Shown here piece by piece: positions 1-64,000 of a DNA stretch of 64,000 nucleotides. The notes below the pieces were generated by a model that worked only from the letters and a program-made list of their open reading frames with translations, did no database searches and was not told the origin of the DNA. Within the stretch, counting starts at the first letter, position 1. Every line of letters begins with the position of its first letter. The position numbers were made by a program, and so were the translations under genes. Source of the DNA: Azorhizobium caulinodans ORS 571 (lineage in GTDB: Bacteria; Pseudomonadota; Alphaproteobacteria; Rhizobiales; Xanthobacteraceae); NCBI RefSeq assembly GCF_000010525.1, contig NC_009937.1, positions 749,501 to 813,500 of the forward strand. The letters run 5' to 3'.

Positions 1-1019
1 TGGCCGGTGAGCGAGAAGGGCCCCATGCCTTCGCGCCCGATGCGGCCGGTGGCGAGGTGGCAGTTGAGGATGGCGTTTACCTTGTCCGTGCCGCGCCGGG
101 ACTGGTTGACGCCCTGCGAGTAGCAGGTCACCACTCGGTCCGTGGCCCGGAACAGCGCGAAGAAGCGCGCCACATCCGCTTCGGCTAAGCCCGTGATGCG
201 GGCGGTGGCGGCAAGGTCCGGCGTTTCCGCCCGCGCGGCCGACAGCGTTTCCGCAAATCCCTCGGTGTGCTGCGCGATGAAGGTCTCATCGAGCGCGCCG
301 GTGTCCGTCAGATGCACCAGCAGGCCGGAGAACAGCGCCGCGTCCGTGCCGTGGGCGAGGGGCAGAAACAGGTCCGCTTCCTCGGCCGTGGCGGTGCGGC
401 GGGGGTCGATGACCACGAGCTTCGTGCCGCGCGCCTGCCGCGCCGCCACCATGCGGCGGAACAGCACCGGATGGCACCAGGCGGTGTTGGAGCCTGTGAG
501 GACGATGAGGTCGGCTTGTTCCAGATCCTCATACGATCCCGGCACCGTATCCGAGCCGAAGGCCCGCTTGTGCCCGGCGACGGACGAAGCCATGCAGAGG
601 CGCGAATTGGTGTCCACGTTCGCCGTGCCGAGGAAGCCCTTGGCGAGCTTGTTGGCGGCGTAATAATCCTCCGTGAGCAACTGGCCGGAGAGATAGAAGG
701 CCACCGCCTGCGGCCCATGCTCGGCGAGCACGCGGCGGAAGCCCTCCGCCACCCGGTCGAGTGCGGAATCCCACGTCACCCGCCGCAGATCGCCGGCGCC
801 CTCGCGCATCATGGGATGGAGCAGCCGGGTCTCCAGCCCGATGGTCTCGCCCAGCGCCGCGCCCTTGGAGCACAGCCGGCCGAGATTGGCCGGGTGCGCG
901 GCATCGCCCTCGATCAATGCGCCGCCGAGCCCATCGGGCGTCGCCTTCACGCCGCAGCCGACGCCGCAATAGGGACAGGTGGTCGATGTCGCCTGAGGCG
1001 AGGAAAGCGGGGCGTTCAT
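1..1019 (-). CDS. nasA: Assimilatory nitrate reductase catalytic subunit, N-terminal part (cut by window edge)
   Basis: Cytoplasmic molybdopterin enzyme reducing nitrate to nitrite. Translating the minus strand from the ATG at 1017-1019 gives an open frame of about 339 codons that runs off the left edge. The N-terminus has the 4Fe-4S pattern Cys15-x2-Cys18-x3-Cys22 and a fourth Cys near 50 in GRLCSKG. Next come the family stretches DYYAANKLAKG, NVDTNSRLCMAS, TGSNTAWCHPVLFRR, VIDPRRT and CYSQGVNQS, all typical of the NasA/NapA group. The lack of a twin-arginine signal and the nitrate-import operon point to assimilation rather than respiration. It is the last visible gene of the nrt-nir-nas operon, 27 bp downstream of the flavoprotein gene. 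The C-terminal half, including any extra Fe-S domain, lies outside the window. Confidence 0.93.
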   Translation of the reverse strand, partial: MNAPLSSPQATSTTCPYCGVGCGVKATPDGLGGALIEGDAAHPANLGRLCSKGAALGETIGLETRLLHPMMREGAGDLRRVTWDSALDRVAEGFRRVLAEHGPQAVAFYLSGQLLTEDYYAANKLAKGFLGTANVDTNSRLCMASSVAGHKRAFGSDTVPGSYEDLEQADLIVLTGSNTAWCHPVLFRRMVAARQARGTKLVVIDPRRTATAEEADLFLPLAHGTDAALFSGLLVHLTDTGALDETFIAQHTEGFAETLSAARAETPDLAATARITGLAEADVARFFALFRATDRVVTCYSQGVNQSRRGTDKVNAILNCHLATGRIGREGMGPFSLTG

Positions 1020-1046
1020 GAGGCGCTGTCTCCGGTTTTCCTGCGC

Positions 1047-2660
1047 TCAGTAGACGTCCGCCTGATAGCGGCCGGCCTTCTTCAGTTCCGCCACGAAGCG
1101 GGCACCGCCCTCGGCCCCGAGGCCGCCATGGGTGGCGGCCACATCCGCGACGGCGGCCTCCACATCCTTGGCCATGCGCTTGGCATCGCCGCAGACATAG
1201 AAGTGCGCGCCTTCCTCGAACCACGCCCAAAGTTCGGGGCCTGCGGCGCGGATGCGATCCTGCACATAGACCTTCTCCCCGCCCTCGCGGGACCATGCGG
1301 TGTCGAGCCGCGAGAGCACGCCCGCGGCCTGCATTCCGGCGAGTTCGTCTTCATAGAAGAAGTCGGTGGCCGAGCGCTGGTGGCCGAAGAACAGCCAGTT
1401 GCGACCCGGCGCTTTCGTCGCCATGCGCTCATGCAGGAAGGCGCGGAAGGGGGCGATGCCCGTGCCGGGGCCGACCATGACGACGGGCCGCGCCGCATCC
1501 GTCGGCAGGCCGAAGCCGTGGGCCTTCTGCACATAGGCCTTCATCCGCGTGCCTGGCGCCACGCGCCCGCCGAGGAAGGTGGAGCACACCCCGAGCCGCG
1601 TGCGGCCCTGATGGTCGTAGCGCACCGCATCCACCGTCAGCGAGAGCCGGCCGGGGGTGGCGGCGGGGCTGGAAGAGATGGAATAAAGGCGCGGCTGGAG
1701 CGGCTCCAGGCACTCCACGAAGGCCTCCGGGTCCGGCCGGATGCCGGGGAATTTCTCCAGCGCCGCCAGCACGTCGAGCGTTGCCGCATCGCCATCCGGG
1801 TCCTCGCCCGCCGCCAGCGCCTTCGCGTTGTCCTTGCGGGCCCCGCCGGTGATGTAGGAGATGAGGGTGAAGAGCGTGTCGGGGGGCGATTTCAGGCACA
1901 CCTCCTTGGTGAGCACCTGCTCCAGCGTCTTCTCGCCGATGGGGAAGTCGGCAGGGGCATGCAAAGCGGCGAGAACGTCCGCCACGAGGCCGGGATCATT
2001 CACCGGGAACAGGCCGAAGCTGTCGCCCGCCTTGTAGTCGAGCCCCGAGCCTTCGAGGTCGAAATCCACGTGCCACGTCTCCTTCTCGGAGCCGTCCTTG
2101 TTGAGGCGGAAGCGGCCGAGGAAGGTGACTTCGGCGGGATTGTCGCGCGTGCCCCTCGGCGCAGCGGCGGCCGGGGCGGTTGCGGCCTCGGCACCGGGCG
2201 CGGTGGGCGCCGGTGCGGGTGCGCCATCCAGCTCGGTGGCGAGCTGCTTCAGCATCCGCAGCGTCTCCTTGCCGCCGGGGGCGCAGAGATTGAGCTTGGT
2301 CTCGGCGCCCGAGGCGAGCGCCTTGGAATAGCTGTCGCAGATATAGCCGCACTGGCCGCAGTCCTGCTGCGCCATGGCCGCCATCATCCGCCGGGCGAGC
2401 GGCTTGCCTTCGGCGAGCTTCATGCGCTCGTCGAGCGGCATCGAGGCATCATGCCAGGGCGCACCGTCGTCTTCCTCAGCACTCGCGGGCGGGGCCATGA
2501 GGGCCGCGCCCTCGGCCGGAGACAGGACGGTGGCGCCGGCCGGCGCCTCGCCGGAGAAAATGCCGGCGAAGAAGCCGTTGAGCCAGGCCCGCTGCTCGGC
2601 CGAGAAAGGGGCGCTTTCCGGCAGGAAGGGCACCAGAGGGGTTCGCGTCTGGAGGGTCAT
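1047..2660 (-). CDS. Fe-S flavoprotein reductase, CysJ/ferredoxin-NADP reductase-like, of the nitrate operon
   Basis: 537 residues, ATG overlapping the nirA stop (ATGA). The C-terminal two thirds is a sulfite reductase flavoprotein-type module: RLYSISSSPAA for FAD binding, GPGTGIAPFRAF for NAD(P) binding and YVCGDAKRMAKDVE near the end. There is no flavodoxin domain. In its place residues 101-126 carry Cys101-x2-Cys104-x3-Cys108-x17-Cys126 (CGQCGYIC and LCAPGG), which resembles the small 4Fe-4S domain of RnfB and CO-dehydrogenase proteins. A proline/alanine-rich linker follows. It probably passes electrons from NAD(P)H through FAD and the cluster to NirA and/or NasA. Automatic annotation often calls such proteins sulfite reductase subunit alpha; the neighbours make nitrate or nitrite reduction more likely. 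Confidence 0.85.
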   Translation of the reverse strand: MTLQTRTPLVPFLPESAPFSAEQRAWLNGFFAGIFSGEAPAGATVLSPAEGAALMAPPASAEEDDGAPWHDASMPLDERMKLAEGKPLARRMMAAMAQQDCGQCGYICDSYSKALASGAETKLNLCAPGGKETLRMLKQLATELDGAPAPAPTAPGAEAATAPAAAAPRGTRDNPAEVTFLGRFRLNKDGSEKETWHVDFDLEGSGLDYKAGDSFGLFPVNDPGLVADVLAALHAPADFPIGEKTLEQVLTKEVCLKSPPDTLFTLISYITGGARKDNAKALAAGEDPDGDAATLDVLAALEKFPGIRPDPEAFVECLEPLQPRLYSISSSPAATPGRLSLTVDAVRYDHQGRTRLGVCSTFLGGRVAPGTRMKAYVQKAHGFGLPTDAARPVVMVGPGTGIAPFRAFLHERMATKAPGRNWLFFGHQRSATDFFYEDELAGMQAAGVLSRLDTAWSREGGEKVYVQDRIRAAGPELWAWFEEGAHFYVCGDAKRMAKDVEAAVADVAATHGGLGAEGGARFVAELKKAGRYQADVY

Positions 2661-4426
2661 TCGGCGCGCTCCATGGCGGTCTCGACGAGGGATTTCAGGG
2701 CGGCGGGGCCAAGGCGGCGGGTGAAGGCGGCGAAGGTCTCGCCCGGCAGCCTTTGCGCAGTCCAGCCGCTGAGCAGGCGCTCCACGAGGGCGGGTGCGTC
2801 TTCCGCCTTCACCTGCTCGAACAGCTCCTGCGCGATGGCGGCCTCCGTGCCGAAACCGCCGCCCACCAGCAGGTTGTAGCCATCCACCGTGTCGCCATCC
2901 TCATTGATGGCCACGCGCGCGCCGATGAGGCCGATATCGCCGATATAATGCTGGGCGCAGGAATTGTGGCAGCCGGTGACGTGGATGTTCACCGGGCTGT
3001 CCAGCGCCACGCGCGGGCCGCAATAAGCGGCGATGGCGCGCGCGGTGGCCTTAGTGTCCGCATTGCCGAAGCGGCAGCCGGCCGCCCCCGTGCAGGCGAC
3101 GATGCCGGCCTGAAGCGCATCCGCATCCGCCGTGAGGCCGAGCGCGGTGATGGCGGCCTTCGCCACCGTCACCCGTGCATCCGGCACGCCGGAAACGAGG
3201 ACGTTCTGCCAGACGGTGAGGCGCAGATCGCCATCCCCGAGGTTCTGGGCGATATCCGCAAGGCCGCGCATCTGGGCGGCCGTCATGCGGCCCACCGGGA
3301 CGCCGATGCCGATCCAGTTCAGCCCCGCCTGCTTCTGCGGCCGCACGCCGAGATGGGCCATGCGGTCCGCCTCCGGGCGCGGTTTCACGGCGTCTGCCGG
3401 CACGCGGACGAAGGGGGCGCCCAGCCGCTCTTCCACCTTCTTCAGGAAGCCGTCGAAGCCCAGCGCATCGAGCACGTATTTGAGGCGGGCCTTCTTGCGG
3501 TCGGTGCGGTCGCCGGTGTCGATGAAGACGCGGATGATGGCATCGGCCACCTTGGTGGCGTCCGCAGGGGGCAGGATGACGCCGGTATCGCGGGCGAAAT
3601 CCTTGTGGCCGGTGATGCCGCCGAGCGCAAGGCGGAACCACACGCCGGGTTCGACGCCGAAGCCCTCCTTCACCTCCACGGCCTGGAAGCCGATGTCGTT
3701 GGTGTCCTCCAGCGCGCCGATCTGGCCGGCGCCGTCGAAGGCCACGTTGAACTTGCGCGGCAGGCCATAGAGCGTGCGGGTGTTGAGGATGTGATGGTGC
3801 CACGCCTTGGCATAGGGGCGGGTGTCCAGCAGCTCCTGCGGGTCGATGCCAGCGGTGGGTGTGCCCGTGACGTTGCGGATGTTGTCGCCGCCGGAGCCCT
3901 TGGCGGTGAGTCCGAGGTCCACCAGCTTCTCCAGCAGGATCACGCCGTCGGTGGCCGGGATCTCGCGGATCTGGAGATTGGCGCGCGTTGTCACGTCCGC
4001 ATAGCCGCCGCCGTGGATTTCGGCGATGTCGGCGATGCCCCGGAACTGCCAGTGGGTGAGGATGCCGTTGGGCATCCTGAGGCGGCACATGAAGCTGTCC
4101 TGCGCGGGGGCGACATAGAACAGGCCGTGATACTTCCAGCGCAGGATGTCCGGCCCCTTGGGGTAGACGCCCTCGCGCGCGGCTTCTTCCATGCGGGGCC
4201 AGGCATCGAGGCCCATTTCCTCGCGCTTGGCCTTCTCCTCGGGGCAGAGCTTCTTGCCCTCCGCTTCCGTGCGCGCCATGGCCTTGAGGCTCGGCGCATC
4301 CGGTCCGGTCGGCTCGGCCGTGGCGGGAGAGCCGCCGCCGGGCGCGCGACCCGCGCGGGCCACCTGCGCGCCGGACATGAAACCTTCCAGATAGCGTTTC
4401 TGATCCACTGTAAAGTCGCCGCTCAT
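2657..4426 (-). CDS. nirA: Assimilatory nitrite reductase, sirohaem/4Fe-4S (NirA family)
   Basis: 589 residues. It reduces nitrite to ammonium with six electrons in the cytoplasm. The sirohaem-4Fe-4S ligand pattern is complete: Cys445-x5-Cys451 (CTGAAGC) and Cys486-x3-Cys490 (GCHNSC), each at the end of a ferrite-reductase half domain. The open frame extends upstream, but the start is placed at the ATG at 4426 because GGAGAG lies just before it and because MSGDFTVDQKRYLEGFMSG is the usual N-terminus of this family. The length suits the one-chain ferredoxin-type enzyme, not NirBD, and no NirD is present. It sits 13 bp after the FAD reductase gene and overlaps the Fe-S flavoprotein gene by four bases, so translational coupling is likely. 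The true electron donor is inferred, not seen. Confidence 0.93.
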   Translation of the reverse strand: MSGDFTVDQKRYLEGFMSGAQVARAGRAPGGGSPATAEPTGPDAPSLKAMARTEAEGKKLCPEEKAKREEMGLDAWPRMEEAAREGVYPKGPDILRWKYHGLFYVAPAQDSFMCRLRMPNGILTHWQFRGIADIAEIHGGGYADVTTRANLQIREIPATDGVILLEKLVDLGLTAKGSGGDNIRNVTGTPTAGIDPQELLDTRPYAKAWHHHILNTRTLYGLPRKFNVAFDGAGQIGALEDTNDIGFQAVEVKEGFGVEPGVWFRLALGGITGHKDFARDTGVILPPADATKVADAIIRVFIDTGDRTDRKKARLKYVLDALGFDGFLKKVEERLGAPFVRVPADAVKPRPEADRMAHLGVRPQKQAGLNWIGIGVPVGRMTAAQMRGLADIAQNLGDGDLRLTVWQNVLVSGVPDARVTVAKAAITALGLTADADALQAGIVACTGAAGCRFGNADTKATARAIAAYCGPRVALDSPVNIHVTGCHNSCAQHYIGDIGLIGARVAINEDGDTVDGYNLLVGGGFGTEAAIAQELFEQVKAEDAPALVERLLSGWTAQRLPGETFAAFTRRLGPAALKSLVETAMERAE

Positions 4427-4439
4427 GATGTCTCTCTCC

Positions 4440-5642
4440 TCACGCCGCCAGCGCCGGCCGCCCGAAGGCGAGCGCGGCGCGCAGCGGCGCGATGGGGGTG
4501 CGGTTCGTGATGAGGTCGAGGAAATAGAGCCCGTCGGCGGTGTCGCCGAAGAGCACGGCGCCAGCGAGCACGCCGTCGCGGATGAAGAGGCGGCGATAGA
4601 TGCCATGGGCGCGGTCACGCAGCACGATGTCCTGCGCCCCCTCGCCGGAGATGTCGCCGGCCGAGAAGACCGGCACGCCGGACACCTTGAGGTTCGTCGA
4701 GACGACGCTGCCCGGATAAGCCGCCGGCTTGCCCGCCAGATGCCGCGCGAGCACGTGCGCCTGCTCATAGGCGGGGGCGACGAGGCCATAGGCCATGCCC
4801 CGGTGCTCGGCGCATTCGCCCAGCGCGAAGATGGCGGGATCGCTGGTGGCGAGATGATCGTCCACCACCACGCCGCGATTGCAGGTGAGGCCCGTTGCGC
4901 GGGCGAGATCGGCATTCGGGCGCACGCCGCAAGCCATCACCACCAGATCGGCGGGCAGCACCTCGCCATCCGCGAGCCGCAGTCCCGTGACATGGCTTTC
5001 GCCTTCGATGGCGGCGCTGTGGGCCTGAAGCCGCACGGTAACGCCGCGCGCTTCCACCGCCTGACGCAGCAGATCGGCGGCAGTGGCGTCGAGCTGGCGC
5101 TCCATCAGCCGGTCCATCAGATGGACGAGGGTGGTCGCAACGCCTGCGCCCGCAAGGCCGATGGCGGCTTCCAGCCCCAGAAGGCCGCCGCCGATCACCA
5201 CGGCGCGCACGCCGGGCTTTGCCGCCGCGAGCAGAGCCGAAACATCCGCCAGATCGCGGAAGGTGGTGACGCCGGGCAGGTCCGCGCCCGGCAGCGGCAG
5301 GCGGATGGGATGCGAGCCGGTGGCGAGCACCAGCCGGCTGAAGGGCAGGCGACGCCCGTCCGCCAGCACCACGGCCCGGCTTTCCCGGTCGATGGAAGCG
5401 GCGGGCGTTCCATAGAGCAGGGTCACGCCCTGCTTCGCCCACCAACTGGCGGGCTTCATTTCAAGATCGGTGGCCGGCAGCTTGCCGGCGAGCACGTCGG
5501 AGAGCAGCACGCGATTATAGGCAAGGCCCGGCTCCGCTCCCACGACGGCGACGGAATAGCGGCCGAGCCCGCAGGCCCCGAGCTCTTCGCAGAGCTTGGT
5601 GGCGGCCATGCCGTTGCCGATGATGACGAGAGGCTCGCTCAC
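4440..5642 (-). CDS. FAD/NAD(P)-dependent oxidoreductase, NirB N-terminal-like (Flp-like)
   Basis: 400 residues with two dinucleotide folds: an FAD motif at the N-terminus (IIGNGMAATKLCEEL) and an NAD(P) motif in the middle (VVIGGGLLGLEAA). These are followed by GVRPNADLARATGL and the FAD-contact stretch IFALGECAEH. This is the layout of rubredoxin reductases and of the N-terminal half of NirB/NasB; the Fe-S and sirohaem half is absent, so it is a stand-alone electron-transfer protein. It lies between the globin gene (36 bp) and nirA (13 bp). In Bradyrhizobium a comparable flavoprotein (Flp) is encoded beside a haemoglobin and nasC, so this protein may reduce the globin, the nitrate reductase, or both. 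The partner is inferred from context only. Confidence 0.85.
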   Translation of the reverse strand: MSEPLVIIGNGMAATKLCEELGACGLGRYSVAVVGAEPGLAYNRVLLSDVLAGKLPATDLEMKPASWWAKQGVTLLYGTPAASIDRESRAVVLADGRRLPFSRLVLATGSHPIRLPLPGADLPGVTTFRDLADVSALLAAAKPGVRAVVIGGGLLGLEAAIGLAGAGVATTLVHLMDRLMERQLDATAADLLRQAVEARGVTVRLQAHSAAIEGESHVTGLRLADGEVLPADLVVMACGVRPNADLARATGLTCNRGVVVDDHLATSDPAIFALGECAEHRGMAYGLVAPAYEQAHVLARHLAGKPAAYPGSVVSTNLKVSGVPVFSAGDISGEGAQDIVLRDRAHGIYRRLFIRDGVLAGAVLFGDTADGLYFLDLITNRTPIAPLRAALAFGRPALAA

Positions 5643-5678
5643 GTGCGCATTCCGTTGCTGGGGATCATGGGCCTCAGA

Positions 5679-6104
5679 TCATTCCGCCGGGACGGCAGCG
5701 CCCTCGGCCGCCTCGATCATCACGCCGGAGAGCAGCCCATAAGCCTCCGCCCAGGCGGCCTTCACCTCGGGCGTGAAGTCGGGGCCGAGGCCCTGTTCCA
5801 GCGTCCAGAGCAAGGCGGCGCCGACCGGGGCATAGTGTTCGCGCGTCACGCCATAGGCGACGTGGCGGCGGGCCAGCGCCTGCGCAGCCGGCACGATGGC
5901 GTCGAGCTTGGTGAGGCCGTTCACCACCACGGAGAGGGTGGCCATCAGCTTCTTCCCCTGCTCCGAAATATCGCCCTTGAAGAGGGGCTTCACCTCCGGC
6001 GCGATCTCGAACAGCCGGCCATAGAACAGGCCGGCTGCGGTCTCGGCGATGGGCGCCACCTTGGCGAAAGAGGACTGCACCAGTTCCACTTGGCTCGGGG
6101 TCAT
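5679..6104 (-). CDS. Single-domain bacterial haemoglobin
   Basis: 141 residues from the ATG at 6104; the open frame extends upstream but MTPSQVELVQSSF is the normal globin N-terminus. Visible globin features are Tyr28 in the B helix (GLFYGRLFE), Gln49 in the distal region (EQGKKLM) and the proximal His81 in ARRHVAYGV, as in Vitreoscilla haemoglobin and the globin half of flavohaemoglobins. There is no attached reductase domain; the FAD reductase encoded 36 bp downstream could supply it in trans. In nitrate-assimilation operons such globins are thought to remove nitric oxide formed from nitrite; that role is inferred here. Confidence 0.9.
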   Translation of the reverse strand: MTPSQVELVQSSFAKVAPIAETAAGLFYGRLFEIAPEVKPLFKGDISEQGKKLMATLSVVVNGLTKLDAIVPAAQALARRHVAYGVTREHYAPVGAALLWTLEQGLGPDFTPEVKAAWAEAYGLLSGVMIEAAEGAAVPAE

Positions 6105-6143
6105 GACGGGCTCCTGGCTGGCGGGTTCCGGATGGGGCGAAGG

Positions 6144-6167
6144 GGCCGGAGCGGTGCCGCTCCGGCC
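6144..6167 (-). repeat. Intercistronic hairpin between nrtC and the globin gene
   Basis: A perfect inverted repeat with 11-bp GC-rich arms (GGCCGGAGCGG and its complement) and a 2-nt loop lies in the 69-bp gap after the nrtC stop. No T-tract follows on the minus strand, so it is more likely an mRNA-stabilising or processing hairpin than a terminator. Confidence 0.5.
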
Positions 6168-6173
6168 GCGCAA

Positions 6174-6968
6174 TCAGGCGGCCTCGACGAAGCGGTGGCG
6201 CTCGTGGAGGAATTTCAGCACCGCCTCGCGGGCCTTGAGGTAAGTGGGATTGGCCACCAGTTCGAGGCGCTTGCGCGGGCGCGGCAGGCCGACCTCCAGC
6301 ACCTCGCCGATGCGGGCGGAGGGGCCGTTGGTCATCATCACGATGCGGTCGGAGAGGAGGACCGCCTCGTCCACATCGTGGGTGATCATGAGGATGGTGT
6401 TGCCCAGCGTGGCATGGATCTGCATTACGCTGTCCTGCAGATGGGCGCGGGTGAGCGCGTCCAGCGCGCCGAAGGGCTCGTCCAGCAGCAGCACCTTGGG
6501 CTCCATGGCGAGCGCCCGGGCGATGCCCACGCGCTGCTTCATGCCGCCGGAGACCTCAGAGGGGCGCTTGTCCCGCGCGTGGCCCATCTGCACCAGCTCG
6601 AGATTGTGCATGGTCCAGTCGTGCCGCTCGGCCCGCGAGCGGGTGCCGGAGAACACCTTGTCCACCGCGAGGCGCACGTTGTCATAGACGGTGAGCCAGG
6701 GCAGCAGGGAGTGGTTCTGGAACACCACGGCGCGGTCCGGGCCGGGGCTGTTGACCTCTCGCCCATCAAGGATCACGCCGCCGCTCGTGGCGGGAGTGAG
6801 GCCCGCCACGATGTTGAGCAAGGTGGACTTGCCGCAGCCCGAATGGCCGATGATGGAGATGTATTCGCCCTTGGCGATGTCCAGCGAGACCTCGCGCAGC
6901 ACCTCGGTGGTGGCGGCGCCGCGGGTGAAGGTCTTGCCGATCTGGCTGAGCTCGAGATAGGCGGGCAT
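6174..6968 (-). CDS. nrtC: Nitrate ABC transporter ATP-binding protein
   Basis: 264 residues. It powers import of nitrate (possibly also nitrite) with NrtB and NrtA. Walker A is GHSGCGKST at residues 41-49, followed by a Q-loop (VVFQNHSLLPWL), the ABC signature SEVSGGMKQR, Walker B with D-loop (VLLLDEPFGALD) and the H-loop (MITHDVDEAV). The start at 6968 (MPAYLELSQIGKTF) is chosen because a purine-rich GGAGAT precedes it and the upstream part of the open frame overlaps nrtB. The protein lacks the fused C-terminal substrate-binding domain of cyanobacterial NrtC and is the size of NasD/NrtD-type ATPases. It begins 11 bp after nrtB. Confidence 0.93.
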   Translation of the reverse strand: MPAYLELSQIGKTFTRGAATTEVLREVSLDIAKGEYISIIGHSGCGKSTLLNIVAGLTPATSGGVILDGREVNSPGPDRAVVFQNHSLLPWLTVYDNVRLAVDKVFSGTRSRAERHDWTMHNLELVQMGHARDKRPSEVSGGMKQRVGIARALAMEPKVLLLDEPFGALDALTRAHLQDSVMQIHATLGNTILMITHDVDEAVLLSDRIVMMTNGPSARIGEVLEVGLPRPRKRLELVANPTYLKAREAVLKFLHERHRFVEAA

Positions 6969-6979
6969 GGGGATCTCCT

Positions 6980-7888
6980 TCAGGACGCCGCGGTGCCGCG
7001 GGTGACGATGCCGGCGACACCGGCCACGAGACGGTCGAGAACGAAGCCCACCACGCCGATGTAGACGAGGGCGACGATGATGTCGGGCAGGCGGGAGGAG
7101 TTCCACGCATCCCAGATGAAGAATCCGATGCCGACGCCGCCGGTGAGCATCTCCGCCGCCACGATGGCGAGCCAGGACAGGCCGACGCCGATGCGCAGGC
7201 CGGTGAAGATGTAGGGCGCCGCCGAGGGCAGCATGATCTTCCAGAAGAATTCCAGCGGGTTCAGCCGCAGCACCTGTGCCACGTTCCGATAGTCCTGCGG
7301 GATGTTCCGGATGCCCACTGCCGTGTTGATGATGATCGGCCAGATGGAGGTGATGAAGATCACGAAGATGGCCGAGGGGTTGCTGTCGCGGAAGGCGGCG
7401 AGTGCCAGCGGCAGCCAGGCGAGCGGCGGCACCGTGCGCAGCATCTGGAAGATGGGATCGAGCCCGCGCATGGCCCAGACCGACTGGCCGATGAGCGCGC
7501 CGGTGAGCACGCCCACAACAGCGGCGAGGCCGAAGCCCACCGCCACGCGCTGGAGCGACACGAGAACGCGCAGGCCGAGGCCGATGTCCTGCGGGCCGGC
7601 GACGAAGAAGGGATCGACGATCAGATCCTTGCTGTCGGCCCAGATGCGGCTCGGCGGAGGCAGGGTCGCCCCGGCGCCCCGGCACAGCAGTTCCCACAGT
7701 AGCAGCAGCAGGGCTGTGACGATGAGCGGCGGCAGCACGCTCACCGCGAACCAGCGTGCGGCGGCCATGAGGCGGGCGGAGACGGGCGGGCGCGACCGCT
7801 TCAGGCGGACGACCTGCGCGACGCTCGCAGGCGTGGCGGCTTCGGGACGCCGCTGCGGCTCGGCCTCTTTGAGGGCGGTGACGGACAT
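6980..7888 (-). CDS. nrtB: Nitrate ABC transporter permease
   Basis: 302 residues, inner-membrane permease of the SsuC/TauC/NrtB family. The start at 7888 (MSVTALKEAE) has a GAGGAG ribosome-binding site nine bases upstream, which rules out the slightly longer frame. A cytoplasmic N-terminal tail of about 50 residues is followed by a first membrane segment (VLPPLIVTALLLLLWEL) and about five more. The inner-membrane coupling motif lies around FRDSNPSAIFVIFIT and GIRNIPQDYRNVAQVL. It is separated from nrtA by 140 bp containing a palindrome, and is followed after 11 bp by nrtC. Confidence 0.92.
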   Translation of the reverse strand: MSVTALKEAEPQRRPEAATPASVAQVVRLKRSRPPVSARLMAAARWFAVSVLPPLIVTALLLLLWELLCRGAGATLPPPSRIWADSKDLIVDPFFVAGPQDIGLGLRVLVSLQRVAVGFGLAAVVGVLTGALIGQSVWAMRGLDPIFQMLRTVPPLAWLPLALAAFRDSNPSAIFVIFITSIWPIIINTAVGIRNIPQDYRNVAQVLRLNPLEFFWKIMLPSAAPYIFTGLRIGVGLSWLAIVAAEMLTGGVGIGFFIWDAWNSSRLPDIIVALVYIGVVGFVLDRLVAGVAGIVTRGTAAS

Positions 7889-7941
7889 GGCGGGCTCCTC
7901 AGACAACGGAACAGGGGGCACAACGGCCGCCAAAAAGGTGA

Positions 7942-7970
7942 GTCATGCCCGGGCTTGTCCCGGCCATGAC
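7942..7970. repeat. REP-like palindrome between nrtA and nrtB
   Basis: GTCATG and CCGGG on the left mirror CCCGG and CATGAC on the right across a CTTGT loop. The arms have 11 paired bases around one mismatch. It lies in the longest gap inside the operon, directly after the binding-protein gene. Palindromes of this type (CCCGGG-CTTGT-CCCGG core) are scattered between genes in many Rhizobiales genomes. In other transport operons such elements protect the upstream message and lower expression downstream; that effect is inferred. Confidence 0.55.
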
Positions 7971-8028
7971 CATCGCGAGGGACGGCGCTGAACGTGAGGT
8001 CAGTTCGCGCGCGCAGAGAGTCGCCATC

Positions 8029-9429
8029 TCAGACCTCCACCCGCTTGATGCCGAGGCTCTTCAGATAGGCGGTGGGATTGGCCGGGTCGAAGCTCTTGCC
8101 ATCGAAGAAGGTCTCGACGCCGCGCGAGGTGGAGGTGGGAATTTCGGCCGCCGGCACGTTCAGTTCCTTGGCGGCGGCGCGCCACAGGTCCTCGCGGTTC
8201 ACCTTGTCCACCAGGGTCTTGATGTCGGTGGTGGGTTCGAACTTGCCCCAGCGGATGTCCTCGGTGATGAACCAGGCGTCATGGCTCTTGAAGGGATAGG
8301 AGGCGTTGGCCTGCCAGAACTTCATGTACTGGTCGGAGCCCTTCACCACGCGGCCGTTGCCGTAATTGATGTCGCCGATGGTGCGGCCGTAGATGTCGGC
8401 GACAGGCACGTTGAACCACTGCCGCTTGCCGACGATCTCGGACATCTCCTTCTTGTTTTCCATTTTGTCGCACCACTGCTGCGCTTCCAGCACGGCCATG
8501 AGGATGGCCTTGGTGGCGTTGGGGTTCTTGTCCACGAAGTCGGCGCGCATCCCGAGCGCCTTCTCGGGATGGTTCTTCCAGATCTCGCCGGTGGTGCAGG
8601 CGGTGTAGCCGATGCCCTGGTTGACGAGCTGCTCATTCCATGGCTCGCCCACGCAGAAGGCGTCCATGTTGCCCACCTTCATGTTCGCCACCATCTGGGG
8701 CGGCGGAACCACGATGGTGGAGACGTCCTTGTCCGGGTCGATGCCGGCGGCGGCGAGCCAGTACCGGATCCAGAGGTCGTGCGTGCCACCGGGGAAGGTC
8801 ATGGCGACCTTCACTTCCTTGCCCTCGGCCTTCTTCTTCTCGAACGCGGCCTTGAGCGCCGAGGCGTTGGCGGTGGCCTTCAGGTCCTTGTATTCGTTGG
8901 AAACGGAGATGGCCTGCGCATCGAGATTGAGGCGCGCGAGGATGTACATGGGCGTCGGCGCGTTGTTCTGCGTCACCTTGCCGGTGGAGATGAGGTAGGG
9001 CATGGGGGTGAGGATGTGCGCCCCGTCGATGCCGTTGGCGCCGCCGCCGAGCACGAGATTGTCGCGGGTGGCGCCCCAGGAGGCCTGCTTCACCACCTCC
9101 ACGTCCGGCACGCCATACTTGGCGAACAGCCCCTTCTCCTTGGCGATCACCAGCGGGGAAGCGTCCATGAGCGCGATGTAGCCGAGGACGGCCTTGGTGG
9201 TCTCTGGTGCCGCCGCATGCGCGGAGGGCACGCCGCCGGGGAAGACCGTCCGCACCGCCTCGAACAGCGCCGCCGTTCCCATGGCCGCGACGCCGCCCTT
9301 GAGCAGCGAACGGCGCGAGACACCCTCGTGCGCGGTCCCCTCGGGGCCAGCCGAAGACGCCGCCGGCGAGGGGGCGGCGGGCGACACAACGGACAGCGCA
9401 ACGGACTTGGGCTCGGAGGCGTCGGTCAT
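8029..9429 (-). CDS. nrtA: Nitrate ABC transporter substrate-binding protein, Tat-exported
   Basis: 466 residues of the NrtA/CmpA family, which captures nitrate in the periplasm. An N-terminal tail of about 37 residues precedes a twin-arginine signal (SRRSLLKGG, Arg39-Arg40), then a hydrophobic stretch and a probable cleavage after AHA near residue 72. The mature part begins VLGYIALMDASPLVIAKEKG and includes conserved blocks such as GIDGAHILTPMPY and CVGEPWNEQLVNQG. It is the first gene of the operon and is preceded by an attenuator-like leader. NasS, encoded at 15461-16597, is a paralogue of the same fold without an export signal, so transporter and sensor share ancestry. Confidence 0.93.
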   Translation of the reverse strand: MTDASEPKSVALSVVSPAAPSPAASSAGPEGTAHEGVSRRSLLKGGVAAMGTAALFEAVRTVFPGGVPSAHAAAPETTKAVLGYIALMDASPLVIAKEKGLFAKYGVPDVEVVKQASWGATRDNLVLGGGANGIDGAHILTPMPYLISTGKVTQNNAPTPMYILARLNLDAQAISVSNEYKDLKATANASALKAAFEKKKAEGKEVKVAMTFPGGTHDLWIRYWLAAAGIDPDKDVSTIVVPPPQMVANMKVGNMDAFCVGEPWNEQLVNQGIGYTACTTGEIWKNHPEKALGMRADFVDKNPNATKAILMAVLEAQQWCDKMENKKEMSEIVGKRQWFNVPVADIYGRTIGDINYGNGRVVKGSDQYMKFWQANASYPFKSHDAWFITEDIRWGKFEPTTDIKTLVDKVNREDLWRAAAKELNVPAAEIPTSTSRGVETFFDGKSFDPANPTAYLKSLGIKRVEV

Positions 9430-9468
9430 CTTCAGGTTCCCCTCGTGGTGGCGTCGGTGGGCAAAACG

Positions 9469-9524
9469 AAAAAAGCCGCAGACATCCGCACGGCGCGGTT
9501 GGCGCCATCGGTGTCAGCGGCTTT
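9469..9524 (-). terminator. Intrinsic terminator in the nrtA leader (attenuator)
   Basis: On the minus strand, AAGCCGC and GACA pair with TGTC and GCGGCTT around one T-T mismatch. The region between the arms forms a small GGCGC/GCGCC hairpin. The right arm runs into six T residues, then CGTTTT. It lies about 40 bp before the nrtA ATG and downstream of the two hexaloop hairpins, so it must be read through for the operon to be expressed. Its 3' arm (9476-9481) can instead pair with CCGCAG at 9526-9531, beside the second hexaloop hairpin. That offers a possible switch between terminated and open forms; the switch is inferred. Confidence 0.75.
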
Positions 9525-9530
9525 GCTGCG

Positions 9531-9580
9531 GTCCCGCCCTTGGGACGAAATTTGGGAAGCGCCATCCCCGTTGACGGCGC
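9531..9580 (-). promoter_or_regulatory. Tandem hexaloop leader RNA, predicted ANTAR (NasT) target
   Basis: Read on the minus strand, two hairpins with six-base loops follow each other. P1 (9559-9580) has an 8-bp stem with arms GCGCCGUC and GAUGGCGC (one G-U pair) and loop AACGGG. P2 (9531-9546) has a 5-bp stem with arms GUCCC and GGGAC and loop AAGGGC. Both loops have A at position 1 and G at position 4, the defining feature of RNAs bound by ANTAR-domain antiterminators. A 12-nt linker separates the stems and an intrinsic terminator follows. The operon encodes nitrate uptake and reduction, and an ANTAR protein (nasT) lies 7 kb away, so NasT-dependent antitermination is the natural reading. 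Confidence 0.8.
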
Positions 9581-9593
9581 ATGCCCTTCCTTA

Positions 9594-9610
9594 TTCAAGG
9601 GCCGTGCCAA
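9594..9610 (-). promoter_or_regulatory. Candidate sigma54 promoter of the nitrate operon
   Basis: The minus strand reads TTGGCACG, four bases (GCCC), then TTGAA, with exactly the -24/-12 spacing of RpoN promoters (TGGCACG-N4-TTGCW). The -24 box is perfect; the -12 box has GA instead of GC, which lowers confidence. Transcription would start near 9583, only a few bases before hairpin P1, so the whole leader would be transcribed. A GGTGCACC palindrome at 9730-9737 could be part of an NtrC site, but the match is weak. Confidence 0.5.
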
Positions 9611-9743
9611 CCGGGACGTGTGACGAAGGTTTTGGAATCGCTAGAGAATGCGAAAGATCAAAAAATGAGCACGATGTCCTGATGGGCAGTGATCTGGCGG
9701 TGGGGTGAGCAACTGCCTCAGGATTGTGCGGTGCACCGGCGGC

Positions 9744-10583
9744 TCAGGAGCGCTCGGGGCGGGTTTCCGACATGAGAGCGATGATCTCCTTTCCCGGCAG
9801 CGCTTCGGCGGCATAGCTGAAGGTGCCGAACATCCGCACCTCCTGCGCCGCCCGCATCAGGGCGCCGAGCGCGGCCCGCGCGAAGGAGCCGCCGACGCTC
9901 ACCCGGCGCACGCCGGCCGCCGAGAGTTCGGCGACGGAATAGGAGGGGCCGCGCAGCCCCATCACGACATTCACGGGCTTGTCCACGGCGGCGCAGACGG
10001 TTCGGATCGCCTCGAGGTTCGGCAGGCCGGGCGCGTAGAGCACATGGGCGCCGGCGGCAGAAAAGGCCTGGAGCCGGCGGATGGTGTCGTCGAGGTCCGG
10101 CCGGCCGCACAGGAAGTTCTCCGCCCGCGCCGTCAGCAGGAAGGGCAGGTCGCGCGCCGCCTCGGCCGCGGCCTCCACGCGCTGGATCGCGTGCGCCAGA
10201 TCATAGATGGGCGTCGCGGGATCGCCCGTCGCATCCTCGATAGAGCCGCCCACGAGGCCGATGGCGCAGGCGAGGCGGATCGTTTCCGCGCAGGCGTCGG
10301 GCGCCGCGCCGAAGCCGTCCTCCAGATCGGCCGAGACGGGCAGGTGGGTGGCGCGGACGATCTCGGAAGCATTCTCCAGAATCTCGCCCCGCGTCAGGCT
10401 CGCGGCGGAATCCCGCTTGCCCTTGGAGAAGGCGTAGCCGGCGCTGGTGGTGGCCAGCGCCTCGAAGCCGAGGCTGGCAAGAAGGCGCGCGGACCCGGCA
10501 TCCCACGGGTTGGGGATGACGAAGGCCTGGGCCTGCTGGTGCAGCGCCTTGAAGCGCTCGAACTTGGCAATCTGCTCGGACAC
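9744..10583 (-). CDS. Isocitrate lyase/PEP mutase family protein
   Basis: 279 residues of the PrpB/PEP-mutase/oxaloacetate-decarboxylase superfamily. The N-terminal part contains IPNPWDAGSARLLASLGFEALATTSAGYAFSKG; the WDAxSA and TTS(A/G) blocks are typical. SADLEDGFG supplies the acidic Mg-binding residues, followed by GGSIEDATGD and LTARAENFLCG. The exact reaction (C-C or C-P bond cleavage, or decarboxylation of a small 2-oxo acid) cannot be read from sequence. It lies 46 bp upstream (in genomic order) of the secreted hydrolase gene, on the same strand. The nrtA leader lies directly downstream. Confidence 0.82.
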   Translation of the reverse strand: MSEQIAKFERFKALHQQAQAFVIPNPWDAGSARLLASLGFEALATTSAGYAFSKGKRDSAASLTRGEILENASEIVRATHLPVSADLEDGFGAAPDACAETIRLACAIGLVGGSIEDATGDPATPIYDLAHAIQRVEAAAEAARDLPFLLTARAENFLCGRPDLDDTIRRLQAFSAAGAHVLYAPGLPNLEAIRTVCAAVDKPVNVVMGLRGPSYSVAELSAAGVRRVSVGGSFARAALGALMRAAQEVRMFGTFSYAAEALPGKEIIALMSETRPERS

Positions 10584-10629
10584 GCCTGTCTCCAGAACGA
10601 AGGGGAGGTGGGGGGCTCCGCCCGTGGTC

Positions 10630-11643
10630 TCAGGGCTTCAGCTTGAACTGGGTCGCGAGAAAAGCGCCGACGTCCGTGTGGGCGGCCGCCGCCGCCTCGG
10701 CATTTCCGCCCACATGCGGGCCCAGCTGGACGCAGGCGTCCTTGTAGGTGAATGGCTGGCCGGTGGCGGCATTGGTGAGCACGCCCGGTTCCGTCTCGCG
10801 GATGGTGCAGGCCCGCACCGTCTGGGAGGTGGGCGCTTCCACGCGCCCGAGCGGGAAGGGAGTGTCGAAGCCGTGCTCGGCACCGGCATATTCCTTCACC
10901 ACCACATCCCGGCCGGCGGCCTTCAGGCGCGCCACATAGGGCTGACACACGGACACCGGATCATAATCGTCCGCCGCGCCGTGGAAGATGCGGATGGGCA
11001 CGCCGGCCACGTCCGTCTCGCCCATGAAGCTGATGGCGCAGTCGGGATAGAAGGGCACATAAGCGGCGAACGTCACGCCCGAGCGGTTCCACATCTTCTG
11101 GAAGCGGTCGAGGCTCGCATAGAGCGCCGCCTGCCCGCCGCGGGAGAAGCCCATCAGGGCGATGCGGCTGGTATCGATGCGCGGGTGCTTCGCGAGGATG
11201 TCCAGCGCCCGGTAGATGTCGAGAATGAAGTTGAGCCGCCCGAGCTTGGCCTGGTCGGAACTGACCGAGGTGAGGCCGCGGCCGGTGAAGCCATCGATGA
11301 CGAGCGTCGCCATGCCCATGGCGTTGAACTGCTCCACCCACGGCTCGATGTTGGCGCCGACGCCGCCCGAGCCGTGCATGAGCACCACGACGGGCTGCTT
11401 GCCGGACGCCTGCGAGAGTCGCAGCTCCGCCGCCAGCGTCACCGGCTGGCCGACTTCCTCGCCCTTCAGGAAGGCGCTGTCGGGCAGGGTGCGGGAGGGG
11501 AAGGGGTGAAGCTCCACCCGCGCGGGAATGCTCGCCGGATCGGAGGTCGCCGGGCTTTGCGCCGGGCCGGGGCCTTGGGCCCGCGCCGCCACGGGCAGGC
11601 TCAGGAGCAGGGCGACGACGAGACCGGCTGGCAGCAGTTTCAT
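10630..11643 (-). CDS. Secreted dienelactone hydrolase-like alpha/beta hydrolase
   Basis: 337 residues. It starts with a signal peptide (MKLLPAGLVVALLLSLPVAARAQ) with cleavage likely after ARA. The core has the nucleophile elbow GFSRGGQAAL (Ser as nucleophile), an oxyanion stretch VVLMHGSGGVGANIEP, an acidic residue in HGAADDYDPVSVC and the catalytic His in AGAEHGFD. This is the dienelactone-hydrolase-like arrangement. Substrate unknown. It may be co-transcribed with the PEP-mutase-family gene that follows. Confidence 0.78.
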   Translation of the reverse strand: MKLLPAGLVVALLLSLPVAARAQGPGPAQSPATSDPASIPARVELHPFPSRTLPDSAFLKGEEVGQPVTLAAELRLSQASGKQPVVVLMHGSGGVGANIEPWVEQFNAMGMATLVIDGFTGRGLTSVSSDQAKLGRLNFILDIYRALDILAKHPRIDTSRIALMGFSRGGQAALYASLDRFQKMWNRSGVTFAAYVPFYPDCAISFMGETDVAGVPIRIFHGAADDYDPVSVCQPYVARLKAAGRDVVVKEYAGAEHGFDTPFPLGRVEAPTSQTVRACTIRETEPGVLTNAATGQPFTYKDACVQLGPHVGGNAEAAAAAHTDVGAFLATQFKLKP

Positions 11644-11760
11644 GGGGCACCCGATTCGCGATGGACCGGGCGCAGCATGTCAGCCAAAGCGGCCGCTGTC
11701 AGGTTTAGTGCACTGCAAAATAAGCGGTTTTCGACTGCGGCGGCCCGAAGGCCGAGCCGC

Positions 11761-12906
11761 TCAGTCGTTGTCGCTGCTGGCGCCCTGGAAGAAGTCCTTC
11801 ATCTTGGCGAAGAAGCCGTTGGATTCCGGATGGGTATCCGTGGAGGAGAGGCCCTCGAATTCCGCGAGCAGTTCCTTCTGGCGCTTGGTGAGGTTCTGCG
11901 GCGTTTCCACCACCACCTGCACATACATGTCACCGAAGGAGCGCGAGCGCAGCACGGGCATGCCCGCTCCGGGCAGGCGCAGGCGCTTGCCGGACTGGGT
12001 GCCCTCGGGAATCTTCACCTTGGTCTTCTCGCCGCCGATGGTCGGCACTTCCACCGTGCCGCCGAGCGCCGCCGTCACCATGGAGATGGGCGCGCGGCAA
12101 TAAAGGTCCGCCCCTTCCCGCTGGAAGAAGGTGTGCGGCTCGATGGAGAGGAAGATGTAGAGGTCGCCGGGCGGTCCGCCGCGGACGCCCGCCTCGCCCT
12201 CGCCGCCGAGACGGATGCGGGTGCCGTCTTCCACGCCAGCCGGGATCTGCACCTGAAGCGTGCGCTCGCGCGTCACGCGGCCGGCGCCGCCGCAGTTCGG
12301 GCAGGGATCCTCGATCACGGTGCCGCGGCCCTGGCACGAGGGGCAGGTGCGCTCCAGCGTGAAGAAGCCCTGGGCATGGCGGATCTTGCCGGCGCCGTTG
12401 CAGGTGCGGCAGGTCTTGGGCTGGGTGCCGGCCTTGGCGCCGGAGCCCGAGCACACCTCGCAGGAGATGGACGTGGGGATGCTGATCTGGGCGGTCTTGC
12501 CGGAGAAGGCTTCCTCCAGCGTGATGTCCATATTGTAGCGCAGGTCCGCCCCGCGCGCCCGGCCGCCGGCGCTGCGGGCGCCGCTGCGGCCCATGGAGCC
12601 GCCGAACAGGTCGTCGAAAATGTCGGCAAAGGTGGAGGCGAAGTCGGCGTTGAAGCCCGCGCCGCCCGGCCCGCCACCATTCTCGAAGGCGGCATGGCCA
12701 TAGCGGTCGTAGGCGCCGCGCTTCTGCGGGTCCTTCAGGACCTCATAGGCCTCGGAGATTTCCTTGAAGCGGATTTCGGCTTCCGGGTCGCCCGGATTCT
12801 TGTCCGGGTGCCACTTCATCGCCAGCTTGCGGAACGAGGCCTTCAGCACCGTTTCATCGGCACCGCGATCACAGCCCAGCACCTCGTAATAGTCACGCTT
12901 CGCCAT
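11761..12906 (-). CDS. dnaJ: Chaperone DnaJ (class A J-protein)
   Basis: 381 residues. Co-chaperone that stimulates the DnaK ATPase and delivers unfolded clients. Domains in order: J domain (1-70) with the HPD motif in [11 protein letters not shown]; a glycine-rich linker (about 75-130); four zinc-binding CxxCxGxG repeats ([32 protein letters not shown]; about 145-210); then the substrate-binding C-terminal domains. The start at 12906 ([11 protein letters not shown]) is the conserved N-terminus; the frame extends upstream without support. It lies downstream of dnaK on the same strand but 416 bp away, with hairpins between, so it may have its own promoter. Confidence 0.97.
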
Positions 12907-13256
12907 GGTCTCGCTTTTCCGTCGCCCGCGAGGCGTAGCCATCCGGGCTCATCAGGTCCGAAAGAGCGCATGCCCGTCGAACGGGTCCTGAACAGCGCCT
13001 CGAAATCTCTTGTGCCGCATCGGCCTTGCGCGGGCACCGCAGCGTCCGTGCCGTCCTGCAGGCGCCCGACGACCCCGCCGGGACCGCGCCCGCCACCGGA
13101 CGTCCTCTAAACGCAACCGCGGCACAAGGAAAGATCACGGGCGCATCCGCCACCCAAAGGGGCGACACGATCGGGAGGCCTTGCGCCGGCGCCGCTCGCC
13201 CGCGATTGGGCCCCCTTCTGCCGCAGTCCGGGCAGCATCTTCGGCACAATCACAGC
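12907..13256. other. Gene-free spacer upstream of dnaJ
   Basis: About 350 bp with no credible coding frame on either strand. It probably holds the dnaJ promoter and 5' UTR, but I cannot identify a convincing promoter by eye in this GC-rich stretch. Confidence 0.5.
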
Positions 13257-13313
13257 GCCACCCCGCACATGGGCGGGGTGGCGAAAGACAGGCCCGGCGG
13301 CAGCGCCGCCGGG
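13257..13313 (-). terminator. Two hairpins downstream of dnaK
   Basis: Two perfect GC-rich inverted repeats follow the dnaK stop codon: 13293-13313 (9-bp arms CCCGGCGGC, 3-nt loop) and 13257-13282 (10-bp arms GCCACCCCGC). On the minus strand the first is followed by CCTGTCTTTC, a weak T-rich tract. Together they probably end or attenuate dnaK transcription before dnaJ. Confidence 0.55.
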
Positions 13314-13322
13314 AGCGTCCGC

Positions 13323-15218
<1,896 letters not shown>

Positions 15219-15357
15219 ATACTTCTCCTTGTCGGCAGACCGGCCGGGCCTTTTTCAGCGCCCGCGGGGGAAACCACGGGCCCCTCCCGCAGCCTTCCGC
15301 CGGTCCCCGGAAATTGGGGTACGTCGCATCCTCAAACTGAATACGGCGTTCGAGGCC

Positions 15358-15386
15358 GATATAGGAGGGGGGATTTTGCCCCGCAA
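15358..15386 (-). promoter_or_regulatory. Candidate dnaK promoter
   Basis: On the minus strand TTGCGG and TATATC are separated by exactly 17 bp, about 140 bp upstream of the dnaK ATG. The wider context (CTTG as -35, CCTATAT as -10) also resembles alphaproteobacterial RpoH promoters, though the CTTG-to-CCTATAT spacing of 18 is slightly long. Which sigma factor uses it cannot be settled by eye. Confidence 0.4.
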
Positions 15387-15460
15387 GGCGTCGGCGGAGC
15401 GCGGGTAAAGGTTTTTCACGTTCCGGAGAGGTGCGAAGGCCTTTCCGCCCGAGCGGAAGG

Positions 15461-16597
15461 TCATTCCCCCGTCGCCAGGAAGCGCTCCTTGTCGAAAACG
15501 GGGCCGAACTGGGTGGCCACGCAATCCGGTTCGCGCGGTGGGGAGGGGGGCGCCGCCCCCACCGCCGCATCGAAGATGTCGGGCCGATAGACGGATATGG
15601 CTTCCCTAGCGGCATCCGGTGCCCAGTCGCCCTGATGGGCGGCGACGATCTGGTGATACATCCACAGCGCATGGTCCGGATCGGGGCGGTTGGCGCCCTC
15701 CCGGTGGAGGACCAGATAGTCCGGATGCGACCGCAGCACGCCGCCGGGGGCGGTGTGCAGGCGCCCGTCCAGCGTCCGGCGCAGGATGTCGGCTGGCAAG
15801 GAGAGGTGGCGCGGCTCGCTCAGCAGGCGGGCGAGGTCGGCGTGGTTGGCCGGGTCCTCGCACCAGGCGGCGGCGGCATTCAGCGCCCGCACCAGCCGGT
15901 GCAGAACTTCAGGCTCCGCATTGGCGAAGCGCGCATGGACGCCCAGCACCTTCTCCGGCACCCAGCCGAAGATCTCCGCCCCCAGCACCGCGATGCGGCC
16001 CACGTCCGCATCCACCGCCACGCTGTTCCAGGGCGAGCCCACCGAGAAGCCGTGGATGAGGCCGTTGCGCAGGCTCTCGGCCATGAAGGGCGGGGGGATC
16101 ACCACGAGCCGCACGTCCCGGTCCGGGTCGATGCCGCCTGCGGTGAGGAAGTGGCGGATGAGATAATGGTGGGTGGAGAAGGTATAGACCGCCGCGAAGG
16201 TGAGCGGGTCCTCGCCGCGCTCCCTGCGGTCGATCACCACCTTGCCCAGCGCCTGCGCCGCCCCAAGGGCGGAGGTGAGGTCGCCGCCCGTCTCGCCCAT
16301 GGCGGCATAGACGGATTTCGCGATGGTGATGGCGCTGCCGTTGAGGTTGAGCGCGAAGGGCACCACCAGGGGCACCCGCACATGGCCGAGGCCGAGGGAG
16401 GAGGCGATGGCGAGCGGGCCCAGCATATGGGCGCCGTCCAGCAGGCCCACATTCACCTTGTCGCGGATGTTGGCCCAGGAGACTTCCTTGTGCAGCTCGA
16501 TCTCGATGCCCTCGGCCATGGCGAAGCCGCGCTCGGCGGCGGCGATCAGCACGGCGGCGTCGGTGAGGGGGATGAAGCCGATGGACAGCCGTTTCAT
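15461..16597 (-). CDS. nasS: Cytoplasmic nitrate/nitrite sensor NasS
   Basis: 378 residues of the NrtA/CmpA ligand-binding fold with no export signal: the protein begins directly with MKRLSIGFIPLTDAAVLIAA. Conserved blocks shared with NrtA are LLDGAHMLGPLAIA, RLVVIPPPFMAESLRNG and FSVGSPWNSVAVD. In studied systems (Azotobacter, Paracoccus, Bradyrhizobium) NasS binds NasT when nitrate and nitrite are absent and releases it when they bind. Its ATG overlaps the nasT stop by four bases, giving coupled translation. It is unlinked to the structural operon: about 6 kb, including dnaK and dnaJ, lies between. Role assigned from family and gene pairing. Confidence 0.9.
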   Translation of the reverse strand: MKRLSIGFIPLTDAAVLIAAAERGFAMAEGIEIELHKEVSWANIRDKVNVGLLDGAHMLGPLAIASSLGLGHVRVPLVVPFALNLNGSAITIAKSVYAAMGETGGDLTSALGAAQALGKVVIDRRERGEDPLTFAAVYTFSTHHYLIRHFLTAGGIDPDRDVRLVVIPPPFMAESLRNGLIHGFSVGSPWNSVAVDADVGRIAVLGAEIFGWVPEKVLGVHARFANAEPEVLHRLVRALNAAAAWCEDPANHADLARLLSEPRHLSLPADILRRTLDGRLHTAPGGVLRSHPDYLVLHREGANRPDPDHALWMYHQIVAAHQGDWAPDAAREAISVYRPDIFDAAVGAAPPSPPREPDCVATQFGPVFDKERFLATGE

Positions 16598-17184
16598 CGC
16601 AGCAGCTCCGCGGCGGTGATGATGGATTGGGCGATGTCGGCGATGCGCTTCTTCTCGTTCATCGCGGTGCGGCGCAGGAGGCTGTAGGCGTCTTCCTCGC
16701 TGATGCCCTTCATCTTCATCAGCAGGCCCTTGGCCCGGTCCACCGTCTTGCGTTCCTCGAGCTGGCTTTTCGCCTCCTCCAGCTCCGCCTTCAGGCGGGC
16801 GAAGGCGCGGAAGCGGGAAATGGTGGTCTCCACAATGGGCCGCACCCGCTCCTTGCGCAGGCCGTCCACCACATAAGAGGCGACGCCCGCCTCGATGGCC
16901 TGCTGGATGGTCTCCCCGTCCGACTGGTCCACGAACATGGCGACGGGGCGCTTCACCTCGCGGGAGACGTGCAGCATCTGCTCGATGACGTCGCGGCTCG
17001 GGTCCTCAAGGTCGATGAGGATCACGTCCGGATCGATGGCATAGATGCGCTCGAGAAGATTGGTGCGGCCCTCGAGGCGCAGCACATTCACATAGCCAGC
17101 CTCGTGCAGCCCCTCGCTGAGGATCGCGGCCCGCACCGGACTTTCATCGACGATGACGATCCTGAGCTGAAGGTCGCTGGACAT
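16594..17184 (-). CDS. nasT: ANTAR-domain antiterminator NasT
   Basis: 196 residues from the ATG at 17184 (MSSDLQLRIVIVDESPVRAA). The N-terminal 120 residues form a receiver-like domain; the candidate acceptor Asp is in ILIDLEDPS. A charged coiled-coil linker follows (FARLKAELEEAKSQLEERK), then an ANTAR RNA-binding domain with the signature VDRAKGLLMKMKGISEEDAY. ANTAR domains bind pairs of hexaloop hairpins and prevent formation of a downstream terminator. A matching RNA lies ahead of nrtA (9531-9580). NasS, encoded next, should hold NasT inactive without nitrate. A 20-residue upstream extension is possible but lacks support. Confidence 0.93.
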   Translation of the reverse strand: MSSDLQLRIVIVDESPVRAAILSEGLHEAGYVNVLRLEGRTNLLERIYAIDPDVILIDLEDPSRDVIEQMLHVSREVKRPVAMFVDQSDGETIQQAIEAGVASYVVDGLRKERVRPIVETTISRFRAFARLKAELEEAKSQLEERKTVDRAKGLLMKMKGISEEDAYSLLRRTAMNEKKRIADIAQSIITAAELLR

Positions 17185-17212
17185 GAAGCTCTTGGGGCTG
17201 ACGAAGCACGAA

Positions 17213-17254
17213 ACGCAACGGCGCCAGTGTGCACGCACTCGGGCACCGTTGCGT
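17213..17254. repeat. Long inverted repeat upstream of nasT
   Basis: A 13-bp inverted repeat with one mismatch (left arm ACGCAACGGCGCC, right arm GGCACCGTTGCGT) encloses a smaller AGTG/CACT hairpin. It lies 29 bp before the nasT start codon. On the plus strand it is followed by AGCG and six Ts. Transcription here runs on the minus strand, so it could end the upstream gene's message, act as an operator, or structure the nasT leader. It does not form an A1/G4 hexaloop. Confidence 0.55.
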
Positions 17255-17304
17255 AGCGTTTTTTAAGGGCACAGACGGGATGTCCCCGCCGGCGGCCGGA
17301 TCGG

Positions 17305-20300
17305 TCAGGGCGCGGCTGTCGCTCCGGCATAATCGATGAGCTTGCGTCGCAGGGCGGGCAGGTTCGGCTTCTGCTTCTCGAAGCCCACCCAGTCGCCGGG
17401 GATGGCCGCGAAGATCTCGTCCCGCAGGGCCTTGGCCTTCGGATCGCTCGCCGCCCGTCCGTCCAGCCATTGGAGCAGGCGCAGGTCGGTGATGCCGTCG
17501 CCGGTGGCCACCACCATGGCGTCGACGGTCGGCACGCTCTGGCAGCGGTCGGCGGTGAGGGGCAGGAACATGAAGTCCGGCTCGCGCCCGTCCGTCGGGT
17601 CGGACGGGTCGGCGGTGGCGGCGCGGGCGTGCCACTGGATGTAGCCTTCCGCCCCCACGCGCCAGAGCAGGAAGCCCGCCGCCGCCTCGATGTCCGGCAT
17701 GTTGTAGAGCCAGGGCGTGATGCCCTGCGCCTTCAGGTCGGCGAAGTCGCGGGCCGAGACGCCGAAGCCGGTGTTGACCAGCACGGTGTCGAAGAAGGGC
17801 AGGAAGGGCTTGTCCTTGATGTCGTTGAGCTGGCCCGCGATCTTCGCCTTGGGGGCATAGACGCGGATGGCGTCGCGCAGGCGCTTCAGGTCCATCATGG
17901 GGCTCTGGAGATTCTGCGGCTCGTCGGCGATGGACCAGAGCGGCAGCGGCAGGCCGGCGGCGGTGAGCGCCGCTTCGGTGGCGCCGATATTCTCGCCCAT
18001 GGCCTGTACGCCCACCTTGTCGGCCAGCAGCTTCACCGAGACATAATCGAAGAAGGGCGGCGAGAAGCCGGCATCCTTGGCGAGGCGCGTCTGCTCCAGA
18101 TAGCGGGCGCGCTGGTCGGCGGTCGGCGTCACGAGGTCGGGTGAGAGGCCGGTGAGCCCGAAGCGGCGTAGGGCCTTCAGATCACAGGCCATCAGCCGGT
18201 CGGCGGTGGCGGGCTTGGGCGGGAACCAGAAGTCCGGATTGGGCGCGGCCATGTAATAGCCCACCGGCGTCGCGGTGGCGGGCAGGGTGACCGGCGCCAC
18301 CTCCACATCCGCCCGCGCTTCCACGCTGGCCCCGCCGATGTTCATGGCCAGCACCACCGGCAGGGTGCCGCTTGCCGTTTCGGGCACGGTGAAGGTCACA
18401 TTCATGCGGCGGGGAATGCCGGCGGCGATGCGCAGGCGGGTGAGGTCGCCTTCCAGCACGTCCGAGGTGATGGAGAGCGAATTCTCGCCGCCACCCCGGC
18501 GCATATAGGTCCACTTGCCCCAGCGCACTTCGCCTGTGATGCCCTCCGGCAGCTTCAGGGCCACGTCCGGATTGGCGTCGCTCTGGTCGGAGAAGGCGAG
18601 GAAGTCGATGGAGACCATCTGGCCGCGCAGGGCCTTGAGGCGCGTCTGTGTGGGCAGGTTCGGGTCCCAGAAGGGATGCTGGCTGCGGGGCGTGCCATAG
18701 GGCAGCACGCGCAGGGTGGTGCCCTGGGCGAGCTTCGGGTCCACCGGCTTGTCCACCACCGGCCAGCGCTCCATGTAGCGCCCGCGCCGCCAGGCTTCCA
18801 CCGCCTCGGCCGCCGCCGTGGAGGCGCCGGGGGCAATCACCATGGCGGCGATATAGCCGTCGTTCGGCGGCTGGTCGGAGGAGATCTGCACCGTGATCTT
18901 CCCGTCGATCACCGGCACGGTGGCGGTGACGAGACCGGCGCGGCGGGAGGCATAGACTTCCCACGGGTCGCCATCGATCATCGCCTCCTTCCAGAGGCCG
19001 CGATGGAAGACCTTCTCCACCCACTCGTCGGGCCGGTAGTCCTCCTTCAGCGCCACCTGACCATTGATGATGAAGGTGCGGTGGAGGGAGTGGGGGAAGT
19101 ATTCCCACTCGCCCTGATCCTCGGTCCAGAGCGAGATTGTGGCGGTGTCGCTCTTCGTCCAGGGCACGGTGATGGTGCGCACGCCATTGAGGCCGCTGGA
19201 CAGCAGAGGGTCGTTCTGCGTTCGCACGAGATCGCGGCCGGCGGGGGAGAGGCGGAGATCGTTCCGCGTCACCGTCTCGAAGCCGGGCACGGACACGTCC
19301 GCCGGGCCGAAGCGCAAGCCGAGGGCGTCCTTGGGCAGCGGGCTGCCGCCGGCCACATGCACGTCGCCGAGCCGGATGGGGCCTTCTCCGTCGCCCAGCG
19401 AGATGACGAAGCGGGCGACCCTGGTGCGGTCGAGCCGCGCCTTGGAGGGCGTCACCCAGGAACTCACCGGCGAGCGGAAGGTGAAGGGGCCGGGTGGCAC
19501 CGTCACCGTGGCATTGACGCGGGAATTCCAGTTCTTCGAATTCACGTCGTCGATGCGCAGATAGAGGGTGATGGGCTTGCTGTCCGTATTGGTGCCCGTG
19601 ACCACCACCTCCTGATCCTGCGCGAAGGACATCGGCGGATAGAATTCCTGCTCGGCGGTGGTGCGCGCGCCCTTCAGCCAGCTCTGGCCCATCTTGGCTT
19701 CGTTCGCCGCGCCGCCGGTGGAGCCGGTGGTGTCGCCCGCGCCGGGGCGGTTCTCGATGCTGGCGCTGGCGATCTGCGCTGCGGGCTGGTTTTCCGGCGA
19801 GAACAGGATGATGCGGGTGATGGCCTTGATGTCCATCTCTCGTTTGTTCTGATCGGCCAGCCCCTTGAAGGGCACCACCCACTCGAAGGGGCCGGGCGGC
19901 ACGGATTTCGCCATGCCGAAGCGCGAACCCCAGTCCTTGGAGGCGCTGTCGTCGATGCGCAGGTCCACCTCGATGGCGCTGCCGGTGGGGTTGCTGCCCT
20001 TGATGACGAGCGCATCGTCCGGCCCGAAGGCACGGGGCGGGGCGTAATTCTGCTCCAGCGCCGGGCTGGTGCTGGCATCGGTGAACAGAGCGGCATTGGC
20101 TCGCGCGGGCGCGGCACCGGGCGCAGAACCGGCTGCCGCCGCTGGCTGCGGCCGGCGCTCCAGCGTCACGCTCGCGATCTGCGCGGCCGGCAGGTTCTCG
20201 GGCGAGAAGAGGATGATGCGGGTGATGGCATTGATGTCCATCGCCCTCTTGTTCTGGTCGGTCAGGCCCTTGAAGGGCACCACCCATTCGAACGGGCCGG

Positions 20301-20709
20301 GCGGCACCGTCTTCACCCCGCCGAAGCGCGAGCCCCAGTCCTTGGAGGCGCTGTCGTCGATGCGCAGGTCCACCTCCACGAAATCATTGGAGGCGTTGCG
20401 GCCCTTGATGACCAGCACGTCGTCGGGGCCGAAGGCATGGGGCGGGGCATAATTCTGCTCCAGCGCCGGCGCGGTGCGGGTGTTGGCAAAGAGGACCGCG
20501 CCGGATGCGGCCGGGGCGGATGCGGGCGGCGGGGCGGAGGTGTCGAGCGTGCTCTGGGTCTTGCGGGTCAGCGCCCGCTCGATCCGCTCATAGGAGAGCT
20601 TCTCCCAGATATCCGGCCGGAACACCGCGACGCCCATGACCACGCTGGCCATGACGCCGAGCATGGCGCCCCAGGCAAAGCCGCTGAGCCACAGCCGGAT
20701 CTTGCCCAT
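17305..20709 (-). CDS. Large membrane-anchored protein with repeated beta modules and glycosidase-like C-terminus, function unknown
   Basis: 1134 residues from the ATG at 20709 (GGGAGAGG upstream). One N-terminal membrane segment (about residues 8-30, LSGFAWGAMLGVMASVVMGVAVF) probably anchors a large periplasmic part. Residues 71-187 and 207-322 are near-identical modules sharing VEVDLRIDDSASKDWGSRF and PPGPFEWVVPFKGL; residues 342-454 are a diverged third copy. They resemble carbohydrate-binding beta-sandwiches. A central region of about 400 residues follows. The C-terminal domain (about 820-1134) has LWSIADEPQN with Asp929-Glu930, like the acidic D-E-P motif of DUF4091-type glycoside hydrolases. 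This suggests action on an envelope or extracellular polysaccharide, but no family can be named with confidence. Confidence 0.75.
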   Translation of the reverse strand: MGKIRLWLSGFAWGAMLGVMASVVMGVAVFRPDIWEKLSYERIERALTRKTQSTLDTSAPPPASAPAASGAVLFANTRTAPALEQNYAPPHAFGPDDVLVIKGRNASNDFVEVDLRIDDSASKDWGSRFGGVKTVPPGPFEWVVPFKGLTDQNKRAMDINAITRIILFSPENLPAAQIASVTLERRPQPAAAAGSAPGAAPARANAALFTDASTSPALEQNYAPPRAFGPDDALVIKGSNPTGSAIEVDLRIDDSASKDWGSRFGMAKSVPPGPFEWVVPFKGLADQNKREMDIKAITRIILFSPENQPAAQIASASIENRPGAGDTTGSTGGAANEAKMGQSWLKGARTTAEQEFYPPMSFAQDQEVVVTGTNTDSKPITLYLRIDDVNSKNWNSRVNATVTVPPGPFTFRSPVSSWVTPSKARLDRTRVARFVISLGDGEGPIRLGDVHVAGGSPLPKDALGLRFGPADVSVPGFETVTRNDLRLSPAGRDLVRTQNDPLLSSGLNGVRTITVPWTKSDTATISLWTEDQGEWEYFPHSLHRTFIINGQVALKEDYRPDEWVEKVFHRGLWKEAMIDGDPWEVYASRRAGLVTATVPVIDGKITVQISSDQPPNDGYIAAMVIAPGASTAAAEAVEAWRRGRYMERWPVVDKPVDPKLAQGTTLRVLPYGTPRSQHPFWDPNLPTQTRLKALRGQMVSIDFLAFSDQSDANPDVALKLPEGITGEVRWGKWTYMRRGGGENSLSITSDVLEGDLTRLRIAAGIPRRMNVTFTVPETASGTLPVVLAMNIGGASVEARADVEVAPVTLPATATPVGYYMAAPNPDFWFPPKPATADRLMACDLKALRRFGLTGLSPDLVTPTADQRARYLEQTRLAKDAGFSPPFFDYVSVKLLADKVGVQAMGENIGATEAALTAAGLPLPLWSIADEPQNLQSPMMDLKRLRDAIRVYAPKAKIAGQLNDIKDKPFLPFFDTVLVNTGFGVSARDFADLKAQGITPWLYNMPDIEAAAGFLLWRVGAEGYIQWHARAATADPSDPTDGREPDFMFLPLTADRCQSVPTVDAMVVATGDGITDLRLLQWLDGRAASDPKAKALRDEIFAAIPGDWVGFEKQKPNLPALRRKLIDYAGATAAP
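19744..20499 (-). repeat. Two tandem near-identical modules inside the 1134-residue protein gene
   Basis: DNA at 20149-20499 (residues 71-187) and 19744-20091 (residues 207-322) encodes the same module with long stretches identical or nearly so in DNA, for example around CCCAGTCCTTGGAGGCGCTG in both copies. The similarity indicates a recent internal duplication or continuing gene conversion. A third, older copy lies at about 19348-19686. Confidence 0.85.
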
Positions 20710-20904
20710 GTTACCTCTCCCGCAGGCCGCCAATGGCCCTCTTCGGCTCTAGACCATCGTCCCGCGCAGGAAAAGGCGATGGCGCATGTGCGGCTGGGAA
20801 AATGGCGGCGTGCGGTGTCGCGCCTGTGACCCCGCGGCGCGAAGCTGCGCCATGCTTCCGCCGAAGTCCCCCGCCATGCCTCGACCGGCGACAAGCGGGG
20901 TTTC

Positions 20905-21540
20905 ATGCGGCAGCGATTCGCGTTTCTTCTGGCGGCAGCCCTGAGCTGCCTTGGCGCGGGCGTGGCCGAGGCGCATCCCCACGTGTGGGTGACCATGCGC
21001 ACCACCATCCTGTTCGATCCGCAGGGCAATTTCGTTGGCCTCAGGAACGACTGGACCTTCGACGAGGCCTTCACCGCCTTCGCGCTCCAGGGTTTCCCGA
21101 AGGATGCCAACGGCAATTACGCCAAAGAGACGCTGGCGCCGCTCGCCGAGGTGAACGTCACCTCGCTGAAGGAATATGACTATTTCGCCCACGGCAAGAC
21201 GGCCAAGGCGAAGATGGCCTTCAAGGATCCGGTCGATTACTCGCTGACCTTCGACAAGGACCTGCTGACGCTGCATTTCACCTTGCCGGTGGCCAAGCCC
21301 GTGCCCTCCAAGGGCTCGCTGACCTTCGAGCTCTATGACCCGACCTATTTCGTCTCTTTCGATTTCGAGGAGAAGGACCCGGTGCGCCTCGAAGGCGCGC
21401 CCGCCGGCTGCACCTTCTCGGTGGTGACGCCGAGCCAGCCGCAGACCATGCAGGTGGACGAGAGCTTCTTCACGAACCTCACCTCGTCCAGCACCTATGG
21501 CGCCCAATATGCCGACAAGATCCTGGTGAAGTGTCCCTGA
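20905..21540 (+). CDS. Periplasmic DUF1007 family protein, partner of a NicO-type metal transporter
   Basis: 211 residues. A signal peptide (MRQRFAFLLAAALSCLGAGVAEA) is followed at once by HPHVWV, the conserved start of mature DUF1007 proteins, whose histidines could bind metal. Other family stretches are FDEAFTAFALQGFPKD and FELYDPTYFVSFDF. The stop codon shares its last base with the ATG of the transporter gene (TGATG), so the two are translationally coupled. In Haemophilus a DUF1007/NicO pair (ZevAB) has been linked to zinc; in other bacteria nickel or cobalt is assumed. The metal here is not known. Confidence 0.85.
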   Translation: MRQRFAFLLAAALSCLGAGVAEAHPHVWVTMRTTILFDPQGNFVGLRNDWTFDEAFTAFALQGFPKDANGNYAKETLAPLAEVNVTSLKEYDYFAHGKTAKAKMAFKDPVDYSLTFDKDLLTLHFTLPVAKPVPSKGSLTFELYDPTYFVSFDFEEKDPVRLEGAPAGCTFSVVTPSQPQTMQVDESFFTNLTSSSTYGAQYADKILVKCP

Positions 21541-22535
21541 TGACCGCCTCCCGCGCCCGCTTCCTCCGATTGCTCATTCTGGCATGTGTGGGGGCGGGTA
21601 CGGCGCTTGCCCTTGCGGAGCCCGCCGTGGCTCAGGCCTTCGGGCAGGCGGGAGCCAAGACGACCCCCTTCGGCCTCGGCGGGGGCGGCCCGGCGCCCAC
21701 CGGCTTCACCGGCTATCTCATCGCCAAGCAGAGCGAGTTCTATCGCGCCCTCATCCAGGCCGTGCGTGCCGCCAAGGCGGATGGCCATGCGCTCTATTTG
21801 CTGGCGGGCCTCTCCTTCGGTTATGGCGTCTTCCACGCCGCCGGCCCCGGCCACGGCAAGGCGGTGATCTCCTCTTATCTGCTGGCGGACGGCGGCACGC
21901 TGCGGCGGGGCGCGCTGCTGGCGCTGGGTTCGGGCATGGTGCAGGCCATCGCCGCCGTGCTGTTCGTGGGTGTGATGGCGCTGCTGCTCGGCTCCACCGC
22001 CGCCACCATGGCGCAGGCGATGAACTGGGTGGAGATCGCGGCCTATGGCGGCATCGCCCTCTTCGGCGCGCTGCTGGCGCTCACCAAGGCGCGGGCGCTC
22101 ATCGGCGTGCTGCGCGGCAGCCCCACCCATGTGCATGACGCCGAATGCGGCTGCGGTGACAGCCATGCGCCGGACCCGCGCCTGCTGGACGGGCGCGGCG
22201 GCTGGAAGCGGGCGGCGGTGGCGGTGATCTCCGCCGGCGCGCGGCCCTGCTCGGGCGCCATCCTCGTGCTCACCTTCGCTTTGTCGCAGGGCGTGTTCCT
22301 GACCGGCGTTGCGTCCGCCTTCGCCATGGGGCTCGGTACGGCGCTCACCGTCACCGCCATCGCGGCGCTGGCGGTGTACGGCAAGCGGCTCGCGGTGCGC
22401 CTTGCGGTGCTCGCCTCCGGACGGGGCACGGCGCTGATGCTGGTGGTGGAACTGGGCGCGGCCGTGCTCGTCTGCCTGTTCGGCCTTGCCCTCCTCACCG
22501 GCTATGCGGTGAGCGAGCGTCTGCTGCCGGGCTGA
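21540..22535 (+). CDS. NicO/RcnA-type nickel, cobalt or zinc transporter
   Basis: 331 residues from the ATG at 21540 (overlapping the previous stop); an in-frame GTG nine bases earlier is less likely. A signal-like N-terminal segment precedes about six membrane helices. Family motifs are FGYGVFHAAGPGHGKAVISSY (His residues in a membrane helix) and ISAGARPCSGAILVL. Between these a hydrophilic loop is rich in metal ligands: His197, His199, Cys203, Cys205 and His209. The fold fits the high-capacity transporters of the NicO group; direction of transport is not evident. Confidence 0.87.
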   Translation: MTASRARFLRLLILACVGAGTALALAEPAVAQAFGQAGAKTTPFGLGGGGPAPTGFTGYLIAKQSEFYRALIQAVRAAKADGHALYLLAGLSFGYGVFHAAGPGHGKAVISSYLLADGGTLRRGALLALGSGMVQAIAAVLFVGVMALLLGSTAATMAQAMNWVEIAAYGGIALFGALLALTKARALIGVLRGSPTHVHDAECGCGDSHAPDPRLLDGRGGWKRAAVAVISAGARPCSGAILVLTFALSQGVFLTGVASAFAMGLGTALTVTAIAALAVYGKRLAVRLAVLASGRGTALMLVVELGAAVLVCLFGLALLTGYAVSERLLPG

Positions 22536-22589
22536 CGGGCGCTTGAGTCCGGCCGATGGCTCAGGCTGAATGCCGCCGGGGAGGACGCC

Positions 22590-23435
22590 ATGGCCGACGA
22601 CATCATCCGCACGCTGACGCCCGCCGAGGTGGACCTCGCGGTGGACTGGGCCGCACGGGAGGGCTGGAATCCCGGCCTGCACGACGCGCCCGCCTTCCTC
22701 GCGCAGGACCCGGAGGGTTTCCTCGGCCTCTTCCGCGATGGCGAACTGGTCGCCTGCATTTCGCTCGTCACCTATGGCGCGGCCTATGCCTTCCTCGGTT
22801 TCTACATCTGCCGGCCGGATCTGCGTGGGCAAGGGCTGGGGTGGACGCTCTGGCAGGCGGGCATGGCCCGGCTCGGCGGGCGCACCGTCGGCCTCGACGG
22901 CGTGGTGGCGCAACAGGACAATTACAAGAAATCGGGCTTCGTCCTCGCCCATCGCAATGTGCGCCATGGCGGGGTCGCCCGCCGGGTGGCGGGTGATCCC
23001 GAGGTGCGCCTGCGGCCGGTGGCAACGGACCTGATGCCCGCGCTCATCGCCTATGACACCGCCTGCGTGCCCGCCGCCCGCCCAGATTTTCTCAAGCACT
23101 GGCTCGCCCCGCCGGACGGGCTCGCTCTGATGGCGGGCAATGGGGAGCGGGTGCTCGGCTATGGCGTCATCCGCCATGCGCGGACCGGCTGGCGGATCGG
23201 CCCGCTCTTTGCGCAGGCTCCGGGCGTCGCCGGCGCGCTCCTGAACGCGCTGGCGGATCATGCGGGCGGGGCGGACGTCTTCATCGACGTGCCCGAGCCC
23301 AATGGCGCGGCGCTGGCGCTGGTCGAGGCGGCCGGGCTCGTCCCGGTGTTCGAGACCGCCCGCATGTACAAGGGCGATGCGCCCGTTCTGCCGCTCGATG
23401 CCATCTACGGCATCACCACGCTGGAACTCGGGTGA
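22590..23435 (+). CDS. GNAT family N-acetyltransferase with second C-terminal domain
   Basis: 281 residues. The N-terminal half is a GNAT domain: the acetyl-CoA loop is CRPDLRGQGLGWTLWQAGM, after the strand LVACISLVTYGAAYAFLGFY. The C-terminal half (from about residue 140) resembles the extra GNAT-like domain of YitH-type proteins (GNGERVLGYGVIRHARTGW and FIDVPEPNGAALALVEAAGL). The acceptor substrate is unknown. It stands 54 bp after the transporter gene on the same strand and converges with the LysR gene 10 bp away. Confidence 0.85.
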   Translation: MADDIIRTLTPAEVDLAVDWAAREGWNPGLHDAPAFLAQDPEGFLGLFRDGELVACISLVTYGAAYAFLGFYICRPDLRGQGLGWTLWQAGMARLGGRTVGLDGVVAQQDNYKKSGFVLAHRNVRHGGVARRVAGDPEVRLRPVATDLMPALIAYDTACVPAARPDFLKHWLAPPDGLALMAGNGERVLGYGVIRHARTGWRIGPLFAQAPGVAGALLNALADHAGGADVFIDVPEPNGAALALVEAAGLVPVFETARMYKGDAPVLPLDAIYGITTLELG

Positions 23436-23445
23436 TGGCCTGTCG

Positions 23446-24357
23446 CTATGGCAGCCGCAGGCCCTTCTCCCAGAAGGGCGGGCTGCCGAAGGCGCGGCGC
23501 AGGTGCTCGATGAGCGCGCGCAGCTTGGCGGAGGCGGAACGGTCCAGCGGATAGGCCGCGTGCAGTTGTGCGCCTTCCGCTGGCACGCCCACATCCACCA
23601 CCTTCAGCGTCCCCGCCGCCAGTTCCTCATGACAGAGGAAGGTCGGCAGGAGCGCGAGGCCGAGCCCGGCCACGGCGGCGCCGCGCATCATCACGCCGTT
23701 GTTCACCCGAAGGCCGGGACGCGGACGCACCGCCACCGCCCCGGAGGGTGTTTCAAAGCGCCAGTCGGTCTCGCGATTGGCGTAGAGGATGGCGCGGTGG
23801 GCCGAAAGGGCGTCGAGGCTCGCCGGCGCTTCATGAGCTTCCAGATAGGCGGGGGCGGCCACGAGAAAGCGCCGGCTGGTGGCGAGCCGGCGGGCGGCGA
23901 GCCGCGTGTCATGCACCTGCCCGTGGCGGATCACCAGATCGAAGCCATCCGTCACCACATCCACGAAGCGGTCGTCCAGTTCCAGCGTCAGCTCGATGCC
24001 GGGATGGGCGGCGAGAAAGGGGTGAAGCGCCCGGCCGAGATGCAGCGTGCCGAAGCTGACGGGCGCGGACACCCGCAAGGGGCCGGCGAGGAGGCTTTTC
24101 TGCTCGGCGATCTCGGCCACCGCCTCCTCCGCCTCGCGCAGCAGGCGGCGCCCGCGGGTGAGGAAGGCGGTGCCGGCCTCGGTGAGGGCGAGGCGACGGG
24201 TGCTGCGCTGCATGAGGCGGGCGCCCAGCAGCCGCTCAAGCTCCGCCAGCCGCTCGCTGACCACCGATTTCGCAAGGCCAAGCCGCCGTGCCGCCTCCGA
24301 AATCGAGCCGGCGTCTGCCACCGCCACGAAGGCGGCTACCCCGTCGAGCTTGAGCAT
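23446..24357 (-). CDS. LysR family transcriptional regulator
   Basis: 303 residues. The N-terminal winged helix-turn-helix (residues 1-60) includes GVAAFVAVADAGSISEAARR and LGLAKSVVSERLAELERLLG; the effector-binding domain follows (about 90-295). It is transcribed divergently from the alpha/beta hydrolase gene at 24504 across about 145 bp, the classic arrangement for a LysR regulator and its target, so it probably controls that hydrolase. The effector is unknown. Confidence 0.93.
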   Translation of the reverse strand: MLKLDGVAAFVAVADAGSISEAARRLGLAKSVVSERLAELERLLGARLMQRSTRRLALTEAGTAFLTRGRRLLREAEEAVAEIAEQKSLLAGPLRVSAPVSFGTLHLGRALHPFLAAHPGIELTLELDDRFVDVVTDGFDLVIRHGQVHDTRLAARRLATSRRFLVAAPAYLEAHEAPASLDALSAHRAILYANRETDWRFETPSGAVAVRPRPGLRVNNGVMMRGAAVAGLGLALLPTFLCHEELAAGTLKVVDVGVPAEGAQLHAAYPLDRSASAKLRALIEHLRRAFGSPPFWEKGLRLP

Positions 24358-24503
24358 TGTTCGAATAATCCGTAAACGGGTTTCGCCTTCTGCCGGCTAA
24401 CCCGGACAATGGAGCTTTGCCATTCTCCTGTCCAGAGACACGGTCGTCCCGCCACGCAGGCTCCGAGAGCAGCGACGGGAGACCCGGACAGAGGATGACG
24501 ACC

Positions 24504-25373
24504 ATGACCCAAACCACGAACAGTCTCGTGTTTCCCGACACGTTCCAGATCCGCGACATTCCCACCAACGGCACCACGCTCCACGTCCGCACGGGCGGGA
24601 AGGGGCCGGCCGTCCTGCTACTCCACGGCTATGGCGAGACCGGCGACATGTGGGTGCCGCTTGCCGCGGATCTCGCCGCCGATCACTTCGTCATCGTCCC
24701 GGACCTGCGCGGCATGGGCCGCTCCGCAAAGCCTGAGGGCGGCTATGACAAAAAGACCCAGGGGCAGGACATGGCCGGGCTGCTCGATGCCCTCGGCATT
24801 GCGGCGGTGGATCTCGTCACCCACGACATCGGCAACATGGTCGGCTTCGCCTTCGCCGCGCAGCATCGCGACCGGGTGCACAGCTTCGTTCTGATCGACG
24901 CGCCCTTGCCCGGCGTGGGGCCATGGGAGGAGATCCTGAAGAACCCGCTGCTGTGGCATTTCCGCTTCGGCGGGCCGGACATGGAGCGCCTCGTGGCCGG
25001 TCGCGAGCGTATCTATCTCGACCGCTTCTGGAACGAGTTCTCGGCCACGCCCGCCCGCTTCAGCGAGGCCGCGCGGGAGCATTATGCGGCGCTCTATGCG
25101 CAGCCCGGCGCCATGCATGCGGGCTTTTCCCAGTTCGCCGCCTTCGATCAGGACGCCATCGACAATCAGGCCTTCCTGAAGGCGGGCAAGCTGACCATTC
25201 CGGTGCTCGCGCTCGGCGGAGAGAAATCCTTCGGCCTCGGCATGGGGCAGGTGATGGCCTTTGCGGCGGAGGACGTGACGAGCGGCGTGGTGCCGGATGC
25301 CGGCCACTGGATCATGGAGGAAAACCCCGCCGCCACGGTGGCGCTGGTGCGCGACTTCCTGCCGAAGGCTTGA
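24504..25373 (+). CDS. Alpha/beta hydrolase, epoxide hydrolase/haloacetate dehalogenase-like
   Basis: 289 residues from the ATG at 24504, which has AGAGG at a good distance; an in-frame ATG nine bases earlier is the alternative. Motifs: HGYGETGDMW (oxyanion loop), VTHDIGNMVGFAFA with Asp as nucleophile, and DAGHWIMEE with the catalytic His. A nucleophilic Asp separates it from serine esterases and places it with epoxide hydrolases and haloalkane or haloacetate dehalogenases. The divergent LysR gene probably regulates it. Xanthobacter-like organisms are known for such enzymes, but the substrate cannot be read here. Confidence 0.82.
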   Translation: MTQTTNSLVFPDTFQIRDIPTNGTTLHVRTGGKGPAVLLLHGYGETGDMWVPLAADLAADHFVIVPDLRGMGRSAKPEGGYDKKTQGQDMAGLLDALGIAAVDLVTHDIGNMVGFAFAAQHRDRVHSFVLIDAPLPGVGPWEEILKNPLLWHFRFGGPDMERLVAGRERIYLDRFWNEFSATPARFSEAAREHYAALYAQPGAMHAGFSQFAAFDQDAIDNQAFLKAGKLTIPVLALGGEKSFGLGMGQVMAFAAEDVTSGVVPDAGHWIMEENPAATVALVRDFLPKA

Positions 25374-25382
25374 AACTGCGGC

Positions 25383-25412
25383 AAAGGCCCGGCGTCTGCG
25401 TGCCGGGCCTTT
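25383..25412. terminator. Bidirectional terminator between convergent genes
   Basis: An 11-bp perfect inverted repeat (arms AAAGGCCCGGC and GCCGGGCCTTT, 8-nt loop) starts 10 bp after the hydrolase stop and ends 20 bp from the ior stop. A/T flanks on both sides suit termination of both genes. Confidence 0.75.
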
Positions 25413-25431
25413 CGCTATCGGGCGGTCGCCC

Positions 25432-28400
25432 TCACTCCGCCGCCTGCGCCGGGGCGACGGGCGGAGTGCGGAAGGTGGAGAGAAGGGCAGCCTCCTCCGC
25501 CTTGGCGGCCGTGAGGTGGCGCAGCTTCACATGGCCGAAGCCGCGGATCTTCTCCGGGATGGAGGCGATGGCGACTGCGGTCGCGTGGTTCTCGCGGGTG
25601 AGGGCGCCGAGCAGTTCGCTGACCGTGCGCTCATAATCCGCGATCAGCGCCCGCTCCGTGCGCCGCTCCTCGGTGCGCCCGAAGAGGTCGAAGGCGGTGC
25701 CGCGCAGGCCCTTCAGCTTCGCCAGCAGGCGGAAGCCCTTCATCATCCACGGGCCGAGGCGCATCTTGCGCGGTTCGCCGGTGTGGGGATCGACGCGGGC
25801 GAACAGCGGCGGTGCGAGGTGAAACTCGTAAGAGAGCTTGCCTTCGAAGGCGGCATCCACCTGCCGCTGGAAGGCGCCGTCCGCGAACAGCCGCGCCACC
25901 TCATATTCGTCCTTATAAGCCATGAGCTTGTGGAAGTTGCGCGCCACCGCCTCCGTGAGCCCCGAGCGGCCCGGCGCGCGGGTGGCCTCGGCAGCCGCCA
26001 CCTTGTCCACCAGCGCCTTGTAGCGGGCGGCATAGGCGGCGTCCTGATAGGCGGTGAGGGCGTCCACCCGGCGGGCGATGATCTCGTCGAGGCTCTCCGA
26101 CAGGCGGCGCGCATCGGTGGCGGCCTCCTTGGCGGTAAGGAGCGCGGCCATGGCCTCCGGGTCATGGGCGGCGCGGCGGCCCCATTCAAAGGCCGCCTTG
26201 TTCATCTCCACCGCCTCGCCGTTGAGTTCAATGGCCTTGAGGATGGCTTCGGCAGAGAGCGGCAGGCCGCCGAACTGGTAGGCATAGCCCACCATGAAGA
26301 TGTTCTGCGGCAGGGAATTGCCGAACAGCGCCGTGGAGAGACGGCTCGCCTCGATGAAATGCGTCTGCTCGGCGCCCACCGCGCCCGAGATGGTGCGCTT
26401 GAGGCGTTCCGTGGGGAGCGAATAGTCGGCATTGCGGGTGAAGTCGCCGGGCAGCACCTCATGGGTGTTGACCACCACAAGGGATTTGCCCGGCTTCACT
26501 GCCGCCAGCACCTTCTTGGTGCCGGCCACCACCAGATCGCCGCCGAGGATGAGATCGGCGCCGCGCGCCGGCACGCGGATGGCGGCGATGTCCTCCGGCT
26601 TCTTCGCGAGGCGCACATGGCTGTAGACCGCGCCGCCCTTCTGGGCGAGGCCGGCCATGTCGATCATGCCGCAGGCCTTGTCCTCCAGATGCGCCGCCAT
26701 GCCGAGGATGGCGCCGATGGTGACGATGCCCGTGCCGCCGACACCGGTGACGATGATGCCGTAGGTGCCGTCAATCTCCGGATGGGCGGGCTCCGGCAAG
26801 GAGGCAAGCTCGCCCATCTTGCCGGCGACGCCCGCCGCCTTGCGGGGTTTGGCCCCATGCACGGTAACGAAGGAAGGACAGAAGCCGTTCACGCAGGAGA
26901 AGTCCTTGTTGCAGGACGACTGGTCGATCTCCCGCTTGCGGCCCCATTCCGTCTCCAGCAGCTGCACGGAGACACAGTTGGACTTCACGCCGCAGTCGCC
27001 GCAGCCCTCGCACACACGCTCGTTGATGATCACGCGCTTGTCCGGGTCCGGAAAGGCGCCACGCTTGCGGCGGCGGCGCTTCTCGGAAGCGCAGGTCTGA
27101 TCGTAAATGAGCACGGTGACGCCGGGCACGGTGGCGAGCTCGCGCTGGATATGGTCCAGCTCGTCCCGGTGGTGGATGGTGAGGCCGGCGGGCCAGTTGA
27201 TGCCGGCGGCATATTTGTCGGGCTCGTCGGTGACGAGCACCACGCGCGCGACGCCCTCCGCCGCCACCTGCCGGGCGATGACCGGCACCGTGAGATCGCC
27301 TTCGTGGCGCTGGCCGCCGGTCATGGCCACCGCGTCATTGAACAGGATCTTGTAGGTGATGTTCACCTTGGCCGCGACGGCGGCGCGCAAGGCGAGATAG
27401 CCCGAGTGGTTGTAGGTGCCGTCGCCCAGATTCTGGAACAGGTGGCCGCGCTTGGAGAAGGGCGCCTCGCCGATCCAGTTGGCGCCCTCGCCGCCCATCT
27501 GCGTGAAGCCGACGGTGGCGCGGTCCATCCACTGCACCATGTAATGGCAGCCGATGCCGGCCGAGCCGCGCATGCCCTCCGGCACCTTGGTGGAGGTGTT
27601 GTGCGGGCAGCCGGAGCAGAAATAAGGGATGCGGGTGGTGACGTCGGACGTGGCGGCGAGCACCCGCTGGGCCTCTTCCAGTTCCGCGACGCGGGCGGCG
27701 ATGTCGGGAATGTCGCCATAGCGCAGCAGGCGGCGGCCGAGCTGGATGGCGATGTCGTTGGGGTCGAGCGCGCCCTTCACCGGGAAGAGCCAGCGGCCTT
27801 CCTCGTCCTTCTTGCCGATGCAGACGGGCTGGTTGGCGGTGCCATACAGCTCCTCGCGCACCTGCACCTCGATGAGGGAGCGCTTCTCCTCCACCACCAT
27901 GATGAGGTCGAGCCCGCGCGCGAACTCATAGAGCGCCTGCGTCTCCAGCGGCCAGGGGCAGGCCACCTTCCAGAGGCGGATGCCCAGATCATTGGCCCGC
28001 ACCTCGTCGATGCCCAGTTCATCGAGGGCGAGGCGCACGTCGAGATAGCTCTTGCCCACGGTGGCGATGCCGATGCGCGGGCGCGCGCCGCCGGAGGTGA
28101 CGAAGCGGTTGAGCTTCTGCGCCCGCAGGAAGGCGAGCACGGCGTCGCGCTTGTATTCCTGAAGCCGCTCCTCCTGCGCCGGGGGCGTATCCGCGAGCCG
28201 GATGTTGAGCCCGCCGTGGGGCATGCGGAAATCATGCACGGGCGCGATGCGCACCCGGTCCAGCCGCCCGTCCACGATGCCGGTGGATTCGATGGTGTCC
28301 TTCACCGCTTTCAGGCCGACCCAGGTGCCGGCGAAGCGGGAGAGCGCCCAGCCATAAAGACCGTAATCGAGGATTTCCTGCGCGCCCGCCGGGTTCAGCA

Positions 28401-28908
28401 CCGGGATCATCACGTCCACGAAGTGGAATTCGCTCTGGTGGGCGGTGGTGGAGCTTTCGCAAGTGTGGTCGTCGCCCATCAGGGCGAGCACGCCGCCGTG
28501 CCTGGAGGTGCCGGCATTGTTGGCGTGGCGGAAGACGTCGCCGGAGCGGTCGACGCCCGGCCCCTTGCCGTACCAGAGGCCGAACACGCCATCGAACTTG
28601 CCTTCACCGCGCAACTCCGCCTGCTGCGAGCCCCACAGAGCGGTGGCGGCCAGATCCTCATTGAGGCCGGGCTGGAAGCGGATGTCATTGGCGGTGAGGA
28701 GCTTTCCGGCCTGTCCGAACTGCTGGTCGAGCCCGCCCAGCGGCGAGCCGCGATAGCCGGTGACGTAGCCCGCCGTATTGAGGCCCGCCTGCCGGTCGCG
28801 TTCCTTCTGCATCAGGGCGAGGCGGACCAGCGCCTGCGTGCCCGAGACGAAGACGCGCTCCTGCGCGAGATCGTATTTGTCGGCGAGAGAGACCTGCTTC
28901 AGGCCCAT
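25432..28908 (-). CDS. Indolepyruvate ferredoxin oxidoreductase, fused alpha-beta type
   Basis: 1158 residues from the ATG at 28908 (AGGAGGCGTACC just upstream). It oxidatively decarboxylates aromatic 2-oxo acids from amino acid breakdown to acyl-CoA, passing electrons to ferredoxin. The N-terminal IorA-like part includes VTGYRGSPLGGLDQQFG and the thiamine diphosphate region (CSGCPHNTST; GGQRHEGDL). A 4Fe-4S cluster region follows with Cys633, Cys636, Cys639 and Cys645 (CEGCGDCG). The IorB-like gamma part has GVGGTGIVTIGAILGMAAH. A C-terminal domain of about 200 residues carries DUF6537-like sequence. It stands alone, with a long inverted repeat upstream (29013-29057). Confidence 0.92.
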   Translation of the reverse strand: MGLKQVSLADKYDLAQERVFVSGTQALVRLALMQKERDRQAGLNTAGYVTGYRGSPLGGLDQQFGQAGKLLTANDIRFQPGLNEDLAATALWGSQQAELRGEGKFDGVFGLWYGKGPGVDRSGDVFRHANNAGTSRHGGVLALMGDDHTCESSTTAHQSEFHFVDVMIPVLNPAGAQEILDYGLYGWALSRFAGTWVGLKAVKDTIESTGIVDGRLDRVRIAPVHDFRMPHGGLNIRLADTPPAQEERLQEYKRDAVLAFLRAQKLNRFVTSGGARPRIGIATVGKSYLDVRLALDELGIDEVRANDLGIRLWKVACPWPLETQALYEFARGLDLIMVVEEKRSLIEVQVREELYGTANQPVCIGKKDEEGRWLFPVKGALDPNDIAIQLGRRLLRYGDIPDIAARVAELEEAQRVLAATSDVTTRIPYFCSGCPHNTSTKVPEGMRGSAGIGCHYMVQWMDRATVGFTQMGGEGANWIGEAPFSKRGHLFQNLGDGTYNHSGYLALRAAVAAKVNITYKILFNDAVAMTGGQRHEGDLTVPVIARQVAAEGVARVVLVTDEPDKYAAGINWPAGLTIHHRDELDHIQRELATVPGVTVLIYDQTCASEKRRRRKRGAFPDPDKRVIINERVCEGCGDCGVKSNCVSVQLLETEWGRKREIDQSSCNKDFSCVNGFCPSFVTVHGAKPRKAAGVAGKMGELASLPEPAHPEIDGTYGIIVTGVGGTGIVTIGAILGMAAHLEDKACGMIDMAGLAQKGGAVYSHVRLAKKPEDIAAIRVPARGADLILGGDLVVAGTKKVLAAVKPGKSLVVVNTHEVLPGDFTRNADYSLPTERLKRTISGAVGAEQTHFIEASRLSTALFGNSLPQNIFMVGYAYQFGGLPLSAEAILKAIELNGEAVEMNKAAFEWGRRAAHDPEAMAALLTAKEAATDARRLSESLDEIIARRVDALTAYQDAAYAARYKALVDKVAAAEATRAPGRSGLTEAVARNFHKLMAYKDEYEVARLFADGAFQRQVDAAFEGKLSYEFHLAPPLFARVDPHTGEPRKMRLGPWMMKGFRLLAKLKGLRGTAFDLFGRTEERRTERALIADYERTVSELLGALTRENHATAVAIASIPEKIRGFGHVKLRHLTAAKAEEAALLSTFRTPPVAPAQAAE

Positions 28909-29012
28909 GGTACGCCTCCTCCTGGAGCGATGGGATCTGGCCTCGTGGGAGGCCGAGCGGTCTTGGAGCCGCAGGTCGCTTTGGACAGTCAGGCTGACAT
29001 GAGTGCGGGCCA

Positions 29013-29057
29013 GCGGCAATTTCGTTGTTTGGAAGCGTTACGAAACGAAATTGCCGC
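29013..29057. repeat. Long perfect inverted repeat upstream of the ior gene
   Basis: Arms of 14 bp (GCGGCAATTTCGTT and AACGAAATTGCCGC) are perfect complements across a 17-bp spacer, centred about 127 bp before the ior ATG. The AT-rich arms stand out against the GC-rich surroundings. It could be the operator for a dimeric regulator, for example of the Lrp/AsnC type that often controls amino acid catabolism; no such regulator gene is adjacent. A role as RNA hairpin is also possible. Confidence 0.65.
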
Positions 29058-29157
29058 AAAAGCAGGCTTGACGCATTTTGGCGCATCGCACCCGAAAATG
29101 GGTGCGGTGCGGGGGCGGATGTCGATGGGGAAGCCGGCCGCGTGGCGGCCTGAGCGC

Positions 29158-29883
29158 TCAGCCGCCGAGCGTTTCCAGGAAGCCGGCGAGGTCTTCGGTC
29201 ACGTGGTCAACGAAGGCGGCTTCGCGGCCTTCGAATTCCCAGCTCTCGCGGCTCTCGATCTGCTCGGTGGGCGGCACCACGAGGATGGTGGTCATGCCGA
29301 GGCGGTGCGGCACTTCGAGGTTGCGGGCGAGGTCCTCGAACATGGCGGCGCGGGTCGGCTCCACCCCGTGGGCGCGCAGGAAGCGCAGATAGGCTTCCTC
29401 GGTGGGCTTGGGGTGGAATTCGGCGGCCACGATGTCGTGAATGGCCGAGAAGTGGGTATCGAGCCCCAGCTTGCCGAGCACGTTCAGGGCGTGGCGCTCG
29501 GAACCGTTGGTATAGACGAGCTTGGTGCCCGGCAGCCCCTCCAGCGCCGCCGCGAGGCGGGGGGAGGGTTCCAGCGTCGAGAGGTCCACCTCATGCACAT
29601 GGTCGAGGAAGGCATGGGCGTCGATGCCGTGCTCGATCATCAGGCCGCGGAGCGAGGTGCCGTAGCGCCGATAATAGTCCTTTTGCCGCGCGAAGGCTTC
29701 CTCGCGGCTGATGTTCAAAAGGCCGGCGATATAGTCGCGCATCCGCGCGTCGATCTGGCCCCAGAGGTCGTGCTGGGCGGGATAGAGCGTGTTGTCGAGG
29801 TCGAAGACCCAGGTCTCCACCTGATCGAAGCCGCGCGCGCCGGGGGCGGAGGAATGGGGCAGCGGCAGATCCTGAGCGGTCAT
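29158..29883 (-). CDS. HAD family pyrimidine 5'-nucleotidase-like hydrolase
   Basis: 241 residues from the ATG at 29883. HAD motif I is WVFDLDNTLYP with catalytic Asp28 and Asp30; motif II lies around LVYTNGSERHALNVLGKLG; motif III/IV around HPKPTEEAYLRFLRAHG and AAMFEDLARNLEVPHRLGM. This is the Sdt1/Phm8-like subgroup of pyrimidine 5'-nucleotidases. It is encoded 50 bp after argB on the same strand, an arrangement seen in other Rhizobiales, with a terminator-like hairpin between them. Confidence 0.85.
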   Translation of the reverse strand: MTAQDLPLPHSSAPGARGFDQVETWVFDLDNTLYPAQHDLWGQIDARMRDYIAGLLNISREEAFARQKDYYRRYGTSLRGLMIEHGIDAHAFLDHVHEVDLSTLEPSPRLAAALEGLPGTKLVYTNGSERHALNVLGKLGLDTHFSAIHDIVAAEFHPKPTEEAYLRFLRAHGVEPTRAAMFEDLARNLEVPHRLGMTTILVVPPTEQIESRESWEFEGREAAFVDHVTEDLAGFLETLGG

Positions 29884-29897
29884 GGGTGTTCCGTGTG

Positions 29898-29929
29898 AAA
29901 AGGGCGCGCCCGGAGAGGGGCGCGCCCGG
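29898..29929 (-). terminator. Hairpin with T-tract after argB
   Basis: On the minus strand two copies of GGGCGCGCCC pair across six bases and are followed by TTTTC, five bases after the argB stop and 14 bases before the nucleotidase start. It probably terminates most argB transcripts and lowers expression of the next gene. Confidence 0.65.
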
Positions 29930-29933
29930 GATG

Positions 29934-30839
29934 TCAGCGGGTGATGAGGGTGCCGATGCCGTGGTCGGTCAGCAGCTCCAGCAGCACCGAGTGGGGCAGC
30001 TTGCCGTCCATGATGACCACGCCTTCCACGCCCTTCTCCAGCGCGTAGATGCAGGTCTCCACCTTCGGGATCATGCCGCCGGAGACGGTGCCGTCGGCAA
30101 TGAGTGCCCGGCATTCGTCGATGGTGAGGCGCGGGATGAGCTGCTTGTTCTTGTCGAGCACGCCCGGCACGTCGGTAAGCAGCAGCAGGCGCTTGGCGCC
30201 CAGCGCCCCGGCAATGGCGCCGGCGAAGGTGTCGGCATTCACATTGTAGGTGCCGCCATCCACCGCCGAGGCGACGGGGGCGAGGACCGGGATCAGCTCA
30301 CGGCCGAGGATCTGGTCCAGCACCATGGTGTCCACGGTGTCGGGCTCGCCCACGAAGCCGAGGTCCACCACTTCCTCGATATGGCTCTGGGGATCGACGA
30401 TGGTGCGGGTGGCCTTGCGGGCGCGCACCATGTTGCCGTCCTTGCCGCACAGGCCGATGGCCTTGCCGCCCGCCTCATTGATGAAGCCGACGATCTGCTT
30501 GTTGATGGAGCCGGCCAGCACCATCTCGACGATCTCGATGGTGGCCTTGTCGGTGATGCGCAGGCCGGCGGCGAATTCGGACTTGATGCCGAGCTTCTCC
30601 AGCATGGCGCCGATCTGCGGGCCGCCGCCGTGCACCACCACCGGGTTCACGCCCGACTGCTCCAGCAGCACGATGTCCTGGGCGAAGTGGCGGGCCAGTT
30701 CGTCATTGCCCATGGCGTGGCCGCCATATTTCACCACGACGATGGCGTCGTCATAGCGCTGCATGTGGGGGAGGGCCTTGGTGAGCACCTCGGCCTGGAG
30801 TTGGGCTTCCGCGACATTGTCGGCGATGGACGCGCTCAT
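29934..30839 (-). CDS. argB: Acetylglutamate kinase
   Basis: 301 residues. Second step of arginine synthesis: phosphorylation of N-acetyl-L-glutamate. The start at 30839 gives [19 protein letters not shown]; the frame continues upstream without support. Family motifs are [10 protein letters not shown] (phosphate-binding Lys), [47 protein letters not shown] and [18 protein letters not shown]. The long N-terminal helix is that of arginine-sensitive hexameric enzymes. Confidence 0.97.
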
Positions 30840-30923
30840 GGATGGGCCTGATCTTGGAGGGCGATCTTGAAAGCAGGCTGTCGCTGGCTGGCCAGCGCTC
30901 CGCCGGCTTAACTCCTGTGTGTT

Positions 30924-30965
30924 GCAGATTTTCGTCCCCGCGCCGCGGGGCATCGGGAAATCTGC
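30924..30965. repeat. Long hairpin in the divergent argB / membrane protein spacer
   Basis: Outer arms GCAGATTT and AAATCTGC enclose an inner repeat CCCCGCG/CGCGGGG with a 1-nt loop. It sits about 85 bp upstream of the argB start in a 384-bp gene-free spacer that otherwise shows nothing clear. Function unknown: possible operator or 5' UTR structure of argB. Confidence 0.45.
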
Positions 30966-31223
30966 GGGCGGCGTGATCCCGAAGCCGGGACAGCCGTTCC
31001 TCCCGGAGCCGGCCGCCCGCATGTCCGGGCCGGCGGTCCCTCACGGGAAGGTCCGCCACCGGGCGCCCTTCTAGCGGTTTCGCCCGCACGGGGGAAGCCG
31101 GGGGCCGCCGACGGCGGTAGAGGAGGCGCACAGCCACGGAACCACCACAATAAAGCCCTTGCACTGGCCTCAGAGCCGGTTAATGCCCTGCTGGAATTTC
31201 CCCGCCTGATTTCCCGAAGGCCC

Positions 31224-32789
31224 ATGTCGCCCAAAGCTCCGCTTCCTCCCCGCCGGGCCCTCGATCTGTCGCCGCGCCTGATCCTGCTGCTGTCGCTCGT
31301 CTGCTTCGTGCTCGTGGCGATCCCCATCGTCACCCACCCGCTGCCGCCGCTGTCCGACTATGTGAATCATCTGGCGCGGATGAAGGTGATCGCGACCCCG
31401 AAGGATTCGGACCTCGCGCGCTTCTATTTCCTGGAATGGAGCGTCCTGCCCAACCTGATGATGGACATGGTGGTCCCGCTGCTGGACCGCTTTGCCGACA
31501 TCTATGTGGCCGGCGAGATGTACACGCTGATGTGCTTCGCGCTCATCATCTTCGGCACCATGTACCTCCACCGGGCGCTGTTCGGGAGCTGGTCGGCCAT
31601 CCCGCTGGTGGCCTTCCCGCTGCTCTACAACAACATTTTCCTCATCGGGGTGATGAACTACATCTTCGGCATCGGCCTGTGCCTGTGCGGCCTCGCCAGC
31701 TGGGTGATGCTGCGGGACAAGCCCTGGCCGTGGCGCTATGCGGTCTCCTGCCTGTTCGTCCTCGCCCTGTTCTTCTGCCACCTCTTCGCGACCGGCGTGT
31801 ATGGCGTCGGCATCCTCTCCTATGAGCTGATGCGACTGTTCGACCGCAAGGGCGGGGCACTCAAGGGCCGGCTGGTGGCGTTCGTCACGGCGGGCTTTCC
31901 CTTCGCGCTCACGGTGCCGCTGCTGCTGATGAGCCCCACCTGGGGCCTCAAGGGGGAGAATTACTGGGAGCCGCGCGGCAAGATCGACGGGCTCGAGTTC
32001 GTCATCAACGTCTATTACGACTTCGTCGCCTTCGCGCTCACCGCCGTCATCGTGCTGGCGGCGGCCTGGGCGGTGCGGCACCGGCTGCTGCGCACCCACA
32101 CCTTCCTGTTCTTCCTGCTGGTGATCGCGGGGGCGGTCTATCTCGCCCTGCCGCGCACAGTCTTCGCCACCTACATGGCCGACCAGCGCATGCCGGTCGC
32201 CATCGCCTTCATGGTCATCGCCTCCATACAGATCGACCTGCGCCACCGCCTCGCCCAGCGCGGCTTTGCGGTGATGCTGGTGCTGCTGGTGGCGGTCCGC
32301 GTCACCGAAGTGCAGATGGTGTGGAACAACCTCACGCAATGGACGGTGGCGTTCCATGACTCCATCGCCAAGATCAAGCGCGGCTCCAAGGTGCTGGTGG
32401 CCTATGCCGACCCGTGGGGCGGCTCGGCTGCGACCGACCTCGGTCTTGTCCATGCGGCCTGCCTTGCCATCATCGAGCGCTCCTCGCTGGTGACGACCGC
32501 CTTCACGGTGCCGGGCAAGCAGATCCTGCGCGTGCACAAGCCCTATACGGACTGGGTGGACACCGAGGACGGCACCCCGCCCAGCGTCGAGCAGCTTCTG
32601 GTAACTGAGGAAGACGGCACCCCTGGCGGCCCGCGCTACTGGGATTACTGGCCGCAGCATTTCGACTATGTCTATCTGCTGTTCACCGAGCCGGGCGACC
32701 CCAATCCCGATCCGGACCGGCTCGAGCTCGTCTATGCGGGCGACCGCTTCCAGCTTTACAAGGTCATCCCGCCCGCGCCGCTCCACTAG
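31224..32789 (+). CDS. Polytopic membrane protein of unknown function (GT-C-like topology)
   Basis: 521 residues. About ten hydrophobic segments are visible, for example LILLLSLVCFVLVAIPIV, TLMCFALIIFGTMYLH, IGVMNYIFGIGLCLCGLASW, YAVSCLFVLALFFCHLF and FVTAGFPFALTVPLLL, followed by a soluble C-terminal domain of about 150 residues (from VLVAYADPWGG). An acidic segment between the first two helices (LPPLSDYVNHLAR) and the overall plan recall lipid-linked-sugar GT-C glycosyltransferases, but I do not recognise a family. It has no same-strand partner: argB is divergent and a palindromic element separates it from phnM. Confidence 0.75.
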   Translation: MSPKAPLPPRRALDLSPRLILLLSLVCFVLVAIPIVTHPLPPLSDYVNHLARMKVIATPKDSDLARFYFLEWSVLPNLMMDMVVPLLDRFADIYVAGEMYTLMCFALIIFGTMYLHRALFGSWSAIPLVAFPLLYNNIFLIGVMNYIFGIGLCLCGLASWVMLRDKPWPWRYAVSCLFVLALFFCHLFATGVYGVGILSYELMRLFDRKGGALKGRLVAFVTAGFPFALTVPLLLMSPTWGLKGENYWEPRGKIDGLEFVINVYYDFVAFALTAVIVLAAAWAVRHRLLRTHTFLFFLLVIAGAVYLALPRTVFATYMADQRMPVAIAFMVIASIQIDLRHRLAQRGFAVMLVLLVAVRVTEVQMVWNNLTQWTVAFHDSIAKIKRGSKVLVAYADPWGGSAATDLGLVHAACLAIIERSSLVTTAFTVPGKQILRVHKPYTDWVDTEDGTPPSVEQLLVTEEDGTPGGPRYWDYWPQHFDYVYLLFTEPGDPNPDPDRLELVYAGDRFQLYKVIPPAPLH

Positions 32790-32799
32790 AGCACGCGCA

Positions 32800-32899
32800 G
32801 TCAGATTGCGTCGCAATCTGACGGGATCACGCGTTCTGTTTCATGAGTTTAGAGGGCGATTCACCGAGCGGATTGGTTCGCTCCGCTCGGATCGCCCTC
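32800..32899. repeat. Composite palindromic intergenic repeat element
   Basis: Two hairpins make up this 100-bp unit. 32800-32822 is a palindrome with 11-bp arms (GTCAGATTGCG) around one base. 32852-32899 has 9+9-bp arms (GAGGGCGAT and CCGAGCGGA with complements) interrupted by a TCA bulge and closed by a 9-nt loop. The joining sequence (GGGATCACGCGTTCTG) resembles mosaic intergenic repeats found in many copies in Rhizobiales. It also may end transcription of the membrane protein gene, whose stop codon is 10 bp away. Confidence 0.7.
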
Positions 32900-32982
32900 C
32901 AAGTGTCACCGGCCCGTCATGAAGGCATGACACGAGGCCGGCTCTGCGTGCCGCTCCCCGCCCAGCCCGAAAGGTCCGCCCC

Positions 32983-34113
32983 ATGGAAACCGTCTTCACC
33001 AACGCCCGGCTCGTGCTTGAGGATCAGGTGATCGACGGCACGCTGGTGGTGCGGGACGGGCGCATCGCGGCGGTGGAAGAGGGGCGCTCGGCGCTTTCCG
33101 GTGCGGTGGATTGCGCGGGTGACTATCTCGCGCCCGGCCTCATCGATCTGCACACGGACGCGCTGGAGAATCACTTCGTCCCGCGCCCGAAGGTCATCTG
33201 GCCGGACGCGCGGGCGGCGGCGCTCGCCCATGACGGGCAGACGGTGGCAGCGGGCATCACCACCGTGTTCGACGCCATCTGCGCCGGGGGCTTCGACCAG
33301 ACCAAGTCCGCGCGGAAGGAACTCTTCACCATCATGCTGGATGCGGTGGAGGAGGGCGCGCCCTATTTCCGGGCCGACCACCACATCCACCTGCGCTGTG
33401 AGCTCACCGACCCCGGCCTGCTGGAACTGGCCGAGCCCGAGCTGAACCGGGGCCGTCTCGGCCTTGCCTCGCTCATGGACCACACGCCGGGCGCCCGGCA
33501 GTGGCGCAATGTGGACCAGTTGCGCACCTATCTGCTCGGCATCGGCAAGACCACCGAGGATGTGGAGCGGGAACTTGCCGAGCGCACGGCCCGCGGACAG
33601 GCGGCGGTGGCGGCCAATTTCGACCGGCTGGCGGCGCTGCTTCGCGACGCGGGCGTGGCGCTGGCGAGCCATGACGACACGACGCCAGAGCATGTGGCCG
33701 ACGCCAAGGCCGCCGGCTGCACCATTTCCGAATTCCCAACCACGCAGGAAGCGGCCCATGCCGCCCATGCGGAGGGGCTCACCACCATCGGCGGTGCGCC
33801 CAACGTGGTGCGCGGCGGCTCCCATTCCGGTGGCGTCGCCATGAAGGATCTGGTGGCGGCGGGCCTGCTCGATGCGCTCGCCTCCGATTACGTGCCGGCC
33901 AGCATGCTGCAGGCGGCGGTGAAGCTCTCGCAGGACGGTGTGAGCCTGCCGCAGGCCCTCGCCCTTGTGACCGCCCGCCCGGCGGACCTTGCAGGTCTCT
34001 CCGATCGCGGCCGCCTCGCGCCGGGGCTCCGGGCGGACCTCCTGCGCTTCCGCATCGTCGGCCCGACGCCGGTGGTGCGCGAGGTGCAGGTGGAAGGCGC
34101 CCGGGTGTTCTGA
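32983..34113 (+). CDS. phnM: Alpha-D-ribose 1-methylphosphonate 5-triphosphate diphosphatase
   Basis: 376 residues of the amidohydrolase superfamily. In C-P lyase metabolism PhnM removes pyrophosphate from the ribosyl phosphonate triphosphate. The metal-binding HxD-type motif appears as APGLIDLHTDALENH, near residue 55; other family blocks are FRADHHIHLRCEL, LMDHTPGARQW, ASHDDTTPEH and LASDYVPASML with the conserved Asp. The protein is of normal length. It is followed by two further phosphonate-linked genes, but the C-P lyase core genes phnG-phnL are not in the window. Confidence 0.93.
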   Translation: METVFTNARLVLEDQVIDGTLVVRDGRIAAVEEGRSALSGAVDCAGDYLAPGLIDLHTDALENHFVPRPKVIWPDARAAALAHDGQTVAAGITTVFDAICAGGFDQTKSARKELFTIMLDAVEEGAPYFRADHHIHLRCELTDPGLLELAEPELNRGRLGLASLMDHTPGARQWRNVDQLRTYLLGIGKTTEDVERELAERTARGQAAVAANFDRLAALLRDAGVALASHDDTTPEHVADAKAAGCTISEFPTTQEAAHAAHAEGLTTIGGAPNVVRGGSHSGGVAMKDLVAAGLLDALASDYVPASMLQAAVKLSQDGVSLPQALALVTARPADLAGLSDRGRLAPGLRADLLRFRIVGPTPVVREVQVEGARVF

Positions 34114-34184
34114 GGCTGCCTGCCTTCCCTCCGGCCCGGCCGGCCGTTAAGCAGAAAAGACGCCTTTGTCCGGGGAGCCGCAGC

Positions 34185-34880
34185 GTGTCCGTTCGCTATG
34201 CCATCTATCTCGCGCCGCCCCCAGACAGCGCCTTGTGGCGCTTCGGCTCGTCCGTGGTCGGCTATGATGCGGAGACGGGCGAGGACATCGCCCCGGCCGC
34301 CCTTGCCGGCTTCACGCCGGAGGAATGGTTCGAGCAGACCCACGAGCCCCGCCGCTACGGCTTCCACGGCACGCTGAAGGCGCCCTTCCGGCTGGCGGAG
34401 GGCGCGGACGAGACCGACCTCTTCGCCGCGCTCGCGCGCTTTGCGGCCGGGCATCACCCCTTCGAGCTGCCGCCGCTGGAGGTCCGCCAGATCGGCACCT
34501 TCATCGCCCTCGTGCCGCCGGCGCCGGTTCCGGCGCTGGAGGATCTGGCGGCGGATGCGGTGGAGGAACTGGACGCCTTGCGGGCGCCGCTCAGCGAAGC
34601 GGAGATCGCCCGCCGCAAGCCGGAGCGTCTCTCGGCGCGCCAGCTCGCCTATCTGCACCGCTACGGTTACCCTTATGTGCGGGAGGAATTCCGCTTCCAC
34701 ATGACACTCTCCTCCGCTCTGGCGGAGCCGGCGCTGGGCCGGGCCACGCAGGCGCTGTGTGACGCTTATGCGGCCAGCGGGGCGCACCTGCCCGTCAAGG
34801 TGGAGGATGCGGCGCTCTATGTGCAGGAGGCGCCGGGCATGCGCTTCCGCATCCTTCACCGCGCGCCGCTGGGCGCCTGA
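34185..34880 (+). CDS. DUF1045 phosphonate-operon protein (2H phosphoesterase-like)
   Basis: 231 residues from a GTG start. Two HxT motifs typical of 2H phosphoesterases are visible: FHGTLKAPF (His61) and FHMTL (His172). The family (DUF1045, a putative phosphonate metabolism protein) occurs almost always in phn operons and probably acts on a cyclic ribose phosphate intermediate, analogous to the PhnP/PhnPP step; the exact reaction is inferred. It is 71 bp downstream of phnM. Confidence 0.87.
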
Positions 34881-34990
34881 GCCGGGGCTTCGAGGCGCGA
34901 ACGTGGCGGCAGTCCGCCCGGGCCGTCGGACCGTCGTACGGCTGTCATCGGGGCGTCGCATTTTCCGCCGCCTCCGGAGACAGGACTGTC

Positions 34991-35626
34991 ATGAAGAAGC
35001 TCGGCCTCGCCCCTCTCATCGACCCCACCGCCAGCGTGAAGGACTCAAGCCTCGGCCGCTATACGGAGGTGGGCGCGCGGGTGAAGCTGCTGGAAGTGGC
35101 GATGGGGGACTATTCCTACATCGAGCATGACAGCGACATGGCCTACACGCAGGTGGGCAGGTTCTGCTCCATCGCGGCGCTGACGCGCATCAATCCCGGC
35201 AACCACCCCATGTGGCGAGCCAGCCAGTCCCATTTCACCTATCGCGCCTCCACCTATTTCGACGATGCCCAAGACGAGCCGGACTTCTTCCAGTGGCGGC
35301 GTGACCATGGCGTGACGCTTGGTCATGACATCTGGGTCGGGCATGGCGCCGTCATCCTGCCCGGCCGCACCATCGGGACCGGTGCCGTGGTGGCGGCCGG
35401 TGCCGTCGTCACCAAGGACGTCCCGCCCTATGCCATCGTCGCGGGTGTGCCGGCGCGCATCGTGAAATGGCGCTTTCCCGAGACCATTGCGGAACGCCTT
35501 CAGGCGCTCGCCTGGTGGGACTGGGACCATGGGTCGCTGCGCGCCGCGCTGGAGGATTTCCGCGCACTGCCCGTGGAAGGCTTCCTTGAGAAATACGAGC
35601 GGCGGGCGGTCTCCGCCGCGGAGTGA
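34991..35626 (+). CDS. Phosphonate-operon hexapeptide-repeat transferase
   Basis: 211 residues. A left-handed beta-helix acyltransferase: hexapeptide turns run from [20 protein letters not shown] through [42 protein letters not shown], with the catalytic His of xenobiotic acetyltransferases likely in NHPMWR. The N-terminus [17 protein letters not shown] matches the hexapeptide transferases found in phn operons. It may acetylate an aminophosphonate or protect an intermediate; the substrate is not established. It closes the three-gene phosphonate group. Confidence 0.85.
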
Positions 35627-35710
35627 GGTGGCGCGGCCATCCGCTGGCGCCGGGGGGATATGTCGGGCCGGAAACTCCCCTTGGCCGGCGAACAGTGCTA
35701 TGGCCTCGCC

Positions 35711-36724
35711 ATGACTGCCGCTCCCTCGACGAAAGTCGACACATCCGTGACCGAGACCCGTTCCCCGGCCATCGCCTCCGCTCTGTCCACCCTTGAGACC
35801 GAGGCGGCGGGCCTTGCCGCGCTGATCGCCGCCGTGGGCAACGGCCTCGGCGAGGCGTTCGAGGCGGCGGTCGCGACCATCCTCGGGGCCAAGGGTCGGG
35901 TGATCGTCACAGGCATGGGCAAGAGCGGGCATGTGGCGCGCAAGATCGCCGCGACGCTCGCCTCCACCGGCACCCCGGCCCATTACGTCCATCCCGCTGA
36001 GGCAAGCCACGGCGACCTCGGCATGGTGGCGCCGGAAGACGTCATCATTGGCCTGTCCTGGTCCGGCGAGACGGCGGAACTGCGCGACATTGTGGACTAT
36101 GCGCTGCGGTTCGACGTGCCGCTCATCGCCATCACCTCCAATCGCGAGAGCGCGCTCGCCCGCGCCGCCCGCGTGGTGCTGGCACTGCCGCTGTCGCCGG
36201 AAGCCTGCCCGCTCGGCCTTGCGCCCACCACCTCCACGCTGATGCAGCTCGCCATGGGCGATGCGCTCGCTGTCGCCTTGCTGGAGAGCCGTGGCTTCAC
36301 TGCCAAGGATTTCCGCACCTTCCATCCCGGCGGCAAGCTGGGCGCCAACCTCAAGTTCGTGCGGGACGTGATGCGCGCCGGCGAGGCGCTGCCGCTCGCC
36401 CGGTCGGGCGCGCTCATGGGCGAGGTGCTGGTGGAGATGAGCGCCAAGGGCCTCGGCTGCGTCGCCGTGCTCGATGGCGATGGCCGGCTGGCCGGGATCG
36501 TGACCGATGGCGACCTGCGCCGCCACATGGCGAACGACCTGCCGTCCCGGCCGGTGGACGCCATCATGAGCCGCAGCCCGAAGACGATCCGGCCGGACCA
36601 GATGGTCTCCGAAGCCCTGCGGCTGCTCAACACGGCGAAGATCACCGCCCTCATGGTGGTGGAGGACGGCCGCCCGGTGGGCGCCATCCACATCCACGAC
36701 CTGCTCCACGTGGGCGTGGCCTGA
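35711..36724 (+). CDS. kdsD: Arabinose-5-phosphate isomerase (KpsF/GutQ family)
   Basis: 337 residues from the ATG at 35711. It converts ribulose 5-phosphate to arabinose 5-phosphate, the precursor of KDO in lipopolysaccharide. The SIS domain (about 35-190) contains VIVTGMGKSGHVARKIAATL, PAEASHGDLGMV and GLSWSGETAEL; the catalytic region continues as CPLGLAPTTSTLMQLAMGD. A CBS pair follows (about 205-335), with DLLHVGVA at the end. A REP-like hairpin and T-run follow the stop. Confidence 0.95.
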   Translation: MTAAPSTKVDTSVTETRSPAIASALSTLETEAAGLAALIAAVGNGLGEAFEAAVATILGAKGRVIVTGMGKSGHVARKIAATLASTGTPAHYVHPAEASHGDLGMVAPEDVIIGLSWSGETAELRDIVDYALRFDVPLIAITSNRESALARAARVVLALPLSPEACPLGLAPTTSTLMQLAMGDALAVALLESRGFTAKDFRTFHPGGKLGANLKFVRDVMRAGEALPLARSGALMGEVLVEMSAKGLGCVAVLDGDGRLAGIVTDGDLRRHMANDLPSRPVDAIMSRSPKTIRPDQMVSEALRLLNTAKITALMVVEDGRPVGAIHIHDLLHVGVA

Positions 36725-36773
36725 GGTTTTGTTGGGGGGCGGGACGGAGGCGGCGCTCTGGCGGCGGCCGTTC

Positions 36774-36890
36774 TACCCCCCTCCCAACCCTCCCCCGCAA
36801 GGGGGGAGGGCTTTTCTGCTCAAGGGGACCTCCCCGCCATAGCAACGCTCCCCCTCCCCCCTTGTGGGGGAGGGCCGGGGAGGGGGGTAA
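36774..36890. repeat. REP-like doublet of inverted GC-rich hairpins
   Basis: Two copies of a C/G-run element face each other. The first (36774-36810) begins TACCCCCCTCCC and forms a 9-bp hairpin (CCCTCCCCC with its complement) followed by CTTTTC. The second (36847-36890) forms CCCTCCCCC/GGGGGAGGG around TTGT and ends GGAGGGGGGTA, the mirror of the first start. Such doublets are typical of bacterial interspersed REP elements. The first hairpin may also terminate kdsD. Confidence 0.7.
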
Positions 36891-37006
36891 TGCCGCCAGT
36901 CCCAGGCCTGACCTTCGAAGACTTAACTCCAAGCCACAACTCCGGCCCCGCCGGACCGTGCCCCATCCCTCCGGCGGCCGCGCCGCCTTGCATCCGAGGA
37001 TGACAG

Positions 37007-37480
37007 ATGAGCGCGACGCGCCTTGACGTGCCCGTGGTCCGCCTGCCGCATGGCATGGACCTGCCTTTGCCCGAATATGCCACGGCCGCCTCGGCGGGCA
37101 TGGACCTTGTGGCCGCCGTGCCGGCCGAGGTGCCGCTCGTGATTGCCCCCGGGGCCTGGGCGTTGGTCCCCACTGGGCTGGCCCTCGAATTGCCCGAGGG
37201 CATGGAGGCGCAGGTGCGCCCCCGCTCCGGCCTCGCGCTCAAGTTCGGCGTCACCGTGCTCAACGCGCCGGGCACCATCGATGCCGACTATCGCGGCGAG
37301 GTCGGCGTCATCCTCATCAACCACGGACGCGAACCCTTCACGGTTTCCCGTGGAATGCGCATCGCACAGATGGTGATTGCGGGAGTTCAACAAATAACGC
37401 TGGTGGAAACTGGAAATTTGGGCGAAACTGCACGCGGCGTCGGTGGTTTCGGCTCGACAGGGCTCGACCGGACGCCCTAA
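37007..37480 (+). CDS. dut: dUTP diphosphatase (dUTPase)
   Basis: 157 residues. It hydrolyses dUTP to dUMP and pyrophosphate, keeping uracil out of DNA. All trimeric dUTPase motifs are present in order: [10 protein letters not shown] (I), RPRSGLALK (II), [19 protein letters not shown] (III, with catalytic Asp), [13 protein letters not shown] (IV) and the C-terminal [10 protein letters not shown] (V), which closes over the active site. It is followed 19 bp later by the Rrf2 regulator gene. Confidence 0.97.
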
Positions 37481-37499
37481 CCGGGATAGCCACAGCCCC

Positions 37500-37940
37500 A
37501 TGCCGCGTTTGTCCGACAAGAGTCTTCTCGCCATCGCCGCCGTCGTCGATGTCGCCGTTCACGCCCGTGGAACGCCGGTGGCCGCCAAGTCCCTCGCTGC
37601 CCGTCACGGCCTGCCGCCCCGGCGGCTGGAGCCGGTGCTGCAGGCCCTCGTCCATGCGGGCGTGCTGAAGGGCGTGCGCGGGCCGCGCGGCGGCTATGAG
37701 CTGGCGCGCGAGCGCCGCCGGGTCTCCGTGGCGGAGATCGTTCGCGTGGTGGAGGGCGCCGAGGAGGAGAAGGAAATCATCCTCCCGCCGCTGGTGACGG
37801 AAGTGGTGCAGCCCGCCGTCGCCGCCGCCGAACAGACCTTCGACACCGCGCTCGACACCGTGACCCTGGAGGATCTCTGCCGCGCGGCGGACCAGAAGGG
37901 TCATGGCATCGAGAACGACCGCATCGATTTCATCATCTGA
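37500..37940 (+). CDS. Rrf2 family regulator without cluster cysteines
   Basis: 146 residues from the ATG at 37500. The N-terminal winged helix includes LAIAAVVDVAVHARGTPVAAKSLAARHGLPPRRLEPVLQAL and the wing GVLKGVRGPRGGYELAR, typical of Rrf2/IscR/CymR. The only cysteine (EDLCRAA near the C-terminus) is not part of the three-Cys loop that holds an Fe-S cluster in IscR, so it should act without one. It lies 61 bp upstream of cysK on the same strand. In Bacillus the related CymR controls cysteine genes and binds cysteine synthase; a similar link is plausible here but inferred. Confidence 0.87.
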   Translation: MPRLSDKSLLAIAAVVDVAVHARGTPVAAKSLAARHGLPPRRLEPVLQALVHAGVLKGVRGPRGGYELARERRRVSVAEIVRVVEGAEEEKEIILPPLVTEVVQPAVAAAEQTFDTALDTVTLEDLCRAADQKGHGIENDRIDFII

Positions 37941-38001
37941 TCGTTCAACCCATACGTCCGACGGGCGCCGCGCGCCGTCCAATCCCTGAGGAGACCGTCC
38001 A

Positions 38002-38985
<984 letters not shown>

Positions 38986-39014
38986 TCCTCGTCTTCGTCC
39001 CGCGTTCTGCCGCG

Positions 39015-39045
39015 CCTCTCCCGCCCACCGGCGGGGGAGGCGTTT
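39015..39045 (+). terminator. Intrinsic terminator of cysK
   Basis: Arms CCTCTCCCGCC and GGCGGGGGAGG (one T-G pair) close over a 4-nt loop and run into CGTTTTG, 30 bp after the cysK stop. Confidence 0.75.
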
Positions 39046-39205
39046 TGCATTGGGGGCCTCCGTCCCGAATCGGGACGTTAGGGAAGGGCCGGGGGAACGG
39101 CGGGAGACCAAAGGGCGTCCGAATCGGCGGCGGGACCGGGTTCGCGCTCTGTCCACCGGCAATGCTGCCGGGGCCTTCCGCGCAAAGCCTTGGCGGGGCA
39201 CAGGG

Positions 39206-39220
39206 TTAACGGACCCTTAA
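39206..39220. promoter_or_regulatory. Full CtrA box upstream of divL
   Basis: TTAA, seven bases (CGGACCC), TTAA. On the minus strand it reads TTAA-N7-TTAAC, the complete consensus for the cell-cycle regulator CtrA. Such TTAA pairs are rare by chance in DNA this rich in GC. It lies between the cysK terminator and divL, whose product controls CtrA activity through CckA in Caulobacter, so direct feedback is likely. Binding is inferred from sequence. Confidence 0.7.
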
Positions 39221-39456
39221 GCATCGCGGCCCTATGCGGGTGAGGCTCCGGCTTCTATGGCCGGGGAGCCTCGACTAGGATGACACCCTTGATTCGCAGT
39301 AGCGGCGCGGCGCTCCCAAAGGGCGCTCTGGCGAACGGAAGGATGCGGGGGCGAATGGCTGAGCGAAGCCGGACCTTCGGCGCGCCGGACGCGGATGGCG
39401 TCGGCCGCAATCAGGATCGCCCCGTTTCCCGTGTCCCTTCCTGTCTTCCCCGCCGC

Positions 39457-41874
39457 ATGATCCTTGCCCTTTCCGACCGCCCTCTGGCGCGTGTGCTGGC
39501 CCGCTTCGTGCCGGCGGCGGCCGTGCTGTCCTCCGCCGTGCCCGCCCATGCCGGGCCGCTGGAGGCGCTACCATCGTCTGGCGCTCTCGCAACGCTGGCG
39601 GCGGGCGCCTCGCTCATGGCCCTGGCGGCCGGGATCTATGCCGTCCGGGCGCGCACGCGGCGCAGCCGGGCCGAGCGGCACCTGTCCGAGCGGGCGCAGG
39701 CCTTGCGGGCTGACGTGCAGGCCCTGCGCGCGCTCGCGGCCGGCAGCGCCCGCGGCTTCATCCTGTGGCGCGACGGCGGCCGGCTGGAATCCTTCGGCGA
39801 TGCCGCCAGCGCCTTTTCCGATGCGGCCGACGCCCATGCGCTTGCCAACGGCCTCGTCGCCTGGGTGGGCGTCGAGGCCGTTGCCGCGCTGGAAGGCCCC
39901 CTTGCCGCGCTGGTACGCGAGGGCACGCCCTTCCGCATTCTGACGCGCGACCGCGCCGCCGCACTGCTTCAGATCGAGGGGCGTGGCGTGGCCGGCCTCC
40001 GGGTCATCGCGGCCGGCGAGCCCGCTGCCGGGGAAGGCGTCGGCGCCTCGACGCAGGCGCAGGCCTTGCGCGCCATCTTCGACGGCGCCCCCGTGCCCAT
40101 GTGGTGGCGCAGTCCGGATGGCACGCTGGAGGCCGTCAACGCGGCCTTCGAGAAGGCGGTGGCCTGCGGCGCGCCCGAAGGCGCGGAGCGTTCGGAACTG
40201 CTCGATCAGGCCGCGCGGGAGGCAGCCGAGGCGGCCCACCGTCAGGGGCAGCCTTATGTCGCCCGCGTGCGCGTGGTCGCCGGCGGCAAGCGCCGCCTGC
40301 TGGACGTGGTGGAAGCGGCCGGGCCCTATGGCGCGGCGGGCGTGGCCATCGACGTGACCGACCAGGAGGCCGCCCGCGTCGAGCATGAGCGCAGCCTTGC
40401 CGCCCACAGGCGCACGCTCGACCAGCTCAACACGGCCGTCGTCATCTTCGGCCCCGATGACCGGGTGGACTTCCACAACACGGCCTATGAGCGCCTGTTC
40501 GATCTCGAACCCGCCTTCCTCGACCAGCGCCCCAGCCAGAGCGAGGTGCTGGAGCGCCTGCGCGCCGCGCGCAAGGTGCCCGAACAGGCGGATTTCCGCG
40601 CCTGGCGCGAGCAGTTGCGGGAATCGTATCGCGGCCTCGAGCCCATGAACGACTGGTGGCACCTGCCCGGCGGGCAGATGCTGCGCGTGGTTGCCGCCCC
40701 CACCGCCGAGGGCGGCGTGACCTTCCTGTTCGACGACATGTCCGAGCACATGGCGCTGGAAGGCCGCTACAACAGCCTCATCCGCATCCAGGGCGAGACG
40801 CTGGACGGGCTTGCGGAAGCGGTCGCCGTGTTCGGCTCGGACGGGCGTCTGCGGCTCTACAATCAGGCCTTCCTGCGCCTGTGGTCCCTGAGCGCGCAGG
40901 CGCTGGGCGAGCGCCCGCATATCGATGCGGTGGCCGCCATGTGCCGGCCCAAGCATGGCGAGAGCGGCGCCTGGGCGCGCATCCGCAACGTCATCACCGC
41001 CCTTGACCACCGCGAGGGCGAGACGCTCCGGCTGGAGACCGCCGACAAGCGTGTGCTGGACGGCGCCGCCCAGCCGCTGCCGGACGGCGGCACCATGGTC
41101 ACCTTCCGCGATGTGACAGACAGCGTGAAGGTGGAGCGCGCCCTCATCGAGCGCAACGAGGCACTGGAAGCCGCCGATGTGCTGAAGAACGCCTTCGTCG
41201 GCCACGTCTCCTATCACCTGCGCACACCGCTCAATTCCCTCATCGGCTATGCCCACATGCTGGCCGAGGGCGTGGCGGGCGAGATGAACCCGCGCCAGCG
41301 TGAGTTCATGACCCATGTGAACCAGTCGGCGGACGCCCTGCGCGAGCTCATCGACGACATTCTGGACCTCGCCACCATCGATGCCGGCGCCATGGCCCTC
41401 GACCTCGACGCGGTGGACGTGACTGCGACACTGGAAGCCGCGGCCGATTCCGTGCGCGATCTGCTGGAGAGCGCCGGCGTGCGGCTGGAACTGGAATGGT
41501 CGGGCGAGCCCGGCACCTTCATCGCCGACGGGCGGCGGGTGCGGCAGATCCTCTTCAACCTCCTCTCCAACGCCATTGCCGTGGAGCCTCCCGGCTCCGC
41601 CGTTACCCTGCGGGCGGACCGGCTGCGCGACGCGCTGGTGCTCACCGTGCGCGACCACGGCCCCGGCATCGATCCGGCGACCGTGGAGCAGCTGTTCCAG
41701 CGCTTCGAGAGCGCGGGCGGCAAGCGGCGGGGCGTGGGGCTCGGCCTGTCCATCGTGCGCTCCTTCATGGAACTGCACGGCGGCACCGTGACGCTGAAGC
41801 CCGCACCGGGCGGCGGCACCCTGGCCATCTGCGTCTTCCCGTTGGATCAGCGACGGCATGAGGCCGCCGCATGA
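39457..41874 (+). CDS. divL: DivL-type sensor pseudo-kinase with PAS domains
   Basis: 805 residues from the ATG at 39457, chosen because MILALSDRPLARVLARF starts a hydrophobic N-terminus with two membrane segments; the frame is open back to an ATG at 39280. PAS-like domains follow (about 195-330, 330-430 and 450-560). The dimerisation box reads HVSYHLRTPLN: Tyr586 stands where histidine kinases have the phospho-acceptor His, the hallmark of DivL. The ATPase domain is complete (LFNLLSNAI, DHGPGID, GVGLGLSIV). DivL controls the CckA-ChpT-CtrA relay in alphaproteobacteria. The gene overlaps the tsaE fusion by four bases. Confidence 0.88.
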   Translation: MILALSDRPLARVLARFVPAAAVLSSAVPAHAGPLEALPSSGALATLAAGASLMALAAGIYAVRARTRRSRAERHLSERAQALRADVQALRALAAGSARGFILWRDGGRLESFGDAASAFSDAADAHALANGLVAWVGVEAVAALEGPLAALVREGTPFRILTRDRAAALLQIEGRGVAGLRVIAAGEPAAGEGVGASTQAQALRAIFDGAPVPMWWRSPDGTLEAVNAAFEKAVACGAPEGAERSELLDQAAREAAEAAHRQGQPYVARVRVVAGGKRRLLDVVEAAGPYGAAGVAIDVTDQEAARVEHERSLAAHRRTLDQLNTAVVIFGPDDRVDFHNTAYERLFDLEPAFLDQRPSQSEVLERLRAARKVPEQADFRAWREQLRESYRGLEPMNDWWHLPGGQMLRVVAAPTAEGGVTFLFDDMSEHMALEGRYNSLIRIQGETLDGLAEAVAVFGSDGRLRLYNQAFLRLWSLSAQALGERPHIDAVAAMCRPKHGESGAWARIRNVITALDHREGETLRLETADKRVLDGAAQPLPDGGTMVTFRDVTDSVKVERALIERNEALEAADVLKNAFVGHVSYHLRTPLNSLIGYAHMLAEGVAGEMNPRQREFMTHVNQSADALRELIDDILDLATIDAGAMALDLDAVDVTATLEAAADSVRDLLESAGVRLELEWSGEPGTFIADGRRVRQILFNLLSNAIAVEPPGSAVTLRADRLRDALVLTVRDHGPGIDPATVEQLFQRFESAGGKRRGVGLGLSIVRSFMELHGGTVTLKPAPGGGTLAICVFPLDQRRHEAAA

Positions 41875-43424
41875 GCCTGTCCTTCGAACGCGTGCCCGGC
41901 CGTCCCGCCACCCTCGCCGTGGAACTGCGGACGCTGGCCGATACGGCACAACTCGCCGCCACCCTCACGCCCTGGCTGTCCAATGGCGACGTGGTCGCCC
42001 TGTCCGGGGACCTCGGGGCCGGCAAGACGGCGCTCGCCCGCTTTCTGGTGCGGGCGCTTGCGGGCGATCCGCGCCTCGAGGTGCCGAGCCCGACCTTCTC
42101 CCTTGTCATCACCTATGAGTTCGGCCGGGGGAAGGTGACCCATGCCGACCTCTATCGCCTTGCCGATCCGGAGGAACTGGACGAGATCGGCTGGGACGAG
42201 ATGTGCGAGGACGGCATCCTCATCGTGGAATGGCCGGACCGTGCCGGTTCCCACATGCCGGCCTCCCGGCTCGATGTCGCGCTGGAACTGGCGCCCGACC
42301 TCGGGCCGGATGCGCGCCGCGCCCTGCTGGTCGGCTCCGGCGCCTTCGCCGAGCGGCTCGACCGGCTGAACGTCGCGGAATATCTCATCGAAAGCAGCGG
42401 CTTCGGCAAGGCCGAGCGGCGCTATCTCCAGGGCGATGCCTCCAGCCGCTCCTATGCCCGCCTCGTCCTGCCGGACCGATCCGCAGTGCTGATGAACGCG
42501 CCGCGCCGACCGGACGGGCCGCCGGTGAAGCGGGGGCTGCCCTACAGCCGTCTGGTGCATCTGGCCGAGGACGTGCGCCCCTTCATCGCCATGGCCAAGG
42601 CCTTGCGCCACGAGGGCTTCTCGGCGCCGGAAATCTACGCGGCCGATCTCGACCGGGGTCTCCTCATCCTGGAGGATCTGGGCTCCGACGGCGTGGTGGC
42701 GGGCAATCCGCCCGAGCCCATCCGCGAGCGCTATGCCGCTTCCATGGAGCTGCTGGCGAACCTGCATTCCCGGCCGCTGCCGAGCGTGCTGCACATCGCC
42801 CCGCAGGTGGAATATGTGCTGCCCACTTACACGATCGAAGCCTTCCTGATCGAAGTGGAGCTGATGCTCGACTGGTACCTGCCGTTCCGGGGCGCGCAGG
42901 CCGATCAGTTGGTGCGGGACGAATTCCTGCTGCTGTGGCGCGGCGCGCTGTCGACCGTGCTGCACGAGCCGCAGACCTGGGTGCTGCGCGACTATCACTC
43001 GCCCAACCTGATCTGGATGGATCACCGCCGCGGCCTCGGCAAGGTGGGCCTCATCGACTTCCAGGACGCGGTGCTGGGACCGGCCGCCTATGACGTCGCC
43101 TCGCTGGCGCAGGATGCCCGCGTGGACGTGCCCGAGACGCTGGAGGTTGATCTCCTCGACCATTACATCGACATCCGGCAGGAAGCGGAGCCGACCTTCG
43201 ACGCCACGCGCTTCGAGCATCTCTACGCGCTCATGGGCGCGCAGCGGGCCACCAAGATTCTGGGCATTTTCGCCCGCCTGAACGCCCGCGACGGCAAGCC
43301 GCAATATTTGCGTCACCTTCCGCGTATTAGGCGGTATCTCGCCCGGTGCCTCTCCCATCCCGAACTCGGATCGTTGCGGATGTGGTACGAGGCCGTGTTG
43401 CCATCGAGGGAATTCCAGACGTGA
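41871..43424 (+). CDS. tsaE: Fusion of TsaE ATPase with AmgK-like sugar kinase
   Basis: 517 residues. Residues 1-160 are TsaE, the ATPase of the t6A37 tRNA-modification complex: Walker A GDLGAGKT at 46-53, then VPSPTFSLV and VEWPDRAG. Residues about 180-517 are an aminoglycoside phosphotransferase-fold kinase: GDASSRSYARLVL near the start, the catalytic loop RDYHSPNLIW and the metal site LIDFQDAVLGPAAYDVAS. The kinase matches AmgK, which phosphorylates MurNAc at C1 for peptidoglycan recycling. MurU, its known partner, is encoded next with a GTGA overlap. The fusion is seen in other Rhizobiales; activity of each half is inferred from motifs. Confidence 0.9.
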   Translation: MSLSFERVPGRPATLAVELRTLADTAQLAATLTPWLSNGDVVALSGDLGAGKTALARFLVRALAGDPRLEVPSPTFSLVITYEFGRGKVTHADLYRLADPEELDEIGWDEMCEDGILIVEWPDRAGSHMPASRLDVALELAPDLGPDARRALLVGSGAFAERLDRLNVAEYLIESSGFGKAERRYLQGDASSRSYARLVLPDRSAVLMNAPRRPDGPPVKRGLPYSRLVHLAEDVRPFIAMAKALRHEGFSAPEIYAADLDRGLLILEDLGSDGVVAGNPPEPIRERYAASMELLANLHSRPLPSVLHIAPQVEYVLPTYTIEAFLIEVELMLDWYLPFRGAQADQLVRDEFLLLWRGALSTVLHEPQTWVLRDYHSPNLIWMDHRRGLGKVGLIDFQDAVLGPAAYDVASLAQDARVDVPETLEVDLLDHYIDIRQEAEPTFDATRFEHLYALMGAQRATKILGIFARLNARDGKPQYLRHLPRIRRYLARCLSHPELGSLRMWYEAVLPSREFQT

Positions 43425-44143
43425 CCACGATTTCGCGCGCCATGGTGCTTGCGGCAGGCATGGGCACCCGCATGCGCCCCTTGACCGACCACCGGCCGAA
43501 GCCGCTGGTGGAGGTGGACGGCCGCGCGCTGATCGACCATGTGCTCGACCGCCTGGAGGCCTCCGACATTCGCGAGGCGGTGGTGAACGTCCACCACCAT
43601 GCCGACCAGCTGGAACAGCATCTGGCGCTGCGCACGGCGCCGCCGCGCATCCACATCTCCGACGAGCGCGGGCAATTGCTGGAAACCGGCGGCGGCATCC
43701 GCAAGGCGCTGCATTTCTTCCATGGCGAGCCTTTCCTCGCCATCAATGCCGACACCATCTGGATCGAAGGCGTGCAGCCGAACCTGAAGCGGCTCATGGC
43801 CCGCTTCGACCCGGCCACCATGGACGCTTTGCTTCTGGTGGCGGGCGCCGCCACCTCGGTCGGCTATGACGGGGCGGGGGATTTCCTCATGGACCCGAAC
43901 GGCGTTCTCGACTGGCGCGGCGAGCGTCTCGTGGCGCCCTTTGTCTATGCGGGCGCCTGCGTGCTCAAGCCGGACCTGTTCGAGGGCACGCCCGAGGGCG
44001 GCTTCTCGCTGACCAAGGTCTTCGCCAAATCCATCGAAGCCCGCCGCCTCTATGGCCTGCGGCTCGAAGGCGTGTGGATGCATGTGGGCACGCCCGACGC
44101 CATTCCCGCCGCCGAAGAAGCCATCCGCCGCTCGAGCGACTGA
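43421..44143 (+). CDS. murU: MurU-like nucleotidyltransferase
   Basis: 240 residues from a GTG at 43421 that overlaps the previous stop (GTGA); an ATG at 43442 is the alternative. The nucleotide-binding loop is AMVLAAGMGTRMRPLTDHRPKPLVEV, followed by LETGGGIRKALHFF, AINADTIW and the metal Asp. In Pseudomonas MurU makes UDP-MurNAc from MurNAc 1-phosphate produced by AmgK. Coupling to the kinase fusion suggests the same recycling step here. Confidence 0.85.
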   Translation: MTTISRAMVLAAGMGTRMRPLTDHRPKPLVEVDGRALIDHVLDRLEASDIREAVVNVHHHADQLEQHLALRTAPPRIHISDERGQLLETGGGIRKALHFFHGEPFLAINADTIWIEGVQPNLKRLMARFDPATMDALLLVAGAATSVGYDGAGDFLMDPNGVLDWRGERLVAPFVYAGACVLKPDLFEGTPEGGFSLTKVFAKSIEARRLYGLRLEGVWMHVGTPDAIPAAEEAIRRSSD

Positions 44144-44376
44144 GCGGGCCGGCGGTTCCCGCTCGCTGTCTCCAGCCGTGTGCGCTCTCTGAGCCGGCGC
44201 CCGGCCAAAGCCCGACCCGCACGCGGGAGAGGGACTGTGGCGCTTTGGTGGAGGTGTTCCGTCTTCCCCGCACCCTTGCGCAGGAGGGCGGGAGGGGGCG
44301 TAAAACGGGCGCTCCACCGCGCGGGGGATTCGTTTGAGGCCCGCCGCCCCGAGGACGCCCGAGGCGAGGGGAAGAC

Positions 44377-47300
44377 ATGAGCCGCGTTTTCACCATCCCC
44401 TCGTCCGCGCCCTTCCTGAAGACGCTCGCCCACGCGATGCTGGACGGCCACCTCGTGCCGGGCTTTGCGCCGCGTGGCGATCCGCTGGCGCTCGCTTCCG
44501 CCACCATCTATCTGCCCACCCGCCGCGCCGGACGCCTGTTTGCCGATGCCATGCTGGAGGCGGTGGGGGGCGAGGCGGTGCTGCTGCCGCGCATCGTGCC
44601 GCTGGGCGATGTGGATGAGGATGCGCTGGCCTTCTCCGAGGAGGCCGCGCTGCTCGCGCCGCCGCAGGCGGTGGCGGGCGTGCACCGGCGCATCGCGCTC
44701 GCCGGCCTCGTCGCCCGCTGGCGGGATGCGCTGGCGGAAGGGGAAGGGCAGGCTATGGTCGCCGCCGGCCCCGCCGCCACCATGGCGCTGGCGGATGAAC
44801 TGGGCCGGCTGTTCGACCAGATGACCACCGCCGGCATCGCCTGGTCGCGGCTCGACGATCTCGTGCCGGAGGAGCACGACGCCTATTTCGAGATCAGCCT
44901 CCAGTTCCTGCGCATCGCTCGTCAGGCCTGGGGGGCACATCTGGAGGAAATGGGGCTCGTGGACCCCGCCGAGCGGCGCGATGCGCTGGTGGGCGCCGAG
45001 GAACGCCGCCTTGCCGCGCTGGGCGCGGGCGCCGGCCCGGTGATCGCCGCCGGCTCCACCGGCTCGCTCCCCACCACGGCGCGGCTCCTGAAAGCCATCG
45101 CCAGCCTGCCGCAGGGCGCGGTGGTGCTGCCGGGCCTCGACCTCCACATGGAGGAAACGGCCTTCCAGCTTCTCACCGCTGAGGCCACCAGCGCGCCGGA
45201 CCATCCTCAGTTCGGCCTGGCCAAGCTCCTCGGCACCCTCGGGCTGGAACGGCGGGATGTGACGGCGCTCGCCACGCCCGCTCCCTGGGGCCGTGAGGCG
45301 CTGCTGAGCGAGGCGCTCCGGCAGTCCGAGACGGCCGAGCAATGGGCGAGCCTTTCCGAACGCCTGCCGGATGCCAAGCGTGCGCAGGCGCTCGCAGAGG
45401 TGCGGGTGGTGAAGGCGCTGGACCCGCGCGAAGAGGCCCTCGCCGTGGCGCTGGAACTGCGCGATGCGTTGACCAAGCCCGACATGCGCGCCGCCCTCGT
45501 GACCCATGACCGCGACCTTGCCCGGCGGGTGGCCGCTGAGCTCGAGCGTTTCGGCATCGCCATCGACGATTCCGCCGGCGTGCCTTTGGCCGAGACCCAG
45601 CCCGCCCGTCTCGCCCGACTCGTGGCGAAGACAGTGGCCGAAGGCTGCGCGCCGGTGCCGCTGTTTGCCCTTCTCTCCCAGCCCGGCCTATCGCTCGATC
45701 TTGCGCCCGAGATACTGGCGGAAGCGGTGGCGGCGCTGGAGCTGATCGCCCTGCGCGGCCCGCGTCCCCGCTCCGGCGCTGCGGGGCTGGCGGCGGCGGT
45801 GGCGGCCTTCGATGCGGCCAAGGTCCATGAGCGCGACCCGCGTCGGCGGGTGGGCGAGGACCGTCAGGCGCTGGCGGCCGACCTCGTGGCGCGGCTGGTC
45901 CCGGCGCTGGAACCGCTCTCGGCGCTGGCTGAGGCGGGCAAGGTGCCGCTCGCGGACCTCGTGGCCGCGCACATCGCCACCATCGAAAGCCTGACCGCTC
46001 CGCTCGATCCCGATGCGAACGACCCGGCCTGGGCCTCGCTGGCGGAAGCGCTGATCGACATTCGCGATGGCGCGCCCGCCGGCCCGGCCATGACGCTCGC
46101 CGCCTATGCTGACGCCATCTCTGCTCTGCTGGCGGATCGGGTCGTGCGCCCGCGCCAGAGGGGCGAGGAGCGCATCCGCATCCTCGGGCCGCTGGAAGCC
46201 CGCCTCGTGGCGGTGGACCGGGTGGTGCTGGGCGGGCTGGTGGAGGGCTCATGGCCCCCCGAGACCCGCACGGACCCTTGGCTCAGCCGTCCCATGCGGG
46301 CGGAACTGGGGCTCGATCAGCCGGAACGGCGCATCGGCCTCGCCGCCCACGACTTTGCACAGGCCTTCGGCGCCCGCGAGGTGGTGCTGACCTATCCCGA
46401 CAAGGTGGGCGGCACCCAGAGCGTGCCCTCCCGTTTCCTCCAGCGCCTTTCCACGGTGGCCGGCGAAGACCTCTGGCAGGCGGCCATCGCGCGCGGCGAA
46501 GCCTGGCGGCAGGCGGCGGCGCGGCTCGACGACGGCCCGCGCGTGCCCCGCGCTGCCCAGCCGGCGCCGAAGCCGCCGCGCGAGCTGCGGCCGAAGAAGC
46601 TCAGCGTCACGGAGGTGGAGACCTTCCTGCGCGATCCCTATTCCATCTTCGCCCGCCACGTCCTCGCCCTCCAGCCACTGGAAGCGCTCGATGCCGCGCC
46701 GGGCGGAGCGGAGCGGGGCAGCGCGCTGCATGATGCGCTGGGCGCCTTCGCCAAGGACTATCCGGAAGACCTGCCGCCGGACGCCCATGCGCAACTCCTC
46801 GCCTATGGCCGGCGCGCCTTCGAGAAGCTGGAGGTCTTCCCCGCCGAGCACGCCATCTGGTGGGCGCGTTTCGAGCGGGTGGCGGCCTTCGTGGTGGAGT
46901 TCGAGCGCGAGCGCCGTGCCAGCCTGAAGCGGGTGGTGGCGGAGACGGGCGGCGGCCTGCCGATCCGCCTCCTGCATTCCGATTTCCAGCTCACCGGCCG
47001 GGCCGACCGCATCGAGATCCGCACCGATGGCGAGCTGAACATCCTCGACTACAAGACCGGCACCGCCCCTTCCGCCAAGCAGGGCGCGACCTTCTCCCCG
47101 CAACTGCCGCTGGAGGCGGCCATGGCGGTACGCGGCGGCTTCCGGGATGTGCCGGCCGCGAATGTGGCCAACTTCCTTTATGTGGAGCTGAAGGGCGGCG
47201 CGGTGGCGGGCCGGGAGAAGCCGGGCGTGGACGAGAAGTCCAGCGCCATGGCCATGGCCGAGGATGCGCTGGAGCGGTTGAGGGAACTGCTGCTCGCCTT

Positions 47301-47424
47301 CGAGAATGAGGAGCAGGGCTATCGCGCGCTCGCCGCCCCGCAATGGCGCGGGCGGTTCGGGCCTTATGATCATCTGGCCCGCGTGCGCGAATGGGCGCTG
47401 GGCGCCGAGGAGGGCGGGGAATGA
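44377..47424 (+). CDS. addB: Double-strand break repair protein AddB (alphaproteobacterial type)
   Basis: 1015 residues. Second subunit of the AddAB helicase-nuclease, which resects broken DNA ends for RecA. The N-terminal half is a degenerate helicase (TIYLPTRRAGRLFADAMLEA; RILGPLEARLVAVDRVVLGGLVEG). The C-terminal nuclease domain contains NILDYKTGTAPSAKQG, the PD-(D/E)XK active site. No four-cysteine Fe-S pattern is visible, as expected for alphaproteobacterial AddB. Its stop overlaps the addA start by four bases. Confidence 0.94.
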   Translation: MSRVFTIPSSAPFLKTLAHAMLDGHLVPGFAPRGDPLALASATIYLPTRRAGRLFADAMLEAVGGEAVLLPRIVPLGDVDEDALAFSEEAALLAPPQAVAGVHRRIALAGLVARWRDALAEGEGQAMVAAGPAATMALADELGRLFDQMTTAGIAWSRLDDLVPEEHDAYFEISLQFLRIARQAWGAHLEEMGLVDPAERRDALVGAEERRLAALGAGAGPVIAAGSTGSLPTTARLLKAIASLPQGAVVLPGLDLHMEETAFQLLTAEATSAPDHPQFGLAKLLGTLGLERRDVTALATPAPWGREALLSEALRQSETAEQWASLSERLPDAKRAQALAEVRVVKALDPREEALAVALELRDALTKPDMRAALVTHDRDLARRVAAELERFGIAIDDSAGVPLAETQPARLARLVAKTVAEGCAPVPLFALLSQPGLSLDLAPEILAEAVAALELIALRGPRPRSGAAGLAAAVAAFDAAKVHERDPRRRVGEDRQALAADLVARLVPALEPLSALAEAGKVPLADLVAAHIATIESLTAPLDPDANDPAWASLAEALIDIRDGAPAGPAMTLAAYADAISALLADRVVRPRQRGEERIRILGPLEARLVAVDRVVLGGLVEGSWPPETRTDPWLSRPMRAELGLDQPERRIGLAAHDFAQAFGAREVVLTYPDKVGGTQSVPSRFLQRLSTVAGEDLWQAAIARGEAWRQAAARLDDGPRVPRAAQPAPKPPRELRPKKLSVTEVETFLRDPYSIFARHVLALQPLEALDAAPGGAERGSALHDALGAFAKDYPEDLPPDAHAQLLAYGRRAFEKLEVFPAEHAIWWARFERVAAFVVEFERERRASLKRVVAETGGGLPIRLLHSDFQLTGRADRIEIRTDGELNILDYKTGTAPSAKQGATFSPQLPLEAAMAVRGGFRDVPAANVANFLYVELKGGAVAGREKPGVDEKSSAMAMAEDALERLRELLLAFENEEQGYRALAAPQWRGRFGPYDHLARVREWALGAEEGGE

Positions 47425-50400
47425 GCGCGCATCCGGCGAGCGAAGCCCGCTCGGATTCCGCCGCCAAGGCGGAAGCCTCCCGCCGGCAGGGCGTTGCTGC
47501 TTCGCCGCAGATTTCCGCCTGGGTGTCGGCCAATGCGGGCTCGGGCAAGACCCACGTGCTCGCCCAGCGCGTCATCCGCCTGCTGCTTCAGGGCACGCCG
47601 CCGGGCCGCATCCTGTGCCTGACCTATACCAAGGCGGCGGCGGCCAATATGGCGAACCGCGTGCTGAAGATATTGAGCCGCTGGGCGGGGCTCGATGATG
47701 CGGCGCTTGATGCCGAATTGATGCGCATGGATGGGATGCCGCCGACGCCCGGCCTGCGCATTCAGGCGCGGCGCCTGTTCGCAGCGGCGCTGGAGACGCC
47801 GGGCGGCCTCAAGATCCAGACCATCCACGCCTTCTGCGGCGGCCTGCTGCACCGCTTCCCCTTCGAGGCGGGCGTCGCCGCCGGCTTCCGCGAGCTGGAC
47901 GACGTGGGCCGCATGGAGCTGATGGCCCGCATCCGCGCCGACCTCGTGGTGGAAGCCGCTCGCGCGCCGTCTTCCACCCTCGGCCGGGCGCTGGCGCGGC
48001 TGATGGAGGAGATGTCGGACGGCGGCATCGACGACCTGCTGGAAGCCGCCATCGCCGCCCGCTCCACCATTGCCGCGCTCGGCGGCGGGGAGGAGGAGCG
48101 GCGTGCCCGTGTCGCGGCGGTGCTCGGGGTCGCGCCGGGCACCACGGCGGCGGACATCGAGCGGGAGATGCTGGACAGCCCCCATCTGCCGCAGGCCCGC
48201 TGGCCGGACATCGAGGCCGTCTATCTCACCTCCGACAAGGCGAACGACCGTAAGCGCGCCGCCGCCCTGCGCGCGGCCATCGAGGCGAAGGACGAGGCCG
48301 AGCGCCTTGCCGCCTTCCGTGATCTCTTCTTCAAGGCCGATGGCGATCCGCGCAGCGACAAGGATCTGCTGACCAAGGGCCTGCGCGACGGCTTCCCGCA
48401 CATCGCCGAGAAGCTGGAGGCCGAGCGCGACCGGCTGGTGGCCCTGACCCAGACCCTGCGGGCCGCCCGCGCGCTGGAGCGCACCGAGGCGGCGCTGGCG
48501 CTGGGGGCGGAAGCCTGCCGCCGCTACACTGCCGAGAAGGCGGCGCGGGGCCTGCTCGATTTCGACGACCTCATCGACCGCACCGCCGAGATGCTGGGGC
48601 GCGTGCCCGCCTCCTTCGTGCATTACAAGCTCGATCGCGGCATCGACCATGTGCTCGTCGACGAGGCGCAGGACACCAGCCCCGAGCAGTGGCGCGTGGT
48701 GCGCGGCCTCGTCTCCGACTTCTTCTCCGGCGAGGGCGCCCGCGAGGGGGTGAAGCGCACGCTGTTCGTCGTGGGCGACGAGAAGCAGTCCATCTTCTCC
48801 TTCCAGGGCGCCGATCCGCGCGCCTTCGGCGACATGCGTCTCGCCTTCCAGCGGGAGGCGGGACAGGAGGATTTCCGGCAGGTGAGCCTGCCCCATTCCT
48901 TCCGCTCCGCCCCCGGCGTGCTGGAGGCGGTGGATGCCATTTTCCAGCGCGCCGAGGCGAGCGCCGGCCTCACCATCGACAATGTGGCCCCGCCCCACGC
49001 CGCCATCCGGGCGGACGCGCCCTCGCTGGTGGAGCTGTGGCCGACCGTCGTTCCCGCCGCCAAGGTGAAGGTGGACGACTGGCGCCGCCCGCTGGACGAG
49101 ATCGCCGGCGATGATCCGGTGAGCCGGCTCGCCGAGCGCATCGCCTCCTTCGTGCGCACGGGCATCGCGCAAAGGCTCGCCATCCCTTCGCGGGGCGGGC
49201 GGCCCATGCGGGCGCAGGACGTGCTGGTGCTGGTGCGCCGGCGCGGGCGCCTGTTCGAGGCGGTGATCCGCGCGCTGAAGGAAGCGGGCGGCGGCGTCGA
49301 TGTGGCGGGCGCGGACCGCCTCGTGGTGGCCGAGCATATCGCCGCGCTCGACCTGATGGCGCTTGGCGATGCGCTATTGTCGCCCGACGATGATCTGGCA
49401 TTGGCGAGCGTGCTCAAGAGCCCGCTGTTCGGCCTCACGGACGATGATCTCCTGCGCCTGTGCCCGCGCCGCGAAGGCCGGCTGCTGGATGTGGTGACGA
49501 CGGGCGACGGCTCCATCGCGGAACGCCTGACCCGATGGCGGGGCGAGGCCCGCGAACTGCGGCCCTTCGACTTTTACGCCCGTGTGCTGGGGCGCGACGG
49601 CGGGCGGCGGGCCATGCTGGCGCGGCTCGGCCCCGAGGCGGCGGACGTGCTGGACGAATTCATGGCGCTCGCCCGCACCTATGAGAGCCTGGAGCCGGCG
49701 ACGCTGCCGGGCTTTCTCGCCTTCCTGCGGCGCGGCGGCGCCGAGACCAAGCGCGACATGGAGAGCGGGCGCGACGAGGTGCGGGTGATGACCGTGCACG
49801 GCGCCAAGGGACTGGAAGCGCCCATCGTCATCCTCGCCGACACGGTGGATCTGCCCAAGGCCCGTACCTCCGGTGGCCTGCTGCATGTGCCCACCGCCGA
49901 TGGCGCGACCGTGCCCGTGCTCGCGCCCCGCAAGCCGGAAGACCCGCCGAGCCTTGCCGCAGCCCGCGCCGCCGTCACCGCGCGGGAGCTGGAGGAATAT
50001 CGCCGCCTGCTCTATGTGGCGCTCACCCGCGCCGAGGACGCCCTTATCGTCTGCGGCGCCGAGACGCGCGCCGCCGCCAAGGACAAGACCCACGCCCGGC
50101 CCGCGGGCTGCTGGTATGAGCTGGTCCATGCGGCCCTCATCGAGGAGGCCGAGCCCGTCCCCGCCACCGGCTGGGAGGGCGAGGTGCTGCGCTGGCGCAA
50201 GTCCGGCCGCACGCTGGCGCCAGCGGAAGGTACGCTCTCCGCGCCCGTCGCGCCGCCCCCGCCACGGCCGGCGCGGCTGGAGGATCTGCCACCGGTCCTC
50301 ATTTCTACCGAGGCCATACGTCCCTCGCGCAGCGCCGCTGCCAGCTTCCGGCCGCCGGCGGACGGAAGCCTTGATCCCCGCGTGCGGGGTGATCTGGTGC

Positions 50401-50936
50401 ATCGCCTGCTCGCCGGCCTCGGCGCCTTGCCGGAGGACCAGCGAGAGGCAGCGGGCGAGCGTCTGCTGGACCATGTGGCCGAGCAGGTGGCAGCCCATCA
50501 TCGGGCCGAGGTCATGGCCGAGGTGATGGGCGTGCTGACCCATGCGCCACTCGCGGGTCTGTTCGCCCCCCACAGCCTTGCGGAAGTGCCGGTGGTGGGC
50601 CGCCTCACCGCTGCCGACGGACGGCTCGTCACGGTGAACGGGCGCCTCGACCGGCTGGCGGTGACGGGCGACCAGCTGATTCTGGCCGACTTCAAGACCG
50701 ACCGCGTGCCGCCGCAAAGCCTTGACCGCATTGGTGAGGGCTATGTGGGCCAGCTCGCGCTCTATGCCGCCGTGCTCGCCCGCGCCTTCCCCGGCCGGGC
50801 GGTGGAGGCGCATCTCGTCTATACGCGCGGGCCGCGCATCCATGTGCTGCCGGAGGCGCGGCTGCGGGAGCGGCTGGCCGAACGGCTCGCCGAACCGTCG
50901 GGGGACACCGCGTCACGCCGCCGTGACGCGCCTTGA
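47421..50936 (+). CDS. addA: Double-strand break repair helicase-nuclease AddA
   Basis: 1171 residues from the ATG at 47421. UvrD-type helicase with a C-terminal nuclease. Walker A is ANAGSGKTH near residues 38-46; motif Ia region [16 protein letters not shown]; Walker [15 protein letters not shown]; motif [18 protein letters not shown]; motif [16 protein letters not shown]; motif [17 protein letters not shown]. The nuclease site is [10 protein letters not shown]. The ATGA overlap with addB gives equal subunit synthesis. trxA follows after 77 bp, as in many Rhizobiales. Confidence 0.96.
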
Positions 50937-51013
50937 CGGAGAGGGGAGGGGCTTCTTACGTTGAGCCCAAGATCCAGTGGATCGCCTGTGAAATCCCTAC
51001 GAGGTATACGCCC

Positions 51014-51334
51014 ATGGCCGTCGAAAAAGTATCCGATCAGAGCTTCGATGCCGACGTGCTCCAGTCCTCCACCCCGGTGGTCGTGGACTTCTGGGCCGAG
51101 TGGTGCGGCCCCTGCCGCATGGTCGCCCCGGTGCTCGACGAGCTCTCCGGCGAGCTTGGCGACAAGGTGAAGATCGTGAAGCTGAACGTGGACGAGAACC
51201 CGGTGACGGCGTCCAAGTACGGCATCATGTCCATCCCCACCCTGCTGCTGTTCAAGGATGGCAAGATCGCCTCCCGTCAGGTGGGCGCCGCCGCCAAGGC
51301 CAAGCTCGCGAGCTGGATCGGCTCCGCCGCCTGA
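51014..51334 (+). CDS. trxA: Thioredoxin 1
   Basis: 106 residues. Cytosolic disulfide reductase with the active site WCGPC at residues 30-34 and the cis-Pro loop in [10 protein letters not shown]. The start at 51014 ([16 protein letters not shown]) matches the family; the frame is open further upstream. It is the last gene of the divL-addA block and is followed by a strong terminator. Confidence 0.97.
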
Positions 51335-51360
51335 GCTGCGGGCCGGTCGTTCGGGAATGC

Positions 51361-51392
51361 AAAAGGCGGGTCCTTCGGGGCCCGCCTTTTTG
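51361..51392. terminator. Terminator after trxA, shared with the convergent flavin reductase gene
   Basis: AAAAGGCGGG and CCCGCCTTTT pair perfectly, with two further G-C pairs closing over a TTCG-type loop. T-runs occur on both strands, so it can stop trxA on the plus strand and the flavin reductase gene on the minus strand. Confidence 0.88.
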
Positions 51393-51424
51393 TTTGTCCA
51401 TTTGCCTTGGGCCGCCGCAGCGAC

Positions 51425-51937
51425 TCAGGGGGCGAGGGTGCGGAAGTCCCGGTGCCAGTAGAGGAGGGGACGCGCCGTATCGTCGACGCGCGTCGCCAGC
51501 ACGCGGCCGAGCACAATCATGTGAGAATGGCGCTCGATGATCTCGTCGAGCCGGCAGTCGAAGGCGACGAGCGCGTCGTCGATCACCGGCGCCCCCGTCT
51601 CCATCACCGACCAGGGCGTGCCCTCGAATCGTGCCGCCCCGTGCAGGCCGGTCATGCCGGCGAAGGTCTCCGCCACGCGGCGCTGGCCCTCCGCCAGGAC
51701 ATTCACGGCGAAAACCTTGCGCGCCAGGAGTTCCGCGCGCACGGACGAGGCCTTGTTGATGCAGATGAGAAGGGTCGGCGGGTCCACCGCGAAGGAGGTG
51801 AGCGAAGAGGCGGTGAGGCCGGTTCGGCTGTCGCCCTCGCCCACGGTGAGCACGCTCACGGCGCCCGCAAGATGGCGCATGCCCGCGCGATAGCCCTCGG
51901 AGGGGGAGTGGCCGGCGGTGGCGGCGGGCGCGGTCAC
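51425..51937 (-). CDS. Flavin reductase family protein
   Basis: About 170 residues from a GTG at 51937; a TTG at 52030 would add 31 residues and no start has a good ribosome-binding site. The FMN-binding split-barrel domain is clear: YRAGMRHLAGAVSVLTVGE, GLTASSLTSFAVDPPTLLICIN and FAVNVLAEGQRRVAETFAG, ending RPLLYWHRDFRTL. Such proteins reduce FMN or FAD with NAD(P)H for a two-component monooxygenase. No monooxygenase gene is nearby, so the partner is unknown. Confidence 0.82.
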   Translation of the reverse strand: MTAPAATAGHSPSEGYRAGMRHLAGAVSVLTVGEGDSRTGLTASSLTSFAVDPPTLLICINKASSVRAELLARKVFAVNVLAEGQRRVAETFAGMTGLHGAARFEGTPWSVMETGAPVIDDALVAFDCRLDEIIERHSHMIVLGRVLATRVDDTARPLLYWHRDFRTLAP

Positions 51938-52171
51938 GCGCGGGTCCCGGCGGGCGAGGCGGAGGGCGGCAAGGCGGGCATGGATCGTTCCGGACCTGAA
52001 GTCCCGGCGGGGACGGATGTTGCTGTGCAATGTAGGCGGGGCGCGCCCGCTTTGCGAGGGTACGAGTGCACAGCTCAGGCTGGATCAAACCAAATTAGGT
52101 CAGTTCTTGGCGATTGGCAGCGCGGGTGCGGGAGGCTATCAGGACGCTCATCATTGTGTTTCGGGGGAACC

Positions 52172-52810
52172 ATGTTGTTCTTGTCCTTTCTTTCGCGCCG
52201 TCCGCTGGGCCTGCTCGCCGGGGCTGCCGCCGGGGCGCTGATCGTTGCCTCGGGGGCCCTTGCACAGACGGCTCAGACCGCGCCCAAGCCGGCGGCCCCC
52301 AAGCCGGCGGCGGCTGCTCCCGCTGCCGCTCCGGCCAAGGGGCCGGAACTGGGTGAGGACGGCCCCTCCCGCACCACCGCCACCTATGACGACTGGGTGG
52401 TGCGCTGCGAGCGGTCCGAGGTGGTCGGCGGCGCCAAGGTCTGCGAGGCGGCCCAGACGCTGCAGATCGGCAATGCCCAGCAGCAGCTCGGAGCGCAGGT
52501 GGTGTTCGGCCGCCTGACCAAGGAAGCACCCATGCGCATCGTGGTGCAGCTTCCCGTCGGCGTGTGGCTGCCCAACGGCGCCCGCTTCGTGCTGCCCGGC
52601 GACAAGCCGCGCACCATCGCCATGCCCTACAAGTTCTGCATCCGAGCCTGCATCGCCGACGCCGATCTTTCGGCGGACGACGTGGCGGCGCTGAACACGA
52701 ATGCCGGTCCCGCGAAGCTCGAATTCCTGGACCGCAACCAGCAGCCGGTGGCGCTGGAAATTTCCTTCAAGGGCCTTCCGGCCGCCCTGGCGGCCCGCGA
52801 CAAGGGCTGA
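52172..52810 (+). CDS. Invasion-associated locus B (IalB) family protein
   Basis: 212 residues from the ATG at 52172 (GGGGGAAC upstream). A signal peptide (RRPLGLLAGAAAGALIVASGALA) is followed by a proline/alanine/lysine-rich linker and the IalB domain: TATYDDWVVRCERSE, VCEAAQTLQI, PVGVWLPNGARFVLPG and the paired cysteines in KFCIRACIADA. It is periplasmic or outer-membrane associated. The name comes from Bartonella; free-living alphaproteobacteria carry it too and its molecular role is unclear. Confidence 0.9.
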   Translation: MLFLSFLSRRPLGLLAGAAAGALIVASGALAQTAQTAPKPAAPKPAAAAPAAAPAKGPELGEDGPSRTTATYDDWVVRCERSEVVGGAKVCEAAQTLQIGNAQQQLGAQVVFGRLTKEAPMRIVVQLPVGVWLPNGARFVLPGDKPRTIAMPYKFCIRACIADADLSADDVAALNTNAGPAKLEFLDRNQQPVALEISFKGLPAALAARDKG

Positions 52811-53226
52811 CCCGGCGCGGTGGGCTTCAATGTCGCAGCGCGCGGGAGCATGCCGCCGCCGCTGCGGCAGAGGCCGGCCCTTTGGTTGCAACGTGTTGTT
52901 TTTTCGCCATCTTCCGCTGCTTCAAGGGGCGGATGGTGGCGGGAAATTTAAGGGTTAACCAAGCCGGTCGCCTCATGTAGCATGCCGGTGCAAGCCTAGG
53001 GGCAGCCAGCGGGCGCAATGCTCGTGATGCGTGGTTGGGCTCGCGGAGGTGACGGCGGGGCGCGGGGGTTTTCGAATTATTTACCGAGACCCGGTGAAGT
53101 TGCACGCAGGGTCCGGGGTAATCAGCCAATCCTGGCGTGACGGGATCCGGCGCGTGAGGCTCTCTGCATGTGCGGCAGGGGCGTAGCCCGGTGAACCGTC
53201 CCGGAAGCAGTCGAGTAACGTGCATT
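52811..53226. other. Gene-free spacer between the IalB and DUF2778 genes
   Basis: About 416 bp with no credible coding frame. An AT-richer patch around 52941-52960 (AAATTTAAGGGTTAAC) and TTCGAATTATTTACC near 53070 stand out and may belong to a promoter. No clear hairpin with a T-tract or known binding site was found. Confidence 0.4.
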
Positions 53227-54333
53227 ATGACCTATTCGGCCTGGATTGATGAGGACGACTACGATGCGGCGCCGGCTGCGGCAGCGCCCAGGCTTCGTCC
53301 CATCCTGAAGGCGGGCGTCATCGTCGGATTCGGCGTCGTCGCCGCGGCTGTGATGATGGTGGCTGTGGGCGGCGCGCGCGGCGTGTCCTCGCCCGACGCC
53401 GATCTGTCCGCCAGCGCCCCGGCGCTCGTGGACCCTCCGGCCCCGATTCGTGTCTCCCGGTCCCACGCGCTGGGCGAGGTGGAGGCCATTCCCTCGTCCG
53501 GTACGGTGGCCGACGGGCGCGACTGGATGTTCGCACCTTCCGTTCCCGGCGAGCCCACCGCCTTCCGCGGCGCCCGCCCGATGATGGCCGCTGTCGATCC
53601 GACTCCGGAGCCGACGGTGCAGGACATCCGCGTGATGCCCATGCCCTCCGCCAATCCGCTGTTCGCCTCCCGCGGGGTCGGCAACGAGCCGGCCGACAAG
53701 GCGCAGCTCAAGGAACTCAGCCAGCAGCTCGTGGCGCCGCCGCTGCCGACGCGCAATCCGCTGATGGCGGGCCGCCGCCAGCTCGCGGAACTCGAGCCCG
53801 CCGACCGTGCGACCCCGGCGCCGGAAAATCGTGCCCCGGCCGCCGCCACCCCGCCGGTTCCGGCGGACGCGGCCAAGTCGCTCCTGCCTGGCCCCGGCGA
53901 CAAGTTCGCGCTCTATGACATCAAGGGCCGCGTCGTCTACATGCCGAACGGCGAGAAGCTCGAGGCCCATTCGGGCTATGGCGATATGTTCGACGACCCG
54001 CGCTACGTCCACAAGCGCATGGTCGGCCCGACCCCGCCCAATATCTATGAGCTGAAGATGCGCGAGGCGCTGTTCCACGGCGTCGAGGCCATCCGCATGA
54101 AGCCGGTGGGCGACCAGCCCATGTATGGCCGCGACGGCATTCTCGCCCATACCTACATGCTCGGCCCGCGCGGTGACTCCAACGGCTGTGTATCGTTCCG
54201 GGACTATGAAAAGTTCCTGGCGGCGTTCAAGCGCGGCGAGGTGACCCGCATGGTGGTGGTGACGAGCCTGCCCACCAAGCCGGAGCCGAACAATCCGATC
54301 GTCGCCTTCTTCGCCAAGATGGCGGAGCGCTGA
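53227..54333 (+). CDS. DUF2778 protein, Tlde1-like L,D-transpeptidase fold, membrane anchored
   Basis: 368 residues from the ATG at 53227. An N-terminal cytoplasmic stretch (MTYSAWIDEDDYDAAPA) precedes one membrane helix (about 29-50, KAGVIVGFGVVAAAVMMVAV), then a long proline/alanine-rich region (about 55-225) and the C-terminal DUF2778 domain. The catalytic pair of this domain, related to L,D-transpeptidases, is visible as His308 (AHTYMLG) and Cys321 (SNGCVSF). In Salmonella the Tlde1 effector of this group modifies peptidoglycan. Here the membrane anchor and the absence of secretion genes suggest a housekeeping envelope role. Confidence 0.85.
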   Translation: MTYSAWIDEDDYDAAPAAAAPRLRPILKAGVIVGFGVVAAAVMMVAVGGARGVSSPDADLSASAPALVDPPAPIRVSRSHALGEVEAIPSSGTVADGRDWMFAPSVPGEPTAFRGARPMMAAVDPTPEPTVQDIRVMPMPSANPLFASRGVGNEPADKAQLKELSQQLVAPPLPTRNPLMAGRRQLAELEPADRATPAPENRAPAAATPPVPADAAKSLLPGPGDKFALYDIKGRVVYMPNGEKLEAHSGYGDMFDDPRYVHKRMVGPTPPNIYELKMREALFHGVEAIRMKPVGDQPMYGRDGILAHTYMLGPRGDSNGCVSFRDYEKFLAAFKRGEVTRMVVVTSLPTKPEPNNPIVAFFAKMAER

Positions 54334-54376
54334 GTGCCGACCCGGTTCCACCGACAGTGTCCGATCCCAGATCCCA

Positions 54377-54404
54377 CCCCGGCCGAGTGCCGGGGTTTTC
54401 TTTT
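54377..54404 (+). terminator. Intrinsic terminator of the DUF2778 gene
   Basis: CCCCGGC and GCCGGGG form a 7-bp stem with a 5-nt loop, followed by TTTTCTTTT, 43 bp after the stop codon. Confidence 0.85.
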
Positions 54405-54443
54405 GTCCGGCCCGCTTACCGTGCATCAGCTTCGCACCATCTT

Positions 54444-54460
54444 GGTCAGCTAAGCTGACC
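54444..54460. promoter_or_regulatory. Perfect palindrome upstream of the chemoreceptor gene
   Basis: GGTCAGCT and AGCTGACC mirror each other around a single A, 141 bp before the chemoreceptor ATG. The compact 17-bp shape is that of a binding site for a dimeric regulator; the regulator is unknown. Confidence 0.45.
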
Positions 54461-54601
54461 TTCAGACTGGGGCGTGCCGTGTCTGACGCCGGATCATCGT
54501 GAACCGCGGTTGGAATGCAGCGGGGGCTGGTTCCTGGTCCTGCGGGCTCCCGACCGAGACCCGGGCACGCCCTCTCATTCGCCGGGGCTTGGGAGCGTGC
54601 G

Positions 54602-56281
54602 ATGTCGTTTCGAAATCTGAAGATCGCCTACAAGATGACGTTGGTCCTCCTGATCATGGCGGCCACGACGCTGGCCGCCGTGCTCTATGCCAATGTGAAG
54701 ACGGGGCAGATCATCACCGATTATGCGGACCTGACCGAGAACCGGTCGCCGGCGCTGCTGGCGGTGGTGCGGGCGAACGTGCGGGCAAACAATTTCGACA
54801 TCTCGCTGGTGCGCGCGATCACCTTCCCCAATGAGGACCTCGACGCGGTTCTGAAGAACGCGGCGACCTACAACAAGGAAATGCGCGACTATCTCGTGCA
54901 GGCGGCGAAGCTCGATCCCGAGAACGCGAGCTTCTATCGCCAGTATGCGCAGGGCTTCGATCCCTTCTACGCCGACATGGTGCGGGGCATCGAACTGGTC
55001 CGCGCCGGCAAGCTGGAGGAGGCGAAGGCGCTGGCGCAGAAGTTCCTGCCCGCCATCACCGCGCACCGCCGCTCCTCGACCCCGGTCATCAATGCGGTGG
55101 GCACCCGCATCTCCACCAATTCGGACCGCCTCCAGGATGAGGTGGCCGGTGTGCGCCTCACCAATTACCTGGTGGTGGGCGGCGGCATCCTCGTTGCGCT
55201 CATCATCGGCTTCCTGATCAGCCGCGGCGCGGTGGCGGCGCCCATCATCCGGCTCGGCGCCACCATGCGCCGGCTCGCCGAGGGCGATCTCTCTGCCGAG
55301 GTGGAGGGGCAGGACGGGCGCGATGAGGTCGGCGGCATGGCCCAGGCGGTGGAGGTGTTCAAGCAGAACGCCATCGCCGCCCGCGATCTGGAAGAGCGCC
55401 AGAAGGAGATGGAGGCGGATGCCCAGCGCCAGCGCAAGGCGGAACTGGCGCGTCTCGCCGACATGTTCGAAGGCGCGGTCGGCTCCATCGTCTCCGGCGT
55501 TGCCACCGCCACCGTCCGCCTTCAGGGCACAGCCTCGACCCTGACCCAGACGGCGGCCTCCACCCAGAGCCTGTCCTCCGGCGTGGCGAATGCCTCCGAT
55601 CAGGCCTCCAACAATGTGCAGACGGTGGCCGCCGCCGCCGAGGAACTGGCGAGCTCGGTGTCCGAGATCAGCCGGCAGGTGGAGACTTCCAGCCAGATCG
55701 CCACGGAGGCGGTGCGCCAGGCCCAGAAGACGGATGCCCGCATCGGCACCCTCTCGCAGGCGGCGAGCCGGATCGGCGACGTGGTGGAACTCATCACCGC
55801 CATCGCCGGCCAGACCAACCTCCTCGCGCTCAATGCCACCATCGAGGCGGCGCGCGCAGGCGATGCCGGCAAGGGCTTCGCGGTGGTGGCGCAGGAAGTG
55901 AAGGCGCTCGCCGCCCAGACCGGCAAGGCGACCGAGGAGATCAGCGGCCAGATCACCGAGATCCAGCAGGCGACCGCAGAATCGGTGCAGGCCATGAAGG
56001 AGATCGGTGAGACCATCAACCGCATCGCCGAGATCGCGCAGGCCATCGCCGCCGCCGTACAGGAGCAGGGCACCGCGACGGCCGAGATCAGCCGTAACAT
56101 CCAGCAGGCGGCGGCCGGCACCGCGCAGGTGAGCACCAACATCGCGGAAGTGACACGCGGCGCCGCAGCCACCGGCGAAGCCTCCGAGGACGTGATGCAA
56201 TCGGCCCGTGCGCTGGCCCAGCAGGGCGAGAGCCTGAAGACGCAGGTGGACGGGTTCCTCAACACCGTTCGCGCGGCCTGA
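54602..56281 (+). CDS. Methyl-accepting chemotaxis protein
   Basis: 559 residues from the ATG at 54602. Membrane helix 1 (about 12-31), a periplasmic helical-bundle sensor domain (about 32-185), membrane helix 2 (about 190-212), HAMP (about 213-267, [22 protein letters not shown]) and the cytoplasmic signalling domain. The signalling tip contains [20 protein letters not shown], the site for CheA and CheW. The ligand is unknown. The signalling domain is diverged from those of the tandem receptors at the right end. Confidence 0.95.
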
Positions 56282-56288
56282 CCCCTTC

Positions 56289-56325
56289 CGAACCCGGCGC
56301 GGGGATGCATCCCGCGCCGGGTTCG
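56289..56325 (+). terminator. Long perfect hairpin after the chemoreceptor gene
   Basis: Arms of 15 bp (CGAACCCGGCGCGGG and complement) with a 7-nt loop lie eight bases after the stop. No T-run follows, so it may be a Rho-assisted terminator or an mRNA-protecting structure. Confidence 0.6.
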
Positions 56326-56380
56326 GCTATGGCCCTTGCGAGGTGCGGACGGGCGTCCGCCGTGACGTGTGAGGGCGAGA

Positions 56381-56605
56381 ATGGACACTGCGGGCAATTC
56401 CCCGACCGACGTGGCCGCCATGGTGCGGGCGCGCCAGGGCATCGAGATCCGTCCTGAAGAGGCGGCGGCCTATGCCGCCCTCGTCGCGCAGCTCAATTCT
56501 ACCGTGGCCGCAGGCGCGAAGGCGCGCGTCGATATCGACGGCTGCCCGTGGAGCTACGCCAACCTCCTCGCCGCCGTGGCCGAGCGCGGGGAGGGCGAGG
56601 CGTGA
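56381..56605 (+). CDS. Small AtzG-like (DUF4089) amidase partner protein
   Basis: 74 residues. A helical protein with a conserved core (EEAAAYAALVAQLNSTVA and a final hydrophobic helix with NLLAAVAERG). It overlaps the amidase start codon (GTGA). Comparable small proteins (AtzG) form a tight complex with the amidase AtzE in cyanuric acid breakdown and are related to GatC. The identity rests mainly on size, composition and the coupled amidase. Confidence 0.72.
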   Translation: MDTAGNSPTDVAAMVRARQGIEIRPEEAAAYAALVAQLNSTVAAGAKARVDIDGCPWSYANLLAAVAERGEGEA

Positions 56606-58023
56606 GCGCGCTCCACGACCTCGGGCTCGTCGAGACGGCGGACGCCATCGCGCAGGGCGCCATCACCTCCGAAGCCGCGACCGCCTCTGCGCTGCACCGG
56701 CTGGAAGCCCTCGGCCCGCGCTACCACGCTGTGATGCTCATTGACCGCGACGGCGCGCTGGAAGCCGCGCGCGCGGTGGACCTTGCCCGCGCGCGGGGCG
56801 AGGACATCGGCCCGCTCGGCGGCGTGCCGCTGGCGCACAAGGATCTGCTCTATCGTGCGGGCCGCGTCTGCACCGGCGGCTCGCTCATCCGCAAGGACTT
56901 CGTCCCCGACGTGACCGCCTCCGTGCTGGAGCGGCTCGACGGGGCGGGGGCGCTTGATCTCGGCACGCTGCATCTCGCCGAATTCGCCCTGTCGCCCACC
57001 GGCTTCAATGCCCATTACGGCCATGGCCGCAGCCCGTGGAACCTCGATTACGGCTCCGGCGGTTCGTCCTCCGGCTCCGGTGCGGCGGTGGCGGCGCGGC
57101 TGGTGAGCGGCGCGCTCGGCTCCGACACCGGCGGCTCCATCCGCCATCCCTCGGCCATGTGCGGCGTTACGGGCCTGAAGCCCACCAACGGCCTCGTGCC
57201 GCTTTATGGCGCCATGCCCATGGCGCCGAGCCTCGACACCATCGGCCCGCTTACCCGCTCCGTGCGCGATGCGGCCCGGATGCTCAGCGTGATCGCCGGG
57301 CCGGATGTGCGCGATGCCACGACGCTGGCCGCACCCGAGCGCGATTATGAAAGTGGCCTCTCGGGTGATCTGAAGGGCCTGACCATCGCCGTGCCGCAGG
57401 GCTATTACCGCACGACCGCCGATGGCGAGATCCTAGCCCTCATGGACGATAGCCTCAAGGTGCTGAAGGAGGCCGGGGCGAAGGTGGTGGAGACCACCGT
57501 GCCCGACATGGCGCTCATCAATGCCCTCATGCAGGTGGTGATGACCTGCGAGGCTGCCACCCTGCATCGCCAATGGCTGGAGGAGCGGCCGGGCGATTAT
57601 GGGGCGCAGGTGCGCGCCCGCATCCTGCCCGGCTTCGCGCTGCCCGCGACGCGCTATGTGGAAGCACTGATGATGCGGGCCAAGGTGGCGGAGGACTGGC
57701 TGCACCGGGCCATGGGCGGCGCCGACATGGTGCATATCCCGACCCTGCCCATCGCCGTGCCGAGCATTGCGGAGACGACGCAGGGGGCGCCGGAGGACGT
57801 GGCGGTGGCCATCGCCCGCGTCACCCATTGCACGCGGGCGATCAACTATCTCGGCCTGCCCTCGCTCTCCGTGCCCTGCGGCTTCACCGCCAACGGCCTG
57901 CCGGCCGCCTTCCAGCTGGTCGGCCGTCCTTTCGGCGAGCCGGTGCTGCTCCGGGCGGGCGACGCCTATCAGCGGCGCACCGACTTCCACCTGCGCGTGC
58001 CGCCCGATTGCGGGCCGATCTGA
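56602..58023 (+). CDS. Amidase signature enzyme (AtzE/GatA-like)
   Basis: 473 residues from the GTG at 56602. The Ser-cisSer-Lys triad is present: Lys80 (LAHKDLLYRAG), the cis-Ser in GSGGSSSGSG (151-160) and nucleophile Ser179 in SDTGGSIRHPS. Substrate is unknown. The coupled AtzG-like gene suggests a two-subunit hydrolase of the AtzEG type (1-carboxybiuret hydrolase) rather than the tRNA amidotransferase GatA, since gatB and a true gatC are missing. No cyanuric acid hydrolase gene is nearby. Confidence 0.87.
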   Translation: MSALHDLGLVETADAIAQGAITSEAATASALHRLEALGPRYHAVMLIDRDGALEAARAVDLARARGEDIGPLGGVPLAHKDLLYRAGRVCTGGSLIRKDFVPDVTASVLERLDGAGALDLGTLHLAEFALSPTGFNAHYGHGRSPWNLDYGSGGSSSGSGAAVAARLVSGALGSDTGGSIRHPSAMCGVTGLKPTNGLVPLYGAMPMAPSLDTIGPLTRSVRDAARMLSVIAGPDVRDATTLAAPERDYESGLSGDLKGLTIAVPQGYYRTTADGEILALMDDSLKVLKEAGAKVVETTVPDMALINALMQVVMTCEAATLHRQWLEERPGDYGAQVRARILPGFALPATRYVEALMMRAKVAEDWLHRAMGGADMVHIPTLPIAVPSIAETTQGAPEDVAVAIARVTHCTRAINYLGLPSLSVPCGFTANGLPAAFQLVGRPFGEPVLLRAGDAYQRRTDFHLRVPPDCGPI

Positions 58024-58054
58024 GGCGGGGGAGCGCCCGGCTCTTCGATGATCC

Positions 58055-58081
58055 GAAGGCGGCGGGTGGCCCGCCGCCTTC
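58055..58081. terminator. Hairpin between convergent amidase and poxB genes
   Basis: A perfect 12-bp inverted repeat (GAAGGCGGCGGG and complement) with a 3-nt loop lies between the two stop codons. T-runs are short, so strength is uncertain. Confidence 0.6.
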
Positions 58082-58088
58082 TCGCGCC

Positions 58089-59816
58089 TCAGCGGAAGAG
58101 GTTGCGCTTGGCGAGTTCGAGCAGTTCGTCGCCGCGCCCGTTCAGGATGGCGCGGGCGGCATAGAGCGAGAAGCCGGCCACCTGCTCGGCCTTGATGGCC
58201 GGGGGCATCACCAGTTCCATCTTGTCCGTCACCACGTCCACCACCGCCGGGCCGTCATGGGCAAAGGCCTTCTGAAGTGCGCCCTTCACGTCGGCGGGGT
58301 CTTCCACGCGGATGCCGAGGATGCCGATGGCATTGGCCATGGCGGCGAAATCCGGGTTCTGAAGGTCCGTGCCCACGTTCAGGAAGCCCGCGGCCTTCAT
58401 CTCCATGTCCACGAAGCCCAGCAGGCCATTGTTGAAGATCACGATCTTCACCGGCAGCTGGAGCTGGCGGAGCGAGAGGATGTCGCCCATCAGCATGGCG
58501 AAGCCGCCATCGCCCGAAAGCGAGACCACCTGCCGGCCGGGATGGGCCGCCTGCGCGCCCAGCGCCTGCGGCATGGCATTGGCCATGGAGCCGTGGATCA
58601 GCGAGCCGATGAGCCGGCGCTTGCCGTTCATGGCGATGTAGCGCGCGGCCCAGACCGTCGTCTCGCCCACATCCACGCTGAACAGCGCGTCCTGCGCCGC
58701 GACTTCGTCGATCACCTTGGCGAGATATTGCGGATGGATGGGCTTGGTGCCCGGATTGCCCACCGCCAGCGCGTCGAGGTCGCGGCGGGAGGTCTTGTAA
58801 TGCTCCTGCACCTTGGCGAGGAAATCCCCGTCCGTGCGGGGCTTCAGGCGCGGCAGCAGGGTGGCGAGGGTCGCCTTCACATCGCCCACGAGGCCGAGGT
58901 CGAGCCGCGTGCGGCGGCCGAGGTTTTCCGGCCTGATGTCGATCTGCGCCACCTTGGCGTCGGTGGGATAGAACTGGCGATAGGGGAAGTCGGTGCCCAC
59001 CATCAGCAGCAGGTCGGCCTCCAGCATGGCGTGATAGCCGGAGGGGAAACCGATGAAGCCGGTCATGCCCACGTCGTAGGGATTGTCATATTCCACGAAG
59101 GGCTTGCCGCGCAGCGTGTGAACCATGGGCGCCTTCAGCGCGGCGGCGAGGGCCACCACCTCGTCATGGGCACCCTCGCAGCCGCCGCCGGCGAGGATGG
59201 TGATGCGCCTCGCGCCGTCGACCAGCGCCATGAGCTTTTCAAGCTCGCTGTCAGCCGGCACGACGGTGGGCGGGGCGATGGCGGTCCAGCGTGGCTCGGT
59301 CGGGCCTTCCGCCGCCTGGAGCGCCACGTCGCCGGGAATGACGATCACCGCCACGCCCTGCTTCTGGATCGCCGTGCGCATGGCGATCTCCATGATGCGG
59401 GGCATCTGGGAGGGGCTGGAGACGAATTCGCAGTAGTGGCTGCACTCCTTGAACAGTTGTTCGGGATGCGTCTCCTGGAAATAGCCCGAGCCGATCTCCG
59501 CGCTCGGAATATGGGCAGCGATGGCCAGCACCGGCGTGCGGGTGCGGTGGCAATCGAACAGGCCATTGATGAGGTGGAGGTTGCCCGGCCCGCAGGAGCC
59601 GGCACACACGGCGAGCTTGCCGGTGAGCTGCGCTTCGGCGCCGGCGGCGAAAGCGGCCACTTCCTCGTGGCGCACGTGCATCCACTGCACCTGCGGAATG
59701 GTGCGCAGGGCGTCGGTGAAGCCGTTGAGGCTGTCGCCCACCACGCCCCACACACGCTCCACACCGGCGGCCGCCAGCGTGCGCGCCATGACGTCCGCAA
59801 CTCGTACTCCGGCCAT
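58089..59816 (-). CDS. poxB: Thiamine diphosphate-dependent pyruvate dehydrogenase (quinone)/oxidase-like
   Basis: 575 residues from the ATG at 59816 (GGAGGACCTC upstream). The catalytic Glu of thiamine enzymes lies in [20 protein letters not shown]; the FAD/central domain follows; the Mg-diphosphate motif is [16 protein letters not shown] ending with FNNGLLG. Length and sequence fit PoxB (572 residues in E. coli), a peripheral membrane enzyme turning pyruvate into acetate and CO2 with electrons to quinone. Related oxidases or decarboxylases remain possible. Divergent to the FUSC gene. Confidence 0.83.
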
Positions 59817-60031
59817 GAGGTCCTCCATCCGTTTGCTGCGGCCCGCCCTCATTGCCTGGGGCAAGTCATTGCGTGCCTTGCGGTTCCCGGCATATCCGGA
59901 AAGCATGTCGGCAAGATGCATGGCTATCATCCGCGCGTCACAGGCGGACGCAAGGGTACAGCAATGGTTTCATGTTGCCGTCTGGCAGTGCGGCCAAAGA
60001 ATGCCGGGCGGCGGCAGAGCGGGGGCGGGCG

Positions 60032-61168
60032 ATGCGGAGGGAAAACGGGCTGCTGCGGCGGCTGAAGACGGCGACGCGGTGGCTGTCGCGCGCCCCCGTC
60101 CGCACGGCGCACCGCTTCGAGGCGGAGGCCCGCGCCGATGTGGCCGCCTTCACGGTGCATGGCCGGCGGGCGCAGGTGGCCTTGCGGGTCACGCTGGGGG
60201 TTCTGGTGGCCATCGCCATCGCGCACGCCCTGGGACTGGAGATGCCCGTCTGGGCGGCCATCAGCGTGGTGCGCGTGTTCCAGAACGACCGGACCGCGAC
60301 CGTGATGCGCGGGCTGGAGCGGGTGGCCGGCACCATCGGCGGCTGCGCTGTCGCTTATGCCATCCTGAAGATCAGCGGCGCGCACGCCTGGGTCTATATG
60401 GCGACGGGGCTCGCCTGCGCGGCGGCGGTCTATGCGCAGGCCGTCACCCGCTACAGCTATGCCTTCGTTCTCGTGGGCTTCACCGTGCCGCTGATGACCT
60501 ATCACGCGGTAGTCTCGCCCGAGCCGATGACGCAGGTCATCCTCATGCGCGGCATGGAGGTGATGGTGGGCGTCTGCGTCGCCTGGGCGCTCGATTTCCT
60601 CACCTCGCCCGCGCGGCCGAAGGCGAAGCCGAAGCCGCTCTATGCGGGCATGGATGCCATCTTCATGGGCCATGCGCTCACCGTGGGCATCGCGGTGACG
60701 CTGGTGCCGGTGGTGTGGACGGTGCTGCATCTGCCGGGCTTCGAGCAGACGCCGATCACCGCCTTCATCGTGGTGGGGGCGGCCCGCGAGGGCATCGGCT
60801 GGAAATCGCTGAACCGCTGCGTCGGATGCGCGCTCGGCGCGGCCTTCGGCTTCCTCGGCGTGCTGACGCTGGACGGCAGCCTGCTCACCTGGGCGCTGTT
60901 CGTCTTCGCCGGCCTGTTCGTCTTCACGCAGATCGGCTTCGGCGGCAGCGTGGTGGCCTATACGGGCATTCAGGCAGCCATCGCCTTCCTGCTGGTGGTG
61001 GTGCAGGAGCCGATCCCCCATCTCGATCTCGACGCGGGCGTCGGGCGCATGTGGGGCGTGATGGGCGGCATTGCTCTGGTAATGCTGGTGGGCCTCGCCA
61101 CCTGGCCGATCCGCCGGCGGATCACCGAGCGTCTCCAGCCGCGGGCGAGCCACGAGGCCGCCCACTGA
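60032..61168 (+). CDS. FUSC family membrane protein (aromatic acid/efflux type)
   Basis: 378 residues from the ATG at 60032. After a basic N-terminal tail there are two clusters of hydrophobic helices (from VALRVTLGVLVAIAIAHAL and from GHALTVGIAVTLVPVVWTVL), giving the duplicated layout of FUSC/YccS-like proteins, with the conserved stretch MPVWAAISVVRVFQNDRTATV. These export aromatic acids or other small molecules; the substrate is unknown. It stands alone between poxB (divergent) and a chemoreceptor (convergent). Confidence 0.83.
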   Translation: MRRENGLLRRLKTATRWLSRAPVRTAHRFEAEARADVAAFTVHGRRAQVALRVTLGVLVAIAIAHALGLEMPVWAAISVVRVFQNDRTATVMRGLERVAGTIGGCAVAYAILKISGAHAWVYMATGLACAAAVYAQAVTRYSYAFVLVGFTVPLMTYHAVVSPEPMTQVILMRGMEVMVGVCVAWALDFLTSPARPKAKPKPLYAGMDAIFMGHALTVGIAVTLVPVVWTVLHLPGFEQTPITAFIVVGAAREGIGWKSLNRCVGCALGAAFGFLGVLTLDGSLLTWALFVFAGLFVFTQIGFGGSVVAYTGIQAAIAFLLVVVQEPIPHLDLDAGVGRMWGVMGGIALVMLVGLATWPIRRRITERLQPRASHEAAH

Positions 61169-61213
61169 ACACGCCCCGGCCGGCCGAACGGCGGCCGGGA
61201 GGTCCTTGTGCGG

Positions 61214-61774
61214 TCAGGCCGTGCGGACCGTGCCGAGGAAGCGCTGCATTTCCGCTTCGAGGCGCTTGGCCTGATCGGTGAGGGCGGCGGCGGCGGTGAG
61301 CACCTGGCCGGCAGCGGAACCGGTCTCGTCGGCGGTCTGGGCCACTTCCGAGATGTGGGCGGTCACGCTGTTGGTGCCGGTGGCCGCCTGGTCGACGTTG
61401 CGGACGATCTCGCGGGTGGCGACGCCCTGCTCCTCGACGGCGGCGGAGATGCTGGTGGCCACGTCGCTCATCTTGCGGATCTGCGAGCCGACGCCTTCGA
61501 TGACCTGCACCGCCTGCTTGGTGGTGGCCTGGATGGCGCCGATCTGGCTCTCGATCTCCTCCGTCGCCTTGGCGGTCTGGGTGGCCAGCGCCTTCACCTC
61601 GGAGGCGACCACCGCAAAGCCCTTCCCGGCATCCCCCGCCCGCGCCGCCTCGATGGTGGCATTGAGGGCGAGGAGGTTGGTCTGCTCGGCGATGGAGGAG
61701 ATGAGCCCCACCACGTCGCCGATGCGGGACGCGGCCTGCGCCAGATCCTGGATGACCGTGCCGGTCTTCTGCGC
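61214..61774 (-). repeat. Direct repeat: 3' end of chemoreceptor gene, copy 1 (copy 2 at 63440-64000)
   Basis: 561 bp that match 63440-64000 at a constant offset of 2226 bp. By eye I count about 17 differences, almost all at third codon positions; the encoded proteins differ only at the last residue but one (Thr versus Ala). The repeat probably continues past the right edge of the window. Confidence 0.92.
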
Positions 61775-63307
61775 CTCGGCGACGGCGACGCTTGACATCT
61801 CGGCCGACTGCTGCACCTGGCGGCCGATCTCATCCACGGAAGAACCCAGTTCCTCGGCGGAAGAGGCGACCATGACCACGTTGGTGGAGGCTTCCTCGGC
61901 GGCCGCCGCGACGGCGGTGGACTTCTCCGAGGTGCGGCGTGCGGCCTCCGCCATGGTGCGGGCGGTGCCGTGGAGCTGGGTGGAGGCGGAGGCAACGCTG
62001 CCGATGATGCCGCCCACCGCACTCTCGAATTCGGCGGCGAGCTTCAGCATCCCCTCGCGCCGCTCGGCCTCGGCCTGCACGTGGGCGGCCTTGGCCTCGG
62101 CTTCCAGGGCCGTGTTGCGGGCCATCTCTTCCTTGAAGACGAGCACGGCCTTGGCCATGGAGCCCACTTCGTCGTGGCGTCGGGTGCCGGCCACGTCCAC
62201 CGCGAGATCCCCGTCGGCGAGGCGCTGCATGGTGGCGGTGAGGCCGGAGATGGGCCGGGTGACGCGGCGGATCACCACCACGAGCCCGGCGCCGGCGATC
62301 AGGAGGGCCACCACCAGCAGCCCGGCATAGAGCGCGAGGGACGCGCGGGCGCGTCCGGCGGCGGCACCCGCAGCGTCGGCCATCTCGTCCATGGCGGTAA
62401 TGGCGACGGCACCGATGGTTTCCAGCGCGGGCACGGCGGCGCTCCGCCACTGGTCGAGCGTCAGCGGTGGCTTGCCGCCGTTGCTCAGGGTCTTAAGCGT
62501 GTCTTCCTTCAGCGTCTTGAAGCTGCCGGAGAAGAAGGCACTGTCGGCCTTGGCGACGGCCTCCCGCAGCGAAGCCGGGATGTCCTTGTTGTCGACCTCT
62601 TCCTTGACCATCGACCAGCCGAGCTGGCCGCGCACCTCTTCCGCCTGGACCTCCGTGAGATCCTTCGGCGCGAGCGGCTCGCCCTTGCGCAGGGCATTGC
62701 TGACGGCAAGAACGGTGTTGCCTTCGGAATTGCGCACGATGCCTGTGGTGCCGCGCACGGAGAGATAGGGCGTCAGCGAGATGTCGAGGCTGCGGATGCG
62801 CTTGCCGATGTCCTGCGAAACGTCGTCGAGCCGATCCAGCTCGCGGACGGTCACGTCATAGATGCGGGTGCTCAGCGTCTTGTCGCGGCTGTCGGGCGGC
62901 AGCTGGAGGGCGCGGTCGATGTCCGCGCGCAGATCCTTGATGGCCTTGCGGATGCCCTCCACGCGGCCGGCGAGATCCTTCGCCTCCGGCGTCCCCTGGC
63001 TGGACAGTTCTGTGAGAGCGACTGCGAAGCCGGCGTCCACCTTCTCCCGGCGCTTGGCGATGCCGGCCACCAGCGGCGGCATGGCGTCGAGTGGGCGGGA
63101 GAGCGCGGCGGCGCTGTCCGAGCGCTCGGTGCGCAGGGTGGTGAAGGCCTGGAACAGCCCGCGGTCGATTTCCGCATAGGCCTGTGCTTCGGCGGCGGCG
63201 AGATCGCGCTTGTAGGCGGTGAGCAGCGAAGAGCCGCAGAGCGCGGCCATGATCAGGCTGACCAGCCCGAACAGCGCCAGCAGGGTGAGCTTGATGGACA
63301 GGCGCAC
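61214..63307 (-). CDS. Methyl-accepting chemotaxis protein (first of a tandem pair)
   Basis: 697 residues. Helix 1 (about 7-29), a large periplasmic sensor domain (about 30-322) rich in helices, helix 2 (about 323-347, [21 protein letters not shown]), HAMP (about 348-402, [23 protein letters not shown]) and a signalling domain with [20 protein letters not shown]. The last 187 codons are almost identical in DNA to the end of the next receptor gene. The ligand is unknown. Confidence 0.95.
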
Positions 63308-63402
63308 GGAAGCCCCCTGATAAGTCAGTTACCCTTCCCTATCCTGTGAGCCTTGTCCGAACCTTGTGGGTACCTTTGGTTGTGGTGTCTTGCCGGCAAA
63401 CC

Positions 63403-63423
63403 GCCGGGCGTCGGACGCCCGGC
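63403..63423 (-). terminator. Palindromic hairpin after the second tandem chemoreceptor
   Basis: GCCGGGCGTC and GACGCCCGGC mirror each other around one base, 16 bp after the stop of the right-hand receptor gene and about 95 bp before the start of the next. The following T-run is short, so termination may be incomplete. Confidence 0.55.
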
Positions 63424-63439
63424 GTCTCTCCTTCCCGCC

Positions 63440-64000
63440 TCAGGCGGCGCGGACTGTGCCGAGGAAGCGCTGCATTTCCGCTTCGAGGCGCTTGGCCTGA
63501 TCGGTGAGGGCGGCGGCGGCGGTGAGCACCTGCCCGGCGGCGGAACCGGTCTCGTCGGCGGTTTGGGCCACTTCCGAGATGTGGGCGGTCACGCTGTTGG
63601 TGCCGGTGGCGGCCTGGTCGACGTTGCGGACGATTTCGCGGGTGGCGACGCCCTGCTCCTCGACGGCGGCGGAGATGCTGGTGGCCACGTCGCTCATCTT
63701 GCGGATCTGCGAGCCGACGCCCTCGATGACCTGCACCGCCTGCTTGGTGGTGGCCTGGATGGCGCCGATCTGGCTCTCGATCTCTTCCGTCGCCTTGGCG
63801 GTCTGGGTGGCCAGCGCCTTCACCTCGGAGGCGACCACCGCGAAGCCCTTGCCGGCGTCGCCGGCTCGCGCCGCCTCGATGGTGGCGTTGAGGGCGAGGA
63901 GGTTGGTCTGCTCGGCGATGGAGGAGATGAGCCCCACCACGTCGCCGATGCGGGACGCGGCCTGCGCCAGATCCTGGATGACCGTGCCGGTCTTCTGCGC
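63440..64000 (-). CDS. Methyl-accepting chemotaxis protein, C-terminal end (cut by window edge)
   Basis: The last 186 codons of a second receptor gene; it continues beyond the right edge. The visible part is the signalling domain ([20 protein letters not shown], then the helical bundle ending [10 protein letters not shown]). It is upstream of the 697-residue receptor on the same strand, with 132 bp between. The sensor half is not visible, so its ligand and whether the whole gene is duplicated cannot be told. Confidence 0.93.

Follow-up and report, generated by a model that had tools for sequence, protein, structure and literature searches.

A three-hexaloop leader ahead of the nitrate-assimilation operon of Azorhizobium caulinodans, a probable NasT-controlled ANTAR attenuator

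What decides whether transcription passes from the leader into the nitrate-assimilation operon of Azorhizobium caulinodans ORS 571? The operon lies in a stretch of 64,000 nucleotides, analysed here as a whole and called the window (all positions are those of the window unless stated otherwise), and it begins with nrtA, whose start at 9429 is downstream of an intrinsic terminator. A preliminary description had placed an ANTAR-type attenuator ahead of nrtA and its ANTAR protein, NasT, in the same window. Both claims are supported: the loop letters A at position 1 and G at position 4 (A1/G4) are kept in relatives, with compensatory changes in hairpins P2 and P1, and nasT and nasS are both found in the window. 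We conclude that the nrtA leader is very probably a NasT-controlled ANTAR antitermination attenuator, of a known kind and in a three-hexaloop variant, whose working pair is likely to be P2 and P3. The attenuator type is already known; what is new is the variant with three hexaloops, together with a natural series of loop losses among its relatives.

Table 1. Positions of the leader elements, the genes of the operon and the regulator genes in the window.
Feature	Position	Strand	Details
Molybdopterin oxidoreductase	3..1019	-	cut by window start
Flavoprotein reductase	1047..2660	-	NF004859
ORF containing nirA, ferredoxin-type nitrite reductase	2657..4915	-	NF007126 from residue 164
FAD/NAD(P) oxidoreductase of operon	4440..5642	-	PF07992, PF18267
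Globin-domain protein of operon	5679..6173	-	PF00042
ORF containing nrtC, nitrate ABC ATPase	6174..7697	-	TIGR01184 over residues 267-497
nrtB, nitrate ABC permease	6980..7933	-	TIGR01183 over cut-off
nrtA, ABC-transporter nitrate-binding protein	8029..9429	-	PF13379; named by context with nrtB and nrtC
Intrinsic terminator	9469..9524	-	stem AAAGCCGC to GCGGCUUU; U6 at 9474-9469; -35.7 kcal/mol alone
Hairpin P3 (CAGC-AAAGCC-GCUG)	9515..9528	-	4-bp stem, hexaloop AAAGCC at 9524-9519
Hairpin P2	9531..9546	-	5-bp stem, hexaloop AAGGGC at 9541-9536
Hairpin P1	9559..9580	-	8-bp stem, hexaloop AACGGG at 9572-9567
Sigma-54-like promoter TTGGCACGGCCCTTGAA	9594..9610	-	from sequence; -24 GG element, -12 TTG element, GA replacing GC
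nasS, candidate nitrate sensor	15461..16597	-	PF13379; name from nasT neighbourhood
nasT, receiver + ANTAR regulator	16594..17238	-	ANTAR (67.7 bits) and receiver (35.1 bits) domains above cut-off

The anatomy of the leader, like the operon behind it and the promoter-like sequence ahead of it, is read directly from the DNA. P1, P2, P3 and the U6 terminator all lie within 9580-9469 on the minus strand. The stems and loops of P1 and P2, their A1/G4 letters and the six Ts of the terminator had been given in the preliminary description and are confirmed throughout; P3 and the sigma-54-like promoter directly upstream had been missed. The features by which an ANTAR target is recognised are two A1/G4 hexaloop hairpins, a linker of 2-25 nt between them, overlap of the downstream hexaloop hairpin with the terminator stem, compensatory stem changes and an ANTAR protein in the genome. 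In the window all three hairpins are hexaloops with A1/G4, and P1 and P2 are separated by 12 nt, P2 and P3 by 2 nt, and P1 and P3 by 30 nt with P2 counted; the first two linkers lie inside that range. The calculated stabilities are -13.7 kcal/mol for P1, -7.3 for P2 and -3.7 for P3. Folding of the 176 nt at 9605-9430 beats 200 of 200 shuffles (z -4.20) and that of the 121-nt leader core 199 of 200 (z -3.62). Among 5000 dinucleotide shuffles of the 139-nt leader two A1/G4 hexaloop hairpins arise in 32 and three, the number in the actual leader, in none.

The promoter-like elements upstream of P1, TGGCAC at 9609-9604 and TTG at 9598-9596, match nine of the ten specified letters of the sigma-54 consensus, and the GG and TTG elements are found again in most of the relatives' nrtA upstream regions (best 80 of 544). 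From this promoter, transcription is expected to start a few nucleotides before P1, and since the start would be at a sigma-54 promoter, the leader would be active under nitrogen shortage. Within the operon, the true start of nrtC is probably inside the open frame of Table 1. The molybdopterin oxidoreductase has Fdh-alpha, NasA and NasC as its best families, each below cut-off in the fragment, and it is probably the assimilatory nitrate reductase.

The loop and 3' strand of P3 are the terminator's 5' arm, and because AAAGCCGC belongs to both, P3 and the terminator are mutually exclusive. P3, and not P2, is the hexaloop hairpin that overlaps the terminator stem; as in the layout known from eut (PMC3369931, PMC8934654), it takes the canonical ANTAR switch position. 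We followed the hairpins through folds of growing prefixes of the RNA, an equilibrium calculation and not kinetics, in which the pairing probability of P3 is 0.98-0.99 at 74-102 nt (0.88 at 82 nt), then 0.52 at 106 nt and 0 from 110 nt, as the terminator forms. In the same folds the probability of P2 is 0.60-0.67 for prefixes of up to 106 nt and 0.46-0.53 for longer ones. That of P1 sinks to 0.42 by 82 nt and is 0.00 at 86-90 nt, where P1 pairs instead with the terminator as this emerges; after that the hairpin is restored. The 5' arm of P1 (GCGCCGUC, 9573-9580, minus strand) can pair with GAUGGCGC (9502-9509, minus strand) in the terminator's upper stem, and this pairing is present in the folds of the 84, 88 and 92 nt prefixes.

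Relatives were collected by a scan for NrtA, of which the best 80 of 544 confirmed loci were used. We aligned 75 of the 80, with groups assigned by eye: 32, joined by the window, form the 33 window-type leaders (alignment A1: Xanthobacteraceae, Bradyrhizobiaceae, Mesorhizobium and others), and 43 are of the Rhizobium/Agrobacterium type (alignment A2). The five left out comprise two with the leader cut at the match start (L041, L051), one at a contig end (L059) and two Beijerinckiaceae nrtA loci (L039, L044) in which a promoter-like sequence is present and no attenuator leader is visible. In an automatic search of 81 upstream regions (the best 80 of 544 and the window), 68 have a hexaloop hairpin overlapping the terminator, in L015 at a different place, while six have no terminator by the search rules and seven no overlapping hairpin; some of these misses (L016, L017, L020, L028) have leader hairpins visible by eye. 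U-tracts are poor in L011, L014 and L015.

Within this sample of the best 80 of 544, the window-type leaders keep A1 in 32 of 33 and G4 in 33 of 33 loops of P2, whose positions 2, 3, 5 and 6 are more variable, and the counts for P3 are the same; in P1 they are 14/33 for A1 and 22/33 for G4, with three and six rows gapped. The Rhizobium/Agrobacterium type has another arrangement. Here P1 and P3 each keep both letters in 43 of 43 leaders, their loops 40-45 nt apart, and the stretch between them contains an A1/G4 hexaloop hairpin of 4 bp in none of the 43; at the P2 site stands a plain hairpin supported by compensatory changes. The other positions of the P1 loop are looser, as in P2 of the window type, the P3 loop is free at positions 2 and 3, and A1 of P3 lies outside the terminator helix. 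In the window's type A1 and G4 of P3 fall in or beside the terminator 5' arm, so that their conservation cannot be separated from that of the terminator. With the P3 letters doing double duty in this way, ANTAR recognition is more cleanly supported by P2 in the window type and by P1 and position 1 of P3 in the other.

P1 was also counted under strict rules in 58 distinct regions, a set that leaves out L114 (no promoter) and L127 and L134 (short flank) and does not contain L120. An A1/G4 hairpin is found in 12 (shuffle mean 1.2, maximum 5), a G1/G4 hairpin in seven and neither in 39; with A1/G4 in only 12 of the 58, P1 survives in part of the window's relatives and is decaying elsewhere among them. 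Two Azorhizobium relatives have the loops AACGCT (L003) and GACGCT (L050).

Compensatory stem changes are found in the leader, as judged by a shuffle control that keeps relatedness, so that kinship is included and related sequences can beat the shuffles without structure. In the window-type alignment 87.8% of the cells of P1, P2 and P3 together are paired, and the covariation score is 0.216 against a shuffle mean of 0.121, with 0 of 500 shuffles as high and slid versions at 0.070 or less. Both-side changes occur in 10 of the 15 pairs, which 4 of 500 shuffles reach, and the pair-type measure is matched by 19 of 500. P2 and P3 alone score 0.245 against 0.139 (0/500 shuffles as high); the two of the five measures that were weaker for the three hairpins are so here too, pairs changed on both sides being reached by 126 and pair types by 77 of 500 shuffles. 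Taken singly in the 33 leaders, P2 is paired in 96.5% of cells with both-side changes in four of five pairs, P1 in 71.9% with changes in five of six counted pairs, and P3 in 96.2% with changes in one of four. P2 supplies most of the clean covariation signal, P3 being little varied. The eight pairs of the terminator base are formed in 91.6% of cells in the 33 leaders, with covariation hardly above the shuffles.

The preliminary description had taken P1 and P2 as the motif's two hairpins, and had added that CCGCAG could pair with CUGCGG of the terminator's 3' arm as a built-in switch. If P1 and P2 were the functional ANTAR pair, NasT would block the terminator indirectly, via this pairing. We consider this unlikely. 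P1 and P2 are indeed more stable than P3, their 12-nt linker is inside the eut range of 5-12 nt (PMC3369931), and CCGCAG/CUGCGG can form all six pairs in the window, so that the pairing as such stands. However, neither hairpin overlaps the terminator, whereas P3 does, and the loops constrained as a pair are P2 and P3 in the window type, or P1 and P3 in the Rhizobium/Agrobacterium type. More than half of the window-type leaders (33 in all) lack A1 in the P1 loop, and P3 keeps its two letters almost throughout. The switch is not conserved in relatives: the CCGCAG/CUGCGG pairing is complete in only 4 of 33 leaders, the window counted, with 65.1% of cells paired and covariation at shuffle level. 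P1 and P2 as the core pair were therefore rejected along with the CCGCAG switch.

The favoured pair, P2 and P3, can be searched for directly. A covariance-model search over the leader and its relatives had been proposed as a check, and it came out in favour of the attenuator: our model R1, a model of P2 and P3 as RNA only, built with the window included, matches the leader, and the relatives retain A1/G4 in P2 and P3. R1 would overlook targets of different geometry. In its own genome (5.37 Mb; 150 of 6632 first-look candidates scored) the nrtA leader is matched at E 4.9e-5 and the next candidate at E 0.89; matches 2-8, with scores of 18.6-22.6 bits and E values of 0.89-4.9, were judged to be chance, including one at 20654-20688 on the plus strand of the window. 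At E <= 0.5, R1 has matches in 73 of 119 genomes of the family, the weaker ones partly chance, and at E <= 0.01 in 8 of 240 genomes of the class, the own genome counted. Six of the eight non-own matches, L114 and L120 being outside the test, were examined for the ORF behind them in other alphaproteobacteria, and five of the six belong to NMT1_2, the nrtA/nasS family; the ORF behind L117 has no Pfam match. A P1 hexaloop is present too in L117, L118 and L119. L117 and L121 are two tandem R1-type leaders, 1.6 kb apart in one alphaproteobacterial genome, with NMT1_2 assigned by Pfam to the second ORF only.

Could the leader be a plain constitutive attenuator or a processed RNA, with no ANTAR input and with nitrate control through the promoter? 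The sigma-54-like promoter is present, which makes nitrogen control at initiation likely in any case, and the terminator alone could account for the conserved letters of P3. We nevertheless regard this as very improbable, as P2 lies outside the terminator yet keeps A1/G4 while the rest of its loop varies more, and P1 behaves likewise in the Rhizobium/Agrobacterium type. The absence of three A1/G4 hexaloops from all 5000 shuffles also speaks against it, as does the fact that all 15 genomes with narK RNAs of the same plan (see below) have ANTAR genes as well.

The protein that an ANTAR target calls for is at hand. NasT, whose closest solved structure is EutV (6wsh/6ww6), is encoded about 7 kb from the leader, beside nasS, whose product resembles NrtA (2g29) and a nitrate transport ATP-binding protein; nasT and nasS are thus found together with a nitrate-assimilation operon as target, as in NasST attenuation. 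Between the nrt operon and nasST lie dnaJ and dnaK (11761-15218, minus strand), and at 18182-20287 (minus strand) there is a 701-aa open frame with no Pfam match at E 0.001 and no NCBIfam match at E 1e-10. The genome has two ANTAR genes. That the second (C1:4441865-4442026), which may be an AmiC-AmiR-like locus by analogy, reads the nrtA leader is hardly credible: its ANTAR domain is over cut-off, but it has no Pfam receiver match and lies elsewhere on the chromosome between two periplasmic-binding-protein genes, whereas nasT adjoins nasS near the leader.

NasT control of the nrtA leader would agree with what has been published on other bacteria. In Paracoccus, NasT binds a nasA leader, where mutation of a hairpin abolishes growth on nitrate (PMC3795266, PMC5424462), and NasT antitermination at nitrate or nos leaders has been described for Paracoccus and Bradyrhizobium (PMC3795266, PMC5424462, PMC6759348). 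The nasA and nosR systems of these two resemble the window in their receiver-ANTAR protein with a nitrate-binding partner, their hairpins and terminator and the nitrogen-oxide genes downstream. The accounts cited here describe a hairpin series, a pair of hairpins named HI and HII, or a hairpin with which NasT interacts; three A1/G4 hexaloops, as in the window, do not appear in them. A finding that points the other way comes from Bradyrhizobium, where deletion of nasT raised expression of the narK operon despite predicted hairpins (PMC6759348). The EutV/eut motif, and likewise NasR-nasF and AmiR-amiE, shares with the window A1/G4 hexaloops of which the last overlaps the terminator (PMC3369931, PMC8934654); the eut motif has two hexaloops where the window has three. 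Linker lengths differ as well. A 3-nt linker impaired eutP (PMC3369931), and the 2-nt P2-P3 linker of the window is shorter than this; for actinobacterial ANTAR RNAs the range used is 2-25 nt (PMC8164766). Leaders of the Rhizobium/Agrobacterium type have a whole hairpin in the linker, whereas in the EutV system a 20-nt linker extension abolished action (PMC8934654). In the EutV-RNA crystal structure one dimer was unable to hold both hexaloops of one RNA simultaneously, and its authors prefer a model of successive binding in which the distance is tightly limited (PMC8934654). In 2012 ANTAR RNAs were already reported upstream of nitrate transporters. Among the papers listed, our literature search found no description of a three-hexaloop leader and nothing pertinent on a third or triple hairpin in ANTAR RNAs.

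Two Rfam families bear on the leader. At gathering score Rfam gave no match within the window; lax scans gave narK (21.3 bits), ncS035 (19.5), ctRNA_p42d (15.2), P11 (14.6), mir-5881 (14.3) and BTH_s19 (11.8). The ncS035 match, a weak one to a Burkholderia sRNA, covers 9468-9605 (minus strand, E 0.017), and a search of 13 genomes for ncS035 returned zero matches in any of them. For the narK RNA (RF03032) the score compares with 43.2 bits required, and the own genome has no match at E 0.001; the window leader would work like the narK RNA and is a non-member by score. The likeness is in the narK consensus, which starts with a sigma-54-like promoter, continues with a hairpin whose loop is AACGGC and closes with ACGACAAAGACGUCGC, able to form a second hexaloop hairpin, although the structure line in Rfam has the first hairpin only; the window differs in having P2 between the two hexaloops. 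At E 0.001 we found RF03032 in 15 of 299 genomes of the phylum, 11 of the 15 over cut-off. All 15 have an ANTAR gene, against 106 of the 299 overall (hypergeometric 9e-8, for genomes that are related, not independent, and come from seven genera), and in each the nearest narK match is no more than 1.75 kb away from an ANTAR domain, this match being below cut-off in seven (G028, G054, G190, G207, G261, G294, G298). P1 with at least 4 bp is formed in 19 of the 23 narK matches (L083-L105) and a second A1/G4 hexaloop with at least 3 bp in 21, overlapping the terminator in 20. By its sequences, the narK RNA of Rfam appears to combine a sigma-54 promoter with a two-hexaloop ANTAR attenuator. The narK RNA was reportedly discovered in a paper on 224 RNAs. 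A description of it as an ANTAR target was not found in our literature search, and an earlier notice in the discovery paper is possible.

P11 (RF00625) scores 14.6 bits in the window against 70 for membership, with no match in the own genome, the sole miss among 12 genomes tested; the other 11 have it above cut-off (L151-L161), and five rows below cut-off, one of which (L162) was read individually, were left uncounted. The sample was not random, since these 11 all bear narK matches and belong to a single family (presumably Pseudomonas). The distance from a narK match to the P11 downstream of it is 3.0-3.8 kb in ten of the 11 and 9.5 kb in one. In each of the 11 a promoter-like sequence is accompanied by two hexaloops, AACGxx and, at a U-run terminator, AAAGGC (overlap by eye), and nine have an A1/G4 hexaloop between these two, that is, the three-hexaloop plan. 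The P2-P3 loop spacing is 12 nt in P11 and in several Xanthobacteraceae relatives and 11 nt in the window. Both ORFs tested behind P11, each cut by the locus end, match NirB, whereas the window leader is ahead of nrtA. Given its look of a nirB leader, its up to three A1/G4 hexaloops and its terminator, P11 looks like a terminated nirB leader, the product of a NasT attenuator. A link of NasT and P11 is probably in print already, since the 2024 Marogi study is said to describe a partner switch that involves nitrate, sensor proteins and P11. P11 has been named as a regulator of nitrogen assimilation in P. aeruginosa (Marogi 2024, as cited in PMC12080996), and it is the small RNA from Pseudomonas that figures in the disputed work on inheritance in C. 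elegans.

For the window, we infer the binding of NasT to the leader, the hairpins that it needs and the operon's response to nitrate. RNA polymerase would begin at the sigma-54 promoter and make P1, then P2, then P3. Without nitrate, NasS would keep NasT bound, as in Paracoccus, and about 35 nt past the completion of P3 the 3' arm would draw the loop and 3' strand of P3 into the terminator, so that transcription would stop before nrtA. With nitrate, NasT would be released and grip the hexaloops; with P3 kept closed, the terminator's 5' arm would be hidden and the operon from nrt through nirA to nitrate reductase would be transcribed. P1 would be an extra, weaker first site that is disappearing in related leaders.

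To conclude, these leaders are natural variants of geometry in one gene context, with three loops, with a compact P2 and P3, or with P1 and P3 across a spacer hairpin, and they bear on the question of how two loops are read by an ANTAR dimer. A function for the Rfam narK RNA and an anatomy for P11 can be proposed from them as well. Tentatively, the nitrate leaders of alpha- and gammaproteobacteria could be a three-hexaloop relay, in which NasT would be caught on the emerging P1, passed to P2 and then to P3, and held there, keeping it closed against the terminator; separate clades would have dropped one member, P1 in Bradyrhizobium-like leaders and the P2 hexaloop in Rhizobium and Agrobacterium, and the narK RNA and P11 would fall in the same regulatory class. 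If this is true, the natural losses of single sites would test the successive-binding model of ANTAR action.
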